A stretch of DNA of 64,000 nucleotides from positions 69,104 through 133,103 of the forward strand of contig CASESG010000001.1 in the NCBI GenBank assembly GCA_949290645.1. Direction: 5' to 3'. This document shows positions 1 through 64,000 of the stretch, in pieces. Numbering within the stretch: position 1 is the first letter of the stretch; each line of letters opens with the position of its first letter. The notes beneath the pieces are model-generated. The model was not told the origin of the DNA, ran no database searches, and worked only from the letters and a program-made list of their open reading frames with translations. The stretch comes from an uncultured Bacillota bacterium (GTDB lineage Bacteria; Bacillota_I; Bacilli_A; RFN20; CAG-288). The position numbers and the translations under genes were made by a program.

Positions 1-398
1 AGGGCGGAGAGGATTTCCTCTTCGGGGAAAGTCCACTCTTCTGACCTTGCGCTGTAGAAGGGGAGGGAGACAACGCCATTGAGGATGAGCGCCTTGTCTA
101 CGTAGTAGAGAGTCATCCCGAAGGGGGTGAGGGCGGAGAGGACCTTGAAGTTCTTGTCCTTGAGATAGCTGTCGTTTCCTTCCGTGGGAAGCTGGTGCCG
201 GACAAGGAACTTGGGGTTGGTGAGGAATCCGAAGCAGAAATAGCAGCAAGGTTCCTTCTCTCCTTCCTTCTGGAGAGAGCCCTGTCTCATCTTCTCCTCC
301 TTCGGACTCAGGTTCAATCGGTACCCCCGCTTTTCCAGAAGCGGTGTCAGTGCCTGAAGGCGTTCAAGGCACATGTCGAGGAATTCTTCCTGGATCAT
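1..398 (-). CDS. Unknown protein, partial (C-terminus outside the window)
   Basis: An open frame of about 132 codons runs off the window edge and starts at the ATG at 396-398. The visible part has no signal peptide or membrane segment and contains a short Cys-rich stretch (CCYFCF) near residue 50. I do not recognise the family. It is the eleventh gene of the long minus-strand surface operon, 22 bases after the beta-helix protein gene. There is no Shine-Dalgarno sequence. Instead TGCTACAAT, resembling an extended -10 box, ends six bases before the ATG, so a leaderless internal transcript is possible. A later ATG, nine codons in, is an alternative start. Confidence 0.6.
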   Translation of the reverse strand, partial: MIQEEFLDMCLERLQALTPLLEKRGYRLNLSPKEEKMRQGSLQKEGEKEPCCYFCFGFLTNPKFLVRHQLPTEGNDSYLKDKNFKVLSALTPFGMTLYYVDKALILNGVVSLPFYSARSEEWTFPEEEILSA

Positions 399-420
399 GT
401 CTCTATTGTAGCAGAAAAAA

Positions 421-2940
421 TCAGGCTCGGTTCTGGAAGTCGAGGATGTTGGGGCTTTCCTTCTGGAACTGCACTCCCGAGAGCGACTGGAAGCGATAGG
501 GATAGAAGCCGGTGACGTTGCTTGCCGCTCTCAGCATCGCGATCTTCATCGCCTCGTACTTGGCCTTGGCGCTGGCGTTGAAGTCTGCGACCGGCTCCTG
601 GCTGAGGTCGAGGGAGTAGACGTAGGGATCGAGGGAGAACTCCTCTCCGAAGAGGGACTTGAGGTTGTCGGAGAGACGGACTTCGCTGGCGTTATATCCG
701 CCGCCCCGATAGAAGACGGGGAGGTTGATTTCCTCATCGTGGATCCACTGGCTTTGCTCTTTCTTCAGCAGGAGGCGGAGAGGGAGGTAGTCGTCTTCCG
801 TGATCTCGACCTTCCAGTCATCGCCCAGTCCTCCGTGGGCTCTGATCAGGTTGGCGATGTTCTCCAGGATCAGGGATTCGAAGGAGAGGTTGTCGACCTT
901 CTTCCAGTCGTAGAAGCGACAGTCTCCCTCAAGTTGAACGAGGACCGGGGCGGAAGTCCTTGCCATGTGGGAAGGAAGGGTGTTTCCGAAGTAGATTCCC
1001 GTGATCAAGGAGAGGAGGCTTGTGATGTTGCTCTCAAGGAAGCTTCCCTGGGGAAGAGTGTCGAGCCCGATCGCGCTGATTCCGGAGTTGTCGAAGGAGC
1101 AGTCTTTGATCGTGGCGTTTCCGAAGAAGACCTTGTTTCCGCCCTTGTCGAAGAAACCTTCGGTATTGGTCAGGCTTTCCCTGATGGGATCGAGGCCTTG
1201 GATGTAGTCTTCCTTCTCGTATCCCGCACCGTCGATGCCGACGAACTCGCTCGCCTGGGTGTTGGAGATGGCTCCGAAGGAGAGCAGGGAGTCGGCCTTG
1301 GAATCCATCTTCATCAATCCCTCGAGGCTTTCGGAAGCGAGGTAGTCCTCGGCGGTCGTCTCATGGCGGACTTTGTCCCGGTCGGTGTAGAGGACTTTCT
1401 TCTTCAGGTCGACCTTGTTGCTCTCGTTGGCACCGCTTAGGAAGAGGAACTCCATCGCGTTCTGAAGGAGGGAGTTGTCGATGGTCAGGTCTTTCGTGGA
1501 GAAGGCACGGACGACGTTTCTTCCCTTCTCCAGGATGCTGTCCTTTATGGTGATTCTCTCTCCCTTGGCCTCAAGGACGGTCCCGACATAGGTGAGGTTG
1601 GTGAGGTTGTTGGCGAAGTTGTCGCAGTTGCTGAAGTGGCAGTCGATGAGATCGATGTCCTCTCCCTCGACGTAGAAGCCGACGTTGTCCTGCCCGTAGA
1701 GGGCGAAGATGGGAAGGCCGGAGGAGGTGACACTCACCCCCTTGGTGTTGGGATCTCCAAGGCTTTGAAGGACCAGGGGTCCTCGATAGAGGTCTTCTGG
1801 TCCCAGAAGGGCGTTTGTGGTCTTGTTTCCGAGGCTGTCGGTGATGGTCTGCTCCTCGGAAGGATAGGCGAGGTCGTGGAGGTTGATCTCGAAGCCGTTT
1901 CCGTAGAAGTCCTTCTGGATGTGGACGGCGGCATAGCGCATAAGGGACACGGGACTATCGGGATTGTTCGTGTTCCACAGATCGAGATAGGAATGGTCAT
2001 AGGTCGTCTCGAACAAATAGAGATCCTCTCTTGCAATCTTGTTCTCTCCTTGGGAGAGTCTTCCGAAGAGCTCGTTCTCTTCCTTGGTGCGGACGAGGTT
2101 TCCGTCCTTGTCCTTCTCATAGGCCTTGTCCAGGGAGAGGAGGTTTCTTCTCAGGACGACGGGGATCCCTTTTTCGCTTTTGTTGGTCGCTTCCATCAGG
2201 TCGTCATAGTCGTAGACGTTGAGGGCCGAGACCACATCCAGGGAGAGCTTTCCGTCTCCCTTGCTGGAGACGGGATTGCGGAAGGTGACGAAGGCCTCTC
2301 CTTCCTCAAGGAGCTTGACCTTGTGGTTCTTGAGGTCGACTTCGACGTTGTCCGTGCTCTCGACCTGGATCTCCTCTTCCCGGAAGCTGTCGGTTCCGAA
2401 GATCTGGAGGTCGAACAGGTAGGAGGAATCCGGTCTTCCTTCCTCGTAAGCTTTCTTGCTGTCGTAGAGTCCGACGTAGTGCTTGCCGGTGATGGAGGTG
2501 GCGGAGAAGGGGAGGACGGGGTTGAGGATGATCGCTCCGGAATCGCCGACGATGCGGGCCAGGAAGGATTTCTGGACGTTTCCCTTCTCGTTGGAGCAGA
2601 TGACTTTGCAGGTCCCTTCCTTTTCGAAGGCGAGGTAGGTTCCATCTTCCTCGACTTCGATGTGGGCGACATCGCTTTCTTCCTCGCCCTTGTCGGAGAC
2701 GCATTTCCAGACGAGCTCGTTTCCTTCGCTCAGGGGATAGTTTGTGTCATAGACGGCTTCGGCCTTGAGCAAGGCTCTCTTCTGGGAGAGGGAGAAGGGG
2801 TTCTCTCCGGTGGTGTAGTCCCACTTGATGTCTTCGATGTCCCCTTCGACCGAGCGGATGACGAAGGTCGAGGTGACGAAGGCGAAGATGGCGATGACAA
2901 AGGGCAAGAAGAGCAACAACAGGATGGCTTTCTTTCTCAT
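421..2940 (-). CDS. Membrane-anchored surface protein with Ig-like and beta-helix regions
   Basis: An 839-residue protein. The N-terminus (MRKK, then about 20 hydrophobic residues) is an uncleaved signal anchor or signal peptide without a lipobox. Residues of roughly 60-260 look like beta-rich, bacterial Ig-like sequence. Residues of about 320-720 show the Asn/Asp/Gly-punctuated short strands of a right-handed parallel beta-helix (for example NLTYVGTVLEAKGERITIKD). The ATG overlaps the stop of the upstream ABC permease as ATGA and follows an AAGGAGGAAAGGA ribosome site, so translation is probably coupled. An extracellular location is inferred. The substrate or partner is unknown. It could be cargo of the adjoining ABC transporter or a structural component of the surface system. 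Confidence 0.75.
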   Translation of the reverse strand: MRKKAILLLLFLPFVIAIFAFVTSTFVIRSVEGDIEDIKWDYTTGENPFSLSQKRALLKAEAVYDTNYPLSEGNELVWKCVSDKGEEESDVAHIEVEEDGTYLAFEKEGTCKVICSNEKGNVQKSFLARIVGDSGAIILNPVLPFSATSITGKHYVGLYDSKKAYEEGRPDSSYLFDLQIFGTDSFREEEIQVESTDNVEVDLKNHKVKLLEEGEAFVTFRNPVSSKGDGKLSLDVVSALNVYDYDDLMEATNKSEKGIPVVLRRNLLSLDKAYEKDKDGNLVRTKEENELFGRLSQGENKIAREDLYLFETTYDHSYLDLWNTNNPDSPVSLMRYAAVHIQKDFYGNGFEINLHDLAYPSEEQTITDSLGNKTTNALLGPEDLYRGPLVLQSLGDPNTKGVSVTSSGLPIFALYGQDNVGFYVEGEDIDLIDCHFSNCDNFANNLTNLTYVGTVLEAKGERITIKDSILEKGRNVVRAFSTKDLTIDNSLLQNAMEFLFLSGANESNKVDLKKKVLYTDRDKVRHETTAEDYLASESLEGLMKMDSKADSLLSFGAISNTQASEFVGIDGAGYEKEDYIQGLDPIRESLTNTEGFFDKGGNKVFFGNATIKDCSFDNSGISAIGLDTLPQGSFLESNITSLLSLITGIYFGNTLPSHMARTSAPVLVQLEGDCRFYDWKKVDNLSFESLILENIANLIRAHGGLGDDWKVEITEDDYLPLRLLLKKEQSQWIHDEEINLPVFYRGGGYNASEVRLSDNLKSLFGEEFSLDPYVYSLDLSQEPVADFNASAKAKYEAMKIAMLRAASNVTGFYPYRFQSLSGVQFQKESPNILDFQNRA

Positions 2941-4547
2941 TCCTTTCTTCCTCCTTCATACTTGAGGAACAGACGGTCGGCTTTCCTGAGAAACAGGAAG
3001 AGAAGGATTCCGGAGAGGAGAAGAAGGAAGAGGATGAGGAATCCGTAGAAGGTCCACTCCGGCTTGTCCTTGAGCCCGGGAAGAAGGGTCAGGACGAAGG
3101 AGAGAAGGACGAAGAAGAGCGGGAGGAGGAAGTCGACGATGAGGCTGTAGAAATCCCCTTTGCTCTTCCTCAAGTCCAGGTGCAGGGTCGAAAGGGAGAG
3201 GGAGAGAAGGAAGAGGAAGCCGACTGCGATCAGGAGGAAGAAGGAGAGAAGGGAGATCTCCTTGGTCGAGAGAAGGACGACAAGGCTCACGAGATAGCTG
3301 AAGAGGGAGAAGGAGAGAGGGACCGCCATCTTGGAGAGAAGCTGTCTTTTTGGGGAGACGGGAAGGGTCTTCATCGTCAGGATGTTGTTCCCTTCCTTCT
3401 TCAGGGAGAGGGAAGAGGTGGCGTTGATGATGGAGAGGAAAAGCAGGATCAACAGGACATCGATCAAAAGCAGGATGTTGGGAAAGAGGGTCCTTATGAA
3501 GGTGAGGTTTCCGCTCTGGAAGATGACATTGATGGAAGAGACCACCAGATAGATCAAGAAAGGCTCGACGGCGACAAGGGAGACGAAGGAAAAGAAGCCA
3601 TCGCTCCTTGAGAGGACGAGGGAAAGCTCCTTTCGAAGGAGGGCTTTCTCCGGACTTCTCAGATGGACGGGAAGGGCAAAGTAGGAACGATTCCTCTCCC
3701 TTCTTTTTCCCTTCTTGTAGTCTCTCTTCAGGGCCAGGGTGAGAAGAGGATAGCCCGTTCCCCAGAAGAAGAGAAGGAAGAGGAAGAAAAAGAGGAAAGA
3801 GACTCCGCTTTCCCTTGTGAAGGTCAAGGAGAGGAAGGAGGTCGGATAGAGGAAGTGGGAGATCCTCTTCATGCTCTCCATCCTTTCGGTCGTGAAGAGC
3901 ATGTCCAGAGAAGAGTTCTGGATCAGATCGACAAACAAGCCCAGAAAGAGGGAATAGAGATAGGCAAGAAGGAAGGAACAACAGATCGTCAGAAGGAAGG
4001 AGAGGAGAGGATAGCTCTTCAGAAAGAGGAAGACCTCATGATAGGGAACAAGGAAGAGAAGGCCGATTCCGGTCAAGAGCAGGGAGAAAAGAGGAAGGAA
4101 GAGGACGACCAGGAAGTAGAAGAGGAAGCTTTCCTTTCCAAGAGCGCCATAGACACAGGACAGGGGAAGATAGGTGACAAGAAGGAACAAGGAGTTCTTG
4201 ACGAAGGCGATGGCCGACTTCGTCAGCACGATGTCTCTTATCGAAACCGGCCGGCTCCCCAGGATGATCCTCTCCTTCTCGTCCGGGAAGAAGGAAGAGT
4301 GCATCGTCGGCAGGGCGAAGACGATTCCCAGAAGAAGGACGATGAAGAGGACGAAGTCATAGAAGGAGCGGTTGAATCCGCTGTAGCTCTGAAGCTGCGT
4401 CGAAATCCGAAGGTCGACAAAGACGATCAAGGAGACGAACAAGGCGGTGAAGAAGAGCGTCGAGAAAAGGGAGAAGAAGAGCTTCCTTCCTCTCTTGGCC
4501 GGGAAAAAGCGGGAGCGAAGCTCACGCTCAAAGAGCGTCCTGACCAT
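2937..4547 (-). CDS. ABC transporter permease, 12 TM
   Basis: A 536-residue integral membrane protein with about twelve strongly hydrophobic segments separated by short basic loops, in the style of ABC-2/ABC exporter permeases without a soluble domain. I chose the ATG at 4545-4547 because AAGGAGGAAGAGA precedes it; the frame is open further upstream, inside the ATPase gene. It overlaps the end of the ATPase gene by 20 bases, and its own stop overlaps the next start. With that ATPase it should form a complete exporter. The operon context suggests export of, or self-protection against, a product of this surface locus. The substrate cannot be told from sequence. Confidence 0.85.
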   Translation of the reverse strand: MVRTLFERELRSRFFPAKRGRKLFFSLFSTLFFTALFVSLIVFVDLRISTQLQSYSGFNRSFYDFVLFIVLLLGIVFALPTMHSSFFPDEKERIILGSRPVSIRDIVLTKSAIAFVKNSLFLLVTYLPLSCVYGALGKESFLFYFLVVLFLPLFSLLLTGIGLLFLVPYHEVFLFLKSYPLLSFLLTICCSFLLAYLYSLFLGLFVDLIQNSSLDMLFTTERMESMKRISHFLYPTSFLSLTFTRESGVSFLFFFLFLLFFWGTGYPLLTLALKRDYKKGKRRERNRSYFALPVHLRSPEKALLRKELSLVLSRSDGFFSFVSLVAVEPFLIYLVVSSINVIFQSGNLTFIRTLFPNILLLIDVLLILLFLSIINATSSLSLKKEGNNILTMKTLPVSPKRQLLSKMAVPLSFSLFSYLVSLVVLLSTKEISLLSFFLLIAVGFLFLLSLSLSTLHLDLRKSKGDFYSLIVDFLLPLFFVLLSFVLTLLPGLKDKPEWTFYGFLILFLLLLSGILLFLFLRKADRLFLKYEGGRKE

Positions 4548-5298
4548 TCTCTTCCTCCTTCTCCTTGGCATTCTCCAGGAAATAACGGTTGAGGTCATAG
4601 CGCTCCCGAGGATTCTCCTTCAGGTCGAAGACCTTCTGGATCAAGCCCTTGTTGATGACCGCCACCCGATCGCAGAGACGGGCGATCAGGTCGATGTTGT
4701 GGCTGGCGACGAAGACCGTCTTGCCGTGGCTGACAAACTCCCGCATCATCTTGCAGAGCTCGTTGGCCGTGAAGGCATCGAGACCGACCGTCGGCTCGTC
4801 CAGGATCCAGATCCTCGGATTGTGGATCAGGGAGGCGATGAGGCAGACCTTCTGCTTCATGCCGTGGGAATATTCCATGATGGGACGCATCAGGTCCGCG
4901 TCCGAGAGATCCAGCCTCTTGGCGAGATAGCGGAGATTGGCTAGGAAACGCTCCTCCTCGACCTGATAGATCGAGGCGATGAACTCCACATAGGAAAGAC
5001 CCGTCATCTCCTCGTAGGCCGTCGGCTCGCTGGTCACGTAGCCAAAGCACCTCTTCGCCTCCAGGCTTTCCTTCTGGATGTCATGACCCAGGATCAAGAT
5101 CCTTCCGGAATCGAAATCCTTGATCCCGATGGAACACTCGATCGTCGTCGACTTCCCGACTCCGTTCTTTCCGATGAAGCCGAAAAGCTCTCCCTCGTAG
5201 ACATCCAGGTCGATGCCCTTGAGGACTTCGTGCTTCCCGTAGCTCTTGTGGAGGGAATGGATCGAGAGGGCGATGTTCTTGGACTGGTTCATGTTCAT
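4528..5298 (-). CDS. ABC transporter ATP-binding protein
   Basis: A 256-residue single nucleotide-binding domain. The Walker A is GKNGVGKST (a variant of GxNGxGKST), the signature is YSHGMKQK, and the Walker B is IWILDEPTVGLD followed by a switch His in VASHNID. This is the CcmA/NatA type of ATPase that pairs with ABC-2 permeases. The frame is open upstream to 5511, but the ATG at 5298 overlaps the upstream gene's TGA as ATGA and has AAAGGAAAGG before it; a second ATG at 5292 is nearly as good. It energises the permease encoded by the next gene. Family assignment is firm; substrate unknown. Confidence 0.92.
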   Translation of the reverse strand: MNMNQSKNIALSIHSLHKSYGKHEVLKGIDLDVYEGELFGFIGKNGVGKSTTIECSIGIKDFDSGRILILGHDIQKESLEAKRCFGYVTSEPTAYEEMTGLSYVEFIASIYQVEEERFLANLRYLAKRLDLSDADLMRPIMEYSHGMKQKVCLIASLIHNPRIWILDEPTVGLDAFTANELCKMMREFVSHGKTVFVASHNIDLIARLCDRVAVINKGLIQKVFDLKENPRERYDLNRYFLENAKEKEEENGQDAL

Positions 5299-8147
5299 GC
5301 CTTTCCTTTGATGGACCATGTGTTGTTGGCATAGGACATCGTATAGGACTGGCCTCTTGCATCTCCGGTCTTGCCGCCGGCATAACGATATAAGTACGTC
5401 GTCGCAGCGTTTCCGCTGACGGAATCGGCAAGGACAAAGCTTCCGCGATAGAAAATGTTGTAGGGACGATCGAAGGTCAATTGAGAGCTCATTTTTTCGC
5501 GCCCAAGCCAATCTTTTTCCAAGACGTATCGGCCATAGTCTTGTCCAGCTACGGAAATATAGTTCCCATGAGAAGTGACCTTCCAGAAGGAACCGGCGAG
5601 ATCATCCGGATTTCTTTTTGTGGTCGCTAAAGTTGTCGCACCATAGAAGTTTGACGTATTATCGTTATCCCAGTTGGCAGACCAAGAATAATCGGGGATG
5701 AAGGCATAAGTGTTGTCTCCGTCTGTGATCAATCCGGTCTTCGAATCATAGATTCCGGTCGGGAGCCCATCGATAAAACTTGTACCGGAAGAAGAACCTG
5801 GCAGGACATCGTCTCGTACGACATGATCTGTCGTCGTGTAATCGACCAGAACCTCATTTTTTCTTGTCATCAAGGGTGGAGTATAAAAACCACGGACGTA
5901 AAAGTAGTTGATGCTCCCTGGAGCATTTTTGCTTTGGGAAGAATTTGGGCCTAGCATGAAATAATTGCCAAAAAGACGGACTTTCTTGTGGGATGCGGTT
6001 TGATTCCAGTGATCGATTTCCGTTTGGAAAGATTCCATTGAAGAAATGTCCATTTGACCTCCGAAGACAAAAGGATGATTTTGCTGGATTCCTTCGTTTT
6101 CTTGCAAGAGGATCTGGCCATCGAAATTGCAATAGGCAGGAGTATCGCTCAATACCTTCCATAGACTTGCGTTACTTTCCAATAAGTCACCGTTTTTTGC
6201 GTCTGGCAAAGGATAATAGCTCTTCGAAGTCGGAGAATAATAGAAAGTGTCTAGAAATGTCAGACCGCCAACGGATTGATAGGACTGGGGGTCGAAGTAA
6301 CTGTTGCTTGCTGTTTGGAGAACAGAGGAATAGGAAAGAAGCAGAGTGCTGTGACAATCAATCTCAAGATGGCTTCCCGCCATGAAAACGAGCTCCGTGC
6401 TGAGATGAACTTTTGAATTCTTTATTTCAATTTGGTAATAGAAAGGAATGAAGAACTGGGCTCTTCTCGAGTCAAACCCCATGGAAACGCTCGATACTTG
6501 GAAGTTGATCAACCAATTGGAAAATATCAGATCCGCATTTTCGACTGAATAATTGATTTGTTGGTTGAATAGGTTCGAAGCAAATGATTTGAACTGGTCA
6601 TTGTACGTGACGTTTCGAATGATTTTGCCGGAATTCAGCAACAGCAATTCGTTTCCACTGCTATTGCTTGACGATCCGATGAGTTGAACGATTCCTTGAA
6701 CGCCCATCTTTTCGTCGGACCATCCGGCCAAATCCACCTTGTACTCAGCTTGGAAGCGACTTCCGGAATAAAACACAGTTTCACAATCGAGATAGGGACA
6801 ACGATAGAAGTTGAAAGGAGCATTGGCGTTGTAGAAGGACATCGGCGCAGAAAGGGGAAGGAAGATGTCTTCCAACACGAAGGGAGTCTGCAAGGTGGAA
6901 CCAGGTAACATGACCAAGGATCCTTTGTCTGTCTCATTGGAGAAGGTATTTTTGTCATCGATGTTGAAACGGGAGCTATCCGTTATCGATCCATAACTGG
7001 TCAGCGAATGTTCGGAAGGAAGGATGAGATCATAACCGTTGAGGTCGATTTCGCAATAGCTTCCGTTGATATATCCCTGGAATCCAGATTGCGAAAAATC
7101 GATATTCTTTCCAAAGTAGCCAGTGATTCCCCCGATTGTGATATTTCCGGAGAAAATGACGTCCGATTCGAGGACGATTCGATTGGCACAATAATTTGCG
7201 GAATAGGAGTTCGTAGTCGGGTTATATGTGTAAGTTCCACTGGATGTCAGATCTTTGTAGGGGGTCTGCAGTTTGGAATCGCCTCCTTCTTTAGCGTTCG
7301 CTTCGGGATTAGATAACCCAATTGTGTCATCAGCGTTGTAAGAAACGAATTTCTTTTGTGAGGTGGAATCGTTAGAACCATATCCGTTTTGCGATCCAGA
7401 GCTGGAAGAAAGACGGATATTGACGGCTTGCCCGATTGCAAAGCCAGAGTTTTGTGATTGCTCTACATGCGTGACGGACTGGTATTTACCATTCTTGAAA
7501 GAGCGTAAACTGATGCCAAAAAAAGGTCCACCGTCTTTTTCTGCACTGACGGCTTGAAGCTCGAGGCTGACGTCGTGATTGTAAGCTTTCTCGGTCAAAA
7601 AAATGATGTTGTCCGGTTGGCCGACGAACTCCGAACCTGGATTGAGGCTCTCCTGATAGGTAGCCTGCAGGGTATTGACGGTCGCCGTTTCATAAGACCG
7701 ATTTTTGAATCCTTCATTGTTGCTGTAACTGAGGCGGATGTTGTTTGTCGTCATGTAAGAAGTTGCCAGCCCTTCCAGAATCATGTTTCCAGTGACAGGA
7801 ATGTGATTGCTTAAGGATTGACCGACACTTTCTCCTTCCGTGACGGACCAGGTGAGATATTGATCCCCCGCCACATACATGGCGTTTTTGTCGCCGCTTG
7901 TGGCATCGGCAAGGTCGGCCATACTCAGGATATAGCCGTCCGGAAAATAGCGGGTGGATGTCTCGTTTGTCTGACGGTTCTGAAAGGTGACTTTGTGCAG
8001 TTCTTTCTGGTCTTCCTTGTTCTCGTCGACATTGCTGATGGAGGCGCTAGGATTTTCTGGTTGAATCTGGTATCCCGAATACCCCGTGCTGATGGTCATG
8101 ATGGAAAGTGCGAGGAAGAGGCCGGATTTCAATAATTTCTGTTTCAT
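5295..8147 (-). CDS. Large secreted surface protein
   Basis: A 950-residue protein with an N-terminal signal sequence (KLLKSGLFLALSIMTIS, then STGYSGY) and no other membrane segment. The body is rich in Ser, Asn, Tyr and Thr with repeated short beta-strand patterns. Near the N-terminus is a stretch (KVTFQNRQTNETSTRYFPDG) reminiscent of InlB-type beta-grasp repeats. No enzyme motif was seen. Its signal region resembles that of the upstream 264-residue protein, so both may be matured by the SipW-type peptidase of the operon; this is inference. The stop is coupled to the ABC ATPase start. Base composition here is lower in GC than in the flanking genes, suggesting a fast-evolving or exchanged surface antigen. 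Confidence 0.75.
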   Translation of the reverse strand: MKQKLLKSGLFLALSIMTISTGYSGYQIQPENPSASISNVDENKEDQKELHKVTFQNRQTNETSTRYFPDGYILSMADLADATSGDKNAMYVAGDQYLTWSVTEGESVGQSLSNHIPVTGNMILEGLATSYMTTNNIRLSYSNNEGFKNRSYETATVNTLQATYQESLNPGSEFVGQPDNIIFLTEKAYNHDVSLELQAVSAEKDGGPFFGISLRSFKNGKYQSVTHVEQSQNSGFAIGQAVNIRLSSSSGSQNGYGSNDSTSQKKFVSYNADDTIGLSNPEANAKEGGDSKLQTPYKDLTSSGTYTYNPTTNSYSANYCANRIVLESDVIFSGNITIGGITGYFGKNIDFSQSGFQGYINGSYCEIDLNGYDLILPSEHSLTSYGSITDSSRFNIDDKNTFSNETDKGSLVMLPGSTLQTPFVLEDIFLPLSAPMSFYNANAPFNFYRCPYLDCETVFYSGSRFQAEYKVDLAGWSDEKMGVQGIVQLIGSSSNSSGNELLLLNSGKIIRNVTYNDQFKSFASNLFNQQINYSVENADLIFSNWLINFQVSSVSMGFDSRRAQFFIPFYYQIEIKNSKVHLSTELVFMAGSHLEIDCHSTLLLSYSSVLQTASNSYFDPQSYQSVGGLTFLDTFYYSPTSKSYYPLPDAKNGDLLESNASLWKVLSDTPAYCNFDGQILLQENEGIQQNHPFVFGGQMDISSMESFQTEIDHWNQTASHKKVRLFGNYFMLGPNSSQSKNAPGSINYFYVRGFYTPPLMTRKNEVLVDYTTTDHVVRDDVLPGSSSGTSFIDGLPTGIYDSKTGLITDGDNTYAFIPDYSWSANWDNDNTSNFYGATTLATTKRNPDDLAGSFWKVTSHGNYISVAGQDYGRYVLEKDWLGREKMSSQLTFDRPYNIFYRGSFVLADSVSGNAATTYLYRYAGGKTGDARGQSYTMSYANNTWSIKGKA

Positions 8148-8162
8148 TCGTTTGCCCCCTCT

Positions 8163-8957
8163 TTATGCGGTTTCCTTCGAAACGTTGACGGAGAGAGTGA
8201 CTCCGGAAAAGTCGTCTTCCGTGAGGCCGGTCTCCTTGGAAAGATCCAAGTCCAGAATCAACGTGTATTGGTCATTGTAGGAAATGTGATCGATGAGAAT
8301 GTCCGCCAAGGAATAGAGGTAGGGGTTGCCGTCGATTGTTCCGAGGGCGTGGTCTGTCAACAGGACGGAAAGGGTGAGCGTCTTTTCTGCCGCATCGCTT
8401 CGAAGGTAGGAAACCTCATTTCCCGCATCGGAAAGGGCGTTGTTGTTGATGAACCAATTGCAGAGAGGGAAAAGACGATCGTTGTTGATGTCCTCCAGTG
8501 TCCGATATCGGAAATAGGCCAGGCCATTCTCGGCCAGGGAAGCGACGTTGACGTTGGATGCGCTCGGAAAGGTGAAAATGAAGTCGACGGTCGCCGTGTG
8601 TCCTGGATTTTCGCCAAGCTGTTTGATGACGGCAGCAAGGGCAGGCTGTGAATTCTGGCTCTGGAAGGTGATGACGAAGTCATCGAGATGGGCCTCTCCG
8701 TCCTGTCTGTCGGTGATGGTGTTTCCGGGATGGAGGAGCGCATCTCCTTCAGAATAGTAGTGGATTCCTTCGCAAGCGAGGTTTTGGAACAGATAGGAAG
8801 AGAGATAATTCGTTTGATTTAGCACTTGAACGGCACCGGGCTTCGCTGGCGGAAGCTTGTTCACGTTATCCTTTTCAATAGAATAAGCGGCATAGGAAAT
8901 GGACACGGTCAGGAGAATTCCGGTGGCAAGAACAAGGGACAATGTCCGTCTTCTCAT
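8163..8957 (-). CDS. Secreted protein with SipW-like signal
   Basis: A 264-residue protein starting MRRRT followed by a hydrophobic core (LVLATGILLTVSIS) and an Ala-Ala-Tyr-Ser end, resembling SipW-dependent signal peptides. The mature part is predicted beta-rich with no recognised catalytic motif, and ends in a beta-strand pattern (GVTLSVNVSKE) like the end of the TasA-like protein earlier in the operon. It starts two bases after the lipoprotein gene ends and finishes 15 bases before the 950-residue protein. A fibre or minor-subunit role is plausible but inferred. Family not recognised with certainty. Confidence 0.7.
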   Translation of the reverse strand: MRRRTLSLVLATGILLTVSISYAAYSIEKDNVNKLPPAKPGAVQVLNQTNYLSSYLFQNLACEGIHYYSEGDALLHPGNTITDRQDGEAHLDDFVITFQSQNSQPALAAVIKQLGENPGHTATVDFIFTFPSASNVNVASLAENGLAYFRYRTLEDINNDRLFPLCNWFINNNALSDAGNEVSYLRSDAAEKTLTLSVLLTDHALGTIDGNPYLYSLADILIDHISYNDQYTLILDLDLSKETGLTEDDFSGVTLSVNVSKETA

Positions 8958-8959
8958 GC

Positions 8960-10090
8960 TCAGATTTCCTCAAAACAGGCGAAGAGATGGAGATATTGTT
9001 TCGTCACGGGGGTCAAGTCGGTGAAGCGTCCCGCCCTTGGATCGTCCGGCCCCAAGGCCGAGGTATACCAGCCGAGGAAGGTCGCCCCCTCCTTGGAGGC
9101 GGTCGGGATTTGGCTGTATTCCAGGCTCTCTCCTTTCAGGCATGTGACTTTAGAGAGATAGCTTCCGTCCAAGAGTCCTCCGTTGGTCGTGGCATCGAAC
9201 TCGACGGTGCAGGGGATGGAATCGTTTTTGAGGTTTGCGATGAGATCCCAGGTGAAGCCATTGTAAAGGTAGATGGCAAAATTGGTTAAATCGTAATAGA
9301 AGTCTCCTTGCTTTGCTTGGATGGAGATGTCAAATCCTGGCGCACCATTTCCACTGAACCATTTCGTGGATTCGGGCATCGGGAATTCCAGATGTTCCAG
9401 GTTCTCGCCATCGGGATCGTCCGTGTACTGGATGAAGACGTGGTAGGTGCCATTTGCGCTCTGGGTCGTGATGCTGGCGATACCTCGTCCGTCCTTCCCG
9501 TCCTTCCCCTGGACATAGGGAATCTGGATGACGGTGTCTTCCTTGCTTTCGTCGGTGTAGGAGATGGTGATCGTGGTGTTTCCTTCCTCGTCGGTCTCGC
9601 TTGTGATGTCCTTGATTCCGATTCCGTCCTTGCCGTTCTTCAGGACGAAGGATTTCTCTGTCCCGTCGGTCAGGGAGATGGTGACGGTATTGGTGTCCTT
9701 CTCGACGTCATAGCTGGTGGTGATGTCCTTGATCGAGACGAGGTCGGGAAGCTCGATCAGGGCAGGAGCGAGATCCTTGTCGGTGAAGGTGACCTGGAGA
9801 TAGTTCTTGTTGTCCTTGGTGATCTTCTCGATCTTCTCGATGCCGTTTCCGATCGGGCCTTGCGGTCCTTCCTTGCCGTCCTCGGGAGCGGGGATCTTGA
9901 AGGTCACGGGAGCGTAGGAATCGTCGGTGAAGGTGATGGTGATCGTCGTGTCTCCGTTGTCCTCGGTCGTGGTGGCGATGTTCTCGATGACCATTCCTTG
10001 GTCGCTGAAGAAGGAGGAGCAGGAGCTGAGGGCGAAGAAGGAAAAGAGCGAGAGCAGGAAGAGCTGGATCTTTCTCAGTGTTTTCTTCAT
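8960..10090 (-). CDS. Repeat-rich lipoprotein with Gly-X-Y linkers
   Basis: A 376-residue lipoprotein. The signal ends in the lipobox LSSC near residue 24, so membrane attachment by a lipid is expected. About five beta-hairpin repeats follow, each of the form I-x-x-I-T-x-x-x-D-x-x-x-x-T-T-I-T-I-x-(Y/F)-T-D. They are joined by glycine-rich linkers such as GKEGPQGPIGNG, GKDGIGI and GKDGKDGRGI, which resemble collagen-like or phage tail-fibre linkers. The C-terminus has a second module (GNGAPG) and an InlB-type beta-grasp repeat ending in FLGWYTS. It starts three bases after the zinc-ribbon gene. A structural, cell-surface role is inferred. Confidence 0.8.
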   Translation of the reverse strand: MKKTLRKIQLFLLSLFSFFALSSCSSFFSDQGMVIENIATTTEDNGDTTITITFTDDSYAPVTFKIPAPEDGKEGPQGPIGNGIEKIEKITKDNKNYLQVTFTDKDLAPALIELPDLVSIKDITTSYDVEKDTNTVTISLTDGTEKSFVLKNGKDGIGIKDITSETDEEGNTTITISYTDESKEDTVIQIPYVQGKDGKDGRGIASITTQSANGTYHVFIQYTDDPDGENLEHLEFPMPESTKWFSGNGAPGFDISIQAKQGDFYYDLTNFAIYLYNGFTWDLIANLKNDSIPCTVEFDATTNGGLLDGSYLSKVTCLKGESLEYSQIPTASKEGATFLGWYTSALGPDDPRAGRFTDLTPVTKQYLHLFACFEEI

Positions 10091-10093
10091 ATC

Positions 10094-11176
10094 CTAACCT
10101 CCGATGTGGATGAAGGGGACGTTCTTGACGAAGAAGCGTCCTTTCTCGTCATAGTGGACTTCGGCGTGGCAGAAGGGGCAGTCCTCTCCCTTGAGCGGAT
10201 TGGAGCAGATGGGGCAGATGTCCTTCCTTTTCGAGTCGATGAGGAAGGTGAGGGAAAAGAGGAGAATGCGGAAGTCTTCCTTCTCCAGGAGAGGAAGTCT
10301 TCTCTCTTCCTTCCCGTGTCGGAGAAGGAGCTCCGGAAGGAAGAGGGAGGAGGGAAGGGAGAACTGGTATTCGCTCTCCTCCTCTCCGTCTTTGATCGTG
10401 AGGACCCTCTCCTTCTCCTGGAGCTGGTAGGTCCTTCCTTCTCTTTGCATGATCAAGGTTCCTTCTTCTTCCCGTCCGTCCTCTCCGAGGCTTTCCCTGA
10501 GGGAGGAAGAGAGAGCCTCCCTCATCTCCTTCTGGGCCTTTTCCTCCTTCCGATAGAAGGAGAGAAGAAGGCGGAAGTCCTTCTGCTTGGTGAGGAGATT
10601 GGTCTCTTCGACAGAGGGGAAGGGAAGAAGGGAGACGTTCCTTGCGAAGTCGCTCTCCAGAAGGAAGAGAGCTTTCTTCTGAAGCTTTCGAAGAAGAAGG
10701 GTCCTTCTTTCCTTCTCCTCCTCTTTCTTTCCTTTCTCCTTCACGTATTGCCGAAGGAGGGAGATCGTCCCGTATCTTCCGTAGCTGATCCTTCCCTGGA
10801 GGAAAGGGAGCGTTTCCTCTCCGGAATCGAGATGGCTGGTCGCACTCTCCAGTTCCCTGCTCACCTGGTGGAGAAGGAAGAGGGCGAAGCGGTTCTCGTA
10901 GGTGTCCATCGATTCCGTCGGGACCTTGTCGTACATGCGCTGGATGCGGATCCTTCCCAAGGGGTCCCTGGCAAAAAGGCGAGGGTCTTGGAAGGCCTTC
11001 CGCGCCAGGGAGGAATCGAAGTGGCGGACCTGTTCGATCCGGGAGAGCTCCTCCCTTGTCTCCATCTTCCCCTTTCCGAGGCGGAAGATGTTCTCGATGG
11101 CATCGAGGACCTCTCTCCTCTCCTTGAGCCTTTCCTCAAAGAGGGCGGAGAGGTCTTTTTCCTCCATCTCTCTCAT
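10094..11176 (-). CDS. McrC/DUF2357-like partner protein with zinc ribbon
   Basis: A 360-residue soluble, charged protein. Residues of about 75-105 carry KVPTESMDTYENRFALFLL, which matches the (S)xDTxENRF signature of DUF2357 proteins, the usual partners of McrB-like GTPases/ATPases. A long Lys/Glu-rich, probably coiled region follows. The C-terminus has a zinc ribbon, CPIC-x9-CPFC. I cannot find a PD-(D/E)XK nuclease motif, although McrC and many DUF2357 proteins have one. The ATG overlaps the ATPase stop as ATGA, which supports a stoichiometric complex. The family call rests on this motif plus the neighbour. An alternative start is Met4. Confidence 0.65.
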   Translation of the reverse strand: MREMEEKDLSALFEERLKERREVLDAIENIFRLGKGKMETREELSRIEQVRHFDSSLARKAFQDPRLFARDPLGRIRIQRMYDKVPTESMDTYENRFALFLLHQVSRELESATSHLDSGEETLPFLQGRISYGRYGTISLLRQYVKEKGKKEEEKERRTLLLRKLQKKALFLLESDFARNVSLLPFPSVEETNLLTKQKDFRLLLSFYRKEEKAQKEMREALSSSLRESLGEDGREEEGTLIMQREGRTYQLQEKERVLTIKDGEEESEYQFSLPSSLFLPELLLRHGKEERRLPLLEKEDFRILLFSLTFLIDSKRKDICPICSNPLKGEDCPFCHAEVHYDEKGRFFVKNVPFIHIGG

Positions 11177-13047
11177 AGTCCGATGCGTTCGACCATCCGA
11201 AGGACAGCCTTTCTCGTCTGCGGATAGCTGTCCTTTCCATAGAGAGAGTCGATCTTCGAAAGGAGATGGCTGAGGGACAGGGAGAGAGAGGAATCCATCC
11301 TTCCCTGGAGCTTGCGGAAGACCTTGGTGAGGAAGATCTCGTCCAGGAGGTCCTCCCTCTTCTCTCCCATCTCCGCAAAGACGGGCATCATCTTCTGGAT
11401 CTGGTTCACGATACGGTTTCCCAGGGCGATGGAGAACTCCTCTTCCATGAAGGAGAGAAGCTCCAGGAACTTCTTCCTCTCCTCCTCGGAGAAGAGATTC
11501 TCTTCCTTCCCTTCCGCCTTCTGGAAGAGACTTTTCAATCCTCGGTAGGTGAGGAGGATCGGATGGACCTCTTCCGGGACCTCAAACGGCCTCTGATAGG
11601 ATTCGAAGTCGATCACGATGGCACGGTCGATGACCTTGTCCGTGACCGTGTAGGTCGAGTCGTCCTTGTTGCAGGTTCCGATGAAGTAGGTGTTGGGAAG
11701 AAGGTCGACCTCTCCCTCGTGGAGATGAAGGGGAGCGTCATAGTCTTCCGGAAGGGAGAGCAAGAGAAGATGCCGGTCTTCCTCCGGGAACTCCATCACC
11801 GAGAGGAAGTCGGCGAAGTAATACTCGACCCTCGAGATGTTCATCTCGTCCAGGACCATCAGGTTGAGCCTTTCCGGCTCATAGCTGCTCTGATAGAGAC
11901 GGCGCAGGAAGTTCGTCTCCATGTAGCGTCTTGTGAACTCGTTGTAGTAGCCCAGAAGATCCGACTTCTCCTTGTAGGTCACCTGGATCGGTTCGAAGAA
12001 GCTCTCCTCCCCGATGAACTTCGCAAAGTAACGCGGGAGGGAGGACTTTCCGGTTCCGGAGATACCTTCCAGGATGATGAGATGCGTGGCGTTCATCGCC
12101 GCGACGAAGAGGGCGAGCTCCTTCCTCGGATAGAAGAGACCTTCCTTCTTGGCCAGGTAGGACCTCAGGTCGTCGATCAGGGAAGGAAGATCGACGTTCT
12201 CGCTGTCCAGGGCGACAAAGCTCTGGGCGGCGTTTCTCTCGTCGATCGCACATAAAGTCGGGAAAAGCTGCTCCTTCGGAGGGAGAGCCTCTTTCTCCTC
12301 ATCCCTGGGAGAAAGACGGATCTCCGCCGGCAAGGAAGAGATCTTTCCTTCTCCTTCCGGGGCATTTTGAGAGGAAACCGGAGCGGGACCCTCCTTCTTC
12401 TCCTCTTTCTTCTCCCCTTCGAAGGAAGAGACGACATCATCCTTCTCGTCCTTGTCCGCTCCTTCCTGCTCCTCGAGGAATTCCTTCCTCTCCTTCTCTT
12501 CCTTCTTGACCTGCTCCTCGTTGTAGCTTGTCAGGTTGACCTTCGCGAAGCCGACGCAATAGACCGCAATGCCGATGATGGCATAGACCAGAAGGGAGAG
12601 GATGACGAAGAACAAGGCCGCCAGGACAAGGGCCTGGCTGACGAAGAGCATCGTCGTCCCGTAGCTCTCCATTCCGACGATCAGATGGAAGAGAGAACCG
12701 ACACCCAGAGAGAGGAACAGGGCAATCGCCAAGGCGATGCCATAGGCGTAGAAGGCTTCCTTGCAATAGGTCTTCCGCCCGTGCCTTCTCTGATAGGCGG
12801 CGATGTAGCAGCAGCTGATCACGAAGAGCACCAGGTAGAAGACGATGAACAGAAGCATCACCCACATCATCGCCGTCGCCGCGATGCTCGGGAAACCGAA
12901 GGCCTTGCCCAAGGCCGAGATCGGATTGTTGCGGGCGAAGATCGTGTAGTTGGCGTCAAGGCCAAAGCCCGTCACCAGGGCAAGGACCGCATAGAAGACG
13001 GCGAGACAGATGCTGAGCTTGTTCGCGCGAGTCAGTTTGTTTTCCAT
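11173..13047 (-). CDS. Membrane-anchored McrB-like AAA+ ATPase
   Basis: A 624-residue protein. Four membrane helices lie at about residues 11-30, 59-84, 100-124 and 132-164. An acidic, probably disordered linker covers 175-265. The AAA+ domain covers about 300-560: Walker A GISGTGKSS (328-336), Walker B LMVLDEMNISR (396-406), a sensor-1-like GTCNKDDST (457-465) and an arginine-finger-like DRA (474-476). The DEMN-xxR-x-E-Y-Y-F pattern is typical of the McrB/MoxR-like branch. Ordinary McrB proteins have N-terminal DNA-binding domains, not membrane helices. The gene overlaps the signal peptidase end by 16 bases and is coupled to its McrC-like partner. A motor at the membrane for surface assembly is inferred. 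Confidence 0.85.
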   Translation of the reverse strand: MENKLTRANKLSICLAVFYAVLALVTGFGLDANYTIFARNNPISALGKAFGFPSIAATAMMWVMLLFIVFYLVLFVISCCYIAAYQRRHGRKTYCKEAFYAYGIALAIALFLSLGVGSLFHLIVGMESYGTTMLFVSQALVLAALFFVILSLLVYAIIGIAVYCVGFAKVNLTSYNEEQVKKEEKERKEFLEEQEGADKDEKDDVVSSFEGEKKEEKKEGPAPVSSQNAPEGEGKISSLPAEIRLSPRDEEKEALPPKEQLFPTLCAIDERNAAQSFVALDSENVDLPSLIDDLRSYLAKKEGLFYPRKELALFVAAMNATHLIILEGISGTGKSSLPRYFAKFIGEESFFEPIQVTYKEKSDLLGYYNEFTRRYMETNFLRRLYQSSYEPERLNLMVLDEMNISRVEYYFADFLSVMEFPEEDRHLLLLSLPEDYDAPLHLHEGEVDLLPNTYFIGTCNKDDSTYTVTDKVIDRAIVIDFESYQRPFEVPEEVHPILLTYRGLKSLFQKAEGKEENLFSEEERKKFLELLSFMEEEFSIALGNRIVNQIQKMMPVFAEMGEKREDLLDEIFLTKVFRKLQGRMDSSLSLSLSHLLSKIDSLYGKDSYPQTRKAVLRMVERIGL

Positions 13048-13961
13048 TGCTTGTAGTCGCTTTCCGGAAGGATCGTCTCTTGTTGGTCAGTCTGTAGAAG
13101 GGTGTCTCCGTCCTTTGTCTTTTCGTCATCGTACAAAAAGGATGTCTTGCGGAAGAACAGTGTTCCGCTTTCGCTGATCAGAGTGAAATTGTCTAATTGC
13201 AAGACCTTTGAGTCGAGAAATTGGATACGGATCTCGGCAGCCCTCTGGTTTCTCACGGACAGAATCTCGTAGAGAACAAGGAGGTAGAAGACGGAAACGA
13301 AGGCCAGGATCCCGTAGTTCGACTGGGCGAAGAAGACCAGGATTCCGATCTTCGGGATGCGGAAGCCCGTGTAGACTCCGACCACGTCCTTTAAGGTGAT
13401 CTTCATCGAGTCGGTGCTCTCGTTGGCATCTCCCCTTGTCCGGAGATAGCCTTCTTCCTTCTCGACCACCCGGTGGACGATCTCCAGTCCGTCATCGTTG
13501 ACATAGCTGATGATGTCATAGACCTGGATCTCGTCCAGGGAGTTCACCTTTCTCAGGCCGATCCAGTCGTTGACCTGGAGCTGGTCGTCGAGATCGTTTG
13601 CGAAGAGATATTCGTTCTTCGGATTCTTCTCCGACATCGAACCGGTGGCGATGACCGCCGTCTGGAACGGAAGGTCGAAGGAATTGATGGTCTTGTCGGC
13701 CAAGGAGAGGAGGAAGAGAGCGGAGAGAAATGCCAGAACAGCATCCAGGACGAAACCGAAGATTCTTCGGATCGATCCGGATGCTGTCTTTTTCGCTGTC
13801 CGTTCCTTTTCTCTCTCCCGCAATTCCTTTGCGTAGAGCAGGGAATCGTTCTTTCCCGCCAATGTCCTCTTCTTCTCTTCCCGAAAGACCGAGAGAAAGT
13901 AGATCGTCAGTCCCGAAAGGAGGAGGAGAACGATGGCCAGGGAGATCCAGAAAAGGAGCAT
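13032..13961 (-). CDS. sipW: SipW-type (S26B) signal peptidase I
   Basis: A 309-residue membrane protein with an N-terminal TM, a cytoplasmic basic stretch, a second TM near residue 75, the catalytic Ser in ATGSMSEKNP, and a C-terminal TM. The general-base position is a His (IVHRVVEKEEG) rather than Lys, which is the archaeal/ER-type S26B pattern of SipW. The GDANESTDS box is also conserved. In Bacillus, SipW processes TasA and TapA (known). Here it lies between a TasA-like gene and the AAA+ gene, so its substrates are probably the secreted proteins of this operon. The gene symbol reflects the family, not a proven orthologue. Confidence 0.85.
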   Translation of the reverse strand: MLLFWISLAIVLLLLSGLTIYFLSVFREEKKRTLAGKNDSLLYAKELREREKERTAKKTASGSIRRIFGFVLDAVLAFLSALFLLSLADKTINSFDLPFQTAVIATGSMSEKNPKNEYLFANDLDDQLQVNDWIGLRKVNSLDEIQVYDIISYVNDDGLEIVHRVVEKEEGYLRTRGDANESTDSMKITLKDVVGVYTGFRIPKIGILVFFAQSNYGILAFVSVFYLLVLYEILSVRNQRAAEIRIQFLDSKVLQLDNFTLISESGTLFFRKTSFLYDDEKTKDGDTLLQTDQQETILPESDYKQWKTN

Positions 13962-13986
13962 GCGGAAGTTTTTTCCGGGTGTTTTT

Positions 13987-14628
13987 TTACTCGCCGACAG
14001 TGACGGTGATGGTGAAGGTCGTCGCCTCCAAGGCCGTCTTGAAGTCGTTGAGGACGCCGTTTACCGTCGTGGTGTTGTTATCGTCAGACTTTCCAAGAGG
14101 AAGTTCCTTTCCCGCACCGTTGTTGAAGTATTCGCAGGGATCGGATCCTCCGAAAGCATCCCCCCAACCCCAGGTGAGGGTGACTGCCGTCGCGGCGTTG
14201 TCGGTGATCGTGGCCGTGGTGTTGCCCGGAGCGGTGATGTAGTTCTTGGTGACGGCGTTGTTATCGCCACTTGTCTCGATGTTGATGTTGATCGTCTTTT
14301 CGTTGAGGTTGTAATCGGGATCATCGGGAGTCAGGGTGAGGACAAGGTCGAGGTTGGCAGCAGGATTTCCATCATACTGGAGACGTCCCGTGTCGACTGC
14401 GGCAGCCGGGTAGAAGAGAAGCGAGGTATCTTCCAAAGTCACATTCAGGGAATAGTTCTTGTTTTCGATGTCGATCTGGCCAGGGGTGACCGCGTTGTCA
14501 TCGAAGTTGACCTTGCTGTCTGAGAGCACATAGCCTGCGAAGGCCGCGGTTCCGATGCCTGCGAGACCGAAGAGCAAGCCGAGTGTCGCATAGAGCTTCT
14601 TGTGCGAATTCTTCTTTTTTTGACTCAT
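13987..14628 (-). CDS. TasA-like protein with SipW-dependent signal
   Basis: A 213-residue secreted protein. The N-terminus is long and Lys-rich (MSQKKKNSHKK), followed by LYATLGLLFGLAGIGTAAFAGY and then LSDSKVNFDDNAVTPGQIDI, the typical layout of SipW-dependent signal peptides. The mature part of about 170 residues is Thr/Asn/Asp-rich and beta-predicted, ending TFTITVTVGE. It is the promoter-proximal gene, with a strong AAAAGGAGG site, so it is probably the most abundant product and could be a fibre-forming major subunit. It resembles TasA/CalY in signal and context only; sequence identity cannot be judged here. Confidence 0.75.
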   Translation of the reverse strand: MSQKKKNSHKKLYATLGLLFGLAGIGTAAFAGYVLSDSKVNFDDNAVTPGQIDIENKNYSLNVTLEDTSLLFYPAAAVDTGRLQYDGNPAANLDLVLTLTPDDPDYNLNEKTININIETSGDNNAVTKNYITAPGNTTATITDNAATAVTLTWGWGDAFGGSDPCEYFNNGAGKELPLGKSDDNNTTTVNGVLNDFKTALEATTFTITVTVGE

Positions 14629-14657
14629 AAAGACCTCCTTTTATGGATCGCGGATTC

Positions 14658-14685
14658 ATTGTAGGGCGGGGGGGGATTGATGGCA
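14658..14685 (-). promoter_or_regulatory. Promoter of the surface operon, with poly-C/G spacer
   Basis: On the minus strand a -35 TTGCCA (680-685) and a -10 TACAAT (658-663) are separated by 16 bases. The spacer contains a run of seven C (G7 on the plus strand, 668-674) followed by G and CCC. Sixteen is shorter than the optimal 17. The transcript would start about 25 bases before the ribosome site of the TasA-like gene. Slippage in the homopolymer would change the spacing. Confidence 0.6.
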
Positions 14686-14824
14686 ACTGGAGGGGAGACT
14701 TCGGTGCTCCTTTTTGCTTTGGATGCCTTAACCGATCAATTTTTTCGATCCAAAAGGCAAGGATCAAGAAAAAAGCGGGATGTTTTTGATTCATCTCGCC
14801 TGTCATTACGCTTTTATATCTTTG

Positions 14825-15598
14825 TCAAAGATCCTTGACAAGAGTTGTAAAGAAATCGGGCTTGATGAGGTAATAGAGTCCCCATTCGCTGTGGATCAGT
14901 CTCGTCGTGCGGAAGATCCTTCGGTTGACGGCATAGAAGAGAAGGGCCAGGAGGAAGGAGGCGAGAAGGAGGAAGACGGTCGTCAGGACTTTGAGCAGGT
15001 CTGTCAGGACAAGGTCGGGGAAGAGATAGTTCAACAGGGTTCCGTCGACCATCTTGAGGATCACGTAGGAGGACTTCGGGATTCCGGGATAGAGGATGTC
15101 CTTCTTGACCAGGAAGGCGAAGAGCAGAGTCAGGGCGAAGGAACAGGCCGTGTAGAGGAAGACTCTCTTCTGGTACTTCCTCGTTCCGAAAAGGAGCATC
15201 AGGCCGAAGAAGAAGAGCAGGGAATGGCTCAGGATGGCCAGGACGAACTCGAAGGTCCCAAGGCCGGACATCATGGAAGAGGGGGAGAGCATGGCACCGA
15301 CGAAATATCCCAGTCCGCTCAAGAAGGAGAAGTATCCGCCGACGTACTGGAGCTGCGGGATTCCCGAAAGCAGGATGCCACAGGTCAGGAAGTAGCTGAT
15401 GTGGCTGATCTCGATGGGATAGACCTTGATGCCCATGACCGCATAGGCGATGAACTGCCCGCTGCGGACGAGAGCCAGAAGAAGGCTCAGGGTGAAGACG
15501 AAAGGGAGCGAGAAGGATTTCTTCCTCAGGTAGACGAAGAGGAGGATCAAGGAGAGGTAGAGGGAAAGAAGGAGAAGGCGATAGGAAATGGGATCCAT
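14825..15598 (-). CDS. Multi-pass integral membrane protein (possibly YwaF/TMEM164-like)
   Basis: A 257-residue protein with about seven hydrophobic segments over nearly its whole length and a basic C-terminus. A His sits in the segment SHISYFLTCGILL; polar residues at that place recall YwaF/TIGR02206 proteins, but the match is weak. The frame is open further upstream to 16312, antisense to gmk. I chose the ATG at 15596-15598 because AAGGAGA lies about ten bases before it and the extension is just the gmk shadow. It is divergent from gmk. No function is assigned. Confidence 0.7.
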   Translation of the reverse strand: MDPISYRLLLLSLYLSLILLFVYLRKKSFSLPFVFTLSLLLALVRSGQFIAYAVMGIKVYPIEISHISYFLTCGILLSGIPQLQYVGGYFSFLSGLGYFVGAMLSPSSMMSGLGTFEFVLAILSHSLLFFFGLMLLFGTRKYQKRVFLYTACSFALTLLFAFLVKKDILYPGIPKSSYVILKMVDGTLLNYLFPDLVLTDLLKVLTTVFLLLASFLLALLFYAVNRRIFRTTRLIHSEWGLYYLIKPDFFTTLVKDL

Positions 15599-15727
15599 GT
15601 TTCCAAAGTCTCCTTTTCTTGAATAAAGCACGATTGAGGGAAAAAGACAAAGCATTTCTTTCTCTGGCGGTTGAAAGCGAAGGAGGCGGAAAGTAGAATA
15701 ATTCCATTGCCATCGAGAGGTTCGAGC

Positions 15728-16306
15728 ATGATTGTATTGACAGGGCCGTCCGCATCGGGAAAGACCGCGACTTGCCTCTATCTCCAGTCCCACTTCGGGA
15801 TCCGCAAGGTCGTGACGCATACCACAAGGCCGATGAGGGAAGGGGAAAGAAACGGCGTCGACTACCACTTCGTCACGGAAGAGGAGTTTCGTGAGATGGA
15901 GAAGGAAGGCCTTTTCATCGAGACGGTCTTCTACAACGGCCATCACTACGGGACGTCCAAGAAGGAAGTGCGGATCGACAAGTGCCTGGCCGTCGAGTTC
16001 TCGGGAGCGAAGGTCTACAAGGGACTTCAAGACCCGAGGATCGTCCTCTTCTTCCTCAAGGCGGACGAGAAGCGGAGAAGGGAGAGGATGGCCGAGCGCG
16101 GCGATGCCCCGGAGAAGATCCTCTCGAGGCTTGAGAACGACCGTCAGGTCTTCCGTCTCGACGAGAAGATCGAGTCTCTCATCGACGGCATCATCGACAC
16201 GGAAAGCCACAGCCTCGAAGAGGTCAGCGCGATCGTCTACAAGAGGTATCAGGAGATCCTCAAGGAGCGCGGAATCTCCTTCGAGGAAGAGTTGAAGAAA
16301 GCCTAG
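15728..16306 (+). CDS. gmk: Guanylate kinase family protein
   Basis: A 192-residue kinase expected to phosphorylate GMP to GDP using ATP in the cytoplasm. The P-loop is GPSASGKT, and the GMP-binding block TTRPMREGERNGVDYHFV is the family hallmark (S/T-T-R-x-x-R-x-G-E-x-x-G-x-D-Y-x-F). The family more often has GxSGxGK, so SAS is a small variation. The ATG at 15728 was chosen over the upstream frame start because the protein then begins directly with the first beta-strand. It is monocistronic, followed by a strong terminator. Some Gmk-like proteins have diverged roles, so the enzyme call is firm but not absolute. Confidence 0.85.
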   Translation: MIVLTGPSASGKTATCLYLQSHFGIRKVVTHTTRPMREGERNGVDYHFVTEEEFREMEKEGLFIETVFYNGHHYGTSKKEVRIDKCLAVEFSGAKVYKGLQDPRIVLFFLKADEKRRRERMAERGDAPEKILSRLENDRQVFRLDEKIESLIDGIIDTESHSLEEVSAIVYKRYQEILKERGISFEEELKKA

Positions 16307-16323
16307 AAACAACTTGAAAGAAA

Positions 16324-16349
16324 GGGAGCGTCGTGCGCTCCCTTTTTTG
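16324..16349 (+). terminator. Intrinsic terminator after gmk
   Basis: A perfect 7-bp stem, GGGAGCG (16324-16330) with CGCTCCC (16336-16342), is followed by a T-run. Confidence 0.9.
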
Positions 16350-16559
16350 ATTTTTTTCGGATTTCATCGGCATTTTTCCTGTCAAGACGGAAAGAGGATT
16401 TTTTTCGAAGGAGGTTTTCCAAAAGGGAGAAACGCTCCCTTTTCCGTCGGCTTCTTTCTTTTCCGAAGAAGAAACAAACGGCTCTTCGAAAAGTTGTTTC
16501 CTTTTCCTCGGAAGTGTCTTTCTCCCTCCCTTTATAATGCCCCTAGGAGGTGAAGGCCC

Positions 16560-17804
16560 ATGGAAGAGAGAGTCATCCTTGCCATCGACTTGAAGTCCTT
16601 CTATGCTTCCGTGGAATGCAAGAGAAGGAACCTCGATCCCTTCTCGACACCCCTTGTGGTCGCCGACCTCTTCCGCGGGGATGGCACGATCGTCCTTGCG
16701 GCCTCTCCCTCCATCAAGGAGCGCTATGGCGTGAAGTCCCGCTGTCGCCTCTCTGAGGTCGACAGGAACATCCCGGGCCTGATCGTCGCCCGCCCGCACA
16801 TGCAGAGCTATCTCGAGGAGAGCGCCAAGGTCAATTCCGTCTATCTCGACTATGTCGGCGAAGAAGACCTCCACGTCTATTCCATCGACGAATCCTTCCT
16901 GGACGTGACCCACTATCTCAAGCGGGGAAAGGACAGCCCGGAAAGCTATGCCCGAAAGATCCTCTCGGACATCCAGAGGCGCCTTGGCCTTGTCGCGACC
17001 TGCGGGATCGGGCCCAATCTCTTCTTGGCCAAGTGCGCCATGGATCAGGAGGCCAAGAAGAGGAAGGACCGTCTTGCCCACTGGCGGAAGGAGGATGTCC
17101 CGGAGAAGCTCTGGAACGTCTTCCCGCTCTCGAAGCTTTGGGGCATCGGGTCGCGGATGGAAAGAAGGCTGCTCTCCCATGGCTTTGCGACCATGGGAGA
17201 CATCGCCGTCAGCCAGGAGAGCTATCTCCAGAAGCTCTTCGGGGTGATCGGGAGAGACCTCTACCAGCACGCCTGGGGAGAAGACGATGCCCAGATCCAG
17301 GAGAAGTATCGAAGCAAACAGGAGACGATCGGCGTCGGGGAGGTCCTGCTTCGGGACTATGACTCCTCTGAGCTTCCGACTCTTGTCCACGACCTTGTCC
17401 TGGAGCTTGCGGAGAACCTCGCCCGGAAGGAAAGACTGGCGGGAAGGATCCTCCTTCAGGCCCTCACCAAAGACGGAGAGGCTTTCCAGCTTCTCCTGGA
17501 GATGGAGGAGAAGACCGACTCCTCCTTCGCCCTCTGGGAGAAGATCAAGGACAATCTTCCCAAGGAAGAGGGAAGGAAGTATCGGAGGATCCATCTCGTG
17601 GCCTTGTCTCTCTTCTCCCGCAAGGAGGTCCAGAGGACGCTCTTCTACGACGAGGAGAAGGACAGGAGGGAGAAGAGACTGGAAGAGACGACGAGGAAGA
17701 TCCGGAAGGAATACGGGACGAACAAGGCCATGCCGTGCTCGGCCCTTCTTCCTTCCTCGACCTACTGGATGCGCAGTCAACAGATCGGAGGACATCATCG
17801 ATGA
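16560..17804 (+). CDS. Y-family DNA polymerase, UvrX/YqjW type
   Basis: A 414-residue translesion polymerase. The catalytic carboxylates are in AIDLKSFYASVEC near the N-terminus and in YSIDESFLD near residue 105. A CGIGPNLFLAK block and helix-hairpin-helix region (KLWGIGSRMERRL) follow, then the little-finger domain. The C-terminus RSQQIGGHH matches the UvrX branch rather than DinB. An AGGAGG site lies before the ATG. The stop overlaps the start of a YolD-like gene as ATGA, the same pairing seen in Bacillus UvrX operons. A role in damage-induced mutagenesis is known for the family; LexA boxes were not identified here. Confidence 0.9.
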   Translation: MEERVILAIDLKSFYASVECKRRNLDPFSTPLVVADLFRGDGTIVLAASPSIKERYGVKSRCRLSEVDRNIPGLIVARPHMQSYLEESAKVNSVYLDYVGEEDLHVYSIDESFLDVTHYLKRGKDSPESYARKILSDIQRRLGLVATCGIGPNLFLAKCAMDQEAKKRKDRLAHWRKEDVPEKLWNVFPLSKLWGIGSRMERRLLSHGFATMGDIAVSQESYLQKLFGVIGRDLYQHAWGEDDAQIQEKYRSKQETIGVGEVLLRDYDSSELPTLVHDLVLELAENLARKERLAGRILLQALTKDGEAFQLLLEMEEKTDSSFALWEKIKDNLPKEEGRKYRRIHLVALSLFSRKEVQRTLFYDEEKDRREKRLEETTRKIRKEYGTNKAMPCSALLPSSTYWMRSQQIGGHHR

Positions 17805-18115
17805 GAGGAATGAAAGCGTGGCTCCCCTTCCAGTCCCTGAGAGGGCAGAGGGAGGAGATCGAGAAAGTCTTGGAAGAGAAGGAAAGAAGGGAGCTTCCCG
17901 AGCTCAGCGAGGACGAGATCAAGGACATCGACAACAGCCTCAGGACGCTCCGCCGTGGGGACAAGGCCGAGGTGACCTTCTTCGACAACGGGAAGATCTA
18001 CACCCGCAAGGAGATCTTCCAGAAGGTGGATCTGGTCGAGAGGAGGGTCGTCTTTTTGGGCTTCTCCTTGATCCTCGGCCATCTTCTGGGGATCCGCAAG
18101 CTGACTCTCTCCTGA
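17801..18115 (+). CDS. YolD-like protein
   Basis: A 104-residue protein with the YolD-like pattern: MKAWLPFQSL at the start, LSEDEIKDIDNSL in the middle, then a beta-barrel-like stretch (KAEVTFFDNGKIYTRKEIF) and an aliphatic C-terminus. YolD-like proteins are encoded next to UvrX polymerases and are thought to modulate them (family knowledge). I placed the start at the ATG overlapping the polymerase stop, with GGAGG ten bases upstream; the open frame extends further 5' but only as overlap with the polymerase gene. Confidence 0.85.
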   Translation: MRGMKAWLPFQSLRGQREEIEKVLEEKERRELPELSEDEIKDIDNSLRTLRRGDKAEVTFFDNGKIYTRKEIFQKVDLVERRVVFLGFSLILGHLLGIRKLTLS

Positions 18116-18177
18116 AAAAAAATTCCTTCTGGAAGACAATAGAGGTGAGGAGACAGAACCAGGAGCGAGAAAAAGCT

Positions 18178-18206
18178 TTGCTTCCAGGCTCTTCATCTTC
18201 TATACT
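18178..18206 (+). promoter_or_regulatory. Promoter of rpsF-ssb-rpsR
   Basis: TTGCTT (18178-18183), a 17-base spacer and TATACT (18201-18206). A second TATACT at 18231-18236 has no good -35 partner. The transcript would start near 18213, leaving a leader of about 80 bases. Confidence 0.6.
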
Positions 18207-18235
18207 ATCTTTTGCTCTCGAAAGGGAGCGTATAC

Positions 18236-18274
18236 TTTCTTGCCGTTCCCTGATGTAGGAACGGCCGAAAGACC
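18236..18274 (+). promoter_or_regulatory. Candidate S6:S18 autoregulatory leader motif
   Basis: An 8-bp stem, GCCGTTCC (18242-18249) with GGAACGGC (18258-18265), closes a loop of eight. A short outer stem (CTT with AAG) leaves a few bases, CCG/CGA, unpaired on the 3' side. A bulged CCG next to a hairpin is the published recognition feature for the S6:S18 complex in rpsF leaders. It lies directly before the rpsF ribosome site. Confidence 0.5.
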
Positions 18275-18292
18275 ATAGGGAGGTATAGACGC

Positions 18293-18574
18293 ATGAAGAA
18301 TTACGAGATCATGTACATTCTTGCGCCGACCCTCGACGAGTCTTCCACCAAGACCACGATCGAGAGTCTTCACAAGATCCTCACCGACAATGGCGCCAAC
18401 ATCACCGGCGTCAAGGAGTGGGGCATGAGAGACCTGGCCTATCCTATCAAGAAGCAGACGAAAGGCTACTATGTCATCGTCGAGTTCAGCGCGGAGCCCA
18501 AGGCCCTGAACGAATTCGACCGCATCGTCCGCTTGGATAGCAGAGTCCTTCGCTTCCTTGTCACTGTCTGCTGA
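18293..18574 (+). CDS. rpsF: 30S ribosomal protein S6
   Basis: A 93-residue S6 protein, close to the family length. It begins MKNYEIMYIL and carries the conserved WGMRDLAYPIKKQTKGYYVI block; the end RLDSRVLRFLVTV is also typical. S6 binds 16S rRNA with S18 in the central domain of the 30S subunit. The start follows GGGAGGT. It is first in the conserved rpsF-ssb-rpsR operon. Confidence 0.97.
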   Translation: MKNYEIMYILAPTLDESSTKTTIESLHKILTDNGANITGVKEWGMRDLAYPIKKQTKGYYVIVEFSAEPKALNEFDRIVRLDSRVLRFLVTVC

Positions 18575-18596
18575 CAGCACCAAAGGAGGAAAGACA

Positions 18597-19010
18597 ATGG
18601 CTGGAATCAATCGTGTCGTGTTGGTCGGTAGGATGGTCCGCGATCCGGAGCTGAAGAGAACCAATTCCGGAGCCTCGGTCACTTCCTTCACGATCGCTGT
18701 CGACAATCTCACCAAGGCGGGAGGCGAGCGCTCTGCGAGCTTCATCCCCTGCACGAGCTGGAACAAGACCGCGGAGAACGTCTCCAAGTACTGCTCCAAG
18801 GGCTCTCTCGTCGGCGTCGACGGACGTCTCAACCAGAGAAGCTATGAGGACAAGAACGGGCAGAAGCGTTCCGTCGTCGAAGTCGTCGCCGAGTCGGTCC
18901 AGTTCCTGGAGCGCAAGGGCGCCACGGAAGAGACGGAAAGCCAGCCCGAAGAAAAGAGCACGGTCGCTCATGAGGGCATCGATTCCTCGGACGACGACCT
19001 GCCCTTCTAG
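18597..19010 (+). CDS. ssb: Single-stranded DNA-binding protein
   Basis: A 137-residue SSB with an N-terminal OB fold (MAGINRVVLVGRMVRDPELK, then FTIAVDN) of about 105 residues, a short acidic linker and the C-terminal tip DDDLPF that recruits repair and replication proteins. It functions as a tetramer coating ssDNA. The ATG at 18597 follows AAAGGAGGAAAG; the open frame upstream overlaps rpsF and is not used. The OB aromatic positions appear less conserved than in E. coli, which is usual for Bacilli. Confidence 0.97.
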   Translation: MAGINRVVLVGRMVRDPELKRTNSGASVTSFTIAVDNLTKAGGERSASFIPCTSWNKTAENVSKYCSKGSLVGVDGRLNQRSYEDKNGQKRSVVEVVAESVQFLERKGATEETESQPEEKSTVAHEGIDSSDDDLPF

Positions 19011-19045
19011 CCTTCCCCAAGGAAGGCGGAAAGGATTAAACGAGA

Positions 19046-19270
19046 ATGTACCGTAGACCAAAGCCCAGAAAGAAGATCTGCTACTTCTGCAAGAACCACG
19101 TCGAGCACGTCGACTACAAGGACGTCGAGCTCCTGAAGAAGTACATCTCTCCTTCCGGAAAGATCACGGCGCGCCGCATCACGGGAACCTGCAGCAAGCA
19201 TCAGAGGATGCTCGCCCAGGCCATCAAGCGCGCCCGTTACATGGCCCTTCTTCCCTACGTCGCCGAATAA
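19046..19270 (+). CDS. rpsR: 30S ribosomal protein S18
   Basis: A 74-residue S18, basic, with the family pattern of [10 protein letters not shown] near the start, then [27 protein letters not shown] and ALLPY. Cysteines in CYFC and GTCSKH suggest the zinc-binding (C+) form. It is the last gene of the rpsF-ssb-rpsR operon, followed at once by a strong terminator. Confidence 0.97.
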
Positions 19271-19281
19271 GGGACGAAAAG

Positions 19282-19313
19282 AAAACCTCGGTTTGCATCG
19301 GCCGAGGTTTTTT
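19282..19313 (+). terminator. Intrinsic terminator after rpsR
   Basis: AACCTCGG (19284-19291) pairs with CCGAGGTT (19302-19309), followed by a run of T. Confidence 0.9.
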
Positions 19314-19368
19314 CGTGCCGGAAGGAAAAGGCCTTTCCTTTTCCTGTCGATGCGCTTAGAATGCACAC

Positions 19369-20073
19369 ATGACCAAATACACCAAGGAGCAGAGGACGAC
19401 CTTCGCGGTCGGATACTTCCTCGTCTTGCAGCTTCTGGAGCAGTGCCCGGAGAGGCTTGTCCGTCTCTATTATTCCGAGGATGCCCTCAAGAGCGATGCC
19501 TATCGAAAGATCGAACGCCTTGTCCCGAAGGAGCGGAGGACCCTCTCAAGCAAGGCCATCGAGAAGATCTCCGGCAAGGAGAACGGATACGTGATGGCGG
19601 AGTTCCTCAAGAAGGAAGAGAAACTCGATCCGGAGAAGGACCATCTGGTCCTCGTCGCTCCCAGGGACAAGGGAAACCTCGGCAACGCGATGCGCTCCCT
19701 TCTGGCCTTTCACCTTCACGACATCGCCCTGATCCGGGATTGCTGCGACCTCTTCGATCCGAAGGTGATCCGGTCCTCGATGGGGGCCTTCTTCCACCTC
19801 CGGATGAAGGTCTACGACTCCTTCGAAGACTATCGAAAGGAATTCGATCGTCCCTATTATCCCTTCGTCCTCCAGAAGGCAAGGCCTCTGGGAGAGGTGT
19901 CTTTCCGGAGTCCCTGTTCCCTGGTCTTCGGAAACGAGGCAAGTGGCCTTCCCGAAGAGCTCCATAACGAAAACGCCGTCAGGATCGAGCAGTCCGACGA
20001 GGTGGACTCCCTCAATCTGACGACCTCGATCGCGATTGCCCTCTATCAGCTTGATAGGCAGAGGAAATTCTAG
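19369..20073 (+). CDS. TrmH/SpoU-family RNA 2'-O-methyltransferase
   Basis: A 234-residue SPOUT-class enzyme. The three SpoU motifs are visible: DKGNLGNAMRSLLAF (motif 1, residues 99-113), LVFGNEASGLPEEL (motif 2) and SLNLTTSIAIALYQ (motif 3), which form the knotted AdoMet site. DPKVIRSSMGAFF is the typical spacer block. The N-terminal 90 residues differ from the usual L30e-like substrate-binding domain. The RNA target is not predictable. It converges on, and overlaps by three bases, the SRAP gene. Confidence 0.85.
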   Translation: MTKYTKEQRTTFAVGYFLVLQLLEQCPERLVRLYYSEDALKSDAYRKIERLVPKERRTLSSKAIEKISGKENGYVMAEFLKKEEKLDPEKDHLVLVAPRDKGNLGNAMRSLLAFHLHDIALIRDCCDLFDPKVIRSSMGAFFHLRMKVYDSFEDYRKEFDRPYYPFVLQKARPLGEVSFRSPCSLVFGNEASGLPEELHNENAVRIEQSDEVDSLNLTTSIAIALYQLDRQRKF

Positions 20074-20609
20074 AAGAGCGTCCCCTGCTGCTCTTTGTCC
20101 AGGGAGAAGATCTTGACCTCCATGGCAAGGAGAGAGGGGAGAGAGAAAAGGCCCCTGAGATAATCCTTGGCGTGATCGCGAGGGATGAGAAGAGGCATCC
20201 TTTCGTGGTGGAAGGAGACGACCTTGTCCGCCGGACGTGTCAGGAGCGCAAACTCGCCCTGCTTGTAAAAGCCGGCCAGGTAGAGCAGTCCTTCTCCAGC
20301 GAAGGCGTGCTCCTTCTTCCTCTCGTCCTTCTCGAAGAAGAGGGAGCAGGGGAAAAGGGCTTTCCTCTGCCTGTAGGAGGAGCAGAAGAGCTCCTTTTCC
20401 GCGACGGTCTCCACTCGGGCGTTGAGGACCTTCTTCTCGACGATGTCCAGGCCGAAGGAGAGGGGACGAAGGACCATCCTCCCCTCTTCCAGGACAAGGC
20501 CGGGGGCCAGGGTGCTCTCGAGGATGTCGGTCTGGATTCTCTCATAGAAGCCCGGGAAGTCGGAGAACTTCCACCAGTCTTCCTGCAAGAGCTGATAATG
20601 GCAGCACAT
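20070..20609 (-). CDS. SRAP-domain protein (HMCES/YedK family)
   Basis: A 179-residue protein beginning MCCHYQL; after Met removal Cys2 is the residue that crosslinks to abasic sites in ssDNA. Other family marks are LNARVETV (NARxE), FPCSLFFE and HERMPLLI (HxRMP). Known role: formation of a protective DNA-protein crosslink at abasic sites. The start at 20609 has AAGGAGAAGG upstream; the 22 additional upstream residues lie within the neighbouring mgtE end and would bury the catalytic Cys, so are rejected. It lies 13 bases downstream of mgtE in sequence terms, with the starts overlapping that gene's 3' end. Confidence 0.88.
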   Translation of the reverse strand: MCCHYQLLQEDWWKFSDFPGFYERIQTDILESTLAPGLVLEEGRMVLRPLSFGLDIVEKKVLNARVETVAEKELFCSSYRQRKALFPCSLFFEKDERKKEHAFAGEGLLYLAGFYKQGEFALLTRPADKVVSFHHERMPLLIPRDHAKDYLRGLFSLPSLLAMEVKIFSLDKEQQGTLF

Positions 20610-20622
20610 GTCCTTCTCCTTG

Positions 20623-22143
20623 TTATCCGAACAGGGGCGGAAGTCCTTGCATGACCAAGTTGGCCAACAGGACATAGACGCAGATCGAGATGATGTCCAG
20701 GATGTTGGAGATGAGGGGCTGGCTCATTACGGCGGGATCGAGATGGACAAGCTTGGCCAGCATCGGAAGGGTCGCTCCCAGCCACTTGGCGATGATGATC
20801 ACGATCAGGAAGGTCAATCCGATCAAGCCCGCGACCGAGAGGAAGAGCGCATCCCTTGAGCCGTAGGCGGAGGTGATGATCTGCTGGTCGGCGTCGGTCA
20901 GGGTGATGATTCCGCTGTAGAGCTCGACCAGGATCCAGAGGAAGGAGACGAAGGCCATGATCAAGGCGGTCAGAAGGGAGGCCTTGAACTCCTTGAAGAT
21001 CGTCTTGAAATAGTTCTTGTGCGTGATGTGCCCCAAGGCCAGCTCTCGTGTGACGACGGTGCAGGTCTGGTCGGAGGCGTTTCCGTTGGTGCCCATGATC
21101 GTCGGGATGAAGGCCAGGAGCAAGGGAATGGCGTTGAGCGTGTTCTGGAGGTAGGAGAGAGTGGAGGAGGTGAAGGTGTTGAGCATCAGAAGGACGATGA
21201 TCCAGACGACATAGCCCTTGACCAGGCCGAAGACGGTCTGCTGGCTGTAGGGCTTTTCGCTCGGAGTGACGGCCGACTGGATGGCGATGTCCTCGCTGAT
21301 CTCGGCGTTTGCGGCATCCAGGACATCGTCGAAGGTGATGATTCCGACCATCCTTCCGGTGCTGTTGGTGACTGGCATGACCGAGATGTCATAGTGGCGG
21401 AAGGCGCGGACGACCTCTTCCTTGTCCGTGTCGACATCGACCTTCGGATAGTCTCTCTCCATCACCGAGGAGAGAGAGTCCACGGGATCGGCTTCCAACA
21501 GGTGATCCAGACGCAAGGTCCCGACAAGCCTTCTCTGTTCGTCGGTGACGAAGGAGAACCAGATCGTCTCCATGTCCGGGCCTTCCTCCCGAATCTTGTC
21601 GATGGCATCCCGGACGTTGTCCGTCTCGCGGAAGGAGAGATATTCGCAGGTCATCAATGTTCCGGCGGAGTCGTCCTTGAAGCGGAGGTAGGAGTTGATC
21701 CTCTCCCGGTCTTCCTTGCTGGCGGAGCGGAGGACCTTGTGGACCAGGTTGGCCGGAAGGTCGTCGACGAAGTCCACGACGTTGTCGGTCGACATCTCTT
21801 CCAGAAGCTTCTGGATGGCATCGGTCGAGAAGGCCTCGATCAGGCGCTTCTTGGTCTCCGGTGAGAGCAGGGTGAACACTTCGGCCGAGTCGTCGCTCTT
21901 GACGGCGCGGAAGAAGAAGACCAGGATCTCGTCGCTTTCTTCCTCTAGCAGGGCCGCCAAGGTATGGCTGTCGAAAGCCTGGACAAGCTCTCGAAGCTTG
22001 TTGGCATCCTTCTCTTCCAAGGTCTTTTTGACGACATCGAGGCCTTCCGGATGGTGATAGACCGGCCCGAGGTCCTTGTCGACCTTGAGCTCCTCTTCCT
22101 CAGGCTGCCAGCTCTCGAGGAGATTCTTCTTTTCTTCTTCCAT
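20623..22143 (-). CDS. mgtE: MgtE-family magnesium transporter (paralogue A)
   Basis: A 506-residue protein with an N-terminal superhelical domain (MEEEKKNLL...), two CBS domains (MTCEYLSFRETDNVRDAI and DISVMPVTNSTGRMVGIITFDDVLD) and about five TM helices. The C-terminal HLDPAVMSQPLISNILD matches the Mg2+-site helix of MgtE, including the key Asp. The helix-2 region reads IMGTNGNASDQ where typical MgtE has GGNAGxQ, so it is somewhat divergent. Start 22143 has AGGAGG upstream. It follows a second mgtE by 13 bases in the same transcription unit. Confidence 0.88.
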   Translation of the reverse strand: MEEEKKNLLESWQPEEEELKVDKDLGPVYHHPEGLDVVKKTLEEKDANKLRELVQAFDSHTLAALLEEESDEILVFFFRAVKSDDSAEVFTLLSPETKKRLIEAFSTDAIQKLLEEMSTDNVVDFVDDLPANLVHKVLRSASKEDRERINSYLRFKDDSAGTLMTCEYLSFRETDNVRDAIDKIREEGPDMETIWFSFVTDEQRRLVGTLRLDHLLEADPVDSLSSVMERDYPKVDVDTDKEEVVRAFRHYDISVMPVTNSTGRMVGIITFDDVLDAANAEISEDIAIQSAVTPSEKPYSQQTVFGLVKGYVVWIIVLLMLNTFTSSTLSYLQNTLNAIPLLLAFIPTIMGTNGNASDQTCTVVTRELALGHITHKNYFKTIFKEFKASLLTALIMAFVSFLWILVELYSGIITLTDADQQIITSAYGSRDALFLSVAGLIGLTFLIVIIIAKWLGATLPMLAKLVHLDPAVMSQPLISNILDIISICVYVLLANLVMQGLPPLFG

Positions 22144-22156
22144 AGATCTTTTCCTC

Positions 22157-23641
22157 CTAGAGCAATGCGACAAAAGGCTCGATCGTTCCGGGATCGATGC
22201 CATCGATGATGGCCATCGAGACGGAGAAGTAGAGAAGCAGGGTCAGGATGTCCATGATGGATGCGATCAAGGGGCCGGACATGACGGCCGGATCGAGATG
22301 GAGGGCCTTGGCCAAGAAGGGCAGAACCGAAGCCAGCAGCTTCGCGACCGCAATCCCGAAGAAGAAGCTGACGGAGACGATGCCGGCGATGACCAACTGA
22401 CCATTGAGGATGGAGCCGAAGAGGGAGACGAAAGTCTGTTCCATCTCTGGTGTGACATTGAGAATCGGAGTGTTCAATTCCAGAAGTACCCAAGCGAAGT
22501 TGAAGACGGCGACGATCAAGGCCGTGATGATTCCGGCCAGGAATTCCTTCCCGACCGCCTTGAACCAGTTCTTGGAGTTGAGCTCCCCGGTGGCAATCGA
22601 CCTTGTGACCATGGAGGAGGTCTGGTCGCCGGCATCGCCGCAGGAATCGCCCAAGGCCGGGATGAAGGAGACCAGGACCGGGAAGGTCAGAAGGGCGTTC
22701 TCGAAGCTGGAGATGACCATGCCCGAGAAGGTGTTGATGACAAGGAGGATGACAAGCCAGATGGCATAGGACCTGGCCAGACGGAAGGAACGGGTCTCGA
22801 GATACGGAGTCTTTCCGGGAGCGATGGCGGCCTGCTTGAGGACATCCTCGGTGTTCTCCTCCTCGATGACGTCCAGGACGTCGTCGAAGGTGATGATGCC
22901 CAGAAGGTCGTTGTTCCTGGAGACGACCGGAAGGACGGGAAGGTCGAACTGCCGGCAGATCCGTGTCGCTTCCTCTCGGTCGGAGATGGGGCTGATGGAA
23001 GGGAAGTCCTTGCTCATCACGTCCCCGATCTTCTCATCTTCCTTGCAGAACATCAGCTCTTCCAGGCTCTGGATGCCCAAGAGATGGTTTCCTTCGTCGG
23101 TGACGAAGATCGTCCGGACGGTCTCCTGGTCCTTTCCGACCGTGCGGATCAGATCCAGGACTTCTTTCACGGTCTTCTCGGGAGAGACGGCCAGGTATTC
23201 GGTGGTCATGATGGAGCCGATCGTGTCGTCCCCGAAGCGGGCCAGGGAGGAGAGAATCTTCTTTCTCCTTGCCGGGATCAAGGCCAGGATCTTTTCTCTC
23301 CTGTTCTTGTTGAGGTCGGTCAGGAAATCGACGAGGTCGTCGTTGGGGACGTTGGCGAGAAGGAGAGAAAACCTCTTGCTGTCGAGCTCCTCGGCGACGG
23401 CGATCTTGTGGCGGAAGAGCAGATAGGCGAAGATCTCGCCCAGCTTGTCATAGTCCTGGACGATGGAGAAGAACAGGACCGTCTCGTTCTCCGAGAGGGA
23501 ATTGAGCTCCTCGGCCAAGGAGACAATCGAAAAGTCCTTTGCGAACTGGCGGACCTTTTCGTTCTCGTTGGTGACCAAGAGGGCATGAAGCTCGTGGATG
23601 TCGTTTTCCTTGACTGGTTCTTGCTTGAGAATCTCTTCCAT
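22157..23641 (-). CDS. mgtE: MgtE-family magnesium transporter (paralogue B)
   Basis: A 494-residue protein with the same plan as its downstream neighbour: N domain, CBS pair (TTEYLAVSPEKTVKEVLD; DLPVLPVVSRNNDLLGIITFDDVLDVIEE) and five TM helices ending in HLDPAVMSGPLIASIMD. The conserved loop reads ALGDSCGDAGDQ, with additional acidic residues compared with the usual MALGGNAGxQ. The two proteins are clearly paralogues but diverged over their whole length. MgtE channels are homodimers; tandem genes leave open a heterodimer. It lies eleven bases after the HAD phosphatase gene. No M-box leader was recognised. Confidence 0.88.
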   Translation of the reverse strand: MEEILKQEPVKENDIHELHALLVTNENEKVRQFAKDFSIVSLAEELNSLSENETVLFFSIVQDYDKLGEIFAYLLFRHKIAVAEELDSKRFSLLLANVPNDDLVDFLTDLNKNRREKILALIPARRKKILSSLARFGDDTIGSIMTTEYLAVSPEKTVKEVLDLIRTVGKDQETVRTIFVTDEGNHLLGIQSLEELMFCKEDEKIGDVMSKDFPSISPISDREEATRICRQFDLPVLPVVSRNNDLLGIITFDDVLDVIEEENTEDVLKQAAIAPGKTPYLETRSFRLARSYAIWLVILLVINTFSGMVISSFENALLTFPVLVSFIPALGDSCGDAGDQTSSMVTRSIATGELNSKNWFKAVGKEFLAGIITALIVAVFNFAWVLLELNTPILNVTPEMEQTFVSLFGSILNGQLVIAGIVSVSFFFGIAVAKLLASVLPFLAKALHLDPAVMSGPLIASIMDILTLLLYFSVSMAIIDGIDPGTIEPFVALL

Positions 23642-23652
23642 CTTCTCGCCTC

Positions 23653-24303
23653 CTAGAGCAGTTTCATAAGCTTGCTCTTGAGCTCACGGATCGTATGGCA
23701 GACGTTGCCGGGATTGTTCCTTTCCAGCTCCTCGCCATAGGTCTGGGAGTGGGAATAGCCGGCGGAAAGGAGGTCGACCGGGACCTCCTTCATCGAGCGG
23801 ATGTCTTCCAGGGTATCCCCGACATAGACGACGTCCTTTTTCTCGAGACGGTTCTCTTCCAGAAGCCTTCGCATCGAGTCGGGCTTGTTGACTCCCTCGT
23901 GGGAACCCCAATAGCATTTCTTGAAGTAAGCCTCATAGGAAAGCTTCTTCAGGGAGAGAAGGAGAGTCCTTTCGCTTCTTCCCGTCAGGAGGAAGAGACG
24001 TTTTCCTTTTTCCTTGAGGAGCTTGAGAATCTCTTCCATCTCTGGGAAGGGAATCAACAGATCTTCCTGTCTTTTCTCATAATAGTCGAAGAAAAAGGAA
24101 AGGGCCTCCTTTATCTTCTCGGGAGCGATGACCTTCCTCAGGATGCCGTCCTCCGTCGGTCCGAAATATGAATAGATCGTATCCGGACGGAAGAAGGGAT
24201 CGTGATAGCGGTGGATCGTCTCGACCATCGTGACCTTCTCCAATTCGTTGGAATCGACCAAGGTCCCGTCGAAGTCGAAGACAAAGCATTCTTTCTTCTT
24301 CAT
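23653..24303 (-). CDS. HAD-superfamily phosphatase (PGP-like)
   Basis: A 216-residue HAD hydrolase. Motif I is VFDFDGTLVDSN, motif II LFLLTGRSE, motif III Lys in VNKPDS, and motif IV VGDTLEDI. A helical cap lies between motif I and II, as in phosphoglycolate phosphatase or beta-phosphoglucomutase types. The ATG at 24303 starts just before motif I; the longer open frame upstream lacks support. The substrate is not predictable. It is the first gene in an operon with the two mgtE paralogues. Confidence 0.82.
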   Translation of the reverse strand: MKKKECFVFDFDGTLVDSNELEKVTMVETIHRYHDPFFRPDTIYSYFGPTEDGILRKVIAPEKIKEALSFFFDYYEKRQEDLLIPFPEMEEILKLLKEKGKRLFLLTGRSERTLLLSLKKLSYEAYFKKCYWGSHEGVNKPDSMRRLLEENRLEKKDVVYVGDTLEDIRSMKEVPVDLLSAGYSHSQTYGEELERNNPGNVCHTIRELKSKLMKLL

Positions 24304-24517
24304 ACGCCTTGATTTTAAGCAGGCAAGCCGAAGAAAGGAAGACGAAAAACGCTTTCTTTGGGAAGAAGTTGCAAAGGAGAGAGAAAAGCACAAACATCTT
24401 CGGACAAGACTGCGATTCTCACTTCTTTTAATGAAGGAGACCCGGTATGTGAGATGGTCTTACGGAGATTGGAAGTCCTTTGATGTTCAATCTCGGATAG
24501 CCTTCTAATCCACTCAA

Positions 24518-24973
24518 TCAGGCATCGTCTTGAATCATACCATCTTTGAATATTTTGGCTTCTTTTAATTTTTCTTGGGCTCCAATTACAACTTTGATCT
24601 GTGCTCCCGATAGGACAAAACGACCTGTTGTCAGTGACTTTATCAAAGAGGAGATAACCGATTGTTCTTTAGGGTTGAGAATTCCTTGTTCCGTTCCGCA
24701 ATCCAGGCATTCCTGCCACCCGTTAGGAGATATTCGATAAACCAAAATCGTATCAGTTACAGCGTTCCCTCTTGTTTGTTCATGTTTAGCAGAAATCCGA
24801 TTAGCCTTGTATTCATCTCTGGAAATAAGTATTTTTCTTGCTTCATCCGAAGGAAAAATCTGAATTTCTTTTATAGCCTTCCAGCAGTCTTCTTTTTTGC
24901 ATAGCACACTGATGTTTTTCTCCGGATGATTGCCATTATAGAAATAATCAAAGCATTTCGATGCGATGTCCAT
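24518..24973 (-). pseudogene. Fragment resembling the C-terminus of an AIPR (abortive infection) protein
   Basis: About 151 codons of low-GC sequence. The stretch LISRDEYKANRISAKHEQ followed by WQECLDCGTEQGILNPKEQSVI resembles, from memory, the C-terminal region of AIPR-family phage-resistance proteins. These are 500-700 residues, so this would be a truncated remnant. No ribosome site is visible at the candidate ATG (24973). It abuts a divergent, also truncated, gene fragment at about 24980, pointing to a recombination junction. The family match is tentative. Confidence 0.4.
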
Positions 24974-24990
24974 GATAAGCCCATCTAGAT

Positions 24991-25572
24991 ATGAGAGGCA
25001 TAAGACAAGAAACAAAATCTTATCCTGGTAAGAGTTTAAGAGAAGCAATTTTAAATGCCATCTGCCATGCTGATTATAGTATGCCATCGAACATTAATAT
25101 AGAATTTTATGTCGATAGAGTCGAAATAACTAATCCTGGCGGAATTTATAGATATAATATTGATGACATTTTATTAGGAATTCAGTCCTTTAGAAATCCA
25201 AAATTGATAGCTGTGTTGCATAGGCTCGGATTCATAGAAAATTATGGAACGGGAATCAAGAGAATTAGAGAAGCTTATCCTAATTATGATATTAGAAACT
25301 TTTTGATAAATCGTCTTCAATGGTTTAGGGGCGTCTTACCGGATTTGAATTATGAAAAAGCTTCTTTGGAGGACAATGTCCCTCAAAATGTCCCTCAAAA
25401 TGATTTAAGTAAGATAATTGACGCCATAAAAAAGAATGAAAGAATAACAAGAGAAGAATTAGCTGCTATCATTGGGAAGAGCGTAAAGACCGTAGCGCGA
25501 ATTATAAAAGAATCTGACTCAATTAAATTTGATGGAACTAATAGTGCTCTAACGTTCGACTTCCGTCAATAG
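24991..25572 (+). pseudogene. C-terminal half of an AlbA_2/HATPase_c_4-type ATP-binding regulator
   Basis: A 193-residue open frame beginning inside a known fold. YPGKSLREAILNAICHADYS, ITNPGG, RNPKLIAVLHRLGFIENYGTGIKRI and a C-terminal winged HTH (ITREELAAIIGKSVKTVARII) match the second half of ATP-binding, AlbA_2-domain regulators. The N-terminal AlbA_2 domain is missing and an in-frame stop lies at 24976, so the gene is 5'-truncated. VPQNVPQN before the HTH is a family-typical linker. GC is much lower than in the flanking housekeeping genes. Confidence 0.7.
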
Positions 25573-25744
25573 CACACAAATATGTCGAAGTCCTGTGCGG
25601 GATATCGCTGGCTTTCCTTCTCGCCCATCATGATGCCTCGCCTCTTGGGAGGACGGTCGATGGATTTAGGATTCCAGGTGGCGGTCTTCGATTTCCCTGT
25701 CCAACTTTTTTCGCATCCTGTGGGAAAGTCTGGCCTCAGGGAAC

Positions 25745-25750
25745 TATAAT
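25745..25750 (+). promoter_or_regulatory. -10 box of the glyA-addB-addA operon
   Basis: A consensus TATAAT lies 24 bases before the glyA start. No convincing -35 hexamer is seen at 16-18 bases upstream. Confidence 0.45.
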
Positions 25751-25774
25751 GGATGGAAAACGGAGGAGCTTTCC

Positions 25775-27034
25775 ATGACGGTCAAGAGCGTGTGTATGGA
25801 AGACGAGGAAGTCTTTTCGGCCATCGAGAACGAGAGGAAGAGGCAAGAGGATTCCACGGAGCTGATCGCAAGCGAGAATTTCGTCTCCCTGGCTGTTCTG
25901 AAGGCCCAGGGGAGCGTCCTGACCAACAAGTATGCCGAGGGATATCCGGGAAAGAGATACTACGGCGGATGTCTCAATGTCGACCGCGTCGAGGAAATCG
26001 CCAGAGAGAGGGCGAAGGAACTCTTCCACTGCCGTTTTGCCAACGTCCAGCCCTATTCGGGATCGACGGCCAATATGGCCGCCATCCGCTCCGTTCTCAA
26101 CCCCGGCGACAAGATCATGGGCATGAGCGTCAACGGAGGAGGACATCTCAGCCACGGCTATTCCCTCTCCTTCTCCGGAAGGGACTATGTCTCCCAGTCC
26201 TATGACGTCGACAAGGATACCTTCCTTCTGGATTATGATGCCATTTTGAGACAGGCTCGGGAATTCCGTCCGAAGCTGATCGTCTGCGGGGCCAGCGCTT
26301 ATTCCCGAAGAATCGACTTCAAGGCCTTCCGGAAGATCGCGGACGACGTCGGAGCCTATCTGATGGCGGACATCGCCCACATCGCCGGCCTTGTCGCCTC
26401 GGGTGAGCATGAATCTCCGATCGGAATCGCCGACATCGTGACTTCGACGACACACAAGACCCTGCGGGGTCCAAGAGGGGGATTGATCCTGACAAACGAC
26501 GAGGAGCTGGCGAAGAAGATCGACAAGAACGTCTTCCCCGGAATCCAGGGTGGCCCTTTGGAACACGTGATCGCGGCCAAGGCTGTCGCCTTCGGAGAGG
26601 GCTTGAAGAAGGAATATCAAGACTACATCCATCAGGTCGTCCTCAACGCCAAGGCCATGGCAAAAGAATTCGTGAAGATGGGATACAAGGTCCTGACCGG
26701 AGGGACGGACAACCATCTCTTCCTCATCGACGTCCTATCCTCCAGAGGCATCACGGGCATGGAGGCGCAGAAGCTTCTGGAGAGCGTCCATATCACGGCC
26801 AACCGGAACTCCATTCCCTTCGATACCCAGAAGCCCTACATCTCCTCGGGAATCCGCATCGGGACACCGGCGATGACGACCCGCGGCTTCAAGGAGAAGG
26901 AGTTCATCAAGATCGCCCATTATATCGACGAGGCCATCCAGAACAAGGACGACCGCAAGGCCTTGTCCTCTCTCGACGAGGAAGTCGTGAAGCTGAACCA
27001 CTCCTTCCCTCTTCCCTATGAGGAAATCAAATGA
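25775..27034 (+). CDS. glyA: Serine hydroxymethyltransferase
   Basis: A 419-residue PLP enzyme interconverting serine and glycine with tetrahydrofolate, the main source of one-carbon units. Seen: STELIASENFVS near residue 30, NKYAEGYPGKRYYGGC, VQPYSGSTANMA, and the PLP-Lys block STTHKTLRGPRGG. Length is normal. GGAG precedes the ATG. Its stop overlaps the addB start as ATGA, so translation of a metabolic enzyme is coupled to a recombination nuclease, an arrangement I do not recall from model Bacilli. Confidence 0.97.
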   Translation: MTVKSVCMEDEEVFSAIENERKRQEDSTELIASENFVSLAVLKAQGSVLTNKYAEGYPGKRYYGGCLNVDRVEEIARERAKELFHCRFANVQPYSGSTANMAAIRSVLNPGDKIMGMSVNGGGHLSHGYSLSFSGRDYVSQSYDVDKDTFLLDYDAILRQAREFRPKLIVCGASAYSRRIDFKAFRKIADDVGAYLMADIAHIAGLVASGEHESPIGIADIVTSTTHKTLRGPRGGLILTNDEELAKKIDKNVFPGIQGGPLEHVIAAKAVAFGEGLKKEYQDYIHQVVLNAKAMAKEFVKMGYKVLTGGTDNHLFLIDVLSSRGITGMEAQKLLESVHITANRNSIPFDTQKPYISSGIRIGTPAMTTRGFKEKEFIKIAHYIDEAIQNKDDRKALSSLDEEVVKLNHSFPLPYEEIK

Positions 27035-29481
27035 GATTGGAAAAGGGGACATCCTATCTCCTGATCGCCGATCCCTGCTATCAGGATCTCATCCTCGACA
27101 TCAAGGCCGATCATCCGGAGCTGGATCTCACCTTCCTCTCTCTCGATGATGCCTTCTCCGCTTTGGGGTATTCCTATCGCAAGGATCCTCTTCCGAGGCT
27201 TCTTTCCGAGAGGCGTTTCAGCTATCCCAACGCCAAGGAACTGATGCGCCTTCTTCGCTATGCCCGCTTTCCCGAAGGATCGTATTATCAGAAGCTTCAG
27301 AGCTCCTTGATCGAGGAAGGCTATCTCTTCAAGGACGAGCTCTCCCTCTACTTGCTCCAGAGCAAGAAGGTCCTTGTTCTGGAAGAAGACGAGGACAAGG
27401 CCCTTCTTTCCCTTTTTGCGGAAAACAAGATTTCTTTCTCCCTCTTTCATCTGCGTGACCTCGGCTTGAAGAGGAAGAAGACCAAGGATATTCCTGTCTT
27501 CCTCTTTCCGGACAAGATTCATCAGTTCGCCTATCTCTTCTCCCACTTGAGAAGAGAAAAGCTTTCTTTGATCGAGCAAAATGGCAACGATTCCTCACAG
27601 GAGAACGAAGTGAAGGAATACGAAATCCTGATCCATGATTCCCATGATCGATACTTCCTGGATTTCTTCTCCTCCCTCTTTCGGGTGAACGTCTCCTATT
27701 CCTATCGCTATCCCCTGCTCTCCGACCTCGAGGTGAAGAAGAGGATGGATCTCTTCTTCAAGGAACAATCCTTCCCATTCCCCAAGGAGGAGACGCCGGG
27801 AGTGGAAAGATTGCATCAGCTTGTCGACTATTACGGATTGGGAAAGATCGACGATTTCCGCTATGCCTTTTCGGTCTTGATGGAGATCGTCAAGTCGGAA
27901 AGCTATGTCGATGAAGAAAATCGCTATCCCGTAGAGGCCAGTGAGACGATGAAGTTCTCCTTGCGGAAGAAGTATTATGTCACCAATTTCCAGCACGGGG
28001 ATTTCTATCAGATCGGCAGCGACAAAGGCCTTTTCTCCGACGAGGAGCTGACCGAGATGGGAGCCAATCCCAGCTATGTCAAAAGCCTTCTCGACAAGAG
28101 GAAGAAGGTCAACTTCGTCCTCTATATGGACATCCTCTTCCTCTCTCGGGTCTCTCTCCATCTGGATGACAAGATCTTCCCCTCGGAACTTCTCAACGAG
28201 CTTCCCTTGGAGGAAAACGAAGAGCCTCTTCATGAAGTCAAGACGGAGTTCAACGAGAAGGGAGCCTATCCTAAACAGGCCAAGAACTTCGTCCTCTCCC
28301 TCTTCAAGGACAAGTGGTTTTTTCCGGTGGAGAAAGGCTATCGGGACTACGATTCCTCCTATCGGAAGATCGATTCCATTCCCTTCAAGGACACCTTTTC
28401 TGTCACGGAGTTCGCCCCCTACTTCAAGTGCCCCTTCCAGTACTATCTCGACCAAGTCCTGAAGATCAGCAGGGACGATCCGGATCAGGACTACTTCAGC
28501 CGCAAGTTCGGAAACTTCGTCCATCATCTCTTCGAGCGAATCTACGCTCCGGATTACGACTTCGAGACGGTCTTCGAAGAGGCCAAGGAGCAGTTTGAGA
28601 GAGAAAGCGCCTCCGCTGTGGAGAAGAACACCAACGAGAGGGAGAGGGCGTGGCTGGAAAACAGCAAGGAATACCTCCGCCGATTCGTCATGCATGCCCA
28701 AGGTCAATTCCAGGACAGAGAGAGATTCCTGAGGGAAGAGCACGAATTCCCGATCGAAATCCAATCCCCATCCTCGGACGGAGAGAAACGTTATACCGTC
28801 AAGGGAAGGATCGACAAGCTGCTCTACACGAAGGGCGAGAGCGGAAAGTCTTTCTATTCCATCATCGACTACAAGACCGGCCCGGTCTTCTTCGACCCTC
28901 GCTCCGTCTTTCTGGGAGACAGCCTTCAGCTTCCGCTCTACTACATCGCCATGAAGAATCAGGAAAAGGAATCGACCTTCGGCCTCTTTGGCATCGAGAA
29001 GGTCTTCTCCAAGTCTCCGCTCAAGGACAAGGGTCGCTCCTATTCGAAGAAGGCCGTCGCGGATTTTATGAAGATCCGGGGCATCGTCTTCGCGGACGAG
29101 GATTTCTTCGAAAGCATCGATGATGAGACGGCCTTCACCACGAGCAGGAAGCTCATGCCCTATGGTGGAACCTATGTCTCCAAGACCTACTCCTTCAAGA
29201 ACCAGGAGAAGGACGCCCTCAAGAAGTCCCTTTCCTATTCCTTCGATGCTCTGATCGACGACGCAAAGAAGGCCTGCCTTGCGATGATGGAGAAGATCAA
29301 TCGGAAGGAATTCTCTATCGCCCCGACCGTCAAGAAGGGAAACGACCTGCCCAGCTGCTCCTACTGCTCCTATCGGGACATCTGCTATCGGAAGGTGGAG
29401 GACATCGTCAACCTGGAGAGCACGATCAAGAGACATTTCGGGACGAAGGCGACCGCTGAGGACACAGGGGAAGAACAATGA
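27031..29481 (+). CDS. addB: ATP-dependent nuclease subunit B (AddB-like)
   Basis: An 816-residue protein, shorter than B. subtilis AddB (about 1,160). The C-terminal nuclease is visible as VKGRIDKLLY and IIDYKTG, the PD-(D/E)XK core. The four Cys of the iron-sulfur staple are visible as FKCPFQYY plus C-x2-C-x5-C in CSYCSYRDIC. No Walker A was seen at the N-terminus, so the helicase-like region looks inactive. With AddA it forms the double-strand-break resection complex that loads RecA. The start overlaps glyA and the stop overlaps addA. Confidence 0.88.
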   Translation: MRLEKGTSYLLIADPCYQDLILDIKADHPELDLTFLSLDDAFSALGYSYRKDPLPRLLSERRFSYPNAKELMRLLRYARFPEGSYYQKLQSSLIEEGYLFKDELSLYLLQSKKVLVLEEDEDKALLSLFAENKISFSLFHLRDLGLKRKKTKDIPVFLFPDKIHQFAYLFSHLRREKLSLIEQNGNDSSQENEVKEYEILIHDSHDRYFLDFFSSLFRVNVSYSYRYPLLSDLEVKKRMDLFFKEQSFPFPKEETPGVERLHQLVDYYGLGKIDDFRYAFSVLMEIVKSESYVDEENRYPVEASETMKFSLRKKYYVTNFQHGDFYQIGSDKGLFSDEELTEMGANPSYVKSLLDKRKKVNFVLYMDILFLSRVSLHLDDKIFPSELLNELPLEENEEPLHEVKTEFNEKGAYPKQAKNFVLSLFKDKWFFPVEKGYRDYDSSYRKIDSIPFKDTFSVTEFAPYFKCPFQYYLDQVLKISRDDPDQDYFSRKFGNFVHHLFERIYAPDYDFETVFEEAKEQFERESASAVEKNTNERERAWLENSKEYLRRFVMHAQGQFQDRERFLREEHEFPIEIQSPSSDGEKRYTVKGRIDKLLYTKGESGKSFYSIIDYKTGPVFFDPRSVFLGDSLQLPLYYIAMKNQEKESTFGLFGIEKVFSKSPLKDKGRSYSKKAVADFMKIRGIVFADEDFFESIDDETAFTTSRKLMPYGGTYVSKTYSFKNQEKDALKKSLSYSFDALIDDAKKACLAMMEKINRKEFSIAPTVKKGNDLPSCSYCSYRDICYRKVEDIVNLESTIKRHFGTKATAEDTGEEQ

Positions 29482-32400
29482 AAGAACAGAGCGAAGAAAT
29501 CCAGAAGAAGGAAGAGCAAAAGAAGAAAGACGAGTTCAACGCAGAGCAGAGAAGGGCCATCGACAGTCCCTTGGGACAGGATGTCCTCATCGCCGCCGGC
29601 GCAGGAAGCGGAAAGACCAAGACCCTATCGAAGAAGGTCTACAAGATTTGCTCGGATTTTGCCGTCGATCCCAGCAAGATCCTGGTCCTGACATTCACCA
29701 ACAAGGCCGCCTTCGAGATGAAGGAGAGGATCGTCAAGGAATTCCGAAAGGCCAATTCCGGAGAGCTGGCCGACAAGATCCTCTCCAGCCACATCCAGAC
29801 CTTCGACTCCTTCTCCCTCTATCTCGTCCAGCAGTATGCCAGTGTCCTCAGCCTCCCCTCGACGATCTCCATCATGGATTCCAGCATCCTTGCGGCCAAG
29901 GCCAATTCCTATGTCGACGAGATCTTCGAGGAGTATTACGAGAACCATGATCCTCGTTTTCTCTCTTTGATTGGCAAGTTCAACGCCCTTGGAGACTCGA
30001 AGACCAAGATCCTCGTGAAAGATCTACAGAGGAAGCTTGCCAACCTCCTTCCCTCCGAAAGAGATTCCTTTGTGAAGGACTATGACGAGAGATTCCTCTC
30101 CGAATCCTTCCTCAAGGAAAAGTATGACCTCTTCCTCAAGGGCCGGAAGGAGAAGCTGAAACAAGAGATGAAGAAAGCCTGCCTCGCTTTCTCTTTCGGG
30201 AAAGAGGAATGGGACAGGAACGCCCTGATCGAGGAGCTCAAGAGAGTGGACACCGATAGCATCGACCTCGAATCCTTCTCCTTCGGACAGGAGCATCTCG
30301 ACAAGATCTTCCAGCTCGCCCGCTCCACTCTTACCGCCTCGGCGGAAGACCTGAACGAGGAAGCGGAGAAATATGCCACAGACGAGACGAAGGACTTCTG
30401 GGGCGGGAAGAGGTTCTATCAGGAGACAAAGGGAGAAGAGTTTTTCAGTCTCTACAAAGATGCCTTTTATCTTCTTCGCAATGCCTTGAGAGATTCCTTC
30501 TTCCTCACTTTGAAGAACGGAGGATCATTTGATTCACAGAAGAAGCAGATTCTCTCCTTCCGGGAGGACATCCATTTGCTCTTCGAGATCGTCGACAAGC
30601 TCGAAAAGAGGCTCAAGAAGTTCGAGTACCTCTCCAACGCCTATTCCTTCCAGGACATCTCGAACATGGCTCTCTCTCTCCTGATCGATCCGAAGTATGA
30701 GAAGGTCGCTAAGGAGATCCAGGACCGCTTCTCCTATGTCCTTGTCGACGAATACCAGGATACCAACGATTTCCAGGAGGCCTTCCTCAACGCCATCTCC
30801 AAGAAGGCGACCCTCTTCACCGTCGGCGATGCCAAGCAGTCCATCTACGGCTTCCGCAATTCCAACTGCCAGCTCTTCCTGAACCGCAAGGAACTGTATC
30901 AGAAGGAAGGTGGCGACAAGAGGATCGTCATCGAGATGAACAAGAACTACCGTTCGGTCGAGAAGATCCTCAGCGACGTCAACGCTATCTTCGAAGGATA
31001 CATGAGCAAGGAACACGGCGGAATCGACTATGTGGGCGGAGAGAGGCTGGACTATGACAAAAGTGTCGACCTCTTCGCCTTGGCCAGGAATAACGTGAAG
31101 GGAGAATATGGACTCTCTCTTCTTCAGTACACCGACGTTCCGGACAAATTGGACGGGGATGTCGTCTCCCTTGAGGGAATGACGATCATCAAGGACATCA
31201 AGGAGAAGGTCGAGTCCGGATACCAGGTTTTGGATTTCGGAAAGGACGGCCTTGAACTTCGCCCTTGCACCTACAAGGACTTCGCCATCCTGATCCGGAA
31301 GAAGAAGGACTTCGCAACCTATCAGAAGCTCTTCCTGGATGCGGGAATTCCTCTCAACGACGAGATCGAGACGGGCTATCACGACATCGACTCTATCCTT
31401 GTCCTTCAGAACCTGGTCAAGATGTTCTCCTATTATCTGGGAACGTCAAAGGAGAACATCCGCCACCTTTATCTCTCCTTGGCCCGAAGCTACCTCTTCG
31501 GAAAGAAGGAGAGCTATGACGACGAGAAGATCTACAAGACGCTCCAGAGCAAGGAGCTGTGGGAGAAGGATCCTCTTCTGAAACAAGTCCAGGACTTTGT
31601 CCAGAAGGAGAAGGACAAGACCTTCTCCCGCATCTTCCTGGACATGATCCGGGAGTTCCGCGTCCTGGAACGCCTTCCCCTCTTGGGCGATGTCAGCAAC
31701 AACGTCTCCAAGGTGGAATCCTATTACCGGCTTCTGGCCGGCCAGGAGAACATCGGAGAGGGTCTTTCGCAGTTCGTGGAACTCTTCAAGACCATCGACA
31801 AGTACGACATCGGAATCAGCGCCTCCTCCGTGACTTCTCTCGAGAACGCCGTGAGCCTGATGACCATCCATCAATCCAAGGGTTTGGAGTTCAAGATCGT
31901 CTACATGCCTCTGGCGAGGAACGTCATCGCTTCCGGAAACAACATGAGCGCTCCCGACTATCTCTTCTCCAGGGAATACGGCCTGATCCTTCCCAACTAC
32001 CGATACGACGAAATGGTCGATACCTTCCTCCGCCCCCTCTATTTCGAGGGAGAGGGAAGCAAAGTCGGGGAGATCAGCGAACACGTCCGCCTCTTCTATG
32101 TCGCCCTGACAAGAGCCAAGGAAAGCCTCTACCTGGTCGGAAACCCCACCGACCTTTCTCCAAGGGAGAAGGAGACCCTTCTGGACATGCTCGACAGCAC
32201 AGCCCACTACGAAAGCATCAACGAAAACCTGCTCAACCGCTATTCCCCTGTCTTCGAGAGAGCGGACCTCGATCGCTATCACACACTCACGAAAGAAGCC
32301 CAGGACATCTCTTTGCAGAGGAAGGAAGTCCTCGCAAATGCCGACGGCGAGAGAAAGGAGATCCTCTCCTATCTCTACGAGAAGCTCATCGTGGAATCCT

Positions 32401-33410
32401 TCCAGGAAGAGCTCTCCATGGTCCTGGATTCCTTCAAGCTCTCCCTCTATGACGAGCTCCTGGAGGAAGTCTCGAAAGATAGCACACTCTCCATCCGCTT
32501 GCTCCTTCTCTTCTACACTGGAATCGATAGTGGAAAGGATATCGACGCTTTCTGTAGCGAAAAGAAAGATGTTCTTTCCATGTGCGACTTGGGAGCGACA
32601 AAGGAAGAGCTTCTGGAAGAGAGCAAAGAGTTCCTCCGCTCTTTTTTGGAGCTGAAGGAGACGGACTTCGTCAAGAAGCACAATTCCATCCGCGAGGTCA
32701 AGCTCGGGGCAAAGAAAAACAAGGATTTGACCGAGGAGGAGAACCTGGCTCTGCAGAAGTCGAAGAAGGCCATCCCCTTGATCTTCGACGATCTGCTTTC
32801 GGTCACAAACGGAAGCGTCAACTTCCAGGCGAAATGCTATCCCCTTTTCCAGACTCGTGCCCTCTCCCTTGAGGGGGAAGAGAAAAAAGAGGGGAAAATG
32901 AAACTGCCGGAGCTTGGGGAAAAGGAGGAGAGCGAGGAGGTTCTCGATGAGACTCCCATTACCCACAAGAGAGCCAGCAAGTATGTCTCCGATGAGGAGA
33001 CGATCTCAAAGGAATCTCTCTCAGAGGGAACGCTCTACCACCGCTTTATGGAGAATGTCGACTTGAGGACGAAGAAGATTCCTCCTTTTCTGAAGGACGA
33101 GGAGAGGAAGAACATCGAAAAGGTCCTCTCCTTGCCTCTCTTCGACGATCTTTCCGGGGTCGACATCTACAAGGAATATTCCTTCTACGACCGAAAGAAC
33201 CATGCTCGCGGCTCGATCGACTTGCTTCTGGTGCGGAAAGACGAGATCGACATCGTCGATTACAAGCTCGAGAAGATCTCCGACCCGGCCTATCTCGAGC
33301 AACTGAAAGTCTACAAGGAGAATGTCTCCCGTCTGTTCAAGACGGAAAAGAAGATCCGGACTTTCCTTCTCTCCCTTCTCGACGCAAGGCTGAAAGAGAT
33401 CGCTCTTTGA
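29478..33410 (+). CDS. addA: ATP-dependent helicase/nuclease subunit A
   Basis: A 1,310-residue UvrD-type helicase with a C-terminal nuclease. Seen: Walker A AGAGSGKTKT near residue 40, motif II LVDEYQDTNDFQ, motif III GDAKQSIYGFRNS, motif V MTIHQSKGLEFK, and the nuclease residues YHRFME, GSIDLLL and IVDYKLE near the end. Slightly longer than the usual 1,230. It unwinds and degrades DNA ends until a Chi site is met. The final 74 bases overlap the convergent gene at 33337-34065. Confidence 0.95.
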   Translation: MKEQSEEIQKKEEQKKKDEFNAEQRRAIDSPLGQDVLIAAGAGSGKTKTLSKKVYKICSDFAVDPSKILVLTFTNKAAFEMKERIVKEFRKANSGELADKILSSHIQTFDSFSLYLVQQYASVLSLPSTISIMDSSILAAKANSYVDEIFEEYYENHDPRFLSLIGKFNALGDSKTKILVKDLQRKLANLLPSERDSFVKDYDERFLSESFLKEKYDLFLKGRKEKLKQEMKKACLAFSFGKEEWDRNALIEELKRVDTDSIDLESFSFGQEHLDKIFQLARSTLTASAEDLNEEAEKYATDETKDFWGGKRFYQETKGEEFFSLYKDAFYLLRNALRDSFFLTLKNGGSFDSQKKQILSFREDIHLLFEIVDKLEKRLKKFEYLSNAYSFQDISNMALSLLIDPKYEKVAKEIQDRFSYVLVDEYQDTNDFQEAFLNAISKKATLFTVGDAKQSIYGFRNSNCQLFLNRKELYQKEGGDKRIVIEMNKNYRSVEKILSDVNAIFEGYMSKEHGGIDYVGGERLDYDKSVDLFALARNNVKGEYGLSLLQYTDVPDKLDGDVVSLEGMTIIKDIKEKVESGYQVLDFGKDGLELRPCTYKDFAILIRKKKDFATYQKLFLDAGIPLNDEIETGYHDIDSILVLQNLVKMFSYYLGTSKENIRHLYLSLARSYLFGKKESYDDEKIYKTLQSKELWEKDPLLKQVQDFVQKEKDKTFSRIFLDMIREFRVLERLPLLGDVSNNVSKVESYYRLLAGQENIGEGLSQFVELFKTIDKYDIGISASSVTSLENAVSLMTIHQSKGLEFKIVYMPLARNVIASGNNMSAPDYLFSREYGLILPNYRYDEMVDTFLRPLYFEGEGSKVGEISEHVRLFYVALTRAKESLYLVGNPTDLSPREKETLLDMLDSTAHYESINENLLNRYSPVFERADLDRYHTLTKEAQDISLQRKEVLANADGERKEILSYLYEKLIVESFQEELSMVLDSFKLSLYDELLEEVSKDSTLSIRLLLLFYTGIDSGKDIDAFCSEKKDVLSMCDLGATKEELLEESKEFLRSFLELKETDFVKKHNSIREVKLGAKKNKDLTEEENLALQKSKKAIPLIFDDLLSVTNGSVNFQAKCYPLFQTRALSLEGEEKKEGKMKLPELGEKEESEEVLDETPITHKRASKYVSDEETISKESLSEGTLYHRFMENVDLRTKKIPPFLKDEERKNIEKVLSLPLFDDLSGVDIYKEYSFYDRKNHARGSIDLLLVRKDEIDIVDYKLEKISDPAYLEQLKVYKENVSRLFKTEKKIRTFLLSLLDARLKEIAL

Positions 33411-34065
33411 TTTCTTCTTCGGAAAGGGGAGAGAGAATCTCGCCTTGGGATTCCTTTCCCTCCTTGTCCAGGAGGTGGATCTCGATCTTCTGGATCTTCT
33501 TTTGCATGGAGCGGAAGGCGGCCTTGTCCTCATACCTCTCGATGAAGAAGAGGGTGGCGCTCTCCCAGATGAAGACCCAGGCGATGATGTCCAGGACCTC
33601 GTTGACGATGTCGGAAGTCACGTTGCTCTTGCCCTTGAAGAGAAGAGCCTGGACCAGGATCATAGCGATGAGGGTGAGGACTCCGACGAAAAGGAAGATG
33701 AGGGCGAGAAGGGACTTTCCCCAGAGTCTTCTTCGATAGCCTTGGATTCCGAAGAAGAGGCCGTCCTCGACGGCCTTCTGGCACTCTTCCCTGTCGTGTC
33801 CCTGGCTGTCTTTGATCTCGATCTTGAGGACGACGTCATAGAAGGAGGGAAGCTGGGGAAGGATGGTCGAGATGCTTTCCTTGAGGGCACCCTTGAGCTG
33901 GAGCGTCTTTCCGATGTTTCCTTCCAGGAAGTCTTCGAGCTTCTCGAAGTGGAACGGAATCGTCAGGATTCCCTTCTCGTCATCCAGAAGGTAGTTCCTC
34001 TCAAGGACATCATGCCATTCCTTGTCCATCTTGTGTCCGCAGACACAGACCTTTTCTCTTTTCAT
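33337..34065 (-). CDS. Unknown protein with two membrane segments
   Basis: A 242-residue protein. A short Cys motif (CVCGH) opens the protein, followed by a soluble region, then two hydrophobic segments near residues 120-145 and 165-185 and a charged tail. No family recognised. It is encoded just downstream of the heterodimeric ABC exporter, two bases from its stop, so it is probably co-transcribed and may act with it. The last 24 codons overlap the 3' end of addA; the true stop could have shifted, but the reading frame is otherwise clean. Confidence 0.65.
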   Translation of the reverse strand: MKREKVCVCGHKMDKEWHDVLERNYLLDDEKGILTIPFHFEKLEDFLEGNIGKTLQLKGALKESISTILPQLPSFYDVVLKIEIKDSQGHDREECQKAVEDGLFFGIQGYRRRLWGKSLLALIFLFVGVLTLIAMILVQALLFKGKSNVTSDIVNEVLDIIAWVFIWESATLFFIERYEDKAAFRSMQKKIQKIEIHLLDKEGKESQGEILSPLSEEEIKERSLSALRREGREGKSGSSFPS

Positions 34066-34067
34066 TT

Positions 34068-35924
34068 CTAGAAGAGCTCCTTTCTTCCCGTATAGAGGTC
34101 GTAATAGGCCCCCTTGAGCTTCAACAGCTCCTCTTGCCTTCCTCTTTCGATGATCGTCCCGTGGTCGAGGACCAGGATCTCGTCGGCATCGCCGATGGTG
34201 CTGAGACGATGGGCGATGACCAGGACCGAGCGCTGCTTCATCAAGGCCATGAGGCCTTCGTGGATCAACTTCTCGCTGCGCGTGTCGATGTTGCTCGTCG
34301 CCTCGTCCAGGATCAGGACCGGAGGCTTGTTGAGAGAGGCCCTTGTCAGCCCCAGAAGCTGTCTCTGTCCTTCCGAGAGGTTGGCCCCGTCGTCATAGAG
34401 CATCGTGTCATAGCCCTCCGGAAGGCGAGAGATGAAGCTGTCGGCATGGGAGGATTCGCTGGCCTTCTTGATCTCCTCGTCGGTGGAATGGCGGCGGACA
34501 TAGCGGATGTTGTCCTTCACGGTCCCGGTGAAGAGGTGCGTGTCCTGGGTGACCATCGAAAGGGCTCTTCTCAGGGAGGAGAGCTCGATGTCACGGATGT
34601 CGATCCCGTCGTAGGTGATCTTTCCCGAGTCGATCGGATAGAAGCGGGCCAGGAGGGAGATGATCGTCGTCTTCCCGGCCCCGGTGGTACCGACGAAGGC
34701 GACCTTCTTTCCCGGATGAACCTCGAAGGAGATGTCCTTCAGGATCTCCTTTCCGGGGACGTAGGAGAAGTGAACCTTGTCGAAGACGATCCTTCCTTCC
34801 AGAAGGATTCTCTCTCCTTCGGGAGTCTTCCAGCAATAGCGCTTCTGGAAGTCCTCCTCGTCGGAGATCTTGAAGAGCTCGACCTTGCCGAGGTTTTCCT
34901 CTTCCTTCTCGTCCAGGAAGGAGAAAATCCTCTCGGCACCGGCGCTGGCGGAGAGAATGGAGTTGAGATGCTGGGTGAAGAAGTTGAAGGGCTGACAGGA
35001 GGTCCTGACGAAGACCAGGTAGGAGGAGAGGCCACCAAGGCCGGTCGCAATCCAGCCGTTGGCCAGGAAGATCGCCCCGACCACCGCACTGACGGAAAAG
35101 TTGAGATAGCTCAGGGAGACGAAGATGGGGATGTTGAGCTGGGTGAAGAAGAAGGCTTTCTCGCTGGCTTTCCTCCAGCTCTCGTTGCCCTGCAAAAATC
35201 GCTTCCGACTTTCTTCCTCATGAGAGAAGGCCTTGATGACCTTGACACCGAGGATGTCTTCCTCGACCCTGGCATTGACTTCCGAGAGGGCGACCTGCTG
35301 GGACTTGAAATATTTCTGGGCCTTGTGCGAATCCAGGAACATGAAGAAGAACATCAGGAGGATGAAGACCACGACGATCAGGGAGAGATAGAAGTTGATC
35401 AAGAACAGGGAGACGATCGTCCCGACGATGTTGCTCAGGGAGAGGACGATGTTGGCGAAGGAATCGTTCATCGCCATCACCAGGGCATCGACGTCGTTGG
35501 TGAAGTAGGTCATGATCTCTCCGTGGGTGTGGCGGTCGAAGTAGGGGATAGGAATCCTCTGCACCTTGGCCATCAACTCCTTTCGGATCTGATAGAGGAC
35601 CTTCTGGGTGAGACGGACCATGATCTGCATGTAGAGGACGTTTGAAATCACTCCGAAGAGATAGATCCCGACAAGGAGTCCGCACTGCTTGTAGAGGGTG
35701 GAGAGATTCTCCTCCAGGGGAAGCAGGTCGAGATTCTCCTCCAAGGTGTGGATGACCCAGTTTCCGGAGAGATAGGTTCCCAGGATGTTGCAGGCGCTGG
35801 AACAGACGGCAAGGACACAGACCAGAATCAAAAGGAAGAGCTGCGGTCCCTTGAAGTAGGAGAAGAGACGGCGCATCGTCTGGAAGAAGTTCTTTGGCCG
35901 TGCGCGATTCAGCATTGCGGGCAT
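34068..35924 (-). CDS. Heterodimeric ABC exporter, subunit with canonical site
   Basis: A 618-residue TM-plus-NBD half-transporter: six TM helices in residues 20-330 and an ATPase domain with Walker A GTTGAGKTT, signature LSEGQRQLL, Walker B VLILDEATSNID and switch His in IAHRLS. The catalytic Glu is present. The start follows AAGGAGG and overlaps the partner gene by 16 bases. Together the pair fits the TM287/288-LmrCD-BmrCD type of multidrug or lipid exporter. Substrate unknown. Confidence 0.92.
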   Translation of the reverse strand: MPAMLNRARPKNFFQTMRRLFSYFKGPQLFLLILVCVLAVCSSACNILGTYLSGNWVIHTLEENLDLLPLEENLSTLYKQCGLLVGIYLFGVISNVLYMQIMVRLTQKVLYQIRKELMAKVQRIPIPYFDRHTHGEIMTYFTNDVDALVMAMNDSFANIVLSLSNIVGTIVSLFLINFYLSLIVVVFILLMFFFMFLDSHKAQKYFKSQQVALSEVNARVEEDILGVKVIKAFSHEEESRKRFLQGNESWRKASEKAFFFTQLNIPIFVSLSYLNFSVSAVVGAIFLANGWIATGLGGLSSYLVFVRTSCQPFNFFTQHLNSILSASAGAERIFSFLDEKEEENLGKVELFKISDEEDFQKRYCWKTPEGERILLEGRIVFDKVHFSYVPGKEILKDISFEVHPGKKVAFVGTTGAGKTTIISLLARFYPIDSGKITYDGIDIRDIELSSLRRALSMVTQDTHLFTGTVKDNIRYVRRHSTDEEIKKASESSHADSFISRLPEGYDTMLYDDGANLSEGQRQLLGLTRASLNKPPVLILDEATSNIDTRSEKLIHEGLMALMKQRSVLVIAHRLSTIGDADEILVLDHGTIIERGRQEELLKLKGAYYDLYTGRKELF

Positions 35925-37693
35925 GTCGTTTCCTCCTTCTGCAGAGAGGCGATGTCCCTATAGATGTCATCTTGCTTGAGCAGTTCCTCGTTTGTCCCGA
36001 AGCCGTGGACTCTTCCCTCGTCCAGGACCAGGATCTTGTCCGCATCCTTGATGGTGGAGACCTTCTGGGCGATGACGATCGTGGTCATCTTGGGAAGCCT
36101 TGTCCGCAGGTTCTCCTTCAATTTCCTCTCCGTCAGCCGGTCCAGGGCCGAGAAGGAATCGTCGAGGATCAAGACCTTGGGATGCCTCAGAAGAGAGCGG
36201 GCGATGCAAAGCCTCTGCCTCTGTCCGCCGGAGACGTTGCTTCCGCCCTGCCCGATCGGAGTGTCCAGCCCCAGGGGAAGGGAGTTCATCACGAAGTCCT
36301 TGGCACAGCTGATGTCCAGGGCCTCGAGCATCTCCTCTGTCGTCGCGTTCTTGTCGCCCCAGAGGAGATTGTCCCGGATCGTCCCGGAGAAGAGACGGGG
36401 ATTCTGGAAACAGATGGAAAGGCTCTCTCGCAAGGCGGAGATTTTGTATTTCCGGATATCCTCTCCGCCCAAGAGAATCCTTCCCTCATCGACGTCATAG
36501 AAGCGCTCCAACAGGTGAATCAGGGTCGTCTTGCTGCTTCCGGTCTGTCCGATCACGCCGAGGAACTCCCCTTCCTTGAGGGAGAAGGAGACGTTCTCCA
36601 GAGTATATTTCCCTTCCTTCCCGTAGCGGAAGGAGACGTTCTCGAAGGAGAGAGAGCCCTCTTTCACTTCCGTCAATGTCCCGTCGTCCTTGATCTCACT
36701 CTCTGTCTCCATCACCTCCTTGATGCGCTCCAGGGAAGCCTCGGAGCGGGTGAAGGAGAGGAAGACGTTGCTGACTATGTTGAGCGAGGCCAGAAGCTGG
36801 GCGACATAGCTCAAGAAGGAAGCCATGTCGTTGATGAAGTCGGCATCCTTTGCCGTCAAGGAAAGATTGCCTCCAATCAGAAGAATGCCGATCGTACAGG
36901 AATAGGTCATGAACTGCATCACGGCTTGATTGTAGGCAATGAATCCCAAAGACCTCTTGCTGGCCGTGGCGAGATTCTCGTTGACGACATGGAACTTCTC
37001 GTTCTCGTACTCGCCCTTGTCGTTGGCTCGGATCAATTTCATGGCGATCAGGCTCTCCTGGGTGACGCGGTTGATGCTGTCGAGACTTCTCTGGACCTTG
37101 AGGAAACGGGGCCTGGCCTGGATGGTCAGGAAGACCAGGATGGCGGCCATGATGGGCAGGATGATGGCAAAGACGATCGAGAGACGGGCGGACATCGTGA
37201 TGGCGAAGGCCAGGGCGAAGACAAGCTGGATCGGAGAGCGAAGCAGGGGGCGCATCACCTGGCAGCAGGTGTCGGACACGATCTGGATGTCGTTTGTCAG
37301 CCTTGTCACCAGGGAGTTCATGCGGAAGCCGTCGATGTTGCGGAAAGAATAGGACTGGATCTTTTCGTACTCGGCCTTTCTCAGCTCATAGCCAAGACCT
37401 CTTCCGGTCTTGGCCGTGTAGCGGGCGGTGATGATTCCAAGGGCCAAGGCGATCAGGGCGAAGAGGACCATCACCCCGCCCAGCATCAGGACAAAGGGAA
37501 GGTCGAGGCGATAGAGGACCTTCTCTCCCTCCTGATAGCGGGTCAGGCCGTTGTCGAGAAGGACGTTCATCAGAAAGGGGATGGAAATCTCCAAGGCGCA
37601 TTCGAAGACGATGGCGAAGCAGGCCAGGAAGAGTTCTTTCTTATGGGGGCGGAGATAGGTCCAGAGGCGGAATTTCATCTGAGCGGAGTTCAT
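35909..37693 (-). CDS. Heterodimeric ABC exporter, subunit with degenerate site
   Basis: A half-transporter of about 594 residues. Its Walker A is GQTGSSKTT, the signature is VSGGQRQRL, and the Walker B is VLILDDSFSALD, where Asp replaces the catalytic Glu; the switch position reads IAQKVS, lacking His. These changes mark the degenerate half of an asymmetric exporter. The ATG at 37693 was chosen because the TM region begins soon after; Met at 37678 is the other choice. Neither has a ribosome site. TGCCACAAT ends eight bases before the ATG, hinting at a leaderless transcript. It is divergent from rubrerythrin. Confidence 0.9.
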   Translation of the reverse strand: MNSAQMKFRLWTYLRPHKKELFLACFAIVFECALEISIPFLMNVLLDNGLTRYQEGEKVLYRLDLPFVLMLGGVMVLFALIALALGIITARYTAKTGRGLGYELRKAEYEKIQSYSFRNIDGFRMNSLVTRLTNDIQIVSDTCCQVMRPLLRSPIQLVFALAFAITMSARLSIVFAIILPIMAAILVFLTIQARPRFLKVQRSLDSINRVTQESLIAMKLIRANDKGEYENEKFHVVNENLATASKRSLGFIAYNQAVMQFMTYSCTIGILLIGGNLSLTAKDADFINDMASFLSYVAQLLASLNIVSNVFLSFTRSEASLERIKEVMETESEIKDDGTLTEVKEGSLSFENVSFRYGKEGKYTLENVSFSLKEGEFLGVIGQTGSSKTTLIHLLERFYDVDEGRILLGGEDIRKYKISALRESLSICFQNPRLFSGTIRDNLLWGDKNATTEEMLEALDISCAKDFVMNSLPLGLDTPIGQGGSNVSGGQRQRLCIARSLLRHPKVLILDDSFSALDRLTERKLKENLRTRLPKMTTIVIAQKVSTIKDADKILVLDEGRVHGFGTNEELLKQDDIYRDIASLQKEETTCPQC

Positions 37694-37791
37694 TTGGAAA
37701 CATTGTGGCACAGCTTTTCCCCATCTGCAAAGGAATTGCGAAGAAAGTTCCTTCTTCGACAAGCGTATCTATGGCGCACACTTTCGGAAGA

Positions 37792-37800
37792 TGCTATACT
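37792..37800 (+). promoter_or_regulatory. Extended -10 promoter of rubrerythrin
   Basis: TGCTATACT, an extended -10 element, lies 28 bases before the start codon, with no clear -35. Confidence 0.45.
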
Positions 37801-37828
37801 TATCTAAGTTCACGGAGGTTTCAAAACG

Positions 37829-38383
37829 ATGAAAGATTTGAAGGGAACACAGACGGAGAAGAATCTTCAGGCTGCCTTTGCCGGAGAGAGCCAGGCCCAT
37901 ACCAAGTATCGCTACTACGCTTCGGTTGCCGCCAAGGAAGGACACAAGGAGTTTTCCGAGCTCTTCTTGGAGACGGCCCTGAACGAGATGGAGCATGCGG
38001 AGCTCTGGTTCAAATATCTCCACGGCGGATCCATCCCGACGACGGAAGTCAACCTCGAGGATGCCGCCGCCGGCGAGAACTATGAGCACACCGAGATGTA
38101 TCCGGAATTCGCCCGCGTCGCTCGCGAGGAAGGATTCCCCGAGATCGCGGCCAAGTTCGAGATGGTCGGAAAGATCGAGTCTCGCCACGAAGCCCGCTAC
38201 AAGGCTCTCCTGGAAGCCCTCAAGACGGACAAGCTCGTCATCAAGGAAGGCGTTGTCGTCGTCTTCAAGTGCCAGGTCTGCGGACACATCCACGTCGGTG
38301 CCACGGCTCCGAAGGTCTGCCCGGTCTGCGGCCACAAGAATTCCTTCCTTCCCGAGACCCTCTACTACGATTGGAAGGCCTGA
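37829..38383 (+). CDS. rbr: Rubrerythrin
   Basis: A 184-residue non-haem iron protein. The N-terminal four-helix domain carries Glu/His ligands (FAGESQAH, NEMEHAELW, and EAARVAREEG/KIESRHEARY-type helices); the C-terminal rubredoxin-like domain has two CxxCGH motifs (CQVCGH and CPVCGH). It reduces hydrogen peroxide in anaerobes (family knowledge), which fits an anaerobic lifestyle. The start is preceded by CGGAGGT. It is monocistronic and followed by a terminator. Confidence 0.96.
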   Translation: MKDLKGTQTEKNLQAAFAGESQAHTKYRYYASVAAKEGHKEFSELFLETALNEMEHAELWFKYLHGGSIPTTEVNLEDAAAGENYEHTEMYPEFARVAREEGFPEIAAKFEMVGKIESRHEARYKALLEALKTDKLVIKEGVVVVFKCQVCGHIHVGATAPKVCPVCGHKNSFLPETLYYDWKA

Positions 38384-38396
38384 GCAGAGACGCTCT

Positions 38397-38423
38397 GCCG
38401 GCGGAGAAATCCGCCGGCTTTTT
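38397..38423 (+). terminator. Intrinsic terminator after rubrerythrin
   Basis: GCCGGCGGA (38397-38405) pairs with TCCGCCGGC (38410-38418), followed by five T. Confidence 0.9.
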
Positions 38424-38511
38424 CTTTCTCGAAAAAAGGCTTTCCGGTCCTCTCCCTTTGGCGGCAAGGGAAGCCAACGGGCTTTAGAATGCCACCGAGG
38501 CAGGACGAAAC

Positions 38512-38793
38512 ATGGGCATGAACGAGAAACGGAAGAAGCGGGGCCTTGTGTGGCCGAAAAGGGAAAGGCGCATCTTTGTGATTCGCCACTGGAGCGAGAA
38601 TCTCGTCCTGGACGATTTCATCTTCTCCCTGGATCACTCCATCGACAGCATCACGGTGGCACCGGGGACGACGATTTGCGTCATGGCGAAATACGCCGGA
38701 GGCTTCATCCTGGAGCAAGGAGGACAGCTCATCGCTCCCAATCTGGTCAAGTGCAATTCCATCATCCTCCCCAAAGGGGCGAAGGCCTATTGA
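38512..38793 (+). CDS. Small unknown protein
   Basis: A 93-residue protein. The first 20 residues are basic (MNEKRKKRGLVWPKRERR), followed by short beta-strand patterns (IFVIRHW, ITVAPGTTICVMAKYAG, GGFILEQGGQLI). No family recognised. A start at the first ATG or at Met3 (38518) is possible; the ribosome site is weak. Codon usage resembles its neighbours, which supports it as a real gene, but nothing in context indicates a role. Confidence 0.5.
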   Translation: MGMNEKRKKRGLVWPKRERRIFVIRHWSENLVLDDFIFSLDHSIDSITVAPGTTICVMAKYAGGFILEQGGQLIAPNLVKCNSIILPKGAKAY

Positions 38794-39249
38794 CCGTCTT
38801 TGAGACTCACGGAGAACGGTTGGTTCGGGGAAAACGACTACAAGCGGAACGGGACGATCTCCGCAGGTGAGGACTGTCTCATCGACGCGCCGTTGGTCGT
38901 CCTGAAACTCCCGTTGGGGGAAAGGCGCTTTCTTGAGGAGGCTTCCGACCGAATCGCTTCTCTTGGGCCGGAAGTGACGCCAGACGGCGCTCCTTTCCTT
39001 TTGCGTGACGGATTCGCATCTCGCCTTGTTCCCTGCGAGAGGCGTTTTTTGCTTCCTTGCTTTTTGGAGGGCTTCTTAAAAAAGCCCTTTCATAAGAGAA
39101 TGATTCTTTCATATTTGCTTATTTGTCTTGAAAAATTTCGATAAATACGAGATGAATTGTAAAATGTTCAAAAGAATTCCGATTTCTCAATGTAAGTGCT
39201 ATCATATTCATAGTTTCGCTTTTGTCTTGAACAAGAAAGGAGAAGAACG
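38794..39249 (+). other. Intergenic region, promoter side of the Lrp-like gene
   Basis: A 456-base gap. An open frame at 38800-39144 has no ribosome site and an unnatural composition, so I do not call it. GC falls sharply after 39090. TGCTATCAT at 39197-39205 could be the extended -10 box for the downstream gene, whose start has an AAAGGAG site. Confidence 0.5.
39068..39091 (+). terminator. Weak terminator-like hairpin
   Basis: AGGGCTT (39068-39074) pairs with AAGCCCT (39082-39088), followed by a short T stretch. Confidence 0.4.
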
Positions 39250-40443
39250 ATGGAAAAGCAAAAGCAGTATCGCATCGGGACCGACGAGCAGCAGTCCTAT
39301 CTCGACGACTACAATTTCGCTCCGCGGGGCTATGGCTTCTTGGAACCGGGAATCGTCGCATCCGATTCCAATGAATTCGTTTCCTTCAACATCGCCAAGT
39401 CCTTCTATCAGGTCTATCCGGAAGTCTTCAATCTCGGCTATGTGGAGAAGGTGACCGGAATCAAGAAGGAAGAGGCGAAGAAGAGACTTTCGAAGATGTA
39501 CCGCGAGCATGAGATGATGCTGGTCTACAACCCTGCTGTCTCGATCATGGGCTTTGGCCTCTACTACTGGATCGTCAAGCTGAAGAAGACGGCGACCAAG
39601 GAAGAGCGGGAGAGGCTGAGCCAATGGTTCCAGGACAACGACCAGATCTGCACAGGCTACATGATGGAAGAGGGCGGGGACTTCGACTACTTCAATGGAA
39701 ATCACATGCGCAACATCGATAATCTCGTCGCTGGCGTCCTCGACAAGTTCAAGAATCAGGACTTCATCGAATACGTCCACCTCTGTCCGATTCGCCGCTG
39801 CGTCCGCGAGAGCCATGTCAATCAGTTCGACAGCAAGAAGGACTATCGCCGCTATCTCTGGAGTCAGGAGCAGATGAGGAACGTCATGAAGTTCCAGAAG
39901 AAGATGGACAAGGACGACTTTGCCATCATCGATGCCCTGAACAACACCAAGAGCATCGGAGACATGTTCGACTTCGATGTCCTCTCCAAGCTTTCGGGCC
40001 TGGATGCCAAGGAGATGAAGAAAAACCTCTGCCAGATCGTGGACAAGGACCGTTCCATGATCCCGATGATCTACTTCAACTACATGGCCCTGGGGCTCAA
40101 GCTCCACTTCTTCGCCGTGACCCTCTTCCAGAACACGCCCACCTTCCGCTCGGAGCAGATCCTGGACGAGCTTTGCGAGGAAGAGAGCTTCTCCAACATC
40201 TTCGACATCGGCGATGCCCACCACAACTATGTCCTTGCTGCCTATGAAGACATCACCGATCTCGACAAGCTGAGGAAGAAGATCCTCAGCTATGGCGAAG
40301 TCACGGAAGTCCTTGAGGCGACCTCTCCTCGTCAGTTCCGCCGCTGGACGTGCCGTCTCGACGGTCAGAACGGATACTGGGAGGAATGCGTCTTCACGGA
40401 TGACGTCCTGCTCGACAGGACGACGGAGAAGGAGGAAAAGTAA
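39250..40443 (+). CDS. Tandem Lrp/AsnC-like regulator
   Basis: A 397-residue cytoplasmic protein that appears to contain two copies of a winged-helix plus AsnC-ligand-domain-like unit. The first unit is near residues 50-175 (YVEKVTGIKKEEAKKRLSKM, then GFGLYYWIVKLKK). The second is near 220-370 (FAIIDALNNTKSIGDMFDF, LSGLDAKEMKKNLCQI, then LKLHFFAVTLFQNTP). Each is a helix-turn-helix-like block followed by an alternating beta-alpha-beta block. It is followed after one base by the acyl-CoA synthetase alpha gene, so it probably senses a related metabolite and regulates it. The assignment is by pattern only. Confidence 0.55.
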   Translation: MEKQKQYRIGTDEQQSYLDDYNFAPRGYGFLEPGIVASDSNEFVSFNIAKSFYQVYPEVFNLGYVEKVTGIKKEEAKKRLSKMYREHEMMLVYNPAVSIMGFGLYYWIVKLKKTATKEERERLSQWFQDNDQICTGYMMEEGGDFDYFNGNHMRNIDNLVAGVLDKFKNQDFIEYVHLCPIRRCVRESHVNQFDSKKDYRRYLWSQEQMRNVMKFQKKMDKDDFAIIDALNNTKSIGDMFDFDVLSKLSGLDAKEMKKNLCQIVDKDRSMIPMIYFNYMALGLKLHFFAVTLFQNTPTFRSEQILDELCEEESFSNIFDIGDAHHNYVLAAYEDITDLDKLRKKILSYGEVTEVLEATSPRQFRRWTCRLDGQNGYWEECVFTDDVLLDRTTEKEEK

Positions 40444-40444
40444 G

Positions 40445-41842
40445 ATGAAGGTCGAGAAAGCAAGACCCTATGTCGTCAAGAATCTCCGCTATGCCCTCAA
40501 TCCCTCCTCGATTGCCATCGTCGGTGCTTCCCGCTATCCGACCAAGGTCGGAAACAAGGTCATCTACGAGCTGGTCAAGTGGGGTTATCGCGGGAAGATC
40601 TATCCGGTCAATCCGAGAGCGGACAAAATCCTCGGCTTTCCTTGTTACAAAACCCTGAGGGAGATCAAGGATCCCGTCGACCTCGTCTTCGTCGCCGTTC
40701 CGGCCCACCTCGTCTCCTCGATCGTCCAGGATGCCGTCAGCATAAAGGCCAAGATGATCGTCATCGCCACCTCCGCCTTCAAGGAGATCGGCCGGGGCGA
40801 GCTTCAGAACGAGATCACGGAATACTGCCGGAAGAACAAGCTCCCCTTGATCGGCCCAAACCTCGTCGGCATGGGCTCTCCCTACGAACATTTCAACTGC
40901 GGCTTCATCCCTTATCTCCCCGTCGAAGGCCCGGTCGCCATGATCAGCCAGTCGGGAGCGAACCTGTTGGCTGCCCTTGGAACATCCCAGGAGAGCCATT
41001 ATGGAATGTCTTTCTTTGTCGGACTTGGAAACAAAGCCGATGTCGACTTCTGTGAATTCATCGAATATGCAAACGAAGATCCGCACACCAAGTGCCTTGC
41101 CATCTACATCGAAGGCTTGGACTCCCCGGAGGCCTTCATCGATTCCTGCCAGAAGGTCGACAAGCCGATCGTCGTCATCAAGGTCGGGCGTTCGAAGATC
41201 GGAGTCAAGGCCGCCTTCGCCCACACGGCCAGCGAGAATCCCAACGGCGACGAATACTACGACATGGTGATTGAGAAGGCCGGGGCCATCCGGGCCACGA
41301 CATGGCAGGAATTCCTCGACATCTCCCTCGCCCTTGGCCTGCAGCCCCCTCTTAAGGGTGACAACATCGTCATGGTCACCAACGGCGGCGGAGCGGGCCT
41401 TCTCAGCTGCGACCATTTCGAGCGGCTTGGCCTTCCGCTTCGTGAGCTGAAGCAGATCTCTCCGATGCTGGAGCAGCGCATCCGGGCCTACATGCCGATG
41501 TTCGGTTCCCCGCTCAACCCGGTCGACATTTCCGGAACGGCCTCGGTCATCCAGTACAAGGGTGCCTTCCAGCAGGCCTTCCGCGACCCGAATGTCCACG
41601 GCGTCTTGGGGGCCATCTGCCCGACGGCGGTCACCGATGTCATGGGTACGGCCAAGGCAGCGGTCGAGGTCTACGAGTCCTGCAAGGAGCTCGGAAAGCC
41701 TTTCCTCATGATCTGCCAGGGCGGTGCGGAGTGCCGGGATGCCATCCTCTATCTCCGAGACCATCAGATCCCGGCCTATCCGACGGCGGAGCAGGCGGTC
41801 AACGCGATGGTCGCTCTCTATCGCTACGGGATGAAGAAATAA
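40445..41842 (+). CDS. ADP-forming acyl/acetyl-CoA synthetase, alpha subunit only
   Basis: A 465-residue protein. Residues 1-140 form a Rossmann CoA-binding domain (SSIAIVGASRYPTKVGN, GKIYPVNP, PLIGPNLVGMGSP). The two succinyl-CoA-ligase-like domains follow (GPVAMISQSGAN; GRSKIGVKAAFAHTAS, where the His is the expected phosphorylated residue). The ATP-grasp beta part that normally completes the enzyme is neither fused nor encoded nearby. The family makes ATP and acetate from acetyl-CoA. The start at 40445 has GGAGGAAAAG upstream; the longer open frame overlaps the regulator. A strong terminator follows. Confidence 0.85.
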   Translation: MKVEKARPYVVKNLRYALNPSSIAIVGASRYPTKVGNKVIYELVKWGYRGKIYPVNPRADKILGFPCYKTLREIKDPVDLVFVAVPAHLVSSIVQDAVSIKAKMIVIATSAFKEIGRGELQNEITEYCRKNKLPLIGPNLVGMGSPYEHFNCGFIPYLPVEGPVAMISQSGANLLAALGTSQESHYGMSFFVGLGNKADVDFCEFIEYANEDPHTKCLAIYIEGLDSPEAFIDSCQKVDKPIVVIKVGRSKIGVKAAFAHTASENPNGDEYYDMVIEKAGAIRATTWQEFLDISLALGLQPPLKGDNIVMVTNGGGAGLLSCDHFERLGLPLRELKQISPMLEQRIRAYMPMFGSPLNPVDISGTASVIQYKGAFQQAFRDPNVHGVLGAICPTAVTDVMGTAKAAVEVYESCKELGKPFLMICQGGAECRDAILYLRDHQIPAYPTAEQAVNAMVALYRYGMKK

Positions 41843-41850
41843 GAGAACGA

Positions 41851-41885
41851 AGCGGGCTTCCGAAGGGAGGCCCGCTCCTTTTTTC
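41851..41885 (+). terminator. Intrinsic terminator after the CoA synthetase gene
   Basis: AGCGGGC (41851-41857) pairs with GCCCGCT (41870-41876), extended by TTCC/GGA pairing, then a T6 tract. Confidence 0.9.
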
Positions 41886-41895
41886 GCTCATGAAT

Positions 41896-41905
41896 AAAGC
41901 GCTTT
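41896..41905 (+). promoter_or_regulatory. cre-like palindrome before the LacI gene
   Basis: A perfect 10-base palindrome, AAAGCGCTTT, matches the core of the catabolite-responsive element (TGAAAGCGCTTTCA) in 11 of 14 positions. It lies 23 bases upstream of the -35 box of a CcpA-like gene, suggesting autoregulation. Confidence 0.55.
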
Positions 41906-41927
41906 CTGAAAATATTTTCATAAACCT

Positions 41928-41956
41928 TTTGCAATGTATTTTTTATCGCTTATAAT
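41928..41956 (+). promoter_or_regulatory. Strong promoter of the LacI-ezrA-nifS-thiI operon
   Basis: TTTGCA (41928-41933), a 17-base T-rich spacer and consensus TATAAT (41951-41956). Confidence 0.75.
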
Positions 41957-42003
41957 GATTCTATCTATGGATTCTTGGTCTTACCGGAACAGGAGGAAAA
42001 AAT

Positions 42004-43026
42004 ATGATCGATTCGAGCAAGAAGCAGCTGAACGTCAAAGATCGCGTCACCATCTATGAGGTGGCCAAGGTCGCCGGTGTCTCGCTAGCGACGGTTTCTC
42101 GTGTCATCAACAACCATCCCAATGTCACGGAGAAGACCAAGATGGCGGTCAAGGCGGCGATCGCAAGGCTGGGCTACAAGCCCTCGGCCTTGGCGCAGGG
42201 ACTTGCCAATTCAAGGAGCACGAACATCGGCATCATGATTCCTTCGACGGGCTATGCCTATGTCTCCAACATGCTCGACGGCATGATCGACATCGCCAAG
42301 ATCTACGGCTATGTCACTTCCATCTTCATCACCAAGAGGACCAAGGAAGACGCGGCCCAGGTCATCGAGTCCTTGATCAAGAGCCATGTCGACGGAGCGG
42401 TCATCTATGACGACGAGCTGGGCACGGACGAGATCCGCTCGATTCAGAACTATCACATCCCCCTGATCGTCATCGGACACGACATGTCGGGCGATTCCCT
42501 GGGCTCGATCATCATCGAGTACAAGGATCCGGTAATGGATGTCGTCAAGGAGCACATGCTGGCCGGAAACGATGACGTCTATGTCCTGGACATCGTCAAC
42601 GAGGGAAAGATGGTCGACGATATCCGCAACGGCTTGAGCGACTTCGCCGAGGCCAACGGAAAGCACATCAACCTCCTTCGCTTCAACGATTCCTACGGCT
42701 TGGTCTATGCCGGTATGAAGGAGTTCTTCCAGACGCATCGGAAGGGATATTTCGTCGCTCCGAGGGATTCCTTGGCGGCGGCGATCGTCAATGCGGCGAT
42801 TGAGAGCGGACTCCGTGTCCCGGAGGATGTCGAGGTCCTGGCGGAGATCGGATCGAAGTATTCCTACATTATCCGTCCGCAGATCTCTTCCTTCTCCATC
42901 GACATGTTCAAGGTCGGCTCGATCGCGGTCCGCATGCTGACCAAGCTTCTCAAGGACGCTTCCTCCCTCAAGGAGAAGACGTTCCGCATCCGCGCGAAGT
43001 ACAACAAGCGGGAGACGACCCGCTAG
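42004..43026 (+). CDS. LacI/GalR-family regulator, CcpA-like
   Basis: A 340-residue repressor. The HTH reads TIYEVAKVAGVSLATVSRVI at residues 16-35, with a hinge helix KPSALAQGLAN. The periplasmic-binding-protein-like core follows (NIGIMIPSTGYAYVSNMLDG). HTH and hinge are close to CcpA; the ligand-binding part is more divergent, so the effector could be HPr-Ser-P or a sugar. The start has AGGAGGAAAAAAT. Eleven bases after its stop comes ezrA. Confidence 0.85.
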   Translation: MIDSSKKQLNVKDRVTIYEVAKVAGVSLATVSRVINNHPNVTEKTKMAVKAAIARLGYKPSALAQGLANSRSTNIGIMIPSTGYAYVSNMLDGMIDIAKIYGYVTSIFITKRTKEDAAQVIESLIKSHVDGAVIYDDELGTDEIRSIQNYHIPLIVIGHDMSGDSLGSIIIEYKDPVMDVVKEHMLAGNDDVYVLDIVNEGKMVDDIRNGLSDFAEANGKHINLLRFNDSYGLVYAGMKEFFQTHRKGYFVAPRDSLAAAIVNAAIESGLRVPEDVEVLAEIGSKYSYIIRPQISSFSIDMFKVGSIAVRMLTKLLKDASSLKEKTFRIRAKYNKRETTR

Positions 43027-43037
43027 GAGGATCAGAC

Positions 43038-44765
43038 ATGCTTTCTCTCGTTTTCCTTTTGTCGACAACGACGACCGTTTTGCTTGCCGTCTTGATTCCG
43101 CTGTTCGTCCTTCTTGTCGTGGGAGGGATCCTTATCGTCCTCTTCAAGCGCAAGAAGGATTATCAGATGGTTCAGCAGGAGTTCCGGAGGATCCACAGTT
43201 CCTTTCTGGAGCTGAGCCGGAGGCTTCTCAACCGCCTGAAAGGACTTGGCGAGTTCTCCGAGGAGTATCGCAAGGTCTATCAGGAGAAGGAGAAGCAGCT
43301 GGCGGAGATCGTGACCAGGAAGGACAAGAGAATCCAGGGCGAGATCAACCAGCTGGAGAAGCTCAAGAAGGAGAAGAAGGGAAAGGAATTCCGTCTTCTG
43401 CTTTCGGAAGTCCAGAAGGAGATTCCTGCCTTCGAGAAGATGGTCCAGTCCTTCAACGAGGATCTCACCGGCCATCTCCACGAAGATGACGAGACGCGCG
43501 AAAAGGCCATTCCCGCCAAGGAGAAGTTCCGCCGGATCCGCGAATTCTATGGCCAGCACGTCGAGGAGCTGAAGCCTCTGCAGAAGACCTTCACCCTGCT
43601 TTTCGAAAACACCGAGGATGTCTTCTCCCATTTTGAGGACGATGTCAGCCAGGCCCGCTTCGCCCAGGCCCAGAAGCGCATTCCTCCGATCGAGAAGGTT
43701 CTGGATGCCGTCCTGGCCCTTCTGGACAATTTGCCGGTGATGGTCGCCCAGACGACCTCGATCCTTCCCGAAGGACTCTCGGATTTGGAGCGGAATTACA
43801 AGGAGCTTCTCTCCGAGGACTACATCTTGGACAACCTCCACGTCGAGGAGTTCCTCGAACGTTCCCGCAGGACGCTTCAGGACGTCGAGAAGCGCCTTGT
43901 CCTTTTGGACACGAGGAATGTCCCGGAGTCTCTCTCCTCGATCCAGGAAGGGATCGACCGACTCAACGATGCCTTTGCCAAGGAGAAGCAGGCCAAGGAG
44001 GCCTTCCTCAGTATCAAGGAGGACGCTTTCTCCGATTCGACCTTCCGCCTGGAGAAGCGCTACAGCTCCTATTGCAACCAGCTTCCGGAATATCAGAAGA
44101 CCTACAAGCTTCAGGACAGCCGCGTCCAGGAGTTGCTTTCCCTGAAGAAGGATATTGAGCGCATCGGTTTCCTCCAACGGGACCTGATTTCCTTTGTGGA
44201 CACCTCCCAGCGTCGTCCCTACACCATCATCATGAACTGCGCCGAGGAGATGAACAACGAGATGGAGAAGGTGAACAAGATTCTCGACTCCTACTCCGAC
44301 TATCTCACCAACCTCAAGAAGGTGTGCCAGCACATCCATGGAGAACTGCGCCGTCTCGACCTCTCTCTGCTCGAGAGCAAGGGCGAGATCCAGCGCCTTT
44401 CCGTCGAGGCCCTGGAGAAGAAGACGGAGAAGATCATCCCTCCGCTTTTCGAGGAACTCTCTCGCATCGACCAGATCCTCTACAAGACCCCGGTCGATGT
44501 CGAGAAGGCCAAGGAGATGTTCGATCCGTTCTTGGAGAAGACGGAGCGCTTCCTCGAGGAAGTCCGGGAGAAGAGGAAGGAAGAGAGGGAGGCGAGGAAA
44601 GCCATCCTCGAAGCCAACCTCTATCGGGATGACTTCAAGGACAGCCGCCCCTTGATCGAGGAGGCCGTCTCCCAGTACTGGAACGGTCAGTTCCTCCAGG
44701 CCAAGGAGAGCGCCCTCGAGGTGAAGAGGACCTTCACGGTCAGCCAGGAAGAGAACAATGCCTGA
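43038..44765 (+). CDS. ezrA: Septation ring formation regulator EzrA
   Basis: A 575-residue protein with one N-terminal TM (residues 12-36) and a cytoplasmic, highly charged, spectrin-like coiled-coil region. The order ezrA-nifS-thiI is the same as in Bacillus, which supports the call. EzrA inhibits FtsZ ring formation away from mid-cell and coordinates division with wall synthesis. The start is preceded by GGAGGATCAG. Its last codons overlap the start of the cysteine desulfurase gene by eight bases. Confidence 0.88.
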   Translation: MLSLVFLLSTTTTVLLAVLIPLFVLLVVGGILIVLFKRKKDYQMVQQEFRRIHSSFLELSRRLLNRLKGLGEFSEEYRKVYQEKEKQLAEIVTRKDKRIQGEINQLEKLKKEKKGKEFRLLLSEVQKEIPAFEKMVQSFNEDLTGHLHEDDETREKAIPAKEKFRRIREFYGQHVEELKPLQKTFTLLFENTEDVFSHFEDDVSQARFAQAQKRIPPIEKVLDAVLALLDNLPVMVAQTTSILPEGLSDLERNYKELLSEDYILDNLHVEEFLERSRRTLQDVEKRLVLLDTRNVPESLSSIQEGIDRLNDAFAKEKQAKEAFLSIKEDAFSDSTFRLEKRYSSYCNQLPEYQKTYKLQDSRVQELLSLKKDIERIGFLQRDLISFVDTSQRRPYTIIMNCAEEMNNEMEKVNKILDSYSDYLTNLKKVCQHIHGELRRLDLSLLESKGEIQRLSVEALEKKTEKIIPPLFEELSRIDQILYKTPVDVEKAKEMFDPFLEKTERFLEEVREKRKEEREARKAILEANLYRDDFKDSRPLIEEAVSQYWNGQFLQAKESALEVKRTFTVSQEENNA

Positions 44766-45891
44766 GATCTATTTCGACAATGCCGCCACGACCAGGACGA
44801 GAAAGGAAGTCCTGGACACCTTTGTCAAGGTCTCGGAGGAAGACTTCGCCAATCCCGCCTCCAACCACGCCCTGGGAAGTAAGGTCCTTCATCTTCTCGA
44901 CCGGGCTCGGGCGCAGATCGCCTCCTATTTCCACCTGCTTCCGGAGGAATGCCTGTTCACCTCGGGAGCGACCGAGGGAAACAACCTCGCCATCAAGGGC
45001 GTCAGCGACCATGCGAAGTCCTGGGGAAAGAGACTGATCACGACCAAGGCCGAACATCCCTCTGTCCTGGAAGTCTTTCGCAAGAGGGAGAAGGAAGGCT
45101 TCGAGGTCGTCTATCTGGATTTCGACAAGGAAGGAAGGCTCGACTATGAAGGCCTTGAGACGGCCCTGAACGACAAGACCTCCCTTGTCAGCGTCATGGC
45201 GGTCAACAACGAGCTGGGAACGATCTTCGACTTGAAGAGAGTCTTTGAGATCGTCCACAAGAGCAAGGCCAAGCTCCATGTCGATGCCACCCAAGCCATC
45301 GGGAAGGAGGAACTCTCCTCCCTCTTCTTCGACCTCCTGACCTTCTCCGGGCACAAGATCGGCGGGATCAAAGGAACGGGCATCTTGCTCAAGCGCAAGG
45401 ATGTCCAGCTCGACAGCCAGATCCTGGGCGGTGGCCAGGAGAACGGATATCGCTCCGGAACCTCTCCCGTCCCTTTGGACTGCTCGCTTGCGACGGCCCT
45501 TCGCCTCTCCTTGAAGACCCTCGAGGAAAGACGGCATAAGGCAAAAAAGCTCAACTTATTCCTGCGGGAGGGACTTTCCAAGATCCCGGAGGTCTTGATC
45601 CTCTCTCCTGTGGATGCGACTCCCTTCATCCTCTCCTTCGCCTTGATGGAGCACAAGGGCTCGATCGTCAGCGAGGCCCTGTCGGAGAGAGGAATCTACG
45701 TCTCGACGAAAAGCGCCTGCTCCAGCCGCGAGGAAGGCTATTCCTACGTGGTGAGAAATGCGGGCTATGACCTCCGGACGGCCCGAAACGCCATCCGTCT
45801 TTCCTTCTCGGGGGAAGAGGATCTCTCCCAGGGAGAGATCTTCCTTGAGCAGCTGGAAGACATCCTGAGGACGACAGATAAGGAGAATTGA
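44758..45891 (+). CDS. nifS: Cysteine desulfurase (NifS/IscS-like)
   Basis: A 377-residue PLP enzyme giving persulfide sulfur for 4-thiouridine and thiamine. Seen: YFDNAATTRT at the start, SGATEGNNLAIKG, the PLP Lys in TFSGHKIGG, and the catalytic Cys in STKSACSSREEG. It sits directly before thiI as in B. subtilis (NifZ/YrvO-like position), where the desulfurase donates sulfur to ThiI. One base separates the two genes' coding parts. Confidence 0.94.
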   Translation: MPEIYFDNAATTRTRKEVLDTFVKVSEEDFANPASNHALGSKVLHLLDRARAQIASYFHLLPEECLFTSGATEGNNLAIKGVSDHAKSWGKRLITTKAEHPSVLEVFRKREKEGFEVVYLDFDKEGRLDYEGLETALNDKTSLVSVMAVNNELGTIFDLKRVFEIVHKSKAKLHVDATQAIGKEELSSLFFDLLTFSGHKIGGIKGTGILLKRKDVQLDSQILGGGQENGYRSGTSPVPLDCSLATALRLSLKTLEERRHKAKKLNLFLREGLSKIPEVLILSPVDATPFILSFALMEHKGSIVSEALSERGIYVSTKSACSSREEGYSYVVRNAGYDLRTARNAIRLSFSGEEDLSQGEIFLEQLEDILRTTDKEN

Positions 45892-45892
45892 G

Positions 45893-47074
45893 ATGGACAG
45901 CGATCGCATCATCGTCTTTTTCGCAGAACTTTCCACCAAGGGGAAGAACATCATGGACTTCATCCGCCTCTTGGGGAAGAACATCAAGACGGCACTGAAG
46001 GACTTTCCCCTTCTGAGCTACGAGATCAAGAAGGACCACATCTACATCCTGCTCAACGGCACTCCCTATGAGGAGGTGAAGGAGAAGCTTTCCAAAGTCC
46101 CTGGCATCCTCTCTTTCTCCCATGCCAAGGCCGTCGCCAAGGACATCGAGGCCATCAAGGAAGAAAGCCTTGAACTCTATCGAAGAAGCGGAGCGAAGAC
46201 CTTCAAGGCCAACTGCCGGAGGGTCGACAAGGACTTCCCGCTCCACTCCGACGAGGTCAACCGCCACATCGGCGGAAAGATCCTCTCCTCCTGCCCCGAG
46301 AGCAAGGTCGACGTTCACCATCCGGAGCTGATGATCCACGTAATGATCCGCAAGGAGGGCTGTTTCGTCTACGGGATCAAGGACAAGGGAATCGGGGGAT
46401 ACCCCCTTGGCATCGCCGGGAAGGCCTTGATGCTGATCTCGGGCGGAATCGACTCGCCTGTTGCCGCTTATCTGATGATGAAGAGAGGAGTCAAGCTGGA
46501 GATGGTCCACTTCGCCGCCCCTCCCTACACCTCCGACCGGGTCATCGACAAGATCCACGACCTGCTTCATGTCCTCAACGACTACCAGAGCGACATCAAG
46601 CTCTACATCGTCCCCTTCACCGCCCTCGAGAAAAAGGTCTATGAGCTGGCCGGGCCGAGCTATTGCGTCACCGTCATGCGCCGCATGATGATGAGGATCA
46701 GCTGCGCCCTGGCCTATCAGCACAACGACCTCGTCCTTGCCACCGGCGAGTCGATCGGTCAGGTCGCAAGCCAGACCCTCTATTCGGTCAAGGTCATCGA
46801 AGAGGCCTGTTCCCTTCCGATGATGCGTCCCCTTTGCACCTATGACAAGACCGAGATCATCGATTTGGCGAAGAAGATAAGAACCTATGACATCTCCATC
46901 CGTCCTTACGAAGATTGCTGCACGATCTTCACCCTCAAGGATCCGGTCACCCATCCGAAGATGGAGAAGGTCGAGGAGATCGAGAAGGCCTATGACTTCA
47001 CCTCCATGGTCAAGGAATGCGTCCGCAACGTGAAGGTGGAGCACATCGTCAAGGAGGAGAAGGAAGCCTTCTGA
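45893..47074 (+). CDS. thiI: tRNA 4-thiouridine sulfurtransferase
   Basis: A 393-residue enzyme with an NFLD plus THUMP RNA-binding region (residues 1-165) and a PP-loop ATPase domain with SGGIDSPVAAYLM near residue 183. It adenylates U8 of tRNA for sulfur insertion. The C-terminal rhodanese domain found in E. coli is absent, as in Bacilli. RPYEDCCTIF is conserved. It is the last gene of its operon and ends before a bidirectional terminator. Confidence 0.95.
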   Translation: MDSDRIIVFFAELSTKGKNIMDFIRLLGKNIKTALKDFPLLSYEIKKDHIYILLNGTPYEEVKEKLSKVPGILSFSHAKAVAKDIEAIKEESLELYRRSGAKTFKANCRRVDKDFPLHSDEVNRHIGGKILSSCPESKVDVHHPELMIHVMIRKEGCFVYGIKDKGIGGYPLGIAGKALMLISGGIDSPVAAYLMMKRGVKLEMVHFAAPPYTSDRVIDKIHDLLHVLNDYQSDIKLYIVPFTALEKKVYELAGPSYCVTVMRRMMMRISCALAYQHNDLVLATGESIGQVASQTLYSVKVIEEACSLPMMRPLCTYDKTEIIDLAKKIRTYDISIRPYEDCCTIFTLKDPVTHPKMEKVEEIEKAYDFTSMVKECVRNVKVEHIVKEEKEAF

Positions 47075-47097
47075 GAGAAGATTCCGACAATCGGGCA

Positions 47098-47130
47098 TGA
47101 AAAAACGCCGGCTCTGGACCGGCGTTTTCC
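47098..47130. terminator. Bidirectional terminator between thiI and rplT
   Basis: AAAACGCCGG (47102-47111) pairs with CCGGCGTTTT (47119-47128); A- and T-runs on either side serve both strands. Confidence 0.88.
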
Positions 47131-47146
47131 TTTTGTCGAAGGATCC

Positions 47147-47521
47147 TTACTTTGCGGCGGCAGCGTTGTCGGCGATGGCTTTGTTGGCCATCTCGACGAG
47201 GCTGTGGAACTGATCTGGGCTGTTGGCGGCGATCTCGCTGAGCATCTTGCGGTTGAGGGCGACGTTGGCCAGCTTCATTCCGTACATGAACTTGGAATAG
47301 GAGAGGCCTTCGTTCTTGCAGGCGGCGGAGATACGACGGATCCACAGCTTGCGGTAGTCCTGCTTCCTTTCCTTGCGGCCGTTGAAACTATAGGCATCGG
47401 CCTTCATGACGGCCTGCTTGGCCGTTTTGTACAGACGATGGCGGGCACCGAAGTAGCCGGAGGCTCTCTTCAGGATGCGTTTGCGGTTGTCGTGACGGAC
47501 TGTTCCACGCTTGACTCTCAT
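47147..47521 (-). CDS. rplT: 50S ribosomal protein L20
   Basis: A 124-residue L20, very basic at the N-terminus (MRVKRGTVRHDNRKRILKRA) with the conserved GYFGARHRLYKTAKQAV and RKLWIRRISAACK blocks. It is required for 50S assembly and in many bacteria represses its own operon by binding the leader. Last gene of infC-rpmI-rplT; AGGGAGGGAG upstream serves as ribosome site. Confidence 0.97.
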   Translation of the reverse strand: MRVKRGTVRHDNRKRILKRASGYFGARHRLYKTAKQAVMKADAYSFNGRKERKQDYRKLWIRRISAACKNEGLSYSKFMYGMKLANVALNRKMLSEIAANSPDQFHSLVEMANKAIADNAAAAK

Positions 47522-47535
47522 TTTTCTCTCCCTCC

Positions 47536-47730
47536 TTACTTGCTGATAAGCTGACGGACGATCTTCGTCTGGGTCGCTTTCAGGTATCGGGCCTTACGGT
47601 TGTGGCGGATCAACTTGTGGGTTTTGTTGTGGGAAAGGTGGGATGTGTTCTGGTTCCACTTCTTGACTTCGCCATTGGCAGTGAAGCGGAATCTCTTGAC
47701 GGCACTGCGCTTGCTCTTCATCTTAGGCAT
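47536..47730 (-). CDS. rpmI: 50S ribosomal protein L35
   Basis: A 64-residue L35: MPKMKSKRSAVKRFRFTANG at the start and HLSHNKTHKLIRHNRKARY in the middle. The ATG overlaps the end of infC by eight bases and has GGAGGAAACC upstream. Confidence 0.96.
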   Translation of the reverse strand: MPKMKSKRSAVKRFRFTANGEVKKWNQNTSHLSHNKTHKLIRHNRKARYLKATQTKIVRQLISK

Positions 47731-48295
47731 GCTGGTTTCCTCCTGTTTTCTTGATGGGGCTGAGCATCACGGAATAGTCGCGGCCCATCAGTTCCGGCTG
47801 CTTGTCGGGCGTGGCATAGTCCTTCACCATCTCCAGGAAGTCGTTGAGCGTCTGCTTGACGATGTCCATACGCTGCATCATTCTTCCCTTGATGAAGACG
47901 GCGATCTTGACCTTCATTCCTTCCCCGAGGAACTTGATGGCGGCTTTGGCCTTCGTCTCGAGGTCGTGCTTGTCGGTCGTAGCGGTGAAGCGGACTTCCT
48001 TGACGACGGTCTTCTTCTGGTTCTTCTTGGCTTCCCTTTCCTTCTTTCCCTTCTCGAACTTGAACTTTCCGTAGTTGATGATCTTGCAGACGGGGGGATG
48101 GGCCTGCGGGCTGACGCAATACAGGTCGAGCTGCATGTCCATGGACTTCTGAAGGGCGACGCGAAGCGGGACGACTCCGTAGCTTTCGCCATCGGGGCCG
48201 ATGAGAAGGACTTCCTTGAAATGAATCCTGTCGTTGACCAAGTCACGATCGTAATTGCTCCTGGGTCGGAATCCTTGCTGATAACCGTTATATAT
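47723..48295 (-). CDS. infC: Translation initiation factor IF-3, with an ATA start codon
   Basis: A 190-residue IF-3: DLVNDRIHFKEVLLIGPDG in the N domain, a Lys-rich linker, and a C domain (KGRMMQRMDIVKQTLNDFL). The only good ribosome site, GGAGG at 48305-48309, is nine bases before an in-frame ATA (48293-48295). The upstream in-frame ATG (48370) would add about 25 non-conserved residues within the terminator hairpin of the leader. Rare start codons (AUU, AUA) are known for infC and allow IF-3 to control its own initiation. The operon is led by an attenuator. Confidence 0.93.
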   Translation of the reverse strand: MYNGYQQGFRPRSNYDRDLVNDRIHFKEVLLIGPDGESYGVVPLRVALQKSMDMQLDLYCVSPQAHPPVCKIINYGKFKFEKGKKEREAKKNQKKTVVKEVRFTATTDKHDLETKAKAAIKFLGEGMKVKIAVFIKGRMMQRMDIVKQTLNDFLEMVKDYATPDKQPELMGRDYSVMLSPIKKTGGNQHA

Positions 48296-48315
48296 GGGAC
48301 TGTACCTCCGTGACC

Positions 48316-48345
48316 GAAAAACGGGTTCCCGGAAGCAGGAACCCG
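48316..48345 (-). promoter_or_regulatory. Leader attenuator of infC-rpmI-rplT
   Basis: In the minus-strand leader GGGTTCC (344-338) pairs with GGAACCC (329-323), followed by a U-run (321-317), an intrinsic terminator placed only 12 bases before the ribosome site. Termination/antitermination by L20 is known for Bacilli infC leaders; the antiterminator is not evident by eye. Confidence 0.7.
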
Positions 48346-48481
48346 CACAAATCGCACTCTTTCCAAACAACAGGATTCCATCGGGAATCCTCGTTTGAGA
48401 AGCAGGCGTTTGGCCTACCGGAACAGAATCCAGTCAGGCGGGACGGGTGTCCTCTTTCCTCTCTCGTTTTTCGCAAAAGAG

Positions 48482-48510
48482 AATATAGACTCTGCGAGAG
48501 GAAAAGTCAA
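48482..48510 (-). promoter_or_regulatory. Promoter of infC-rpmI-rplT
   Basis: On the minus strand TTGACT (505-510), a 17-base spacer and TATATT (482-487). It leaves a leader of about 180 bases. Confidence 0.8.
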
Positions 48511-48519
48511 GCCCGTCTG

Positions 48520-48549
48520 TTGAAACATTCGTCTTGGCAATGGTAGAAT
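48520..48549 (+). promoter_or_regulatory. Promoter of tRNA-Val
   Basis: TTGAAA (48520-48525), an 18-base spacer and TAGAAT (48544-48549), 14 bases before the tRNA; back to back with the infC promoter. Confidence 0.7.
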
Positions 48550-48563
48550 AGCATCTGCCTTGT

Positions 48564-48639
48564 GGGCTTATAGCTCAGTCGGGAGAGCGCTTCCTTCACA
48601 CGGAAGAGGTCAGTGGTTCGATCCCGCTTAAGCCCACCA
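48564..48639 (+). tRNA. tRNA-Val (anticodon CAC)
   Basis: A complete 76-base cloverleaf: acceptor GGGCTTA/TAAGCCC, D-stem GCTC/GAGC, anticodon stem CTTCC/GGAAG with loop TTCACAC giving CAC at 48597-48599, T-stem AGTGG/CCGCT with TTCGATC, and an encoded ACCA end. Confidence 0.95.
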
Positions 48640-48652
48640 GAGACGAAAAAAC

Positions 48653-48675
48653 GCCCGAGAAATCGGGCTTTTTTC
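48653..48675 (+). terminator. Terminator of the tRNA gene
   Basis: GCCCGA (48653-48658) pairs with TCGGGC (48663-48668), followed by six T. Confidence 0.88.
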
Positions 48676-49082
48676 TTTCTTCGGTGCAAAGTTGGTGCGA
48701 TTGTTTGACGCTCTATTGACATCCGATACCTTTTCGGAATTGTATGCGAGTTTTCAAAGAAGAATCAGCAGTGTATCAAAGAAAGATGCCCATTTCATTC
48801 CAAAGAAGATTGATTTGACGAAAAGCGGACAGTCGACGCCTTTCGATCAGGAGTCCCCACAACGGCATCGTCTCTCCTAGCGCGCGGACAAGGTCGGTTG
48901 TGCGTTCGAAGACTTCTCCCTGATCCTCCATCGCCGACGGCCTATGACAGGATGGACAGTCGAAGTGCATTCGAATCGATTGAATCCACGCCTTCCTTCC
49001 CATGATGCAGGATTCAAAGAAGAAGAAAGGGCAGGGTCCTTCCTTTCGATGCGTTTCTTCGAGGACTCACATTCCCCTTCTA
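48676..49082 (+). other. Intergenic region without a supported gene
   Basis: About 400 bases with only short, unsupported frames on either strand. No repeat of the tRNA 3' end was found that would mark an integration site. Confidence 0.5.
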
Positions 49083-49112
49083 TTGACGCACGCTCCTCGC
49101 CCATGCCATAAT
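49083..49112 (+). promoter_or_regulatory. Promoter of the glycine-zipper surface protein gene
   Basis: TTGACG (49083-49088), an 18-base spacer and CATAAT (49107-49112); the AAGGAG ribosome site follows directly. Confidence 0.65.
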
Positions 49113-49128
49113 TGAGCAAGGAGCACTT

Positions 49129-50772
49129 ATGAGCCACTTGAACGAGCAGGACTCACAAGAAGAATTCCGCCATCTTGCGGAAGACAAAAGGGGAGTCGCA
49201 AAGGAGACCTCACACGAGACGGGAGAGTATAACGAGTTCGCGATTTCAGGCGGCCTTCTTTCGACGTCCGAAGAGGAAGAATCGTCCAGCGCCGAGGAGA
49301 CGGCCTCCAAGGCCGCGACAGCGGTCGGCGGTTCCGTCGGAGGAGCGGTGGGCCTGGCCGTCGGAATCGGTGCGATCGTCGTCGGAACGACCATCGGGTT
49401 CTCGACCTCCCTAGCCCTGCTTCCTGAGGAGAACATCATCGGCATCCGTCAGGCACAGTGCTTCTTCGAAGCGGAAAACATCGATCTCGAAGAAGTGAGC
49501 ATCCAGCTCACCGACGAAGAAGGACAGATCGTTCAGTCGACGGAACTGCTGCCGACGGAACAGGAGAACCGATACCGAACGGAGTTCTCGAACCTGCTTC
49601 CACAGTCGACCTACTATGTGCAGGGGTTCGAAGAGGGCAGGGAAATCTCGCTGGAAGGGGAGAATTCCTTCACGACGTTGGCGATTCCGCACTACGACAT
49701 CGAAATCGACGAGAGCGAATTCGACAAGGAAAGGGAACAATACGACCTGACCTTCCTCATCGAAAACCCCAACGAATATCCGATCGAAGCAAAGCTCGTC
49801 TGCGAGAACGACGAGACCTGGACGCAGCACCTTGTCGAGACCGACGGCCAGTATCGATTCACTCTGCCGACCATCCTCTCCTCCTATCGTCTCGAGCTCT
49901 ACCAGGAAGACTACCTGGTGGGACAGACGAGATTCAGCGACTATCGTGGAATGGAACTGATCGATGAGGCAGTCGAAATCGGCATCTCCTCCGTTCACAT
50001 GGGGTTGCTTTATGGAGATATCGATATCACACAAATCGACGTATCGATTGAAGACATCGAGAATGACGAAGTCATCGAATTGGAGGCAGCCCCCGATGGC
50101 TACGCCCTCTATGTCCTAACCGATCAGCTTGAGGCCGAAAGCGACTACCTCCTGACAATACGGGATGCCCGGCGACCGACGCTGACCTACTTTTCCTATC
50201 GCTTCCAGACGATTCCCGTTCCTCGATACGAGATCACGATCGACGATGCGGACTTCGACATCGCAAACGGGGTCTACGACCTGACCTTCCGGATCGACAA
50301 TCCCAGCCGATATCTGGTCGATGCCCAACTCACCTGCCTGAACGACGAGACCTTGAACGACTTCGCCCTCTTCACCGACGACCGACTGACCCTGACCCTT
50401 CCTTCCCCCTATTCCGAGTATCGTCTCGATCTGAGCCAAGAAGGATATGACGTCGGCTCTCTCTCCTTCCGCTACTACACACCGATGCAAGTCGTCCCGG
50501 AGACCCTCGGCATCGAAGAGACGTCCTTCCAGGTGGAAGTCGACCTCGGAGACGTTCCCCTCGAGGCCATCCGTGCCTACCTTCGAAGGACGGACGGAAC
50601 AGAGGAAGAGAGGATGTTCGAGATGGTTCCCATCGACGGAACGTCCCGAATCGGCCTGACCATGGGCGGACTGACACCCTCAACCGCCTACACCATGGAA
50701 ATCCGGGATTCCTCCCGAGACACCTTCCGCTACCTGAGCTATTCGTTCGAAACGCTGGCATCATCCGCATAG
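49129..50772 (+). CDS. Glycine-zipper membrane protein with repeated beta-rich domains
   Basis: A 547-residue protein. Residues 1-60 are acidic and soluble. Residues 63-95 form one membrane segment built as a glycine zipper (GGSVGGAVGLAVGIGAIVVG). The remaining 450 residues are acidic beta-sandwich-like (fibronectin/Ig-like) repeats. Two large copies are visible, one starting IPHYDIEIDESEFDKE at residue 186 and one starting VPRYEITIDDADFD at residue 364, a period near 178 residues. No signal cleavage site. The topology would place repeats outside, tail inside. An mscS gene follows after 24 bases. No known function. Confidence 0.7.
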   Translation: MSHLNEQDSQEEFRHLAEDKRGVAKETSHETGEYNEFAISGGLLSTSEEEESSSAEETASKAATAVGGSVGGAVGLAVGIGAIVVGTTIGFSTSLALLPEENIIGIRQAQCFFEAENIDLEEVSIQLTDEEGQIVQSTELLPTEQENRYRTEFSNLLPQSTYYVQGFEEGREISLEGENSFTTLAIPHYDIEIDESEFDKEREQYDLTFLIENPNEYPIEAKLVCENDETWTQHLVETDGQYRFTLPTILSSYRLELYQEDYLVGQTRFSDYRGMELIDEAVEIGISSVHMGLLYGDIDITQIDVSIEDIENDEVIELEAAPDGYALYVLTDQLEAESDYLLTIRDARRPTLTYFSYRFQTIPVPRYEITIDDADFDIANGVYDLTFRIDNPSRYLVDAQLTCLNDETLNDFALFTDDRLTLTLPSPYSEYRLDLSQEGYDVGSLSFRYYTPMQVVPETLGIEETSFQVEVDLGDVPLEAIRAYLRRTDGTEEERMFEMVPIDGTSRIGLTMGGLTPSTAYTMEIRDSSRDTFRYLSYSFETLASSA

Positions 50773-50796
50773 AAGACCCAGAAAGGAGGTTCCCCC

Positions 50797-51753
50797 ATGA
50801 AGAAGAACCCGAGATGGAAGTTGCTGGTCCACGGTCTCTTCGTCGCCGTCATCCTTGCCGCCTACGTGCTCTTGATCGTCGGCTCCTACTATTGGAAGGA
50901 CGTGCACTGGTATCAGGTCCTCAATCCCTTCGCGGCGTTCCCGACGGAGTCGACGGCATCCGAATACGTCCTGGAGATGTTCGTCCGCCTTCTTTCGCTG
51001 ACCTTCGTCGTCCTTTCGATCACGCACCTCGTCCGGCTCCTGCTGCGCCTCGTCGGGCCGAGGTTCCGGCGGGGACGGGCGCTGGCAAACCTGCTCTCGA
51101 GCTTTGCGAAGTACTGCGGCGCCATCGTCCTGATCTTCGCCATCCTGGGAACGCTTGGGGTCGACACGACCGTCCTGCTCGCGAGCGCCGGAATCCTGTC
51201 CCTCGTCGTCGGACTGGGAGCCCAGCCCCTGATCGAGGACATCTTCGCCGGGATCTTCATCGTCTTCGAGCATACCTTTGAGATCGGCGACATCATCATC
51301 GTCGACGGCTTCCGCGGGACCGTGAAGGAGATGGGCATCCGGACGACGAAGATCGAGGATGCCGGCGGAGACGTCAAGGTCATCAACAACTCCGACATCC
51401 GGACGCTGATCAACATGACCTCCCAGCTGTCGACGGCCGTCTGCGACGTCGCCATCAGCTATTGCGACGACATCGAGAGAGTCGAAAGAGTCCTGAAGGA
51501 AAACCTGGGAAAGATCAAGGAAAAGTACAAGGCCATCGTCAACGGACCGACCTACGTCGGCGTCCAGTCGCTTTCCGACAGCGGCGTCGTGCTCCGCATC
51601 ACTGCCGAATGCAACGAGATGATGCGCTATCAGGTGCAGCGCGACATCAACCGCGAGATCAAGATCCTCTTCGACCAGAATGGCATCACGATTCCCTATC
51701 CGCAGCTTGTCGTTCACGCCGAGAAGAAGGAGGACGGAGAATCTCCCTCCTAG
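50797..51753 (+). CDS. mscS: MscS-family mechanosensitive channel
   Basis: A 318-residue small-conductance channel. Three TM regions lie within residues 10-165; the pore helix and following block GLGAQPLIEDIFAGIFIVFE plus FEIGDIIIVDGFRGTV are the family signature. A cytoplasmic beta and alpha/beta vestibule follows (NNSDIRTLINMTSQ). It releases solutes on hypo-osmotic shock. AAAGGAGG before the ATG. Probably co-transcribed with the upstream glycine-zipper protein. Confidence 0.93.
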   Translation: MKKNPRWKLLVHGLFVAVILAAYVLLIVGSYYWKDVHWYQVLNPFAAFPTESTASEYVLEMFVRLLSLTFVVLSITHLVRLLLRLVGPRFRRGRALANLLSSFAKYCGAIVLIFAILGTLGVDTTVLLASAGILSLVVGLGAQPLIEDIFAGIFIVFEHTFEIGDIIIVDGFRGTVKEMGIRTTKIEDAGGDVKVINNSDIRTLINMTSQLSTAVCDVAISYCDDIERVERVLKENLGKIKEKYKAIVNGPTYVGVQSLSDSGVVLRITAECNEMMRYQVQRDINREIKILFDQNGITIPYPQLVVHAEKKEDGESPS

Positions 51754-52263
51754 AAGGTCGCCGAAAGGCTCTTTCGGAAGTCTTCGGCCTTTCTTCTCGT
51801 GCCGTAACCGACGGCCCGGACGGATGCCGTACATCGTCGCGGACCCAACGGACGCTCGATCTTCGAACAATTTCTCGTTTAGTAGATAAAATCGTGATTT
51901 TGTGATGGGAAGTCCACCCTTTCCTTCCGATTTCCGAAAGGGCGGAGAATCCTCCTAAAAAAGCCATCGCCTTCGGAAAGCTCTACGATCGGCTCGGCGT
52001 CCTCTCCCTCATTCTCGCCACGCTTCTCTTCAGCGGCTTCTCCCTCTTCGTCTTCGAGTTCCATTCCCTCCCCATGCTGTTCGTCGGCATCGCCAAGGGA
52101 GCGCAGGAATTGATCCTCAAGGCGGCGGTGACGACGATGGTCCCCAAGGAAAGCCGAAATCGCCCGTAGGGGTCAAAACTGGCTTTCCAATCTCCTGCCG
52201 ACTCCTTTACTATTCCTCAGACATCGGCAATTACCGTATCTCGGCAGCAACGGAGGAAACGCA
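51754..52263 (+). other. Intergenic region holding an MFS gene remnant
   Basis: No intact gene in 510 bases. An MFS transporter fragment lies within it, listed separately. The final 40 bases carry an AGGAGG-like ribosome site for the downstream lipoprotein gene. Confidence 0.6.
51951..52169 (+). pseudogene. Remnant of an MFS transporter
   Basis: In one frame about 70 codons read AIAFGKLYDRLGVLSLI, then a TM segment, then MLFVGIAKGAQELILKAAVTTMVPKESRN, before a stop. GKLYDRxG and the (G)xQExxLKAAVxxxVP-xxxR block are characteristic of one group of MFS transporters, where the latter lies in the cytoplasmic half of the protein. The start and the rest of the gene are missing, so this is a decayed fragment. 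Confidence 0.55.
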
Positions 52264-53330
52264 ATGAAAAAACACCGGAAGCTTTTGACGATCGTATCGA
52301 TCGCCTTTCTCGCAACTTTGGTCTCCTGCGACATCATTCCTGGTTCCACGTTGACATCCCCATCGTCGACGACTCTCACGGGAGACGACCTTTCGAGCTT
52401 CCTCGAAAGCCTTTCTTCTTCATCTTCATCGCCCGCCTTGACCATCCAGGGAGGAGAAAATCGCCTGGCAATTGGGGAGAAAAGGCAGCTTCGCGCCCTT
52501 CTTGACGGCGTCGAGACAACGGAAGTCACCTGGTGGTCCCAATCTCTGGATGTCTGCACAATCGACGAGAATGGTCTCGTGGAAGCCATCGGGGAAGGAG
52601 CCTCTATCATCTTTGCGGAAATCGTCGTCAAAGGCACCGTCATCCAGGCCGAGATCACCATCGAAGTCTATGCTGGATCGTTCGAGATCGATGAAGAGCA
52701 GGTCTACCTTTACGTCAGGGAGGCCTATGACCTGAAGTTCAGCATCGATCCGATTGAATGCCAGGATAGCCTCACCTGGACTTCCGGAAACGAATCGGTC
52801 GTCACGGTCGATTCGACAAGGCGTTTGGTCGCAACGGAAATCGGAGAGACCTGGGTCGCCGCAGAATCGAATCAGTTTTACGACGCGTGCAACGTCTACG
52901 TTCGAGACCCCCTGAGCGAAGGTCTTGAATTTTCGATCAAGCCGGACGGAACTTACGAAATCACGAGCTACACATCCTCAAACGAAAACGTCGTCATCCC
53001 AGAGTACTATAACGGCATCCCGGTCACCTCCATCGCAAGCCTTGCCTTTGGATATTCCAGGTTGAAATCATTGTCCATCCCCTCTACAATTCAGGAGATT
53101 GGAGATCATGCATTTTACTTTTCGTAACTAGAGACTGTCTATATTTCAGAAGGGGTTCGTGAGATTGGGTTCGGAGCTTTCGAACATTCTCCCTCTCTGA
53201 GGGAAGTCACCCTTCCCGACTCGCTTCTAACCATTGCGGACGACACTTTCTTTGAGTGCTCTTCTCTTTCTTCCATCCGCCTCCCTTCTTCTTTTCTTCC
53301 TCTTCTCCATTCGTTTTCTTTTGCATCCTT
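52264..53330 (+). pseudogene. Big-2/LRR_5 lipoprotein interrupted by an in-frame stop
   Basis: The first 287 codons encode a lipoprotein signal ending LVSCDI, a Ser/Thr linker, two bacterial Ig-like (Big_2) repeats and the beginning of BspA-type leucine-rich repeats (IPVTSIASLAFGYSRLKSLSI, IQEIGDHAFYF). A TAA at 53125-53127 then stops the frame. The same frame continues as LETVYISEGVREIGFGAFEHSPSLREV and further LRR copies to about 53290. A single base change (AAA to TAA) explains it. The truncated product would lack most of the LRR domain. Adhesion to host or fibre is the usual role of such proteins. Confidence 0.75.
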
Positions 53331-53351
53331 TCGTCCGATTTCTCAGAAACG

Positions 53352-53390
53352 AAAAAACGAACCCCGGGCGGATCGAACGACAGGGTTCGT
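53352..53390 (-). terminator. Candidate minus-strand terminator
   Basis: ACGAACCC (53357-53364) pairs with GGGTTCGT (53383-53390) across an 18-base loop. Reading the minus strand it is followed by a T6 run, so it could end transcripts from the low-GC island. Confidence 0.45.
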
Positions 53391-53731
53391 ATCGCTTTCT
53401 GATGCCAACCTACTACTACAATGCATACCCTTAAGCGTTTTACATGGCGTAGAATATTAAAATTTTATCTTGTTTTTCTATTATATTTTTAAAGTTTATT
53501 TTTTTACTTAATTTATCTCCTTTTATTTTTTCTCAAAATTCATAAAATGTTTGATCTTCTATTTTTCCGATCTCAAAATCAGTTGTTATGCCGCTTTTTG
53601 TAGTTTCTGAAATGTGAGTACTATCAGTGATGGTAATCTTGGCAATAGCACTTCTCCATTTATAATTGTTATTGTCAATATTTTTTTAATATTTCATCAA
53701 TTTTATAAGAAAAACACGAGAATTTGATGAG
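53391..53731. other. AT-rich gap at the left edge of the low-GC island
   Basis: Composition changes abruptly near 53440 from about half GC to very AT-rich. No open frame of note and no repeat were seen. This is a likely island boundary. Confidence 0.55.
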
Positions 53732-54014
53732 TTAATTTTCATTGTCTATGACCTCCCAATAGCCATATTGGTTGTTTCCGATTCTTATAAGATAACCATT
53801 TTTCAACCAATTGATCCGTTATTCTTTGAACCGTTCTTATCGTTTTGTTTATTTTAGTAGAAATTTCACTTCTTGTAATTTTAGGATTACTTTTTATTAA
53901 ACTAAAAACTATTTGCACAGCTTTATTAAGAGAAGATATTGCTGAGACATTTGCAGTGATATTTGCTTTCAAATATGGAAAATTATAATTCATCCATCGA
54001 CAAGAAATCTTCAA
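53732..54014 (-). pseudogene. Winged-HTH remnant of an ATP-binding regulator, frameshifted
   Basis: The frame SLIKSNPKITRSEISTKINKTIRTVQRITDQLVE is a C-terminal winged HTH like those ending AlbA_2/HATPase_c_4 regulators. After VEK the frame goes off, but moving one base gives NGYLIRIGNNQYGYWEV, the exact continuation expected for this HTH, ending at a TAA at 53732-53734. The shift lies in a run of five A. The N-terminal domains are absent, replaced by the end of the adjoining AAA ATPase gene. Confidence 0.7.
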
Positions 54015-55164
54015 GTCTAATATGACGTACTGTAGATGTTGAATAGTCTATTGCATCATTTGTTATCAATATTTTTTGATTGCTATTATCCAAATGAGAA
54101 AATGCACTAAATTCCTTTTTATAAGCTTTTTCATCAACAACACTATAAGCAACTTGCACTAGATATGTTTTCCCGTTTTTTGTCGCTATAAAATCTATTT
54201 CTTTTCCCTTGTTATCAAACACTTTTAAATCGTATCCCATATATAATAGTTCATTATATACAATATTTTCTAAATTATGGTCGAAATCATATCTATTATT
54301 ATCAACTTTTAAGGAATTAAAGGATACATCTGAATTATATAATTTATGATTAAAACTTAATTCTCTTTTAACTTTTGTAGAGTATTGCGGCAATTCATCG
54401 ATAACATAGGCCTCTTTAAGGTAATGCATATAACCTAATATTGTATTTGACGAACACTCAATGCCTTGGCCGGCTAGGTATTTGTGAATCGATCTTGCCG
54501 ACAATATTCTAGAATTATTTCTCAAAACAAAATTAACGAACTTGTTAAATATATCAGGCTTTCTGATTTTATATCTTTTTATTAAATCTTTGATAACAAT
54601 TGTGTCTTCCAAATCTTTTAAATATCTAATTGTTGATTCTTCGTTTTCCATATCAAATCTTTTTGGAAAGCCTCCCCATATTAAATAATCTGTAACATTA
54701 AAATTTCTTCCTATTTGATTTGAATAGTCAACAATTTCTTTATAAACGAAAGGTCTAATCCTAAAGGAAACATATCTCCCAGACAATTCGGTAGCAAACT
54801 CTTTGGATAGCAACTTTGAATTAGAGCCAGATATAAATACAGAGTTATTATGAAGTCTAAGAGTTCTTACCGCAATTGCCCAATCTTTTACATTTTGTAC
54901 TTCATCTAAAAATATATAGCTTTTTCCATCTTTTTTGTTTTGTTCTACATAATTTAACAACAAATCAGCCGAATCAGCTTTTTTTAAATCAGCAGCGTCT
55001 TCAAAATCTAGATATATTGTATTTGAAGAGAAATGGTTTATTTCATCATATATAGTTTTTAGAATAACCGATTTTCCACATCTTCTTATGCCGGTTATTA
55101 TTTTGACTAAGTCACTGTCGTAAAAAGGTCGTATTTGTTTTAAATATTTTTCACGTATTATCAT
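53983..55164 (-). CDS. AAA_14/DUF4143 ATPase
   Basis: A 393-residue protein. Walker A is GIRRCGKSVIL near residue 30, Walker B YIFLDEVQNV, sensor-like FISGSNSKLL, then a winged-helix region and a C-terminal PD-(D/E)XK-like DUF4143 domain (KGKEIDFIATKNGKTYLVQVAYS, an E-x-D/Q-x-K-like arrangement). Such ATPases are common, often mobile, and of unknown role. The ATG at 55164 has AAGAGGTGT before it. Codon use is strongly AT-biased, unlike the core genome. The promoter contains TGCGCA repeats. Confidence 0.88.
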   Translation of the reverse strand: MIIREKYLKQIRPFYDSDLVKIITGIRRCGKSVILKTIYDEINHFSSNTIYLDFEDAADLKKADSADLLLNYVEQNKKDGKSYIFLDEVQNVKDWAIAVRTLRLHNNSVFISGSNSKLLSKEFATELSGRYVSFRIRPFVYKEIVDYSNQIGRNFNVTDYLIWGGFPKRFDMENEESTIRYLKDLEDTIVIKDLIKRYKIRKPDIFNKFVNFVLRNNSRILSARSIHKYLAGQGIECSSNTILGYMHYLKEAYVIDELPQYSTKVKRELSFNHKLYNSDVSFNSLKVDNNRYDFDHNLENIVYNELLYMGYDLKVFDNKGKEIDFIATKNGKTYLVQVAYSVVDEKAYKKEFSAFSHLDNSNQKILITNDAIDYSTSTVRHIRLEDFLSMDEL

Positions 55165-55188
55165 AAATACACCTCTTATTTCGATAGT

Positions 55189-55275
55189 ATTATACTGCGC
55201 AGTTTTTAATAAGTAAACAATTTTGCGCAGTTTGCTGCTATTATTGCCCAATCGTTATAATAAGTATACTGCGCA
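55189..55275 (-). promoter_or_regulatory. Promoter with three TGCGCA operator-like repeats
   Basis: On the minus strand TTTACT (55212-55217), a 17-base spacer and TATAAT (55189-55194) precede the AAA_14 gene. The palindrome ACTGCGCAGT (55194-55203) fills the spacer. Two further TGCGCA copies lie at 55224-55229 and 55270-55275. Binding of a regulator would block RNA polymerase. Confidence 0.6.
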
Positions 55276-55487
55276 ATAATTTTGGCTTTACAAAAAGTGA
55301 TCAGCTTAAAGTGATTAATGGTTAAAATTCTTCCATAGTCAGCTGAATCTCTAGGAACGATTATTGTTACTTTATTAAAATCGCCAATAAAGTCTTTAAC
55401 CTTTACTTCTGGCGAGATTTTTTTATAAGTGACTACTCCGTCCTTTGGAGATTTCTTAGAAACGCAGATTTTAAGTTTGTGTTTCAT
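55206..55487 (-). CDS. Small unknown protein of mobile-element type
   Basis: A 93-residue protein starting MKHKLKICVSKKSPKDGVVTY, basic, with a beta-rich middle (KVTIIVPRDSADYG). The start has a very good site, AAGGAGATTTTTT. Short proteins of this look occur in Firmicute plasmids and conjugative elements, but I cannot name a family. The C-terminal third reads through the operator region of the AAA_14 gene and may be altered. The AT bias is that of the island. Confidence 0.5.
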   Translation of the reverse strand: MKHKLKICVSKKSPKDGVVTYKKISPEVKVKDFIGDFNKVTIIVPRDSADYGRILTINHFKLITFCKAKIIAQYTYYNDWAIIAANCAKLFTY

Positions 55488-55808
55488 AAAAAATCTCCTT
55501 TCTGAGAAGAGCACACATATCTCCTTCTCGCCATAATGGAGAAAACTAAGGTGTTTTGATGGGGTGATTTTGAAAAAAACAAAAGTCTTTTGACCATAAA
55601 AATGCCCATCCCGATTAGAGAACATAATCTTCAACAAGAATGGACTCAAATATGATGAAGTTAATATTCGTTTTATGAGGGGGTGTGCAAAGGACTTCTC
55701 AAAGGCATGACGTGTGTAAAAATACCTACGCCGTGTAGATTTTGCTCTAAAACATGATTATTTTTCTTCTTTTGTTATCAAGTTGCTACAAGGCTAAGGT
55801 AGTTGCAG
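55488..55808. other. AT-rich gap left of the insertion sequence
   Basis: About 320 bases without a supported gene between the small island gene and the insertion sequence. Nothing structured seen. Confidence 0.45.
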
Positions 55809-55832
55809 AGAAGTATGTGTATGGCAGTAACC

Positions 55833-55878
55833 CCAAGCTTCTTCTTTGAGCATATGCTCACTCAAAGAAGAAGCTTGG
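55833..55878 (+). repeat. 18-bp perfect inverted repeat inside the IS left end
   Basis: CCAAGCTTCTTCTTTGAG (55833-55850) and its exact complement (55861-55878) are separated by 10 bases. It lies between the IS end and the transposase start, a place where some elements carry structures that block incoming transcription or translation. Confidence 0.85.
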
Positions 55879-55958
55879 CGGCCCGAAAATCTCGCAAGAG
55901 AAAAGCAGTTGGGCTATTCTAGTTTTGCCTTAAAAAACAAAGAAAGGACCCAACTGCC

Positions 55959-57130
55959 ATGGAAGATTCTACAACATTCGGCTTCGCCGAGGATATGGAA
56001 CGGGGAAAGAAGTTCATATGCGACTGCGTCGAGAGGACTCTCGACTCCCTCCTCCTGACCGACTTCGCCGAGTTCGTCGCAAACCCCGAAGGGGACGGAC
56101 AGGCCGTCATACGCAACGGCAGCTACGTCAGGACCTTCAAGACCTCCTTCGGGAAGATAAACGTCCAGACACCCCGCGACAGGGGCAACCTCTACGCCGA
56201 CAGGCTTCCGCCCTACAAGCATTCCCTCTCCGGCCTCTGCAACGACATCCTAGGCCTCTACCGTGGGGACATGACCTACTCCGAGATCCGCAAGTTCCTC
56301 AAGGCCGAAAGCGGCTGCTCCTTCTCCGAGACGACCATCCAGAAGGTCGTGAACGCCGCCTACGGCGAATACAGGGACTTCATGTCGGAGCAGCTCGAAG
56401 ACTGTCCCTTCGTCTTCCTCGACGGCACCTGGATAACGCTGAAGAGGCAATACCAGGACGGCGTGCCGACGGTAGAGAACGAATGCGTCCTCGTGGCCCT
56501 CGGAATAACCCTCAGGGCCGCAAGAAGGTGCTGGGCTTCTGGGTGGTGCCTGCCGAGGGCGCAGGCGTCTGGGAAGGGCCTCTGAAGGACATTCGGGGCC
56601 GTGGGTGCAAGGACGTCAGGCTCTTCATCACGGACGGCCTCAACGGCATGCCGGAGGCCATAGGAAGGGTCTTCTCCGAGGCCAGGCATCAGAGGTGCCT
56701 CGTACACGTCCTCCGCAACATAATGACCGAGGCACGCCAGAGGGACAGGTCGGCCATCGCGGAGGACTTCAAGGCCGTATACGAGGGCGTCGGGACCAAG
56801 GAGGAGGCGATGTCGAGGCTGAGGGATTTCGTCGCGAAGTGGTCCAAGACCTACCGTTCCCTGACGGAGTGTCTGACGATGCCGAACCTGTTCACGTACC
56901 TCGGCTTCCCCTCTCCGATACGCAAGTCGATATACACCTCGAACGCGATCGAGTCGTTCAACGGCAGGGTGAAGGCGAAGCTCAGGAAGAGGGTCACGAT
57001 GAACTCCCAGGCGAACCTGGAGTTCTGCATGACGCAGATATCGCCGGACTGCAACAGGCACTCGCGGCGGCTGCTCTGCATGGACGGGATGACGGACGAG
57101 GAACTGGCCCTGTGCGGGCTGGAAAGATGA
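55959..57130 (+). pseudogene. IS256-family transposase, frameshifted
   Basis: The first frame covers 55959 to about 56515 (VIRNGSYVRTFKTSFGKINV, LYRGDMTYSEIRKFL, FVFLDGTW with the first catalytic Asp). The rest, in a second frame from about 56515 to 57130, gives GRKKVLGFWVVP, LFITDGLNGMPEAI (second Asp) and SNAIESFNGRVK (Glu). One base is missing in the C-run of the sequence ATAACCCTCAGG; with four C the frames join as ITPQGRKK. Length of the joined product, about 390 residues, is normal. It is either a dead copy, a sequencing slip or an unusual programmed shift. Confidence 0.8.
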
Positions 57131-57215
57131 ATTCGCGCTCACTCCTTCCGAGGAGGGAGTGATATGATGGTAAGGAACTAGAACTCAATTGCTTCTCTTA
57201 TATACACATACTTCT

Positions 57216-57632
57216 AATACAAAATCGTTTTCTATTACAAGTACCCAATTAATTGATGATATTTTAAATATGAATACTAATGATGATTTAGCAAATGATA
57301 AAAGTGGAGAAGCTCTAATATATTGTTATTTATGTAATATTTCATTACAAGCTTGGTCTCCTTTAAAAAAATCACTTTCAGAAGGTAGTTTTATAAATAG
57401 TCCAAAATATGTTGAATTAAATAATTATTTAGATGAATTATTTAATAAATATGAAGTCAGTAAAGTTAGTATTGCCTTATCTTTTATTTATACAATGCCT
57501 TTTAATATAACACCTGTCGTAGGTGTTTCAAGTATTGCACATTTAAAAGATGCAATGATTGCTATGAATATTAAATTAACAAAGAAAGAGTGGTATAAAT
57601 TATATCTATTAGGAAAGCATAAGTTACCATAA
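57216..57632 (+). pseudogene. C-terminal fragment of an aldo/keto reductase
   Basis: An AT-rich frame whose LQAWSPL, YEVSKVSIALSFIYTMPFNITPVVGVSS and KLTKKEWYKLY match the last third of aldo/keto reductases. The N-terminal barrel, including the catalytic Tyr and Lys, is absent; the frame begins at the end of the insertion sequence. The IS has thus probably removed the 5' part. The open frame formally starts with TTG at 57189 inside the IS end. Confidence 0.75.
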
Positions 57633-57670
57633 TTAAAATTTTTCATACTTAAAAAAATGGCATTTATATT

Positions 57671-59092
57671 TTAATTATTTTTTAAACCTCTTAATAAATT
57701 AAACTTTTTCCAAGTTCCTCTTTTCCATCTTATATAAAAACTAATTCCTCTTACACATTCATCTAAGCAAGCCCCTATAAAAGCCCCGTATATTCCTAAA
57801 TCAAACACAAGGCAAAGGAGGGCTGAAACACCAACTGTTAAAATCCATGATGTTAAAATTGAACTTGTTACTGGAAAAGCAATATCTCCTGCAGTTTCTA
57901 ATCCTTTTACATAAACTAGGTTTGTAGCTCTTCCTTGCTCTAAAACCACATTTATTAGTAAACAATATACAGCAGTAAGCCCACAATATATAGAATCTGC
58001 ATTATTAACATTAATAGTTGGGTTATCGACAGCTGATTGCATTAATGCAGAAAACACCGGGAAAGCTATCGCCAAAACAATTATAGACATAATAAAAGAT
58101 ACAATTCTAGCCATTTTTCCAGTATCAGAAACTAATTTACTAGCTTTTTCTTTATCATCTTGTCCAAGCAAATTTCCTTCTATTACTTGCATGGCAATAC
58201 CACTTCCGTTCGCAAATAAATATATTATAGAAGTAAAGGTCATGATATAGGTTCTTAAGTTTTGATCTAAGACATTGCATGACATATTTACAATAATTGC
58301 TAGAACAAACTGAGATAAATTATAAGATAGTGTTTCTCCAGCTGTTGGTAAGCCGATTTTAAGTTGTTTTTTTAAATAATTCCAAGGGAATGGTTTTAAT
58401 TCTTTTAAAGATATTTTTTCTTTTATACTAATTTTAAAAAACAAGTACGAAGCTAAAAAAGAAATAAATCTGGAAATAAGTGTAGAAAAACCAACACCAA
58501 TAATTTTTTCTTCAATACTTAAGTCTGGTATTCCCCATATGACAATTGCCGAAATTATTATATTAGATATATTTGTTGCAAAAGAAATAATTGTTGGTTG
58601 AACCATCTTTTTATTAGCTCTTAAAAAACTAGAATATGCTTGATTTAGCGAATAAAAAATAAGAGATGGTGCAGATATATATAAATATAATTTAGCAAGA
58701 GGAATTATTTGAGTATCTACATCCATTAAATTAAATATAAAAAAGGAAATTAAAAGTAGAACTAAACAAACTAATAAACCTAAAATAAGGTTAATTGATA
58801 AAGTTAGTGGATATATCTTTTTAATTCCTTCGTTATTATTAGAACCTTTAAGTTGAGTGATCAAAATTAAAGAAGAAGATGATAATACTGTAAAAGAGAC
58901 AATAAAGATATTTGTAACTTGATTTACTTGACCGATGGCATTTGTTGCTTGTGGAATTCCAGCAAACATAAATTGATTTATATAGCCAATCGATACACCT
59001 AAAATTAGTTCTATAAATACAGGCAGAGCTAATTTTATTGTTTCTTTATTTTGATAAAATAGTCTAAAAATTGGTAAGTTTTTCATATACAA
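57671..59092 (-). CDS. MATE-family efflux transporter
   Basis: A 473-residue protein with twelve TM helices in two similar halves, as in the MATE/NorM group: LALPVFIELILGVSIGYINQFMF-like first helix pair, a repeat beginning IGLPTAGETLSYNLSQFV, and GNLLGQDDKEKA as the loop equivalent. It exports cationic compounds using Na+ or H+. It appears intact though the area is degraded. Strong AT bias. The start could also be Met3 (59086). Confidence 0.9.
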   Translation of the reverse strand: MYMKNLPIFRLFYQNKETIKLALPVFIELILGVSIGYINQFMFAGIPQATNAIGQVNQVTNIFIVSFTVLSSSSLILITQLKGSNNNEGIKKIYPLTLSINLILGLLVCLVLLLISFFIFNLMDVDTQIIPLAKLYLYISAPSLIFYSLNQAYSSFLRANKKMVQPTIISFATNISNIIISAIVIWGIPDLSIEEKIIGVGFSTLISRFISFLASYLFFKISIKEKISLKELKPFPWNYLKKQLKIGLPTAGETLSYNLSQFVLAIIVNMSCNVLDQNLRTYIMTFTSIIYLFANGSGIAMQVIEGNLLGQDDKEKASKLVSDTGKMARIVSFIMSIIVLAIAFPVFSALMQSAVDNPTINVNNADSIYCGLTAVYCLLINVVLEQGRATNLVYVKGLETAGDIAFPVTSSILTSWILTVGVSALLCLVFDLGIYGAFIGACLDECVRGISFYIRWKRGTWKKFNLLRGLKNN

Positions 59093-59105
59093 GTAGATAT
59101 CTTAA

Positions 59106-59642
59106 AACGAATTAAATATTAGTCAATATATATGTGGTAAGGAAATAGAAGTTAATATCAATAAGCCACATTCTGGTCATGTTAAATCCTGTGGATGCAG
59201 AAGGTTTAGGTGGAGAGATCATACAAGTCAGAAGTTTGGTAGGTTGACTGTTCTTGAGTTTGCATATACCAAAAATAAAAAGAACTATTGGAAGTGTCGG
59301 TGTGAGTGCGGAAATATCTGCTATGTTTCAACAGCCCAACTTACTACAGGAGAGACTGTTTCGTGCGGCTGCAAGAATGATGAGAATAGGGCTAACTTTC
59401 CTAATCTAGATAGAGGACTAGTTGATGGAACTATGAAGGCTGCTATTCAAAAGGATAGGAAACGCAACAAAAACAACACCTCAGGCGTTACAGGCGTTCA
59501 TTTTGATAGCAAGCGAGGACTATGGGTAGCGCAGATTATGTTCCAACACAAAGCCTATCTCTTGGGCAGGTTCAAATATAAAAGAGAAGCAATAAAAGTC
59601 AGAAGAGCTGGTGAAGATAAATATTTTGGAAAATATCGATAA
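59106..59642 (+). pseudogene. AP2-domain DNA-binding protein, 5'-truncated
   Basis: The frame is open from 59106 with no good start. It reads a CxCG...KSCGC half-motif (ICGKEI, HVKSCGC), then SQKFGRLTVLEFAY, a second CRCECGN...VSCGC zinc-like motif, and the AP2 domain TSGVTGVHFDSKRGLWVAQI. Such proteins accompany phages and mobile elements in Firmicutes. A TTG at 59244 could start a 132-residue product. The proximity to the divergent MATE start suggests a recombination junction near 59100. Confidence 0.6.
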
Positions 59643-59906
59643 AATTCTTGTCTTTATGGGTATGCGTTTCTGAAAAAGGGATTCGGTCAGCTTTGTGCGC
59701 CAAATAAAAGGTCGACTCGTGGAACAAGCGGAAGGCCTCCATGGTTTGAAACACATTTCTCCGTCCGGTTATAGCGTGCCTTGGGACGCCATTATCGTTC
59801 GTTTTCTTGCTGGCATTCGTTTCTAAACGAACACCAACACGATTTCTCGTGCAAAGGAGCGCAACGCATAAGCCTTTGAGAAACGGATGGCAATTGCCAC
59901 CCTTCT

Positions 59907-61070
59907 CTAAATGCGGCAGCCCTTTCTGAGGAAGGTCAAGACCGGTTCTGTCAAAATGCCCGCCTCATCCCTCATCGGGGGAATGTCCTCTCCCACCAGC
60001 ACAATCTTTGCATTGGAATCGTGGATTGCGTTCAAGGATACCTTCTCCTGCCTCTCCTTATCGACCCCGCCGAGGGAACAGGCCACCTGGATATAGTACT
60101 TCGTCAGATATTTTGTGGCGATGAAGTCGACCTCATATGTTCTCATCGAACGTTTTCCGTTTTCCATCTTCCGGATGGGAACAACTCCGATCTCCACAGA
60201 ATATCCGCTTGCCCGTAGATGATTGTAGACGGCGCACTCCAAAGCCTGCTGCCTTTCGAAATGCGCGAAATCGCTGAAGGCGTTCATCAGCCCGTTGTCT
60301 GTGAAATAGAACTTGTGTGGTGCTTCGATGTTCCTCCTCCCGACGAGATCATATCTTTCCGCTTCTTCTATGAGGAAGGAATCCTTGAAGGCTCGGATGA
60401 AATCATTGACCTTGGACCAATAGAATTTCTCTTTATATGTGGAGGTCAGGGTATTGGCAATCGTATCGATGTTGGTCAGGCTACCCGTCGTGGTCGCAAG
60501 AATCCTTCCCAAGTTCCTAAGGCCCTTGTCGGAAGCGGAATTGTTCCGGGCAACGATATCCTTCAGATAGGTTTCGTTCATGACCGAAGTCAGGTACTTC
60601 GCCTTCTTGGCAGGATCGCTTTCCGATGCGACCAGAGGAAGCCCGCCATAGAGAAGATAGTTATTGAAAACAGACTCCGGGGAATCTTGCTCTTTCCCCA
60701 AAATTTCGTCGATGGTCAAAGGGGTGACATGGATCTCATCTCCCCTGTCCCGAAAGCGGGTATGGATATCGCTTGAGAGCATTCTGGAATTGAATCCCGT
60801 GATATAGAGATCGATTTCCGGATGCTTGAGGAGACTGTTGCAGGTATCGATAAAAGATATCGTGTCGTCGGGAGCCTCTGGATTAGTGACTTCCTGGCAG
60901 AGCTGAATCTCGTCGATGAACACATAGTTCCTTCCTTCCTCGGCCACCGAGGAAAGGACTTTTTCCAAAAGCCTGAAAGGATTCCGAAGGGAGGCGTTCT
61001 CAATGTCATCAAGCTCCAGGAAGACGATATTTTCCTTCCGCACGCCTTCCGACAGAAGATATGGTAACCT
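59907..61070 (-). pseudogene. AAA_14/DUF4143 ATPase lacking its Walker A
   Basis: About 385 codons starting within the domain: YLLSEGVRKENIVFLELDDIENASLRNP, Walker B NYVFIDEIQL, YITGFNSRML (sensor), and the C-terminal TYEVDFIATKYLTKYYIQVACS nuclease-like block. The P-loop (normally GVRRCGKS, just before) is missing because the sequence upstream of about 61070 switches to another gene fragment. The open frame formally begins at 61088. GC is host-like, so its origin differs from the AAA_14 at 53983-55164. Confidence 0.75.
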
Positions 61071-61383
61071 CAGCCAGTTCCTGGACACGGGGTGGTGGAA
61101 CGCGGACGCGACGATCTTCTACCACGGTTTCATCTATTTCCTGGACAGCTATGTCGATGAGAAGAAAAACATGCATCTCCGGATCATGAAGTGGCGGGCC
61201 AGGAACATCGACAACAAGTACTACGAGGATATCCTGGACGAAAACGGCCACTGGATCGACTTCAGCCAGCAGGAGATGGTCGGTCCCAACGAGGACGCCT
61301 TGAGGGAGAAGTTCCTGAAGGCGAAGATCTGGGACGGGAAGAGCTTCTGGGAGGTGGAGCAGGAGCTCGCCTGGCTCGACTGA
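61063..61383 (+). pseudogene. C-terminal fragment of an unknown protein
   Basis: About 105 codons of host-like composition: GNLSQFLDTGWWNADATIFYH, then KWRARNIDNKYYEDIL and a C-terminal FWEVEQELAWLD. The frame abuts the truncated AAA_14 gene tail to tail by its 5' end with no start codon of its own. The family is not recognised. It is read as a remnant of a host gene cut by the recombination that created the junction. Confidence 0.5.
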
Positions 61384-61679
61384 ATCGCTTGTACGAAGTG
61401 TCCTTTGCAGATATCAAAAATTCCTCATTCAAATGATTGATCACTGGAGTAATTGAATGATGTGAGAAAAGCGATTTCATCGCAAGCAAATCGGATGTTT
61501 CCTTGTCCATGCATCAAAATTGGATTGCCTTCATGTCTCGAAGTTTCGTGTGATGATTCCTTCTGCAACTTCACCTGTTTTCTCTGGCTTTTGGTCTTGG
61601 AGATCTCTTTCGCGTTTTGTTTGATAGCGGGAATCATCTAATCTAAAATAGAAAAGAGACAATCGTGGGGGTGCAATCG

Positions 61680-63659
61680 ATGGAAAACAAGGATCGTTAC
61701 TCGGCGACCACCTATTCTTATGAAGAGATGATTCGTCTGGTTCTCGGAAAGAACGCATGGCAGACGAATGACCTGGATGGCCGGATCGACACTTTGTATG
61801 TCAGCGACGGACCTGTCGGCATCCGGAGCGACTTCGACTATGATTTGTCGAAGAAAGAGACGGAATTGCCTTCGACTTCCTATCCTTCCGGAGAGGTTCT
61901 GGCTCAGACGTTCGACGTGGAGCTGGCCAAGGAATACGCCAAGAGCATCGCGGATGATTTGATCGAGAGGAATCTCGACGTCTTGCTTGCGCCGGGAATC
62001 AACATCAAGCGAAATCCCTTGTGCGGGAGGAACTTCGAATACTTCAGCGAAGACCCCTATCTCAGCGGCGAAATGGCGAAAGGATACATCGAGGGCTTGA
62101 ACGAGAAGCATGTCGGAAGCAGCCTGAAGCACTATGTGTGCAATAACAGCGAGTATCAGCGGCAATGGGTCAGCAGCGAAGTCGACGAAAGGACGTTGCA
62201 GGAGATCTACCTCCGAAACTTCGATATCGCTTTCTCGGCCCACCCATGGACTTTGATGTGCTCCTACAACCTGGTCAACGGAGTGCGGATGAGCGAGAAT
62301 CGTCCGCTTTACGAACATGCACACCGTCACGGGTTCGATGGCCTGATCGTTTCGGATTGGGGCGCCGTCAAGGACCCGACGGCGTCCATCAACGCCGGAC
62401 TTCACTTGATCATGCCCTATGATCCCGAGCTGGAGAAGAGACTCCTTTCCGACCTCGAGAGTGGACGGCTGGACAAGGAGGCCTTGAAAGATGCCGCACA
62501 AAAGGTCTTGGATCTCGTGAAGAGGAACGAAGGGGAAAGGAAGTTGAGGAAGGTGGAGAAGAGCCTCTCCCAGCGGAAGGAACTCGCCTTGAAGGTCGCC
62601 ACGGAGGGAATCGTCCTTCTGAAAAACCAGGGAAGTCTTTTGCCGCTGGGCAAGGAAGAGAAGTTGCTTGTCGGCGGAGCGCCGACCGTCCGTTACTTCA
62701 ATGGCGGCGGAAGCTCGGTGGTCAAGCTGGACCATAAGTTCAAGAGATTGGCGGATTCCTTGCGCGAAATCGGCTTTTCCCATGTCGAAGAGGGGGACAT
62801 CTCTCTCGAGAGCAAGGGGCACTGCGCCAACATGGGAAACTTCAAGCGATTCGTCGAGAAGGCCTATCGAAACGATGTCCTGATCATGGGTGTCGGAGGC
62901 GACAGGTCGCTGTTCAGCGAGGATTTCGACCGCCAGGACCTGAAGCTGTCGAAGGAAGAGACCCTGGCCATAGAACAAGCCTCGAAAACCGGGAAGAAGA
63001 TCGTCTTGCTGGTGTTCGGCGGCGGTGTCTTCGAGCTCGGCGAAGCGGAACTCCTTGTCGATGCGATCGTCTATGTCGGATTTGCGGGAGAGAGGGTCAG
63101 CGACGCCCTCGCCAGGCTTCTCTCGGGAGCGGAGGTCTTCTCCGGCCGGCTGGCGGAGACTTTCGCCGAATCCCTGGAGGACTATCCTTCCTCCTCGGCC
63201 TATGTCGACGAGTCAGTCGTTCTCTATTCCGAGGGACTGGATGTCGGCTATCGGTATTTCACTACCCGGGATGTCCCTGTCCTCTATCCCTTCGGCTATG
63301 GACTGAGCACCGTTCCCTTCTCGTATTCGGACTTGGCTGTCGCCGATGTCGGAAAGGGAAGGGTGGAAGTCACGGTCCGTGTCCGCAACGACGGAAATCG
63401 AGACGCGAAGGAAGTCGTCCTGCTGTTCCTTTCGCCGCTGAGCAAGAACGTCTATCGCCCCAGAAGGGAACTGAAGAGGTTCCGGAAGGTCTTGATCGAG
63501 AAAGGAAAGGAAGTCGAGGTCCGCTTTGTCCTGACGGAGGACGATTTCAAGTATTTCAACCGAAACTATCACGACTTCGTCTTCGACCACGGTCGATATC
63601 GGATTGAAATCGCCAAGGACGCAAACGACGTGCTTCTCAGCGAGGAGATCGAGCTTTGA
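61680..63659 (+). CDS. Glycoside hydrolase family 3 (beta-glucosidase-like)
   Basis: A 659-residue cytoplasmic enzyme without signal peptide. The (alpha/beta) barrel has LLAPGINIKRNPLCGRNFEYFSEDP and SSLKHYVCNNSE; the nucleophile is the Asp in LIVSDWGAVKD (residue 226). The second domain has GIVLLKN, and the fibronectin-III-like domain begins after YPFGYGLS. It should cleave terminal beta-glucosides or xylosides from imported oligosaccharides. The ATG at 61680 was preferred to an in-frame GTG five codons earlier; ribosome sites are weak for both. Monocistronic or leading into the next gene. Confidence 0.93.
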   Translation: MENKDRYSATTYSYEEMIRLVLGKNAWQTNDLDGRIDTLYVSDGPVGIRSDFDYDLSKKETELPSTSYPSGEVLAQTFDVELAKEYAKSIADDLIERNLDVLLAPGINIKRNPLCGRNFEYFSEDPYLSGEMAKGYIEGLNEKHVGSSLKHYVCNNSEYQRQWVSSEVDERTLQEIYLRNFDIAFSAHPWTLMCSYNLVNGVRMSENRPLYEHAHRHGFDGLIVSDWGAVKDPTASINAGLHLIMPYDPELEKRLLSDLESGRLDKEALKDAAQKVLDLVKRNEGERKLRKVEKSLSQRKELALKVATEGIVLLKNQGSLLPLGKEEKLLVGGAPTVRYFNGGGSSVVKLDHKFKRLADSLREIGFSHVEEGDISLESKGHCANMGNFKRFVEKAYRNDVLIMGVGGDRSLFSEDFDRQDLKLSKEETLAIEQASKTGKKIVLLVFGGGVFELGEAELLVDAIVYVGFAGERVSDALARLLSGAEVFSGRLAETFAESLEDYPSSSAYVDESVVLYSEGLDVGYRYFTTRDVPVLYPFGYGLSTVPFSYSDLAVADVGKGRVEVTVRVRNDGNRDAKEVVLLFLSPLSKNVYRPRRELKRFRKVLIEKGKEVEVRFVLTEDDFKYFNRNYHDFVFDHGRYRIEIAKDANDVLLSEEIEL

Positions 63660-63720
63660 CGCGAAGTACGCGGCCATCGATCGACCCATGTCCCAAGAAA
63701 GAACGAAAAGGAACGGAAGG

Positions 63721-64000
63721 ATGAAAGGGAAAACCTGGAAAGACGTTTCGGTCGACTTTGGCAATCCGGAGGGAGGACTCTTCGCCTCGACAGTGGATTC
63801 CCCGCTCGGAAAGATGACCCTTTTGGCCTCCAAGGACGCCCTGTTGGGCGCATGGTTTTCCGACCGGGAAAGCCTTTTTCCCCTTTGCCAAGAGGAGAAA
63901 AACGCGATCCTCGCGAGGGCCGAACTTTGGCTGGGACAGTATTTTTCCGGAAAGATCCCTTCCTTGGAAGTTCCTCTCTGTCCCAAGGGAACGCCGTTTC
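63721..64000 (+). CDS. ogt: Methylated-DNA-protein-cysteine methyltransferase, partial
   Basis: The first 93 codons of an Ogt-type protein; the rest lies beyond the window. STVDSPLGKMTLLASKDALLGAWF, then a helix with LWLGQYFSGKIP and the start of the conserved GTPF block. The catalytic PCHR motif would follow outside the window. It repairs O6-alkylguanine by suicidal transfer. Starts 61 bases after the GH3 stop, with GGAACGGAAGG as ribosome site. Confidence 0.85.
   Translation, partial: MKGKTWKDVSVDFGNPEGGLFASTVDSPLGKMTLLASKDALLGAWFSDRESLFPLCQEEKNAILARAELWLGQYFSGKIPSLEVPLCPKGTPF

Follow-up and report, generated by a model that had tools for sequence, protein, structure and literature searches.

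A four-helix, membrane-anchored McrB-family NTPase in a putative surface-fibre operon of uncultured gut bacteria

Results and Discussion

The McrB-type AAA+ NTPase with four transmembrane (4-TM) helices described here, found across a sizeable group of uncultured gut bacteria, probably serves not to cut DNA but to help in building or controlling a fibre on the cell surface. This role is suggested by the combination of lost DNA-cutting and DNA-reading parts, four membrane anchors, and a fixed cluster of genes for surface proteins. The protein is encoded in a 64,000-nucleotide stretch of contig CASESG010000001.1 from an uncultured Bacillota bacterium (hereafter the window).

Membrane Region and Linker of the 4-TM McrB Protein

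The gene (11173–13047, minus strand, ATG start) encodes a protein of 624 amino acids (aa), which was characterized by profile searches, AlphaFold2 (AF2) modeling, and a family alignment. Its hydropathy profile has four hydrophobic segments between residues 11 and 158 (12574–13017, minus strand), namely residues 11–29, 59–77, 106–124, and 140–158. Four such segments within the first 165 residues were obtained in none of 2,000 whole-protein shuffles. The AF2 model, built with 38 homologs, has confident helices (pLDDT mostly >85) at residues 7–30, 59–88, 96–124, and 126–168, and the four helices are kept across the 4-TM loci. Positive charges are present in the N-terminus and loop 2, with almost none in loop 3. 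These loop charges fit a predicted N-in/C-in topology, in which the AAA+ domain would be cytosolic.

Residues 169–257 (12277–12543, minus strand) form a mostly disordered linker according to AF2 and charge counts, with a helix at residues 177–208 and disorder at residues 209–251; the model becomes confident again in the AAA+ domain from about residue 285. Acidic residues prevail in the linker of the window protein, and the family average is 14.6 D/E versus 4.9 K/R residues. The TM helices and the linker occupy the place of the DNA-recognition domain, and no Pfam domain of that kind was found in the window protein. The preliminary description, made from the sequence of the window, had proposed both the four N-terminal helices and a long acidic linker in this place, and both were borne out by these analyses. 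A local fusion was rejected as the origin of the TM region because this region is present in the full-length homologs of the clade.

The AAA+ Domain and Its Phylogeny

The AAA+ core (11608–12150, minus strand), delimited by homology and alignment, contains a Walker A motif (GISGTGKS, residues 328–335), a Walker B motif (VLDEMN, residues 398–403, with DEMN at 400–403), and the NxD motif (NKDD, residues 460–463). The catalytic positions of all three are invariant or nearly so in the alignment of the 38 homologs. The domain is matched by McrB chains in the PDB (E = 1.9e-5) and, weakly, by the NCBIfam McrB model, while hhalign against Escherichia coli McrB gave 96% over residues 303–491. The signature N-x-D-[D/E] is present in nearly all of the approximately 100 relatives aligned, with NTAD at this site in E. 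coli McrB. The motif region aligned to E. coli McrB without gaps, and hence no change in length reveals the published ‘deletion’. In the CoCoNuT paper (PMC11090510), the NxD[D/E] signature defines a branch of McrB. Taken together, these comparisons support an intact AAA+ domain that belongs to the McrB family and its NxD branch. The earlier assignment as McrB-like with a DEMN-type Walker B was therefore upheld, and the domain falls inside this family rather than in an unrelated clade. A fold search of the AF2 model returned rings with the PS1 insert (MCM, NorQ, RavA, dynein, and Lon), a result that fits the assignment and does not discriminate.

For phylogenetic analysis, a careful tree was inferred from 83 AAA+ domains; E. 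coli McrB was left out because of the very long branches in a quick tree. All 4-TM proteins (46 rows) form one clade (support 97/92), and the grouping is the same in both trees. The sister clade (support 98/99) consists of proteins with one TM helix, mostly encoded beside signal peptidases and large DUF2357 proteins. Based on the NxD motif, the membrane anchor, and the signal peptidase, we infer that these 1-TM proteins are the published CoCoPALMs, an identity that remains indirect given that no DivIC/FtsB Pfam match was found in this group.

The DUF2357 Partner

The next gene of the operon (10094–11176, minus strand) shares 4 nt with the AAA+ gene. It encodes a 360-aa protein with a DUF2357 domain of the McrC N-terminal type (PF09823, 41 bits) and a C-terminal CPxC/CxxC zinc ribbon. 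Among 26 homologs, the only invariant positions are Y93, E94, N95, T192, and those of the CPxC/CxxC motifs (four Cys). No PD-(D/E)xK nuclease motif is conserved in these homologs, and no nuclease Pfam match was obtained for the protein. Because hhalign of this family against E. coli McrC returned nothing, the McrC-type membership rests on Pfam. With neither a recognition nor a nuclease domain recognized, the reading as a restriction enzyme was rejected, in agreement with the earlier view of the protein. That view had also included a role as a membrane motor or sensor, which would be narrowed by the genomic context to the biogenesis of surface proteins or filaments. The operon context and the DUF2357 partner were missing from the preliminary description.

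The Operon in the Window

The two genes belong to one tight minus-strand series that runs from 14628 down to 421 and is apparently a single operon, with ordinary chromosomal genes directly beyond its ends. A promoter-like site (TTGCCA-17-TACAAT; 14658–14686, minus strand) lies 30 bp before the first gene; it is a consensus match only, in a region with seven such sites versus five expected. The first gene (13987–14628) encodes a small secreted protein with an N-terminal signal helix, a putative fibre subunit according to its model and the comparison of loci. The model is a beta-sandwich (pLDDT 82) with no PDB match at E ≤ 0.001 in the fold search, such that its identity as TasA or a pilin is not established. 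Searches of Pfam and NCBIfam found no family match for this protein, and a PDB profile search gave chance-like matches. TasA identity is thus unsupported by family, profile, and fold searches, and the argument from the signal and the neighboring gene remains. That neighbor (13032–13961) encodes a 309-aa signal peptidase of the SipW/Sec11 type (NF046067, 62 bits, below the cut-off; also matched by the SEC11 profile) and overlaps the start of the AAA+ gene by 16 nt. Its residues S108, H163, D178, and D184 are invariant in 20 homologs, corresponding to a Ser, His, and Asp rather than a Ser/Lys arrangement.

The placement of a cytosolic AAA+ ring beside a signal peptidase and a bundle of TM helices would also suit quality-control extraction, with signal peptides or mis-inserted precursors of the subunit being drawn out of the membrane by the ring as by other AAA+ extractors. 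However, there is no protease domain or recognized protease partner for degradation, and the present data fit assembly work equally. We regard this explanation as very improbable.

Downstream of the DUF2357 gene, the minus-strand series continues with genes for a lipoprotein or surface protein that is kept in the operon (376 aa; 8960–10090), a second secreted protein of the putative fibre-subunit family (264 aa; 8163–8957; HMM score 129.7 bits), and a large secreted protein (950 aa; 5295–8147). These are followed by an ABC transporter ATPase (4528–5298, with 5298 as the computed probable start; PF00005, 85.6 bits), its permease with about 12 TM helices (2937–4598), and another large secreted protein that is conserved after the permease (839 aa; 421–2940; 330.8 bits to the L041 homolog). 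The lipoprotein, the 950-aa protein, and the permease were assigned by comparison of loci.

The operon occurs a second time in full in the window genome (L034:504–13311; C4:48000–67000), there with two beta-sandwich genes. The gene order of this copy differs in that the ABC pair directly follows the DUF2357 gene. In addition, a locus on C3 of this genome (L207:7350–12534) encodes a SipW-type peptidase and several related small secreted proteins with GxGxA(T/S)W-type signals. No McrB gene was found within the 16 kb read there, indicating that secretion of this kind can, in some cases, do without a neighboring McrB pair. Elsewhere in the window, positions 53983–61088 contain AT-rich stretches (GC 0.32–0.34 versus about 0.55) and look like acquired DNA. 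The open reading frames in this segment were judged by eye, and we take them to encode two DUF4143-like AAA proteins, a MATE-like transporter, and a Mutator-type transposase-like protein.

Conservation of Gene Order Among Relatives

At the family level, the 624-aa protein is matched in 18 of 23 genomes, in several of them through the AAA+ part only. Across 84,980 species genomes, at least 575 encoded relatives were found, and the best 80 of these were taken. The counts below that derive from these best 80 of at least 575 relatives describe the 4-TM clade, not all McrB relatives. The 4-TM form with the same neighbors is present at 43 of the loci sampled; among the best 80 of at least 575 relatives, 34 GTDB loci carry it. 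The hosts are mostly uncultured Bacilli, Acholeplasmatales, and Clostridia; Mollicutes are also named.

Gene order across the 4-TM loci is nearly invariant. Among the 34 GTDB loci, the signal peptidase is upstream of the AAA+ gene in 32 of 33, the DUF2357 gene is downstream in 31 of 32, beta-sandwich genes are present in 30 of 31, and intergenic gaps are mostly <30 nt. The ABC ATPase, the permease, and the lipoprotein were found at every one of these loci with enough flanking sequence (26/26, again from the best 80 of at least 575). The number of beta-sandwich genes varies from one to seven per locus, in tandem families, with one or two as the common case. One exception to the order is L070, where a large secreted gene lies between the signal peptidase and AAA+ genes.

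Other arrangements were observed among the relatives. Proteins of about 840–920 aa with about 10–12 TM helices before the McrB domain are encoded at L047:7729–10488, L049:7125–9857, L050:8835–11591, and L085:106–2874, and the DUF2357 protein that follows at each has three CxxC motifs; at L047, L049, and L050, no signal peptidase is adjacent. Moreover, at L045 (9033–13609), L110, and L125, a single DUF2357 gene is flanked by, or lies next to, two McrB-type genes, which suggests a hetero-oligomeric ring at these loci.

A Sister Branch Linked to Type IV Pili

In a 4-TM sister subclade, a gene for PilB lies directly upstream of the McrB gene in eight genomes. Seven of these loci (L088, L090, L091, L209, L210, L211, and, on a short contig, L212) have further pilus genes, namely those for PilC and PilM and, as far as the contig extends, usually also those for PilD and pilins. 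On the eighth, a short contig (L093/L202), PilB stands alone. At L088, Pfam confirmed N_methyl pilins, Peptidase_A24, T2SSF, and T2SSE; the protein that we take to be PilM was named by its position and its likeness to PilM, without a family match. At L088 (1527–12477), L090, L091, and L209–L211, all from uncultured Clostridia, the 4-TM McrB and DUF2357 genes come directly after the type IV pilus operon. The pair would therefore be common to two unrelated surface-filament systems. The window gave no reason to expect this linkage, which, of the independent evidence, points most strongly to filament biogenesis. Four other 4-TM relatives (L086, L095, L099, and L213) have no recognized filament genes nearby. 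The window itself has no pilus genes, and its genome (about 85% complete) differs from those of the Clostridia in having no PilB-type ATPase above the cut-off, such that no competing pilus motor is evident.

These contexts also bear on whether the protein builds no fibre and instead acts as a MoxR-like chaperone, maturing or gating the ABC transporter or the signal peptidase encoded beside it. The presence of the MoxR-type rings NorQ and RavA among the PS1-insert matches is in line with this explanation, as is the ABC transporter at all 26 of the adequately flanked 4-TM loci noted above. However, sequence comparison puts the AAA+ domain with McrB, its DUF2357 partner is of the McrC type, and no VWA partner was seen. 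Furthermore, the pilus-linked sisters (e.g., L209–L211) lack such an ABC pair in the stretches read. We regard a chaperone of this kind as quite unlikely.

Comparison With Known Systems

Similar to E. coli McrBC, the window system has an AAA+ core with a DExN Walker B and a McrC-type gene directly downstream. It differs in lacking a DNA-recognition domain and a recognizable nuclease, in having NxD rather than NxxD, and in being anchored to the membrane. With the CoCoNuTs, as described in PMC11090510, it shares the NxD McrB branch and a McrC homolog that often lacks an active nuclease. However, Pfam recognized no HEPN or other nuclease gene alongside it among the operon proteins of the window, and the long coiled coil of CoCoNuTs is replaced by membrane helices and a mostly disordered linker of about 90 residues.

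These relationships raise the alternative that the system protects against phages: derived from type IV restriction and related to CoCoNuT and CoCoPALM, it would be tethered to the membrane, sense infection at the envelope, and trigger cell death or membrane damage. The AAA+ domain matches a candidate-defense model of PADLOC (PDC-M26A, 137 bits), and the NxD branch consists mostly of predicted defense systems according to PMC11090510. Nevertheless, Pfam recognized neither a nuclease or HEPN domain nor any other effector domain in the operon proteins, several secretion and surface genes are fixed in the operon, its flanks are ordinary chromosomal genes, and the sister branch sits in pilus operons. 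A defense function seems unlikely.

The closest known system is CoCoPALM, which is named in one paragraph of the CoCoNuT paper (PMC11090510). That paragraph describes an FtsB-like TM helix and coiled coil on McrB, a McrC homolog with a coiled coil, a signal peptidase, and a suggested role in pilus assembly. A literature search for DUF2357 with SipW or for further work on CoCoPALM found nothing relevant beyond this paper and its preprint. Compared with that description, the window system likewise has an NxD-branch McrB tied to the membrane, a DUF2357 partner, and a signal peptidase as neighbor. It differs, however, in that an acidic linker and four TM helices stand where CoCoPALM has a single FtsB-like TM helix and a coiled coil, and in its short DUF2357 protein with a zinc ribbon, its fixed ABC exporter, and its beta-sandwich genes. 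The 4-TM McrB of the window has no DivIC/FtsB Pfam match. We therefore place the system as a sister of CoCoPALM rather than a strict member; it has a 4-TM architecture that the consulted CoCoPALM text does not describe, a branch linked to type IV pili, and a fixed ABC exporter.

In the TasA-SipW operon of Bacillus subtilis, as in the window, a small secreted protein with a signal peptide is encoded beside a SipW-type peptidase. The subunit of the window operon was not matched to TasA by fold, and the McrB/DUF2357 pair and the ABC transporter are additional.

Proposed Function

On balance, we lean toward the view that the membrane-anchored McrB-family NTPase serves an operon for protein secretion or a surface fibre. 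This view is based on guilt by association. The points in its favor are the near-invariant synteny, the tandem beta-sandwich genes, the kept residues of the peptidase and the motor, the pilus-linked sister branch, the support for the 4-TM clade, a partner without nuclease residues, and the lack of an evident competing pilus motor in the window genome (about 85% complete). Fibre subunits are often encoded as tandem families. On the other side stand the SipW-type locus L207 with no McrB gene in the 16 kb read, the 4-TM relatives with no recognized filament genes nearby, and the unmatched fold of the putative subunit. Moreover, the one or two beta-sandwich genes per locus are compatible with secreted proteins that do not form fibres.

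McrC stimulates McrB and docks onto it as a stalk. By analogy, six 4-TM McrB subunits may assemble into a ring beneath the membrane, to which up to 24 TM helices would anchor it, and the DUF2357/zinc-ribbon protein would dock like the McrC stalk and may stimulate hydrolysis. The ring would be driven by hydrolysis of an NTP, either GTP or ATP, and its motion would pass through the acidic linker and the TM bundle. In this way, it could drive, proofread, or gate the export or polymerization of the beta-sandwich subunits processed by the signal peptidase. The ABC exporter and the lipoprotein would be further parts of the putative fibre system.

More tentatively, rings of the McrB type with a DUF2357 activator may represent a general class of membrane motors for extracellular filaments, serving type IV pili as well as beta-sandwich fibres processed by SipW. 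To our knowledge, no dedicated motor is known for SipW/TasA-type matrix fibres. If the proposed function is correct, the 4-TM McrB would be a candidate NTPase for such fibres, and the motor of a restriction enzyme would have been reused at the membrane as a secretion motor. The one-paragraph proposal for CoCoPALM would then gain a concrete anatomy, with an operon, partners, catalytic residues, and two filament contexts.

Follow-up and report, generated by a model that had tools for sequence, protein, structure and literature searches.

Does the homopolymer in the promoter of a surface operon from an uncultured member of the Bacilli act as a switch, with its length setting how strongly the operon is expressed? 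Phase variation through simple repeats is familiar chiefly from pathogens. The locus lies in a 64,000 nt stretch of DNA (termed the window; G000:C1:69104-133103) from a genome assembly of 1,225,511 bases in 9 contigs (G000) that is 84.67% complete. A sequence-only reading had assigned a promoter to the operon and described a run of seven G/C bases in a 16-base spacer, from which it proposed phase variation. Direct counting and a promoter scan give the following arrangement:

14681..14686, minus strand: −35 hexamer TTGCCA (promoter scan; 5/6 match to TTGACA)
14668..14675, minus strand: C8 on the coding strand (G8 on the plus strand), a putative slippery run (read directly, counted)
14664..14680, minus strand: promoter spacer of 17 bases, TCAATCCCCCCCCGCCC (promoter scan)
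14658..14663, minus strand: −10 hexamer TACAAT (promoter scan; TAGAAT at the same place in the orthologue of genome G007)

The homopolymer is present, within the spacer of the operon's best upstream sigma-70-like promoter, and two lengths required correction: the run has eight bases, not seven, and the distance between TTGCCA and TACAAT is 17 bases, not 16. A homopolymer of at least 7 bases between −35 and −10, the porA type of arrangement, is found here as C8 in a 17-base spacer. The run begins 5 bases after the −35 and ends 4 bases before the −10; with its flanks it reads GGGCGGGGGGGG on the plus strand and CCCCCCCCGCCC (12 bases) on the coding strand. The promoter assignment itself holds, with near-consensus hexamers at 17 and TTGAAT-17-TAGAAT at the corresponding place of the orthologous operon in G007. 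TTGCCA-17-TACAAT is the sole sigma-70-like promoter found by the scan in 14400-15000 (shuffled sequences average 0.5). On the minus strand, 29 bases separate TACAAT from the ATG at 14628, and AAAGGAGG precedes this start codon. A plus-strand promoter using the run as G8 was considered and rejected, its best score being only 4.9.

Ten co-directional genes, mostly overlapping or a few bases apart, extend from this promoter to position 421:

13987..14628, minus strand: gene 1, secreted protein of 213 aa with a signal region (translation; AGGAGG before ATG)
13032..13961, minus strand: gene 2, SipW-like signal peptidase I (NF046067, E 4.9e-17; TIGR02228, E 8.6e-13; under both curated cut-offs)
11173..13047, minus strand: gene 3, McrB-like AAA protein of 624 aa (PRK11331, E 1.5e-4; PADLOC PDC-M26A, E 1.5e-40)
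10094..11176, minus strand: gene 4, DUF2357 protein (PF09823, E 1.7e-10)
8960..10090, minus strand: gene 5, lipoprotein with a weak collagen-flanked surface repeat match (PF19079, E 4e-4, under cut-off)
8163..8957, minus strand: gene 6, second SipW-type secreted protein (translation)
5295..8147, minus strand: gene 7, 950 aa, exported-looking, with a signal-peptide-like N-terminus (translation)
4528..5298, minus strand: gene 8, ABC-transporter ATPase-like (by eye; start inferred within a longer ORF)
2937..4598, minus strand: gene 9, membrane protein of 553 aa, likely a transporter permease (by eye)
421..2940, minus strand: gene 10, 839 aa with a hydrophobic N-terminus (translation)

Gene 1 has no match in Pfam or NCBIfam. 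We take its signal region to be of the SipW/TasA type, a label given to the secreted proteins of the operon because of the signal region and the adjoining SipW-like peptidase. The secreted proteins, the peptidase and the lipoprotein downstream of the promoter bear out the earlier description of a surface-structure operon. The operon type at 421-14628 combines SipW-type secreted proteins, a SipW-like peptidase, a McrB-like AAA protein, a DUF2357 protein and an ABC transporter, and copies of it occur in other genomes of the family.

The run at 14668-14675 is the only G/C run of at least 7 counted within the 64-kb window. Runs of at least 8 are expected 1.8, 0.3 and 0.2 times per 64 kb under Markov models of order 1, 2 and 3, and at least one arose in 18/20, 6/20 and 4/20 simulations, respectively. 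At the scale of the window, run length by itself is unremarkable and constitutes weak evidence. The promoter might be an ordinary one with a GC-rich spacer, C8 being a stable chance run in a genome of 52% GC that is unrelated to the G-run promoters described below. We consider this account possible but rather doubtful; in its favor, the order 2 and order 3 models expect 0.2-0.3 such runs in each window.

Across the whole G000 genome there are 16 G/C runs of at least 7, of which 11 are at least 8 bases long. Besides the window run, these 11 comprise four that lie between TTGACA and a −10 on the G strand before secreted-protein genes, and several in other settings:

C1:49817: G9 in a TTGACA promoter; the gene after it encodes a secreted protein of 978 aa that matches glycosidase family 2 (among the scanned set)
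C1:151726: G9 in a TTGACA promoter, spacer 19, before a lipoprotein
C1:270538: G8 in a TTGACA promoter, spacer 16, before a lipoprotein-like gene
C3:36298: G8 in a TTGACA promoter, spacer 18, before a SipW-type protein
C4:61404 and C4:98376: before genes for exported proteins, with no good hexamers nearby
C3:90517-90524 (L102): G8, in frame, within a gene resembling DNA methyltransferases (NPPY motif by eye); a helicase-like ORF comes next
C1:171965: G8 in coding DNA, in frame, inside a SipW-type gene
C4:44272-44281 (L103): G10 around codon 15 of an ORF for a SipW-type secreted protein; as assembled the ORF is out of frame (24 aa), and an open frame of 205 aa lies past it
C6:33435: G8, the last of the 11, fitting none of the other placements

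By our own classification, 7/11 of the runs of at least 8 lie in non-coding DNA upstream of genes, with a chance probability of 5e-6 at a non-coding share of 8% (taken from 92% coding in two stretches of the same genome). The places of the 11 runs are not random. The G8 of L102 is a possible site of phase-variable restriction-modification and the G10 of L103 looks like a translational contingency site.

The TTGACA promoters define a class, consisting of TTGACA, 2-14 bases, a coding-strand run of G8 or longer and a −10 adjoining the run. We searched for TTGACA-N(2-14)-G8 and, as a control, for the reversed pattern in the same genomes. The pattern occurs in 6/15 genomes of the genus (control 0/15), 49/279 genomes of the order (control 2/279) and 41/392 genomes of a phylum sample (control 2/392), and four other promoters of G000 fall within the class. 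As background, 20 stretches from the same genome group (300,020 bases) contain no G/C run of at least 7.

We analyzed 90 sites among the matches listed for the order. Their runs are 8 (23 sites), 9 (29), 10 (28), 11 (6), 12 (2), 13 (1) and 15 (1) bases long. TA directly follows the run in 61/90 and C directly precedes it in 68/90, and TANNNT occurs 0-6 bases after the run in 84/90 of these listed sites, compared with 22/90 at a control offset of 30-36. Spacers range from 14 to 21 among the listed sites; 34 of the 84 with TANNNT have spacers of 16-18 and 50 fall outside, a spread covering, by prediction, both on and off states. The longest run seen, at G033:C3:268-283 (L300), is a G16 between TTGACT and TAAAAT in a genome without full-length MutS1.

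A census listed every G8 in 8 genomes that had been chosen as positives for such promoters. Strict TTGACA sites account for 30/71 runs, a share that reflects this biased choice and is no estimate for the order. The contrast between strands provides an internal control: among the other 41 runs, a promoter score of at least 9 was reached by 17 on the G strand and by 2 on the C strand. Under a single scoring rule, the window promoter reaches 10.4 with the run read on the C strand. C-strand scores of at least 10 were found at 0/10 other runs of the same genome, where the window promoter is the best, at 1/41 census runs and at 0/89 strict sites. This scarcity of equally good C-strand promoters argues against an ordinary promoter that happens to carry a run. 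What is unusual about the window run is its position in a promoter, rather than its length.

Under a simple in-house rule, export-like N-terminal signals are found in 60/87 genes downstream of listed sites with an ORF but in only 36/263 background genes (Fisher 7.6e-22), and a lipobox in 17/87 versus 7/263. A Pfam search covering 86 of the 87 ORFs (one short ORF was omitted) returned surface-type families, including the prepilin N-methylation motif (4), BspA-type LRR (3), acyltransferase 3 family (2) and MBOAT (2), and further the Listeria-Bacteroides repeat (2), a sugar transferase (1) and glycosidase family 2 (1). Non-surface families also occur downstream, such as zinc ribbons (up to 4), SPFH (2) and AraC (1).

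Run length was compared in 27 pairs of homologous promoters among the listed sites, defined by downstream proteins matching at E 1e-10 or better. Length differs in 18/27 pairs and agrees in 9, and about 73% of random pairs drawn from the observed lengths would be expected to differ; therefore, homologues do not preserve run length. Three pairs with nearly identical flanks differ by a single G: L051 (G8) and L053 (G9) from two species of the genus, L155 (G9) and L156 (G8) within one genome, and L178 (G10) and L180 (G9).

These differences bear on a further explanation. CsoR/RcnR-type proteins bind G-tracts near promoters, and a regulator of this type that reads the G/C run could control the genes from a fixed operator, with run length not being the switch. 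The stereotyped placement in the listed sites (against the −10 in 61/90, C before the run in 68/90) is what such an operator would produce, but it should also hold run length and spacer constant. The listed sites instead span runs of 8-15 and spacers of 14-21, and the 18 homologous pairs of unequal length speak against it as well, making a fixed operator improbable.

Another possibility is that the metagenome assembly gives the wrong run length. G-runs are difficult to sequence, and 6/54 fetched G-run sites lie less than 300 bases from a contig end (1.3 expected). The window run, however, sits far from the ends of its 340 kb contig, a length of 8 is short for miscalling, and miscalls cannot produce the placement pattern, so that we regard an assembly artefact as very improbable. 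The six sites near contig ends are L138, L141, L142, L169, L171 and L177 (P ~0.002), and assemblies may be breaking near G-run promoter sites.

The window promoter lies outside the G-run class, having TTGCCA, a C8 on the coding strand and a distance of 4 bases from the −10. The pattern TTGNCA..C8..TANNNT occurs in 3/273 genomes, the window among them, versus 4/273 for the control; TTGMC..C8..TANAAT occurs in 4/273 (5 sites), again with the window among them, versus 1/273. A C-oriented kind of run promoter may exist, but it is rare, and the window run therefore cannot be placed in the G-run class. This near-control frequency agrees with an ordinary promoter. One of these five sites, from the same genus (L265, G007:C16:13844-13874), has CCCCCCCCGCCC between TTGACG and TATAAT, the identical 12 bases of the window promoter, and is followed by a lipoprotein gene that is glycosidase-like in appearance.

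Homologues of the operon point in both directions. Gene 3 has matches in 18/23 genomes of the family, ranging from 100% to short AAA-only matches. The closest orthologue, a syntenic operon in G007 whose gene 3 is 69% identical, has no run in its promoter, as an ordinary promoter would predict, and copies in G003, G015 and G020 have none in the spacer. Against a chance run, interrupted G/C runs recur by eye in the spacers of more distant copies: CCCCCTCCC in the second copy of G007 (TTGACT-TTTGTCCCCCTCCCGC-TATATA) and GGGGTGGGG in G021 (TTGCAT-TCGGGGTGGGGTAGAGT-TATGAT). The second operon copies of G000 and of G001 likewise have a G9 upstream. These two runs (L090, G000:C4:61404; L095, G001:C2:121523) lie ~140 bases before the start and are kept across two species despite differing flanks; as spacer runs they were rejected, with no convincing promoter hexamers around either.

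Searches for closer relatives of the promoter DNA itself gave, among 59 genomes and besides its own, two short matches, neither covering the run, and one pattern scan of viral contigs found no copies. One scan of genome contigs returned 8 loci from uncultured Bacilli, Firmicutes and Bacillales bins, none of them close; runs of at least 7 are present in 2/8 of these, with promoter placement not obvious.

Mismatch repair is relevant to how often such a run would slip. G000 encodes full-length MutS1 in an 873-aa frame that scores over the cut-off, and 72/273 genomes pass the same cut-off. Slippage from missing mismatch repair is not supported: the enzyme is present in G000 itself, and G-run promoters are found both alongside it (e.g. 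G034, G031) and where it is missing (e.g. G033, G171). MutS1 would lower the slippage of an 8-base run, and because it is present the slippage rate is perhaps modest. Its presence also favors an ordinary promoter holding a stable run.

The proposal of phase variation is thus upheld in part: G/C-run promoters stand before surface genes and lengths differ at homologous promoters of relatives, whereas the closest orthologue lacks a run and the C orientation is rare. With moderate confidence, we favor the view that the C8 serves the ten-gene surface operon as a slipped-strand contingency site within its main promoter. Replication slippage would add or remove a C, shifting the distance between −35 and −10 from 17 (predicted ON) to a weaker 16 or 18; a change of two Cs would give spacers of 15 or 19, near off. 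Cells would then differ in the amount of operon product. Slippage and the resulting change in expression are inferred, as is any length variation at the window site itself.

The window site would be a rarer, C-oriented case within a larger group of switches at G/C runs, found both here and in related genomes. In most of these a coding-strand G-run directly adjoins the −10, and the genes driven encode secreted proteins, lipoproteins, pilins and surface-modifying enzymes. That the wider G-run set consists of such switches is likely on the sequence evidence. We find it similarly likely that, throughout this lineage of uncultured, mostly small-genome Bacilli, each clade has dozens of promoters with a poly-G switch in the spacer (TTGACA, 2-11 bases, G8-G16, TATAAT). 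Such switches would control lipoproteins, SipW-type secreted proteins, prepilins, acyltransferases, a sugar transferase and glycosidases; a few further runs would accompany them within coding sequences, among them that of a DNA methyltransferase, and the window operon would belong to the set in C orientation. Should the set prove real, surfaces stay heterogeneous in uncultured Bacilli for which no genetic system exists, and one assembled genome of these species displays just one of many expression states. The switch could be read directly from metagenome reads, and the claim is therefore directly testable. With a lineage-wide set, commensals would have an equivalent of pathogens' contingency systems.

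No description of such promoters in these Bacilli was found in the literature searched. The slippage mechanism is already known in its porA-like form. According to PMC7864442, porA of Neisseria meningitidis has a poly-G between −35 and −10 with an optimum spacing of 17, and the poly-G of Treponema pallidum tp0126, an outer-membrane protein gene, sets the hexamer distance, which is best at 17. The same source describes the poly-C of N. meningitidis opc as covering the −35 (PMC7864442). The parallel with opc drawn by the sequence-only reading is accordingly the less apt one: opc shares a poly-C at a surface-protein promoter, but in the window promoter the −35 is intact and the run starts 5 bases on, within the spacer, so that the opc type of overlap is absent. 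The closer parallels are porA and tp0126. With porA, the window promoter shares a G/C homopolymer between the hexamers, a spacing of 17 and a surface protein downstream; with tp0126, it shares a run inside the spacer and a spacing of 17, best there and present here. Unlike both, the window promoter has its run as C on the coding strand, separated by 5 bases from the −35 and by 4 from the −10, and serves a multi-gene operon in Bacilli. For tp0126, variation has been demonstrated experimentally.
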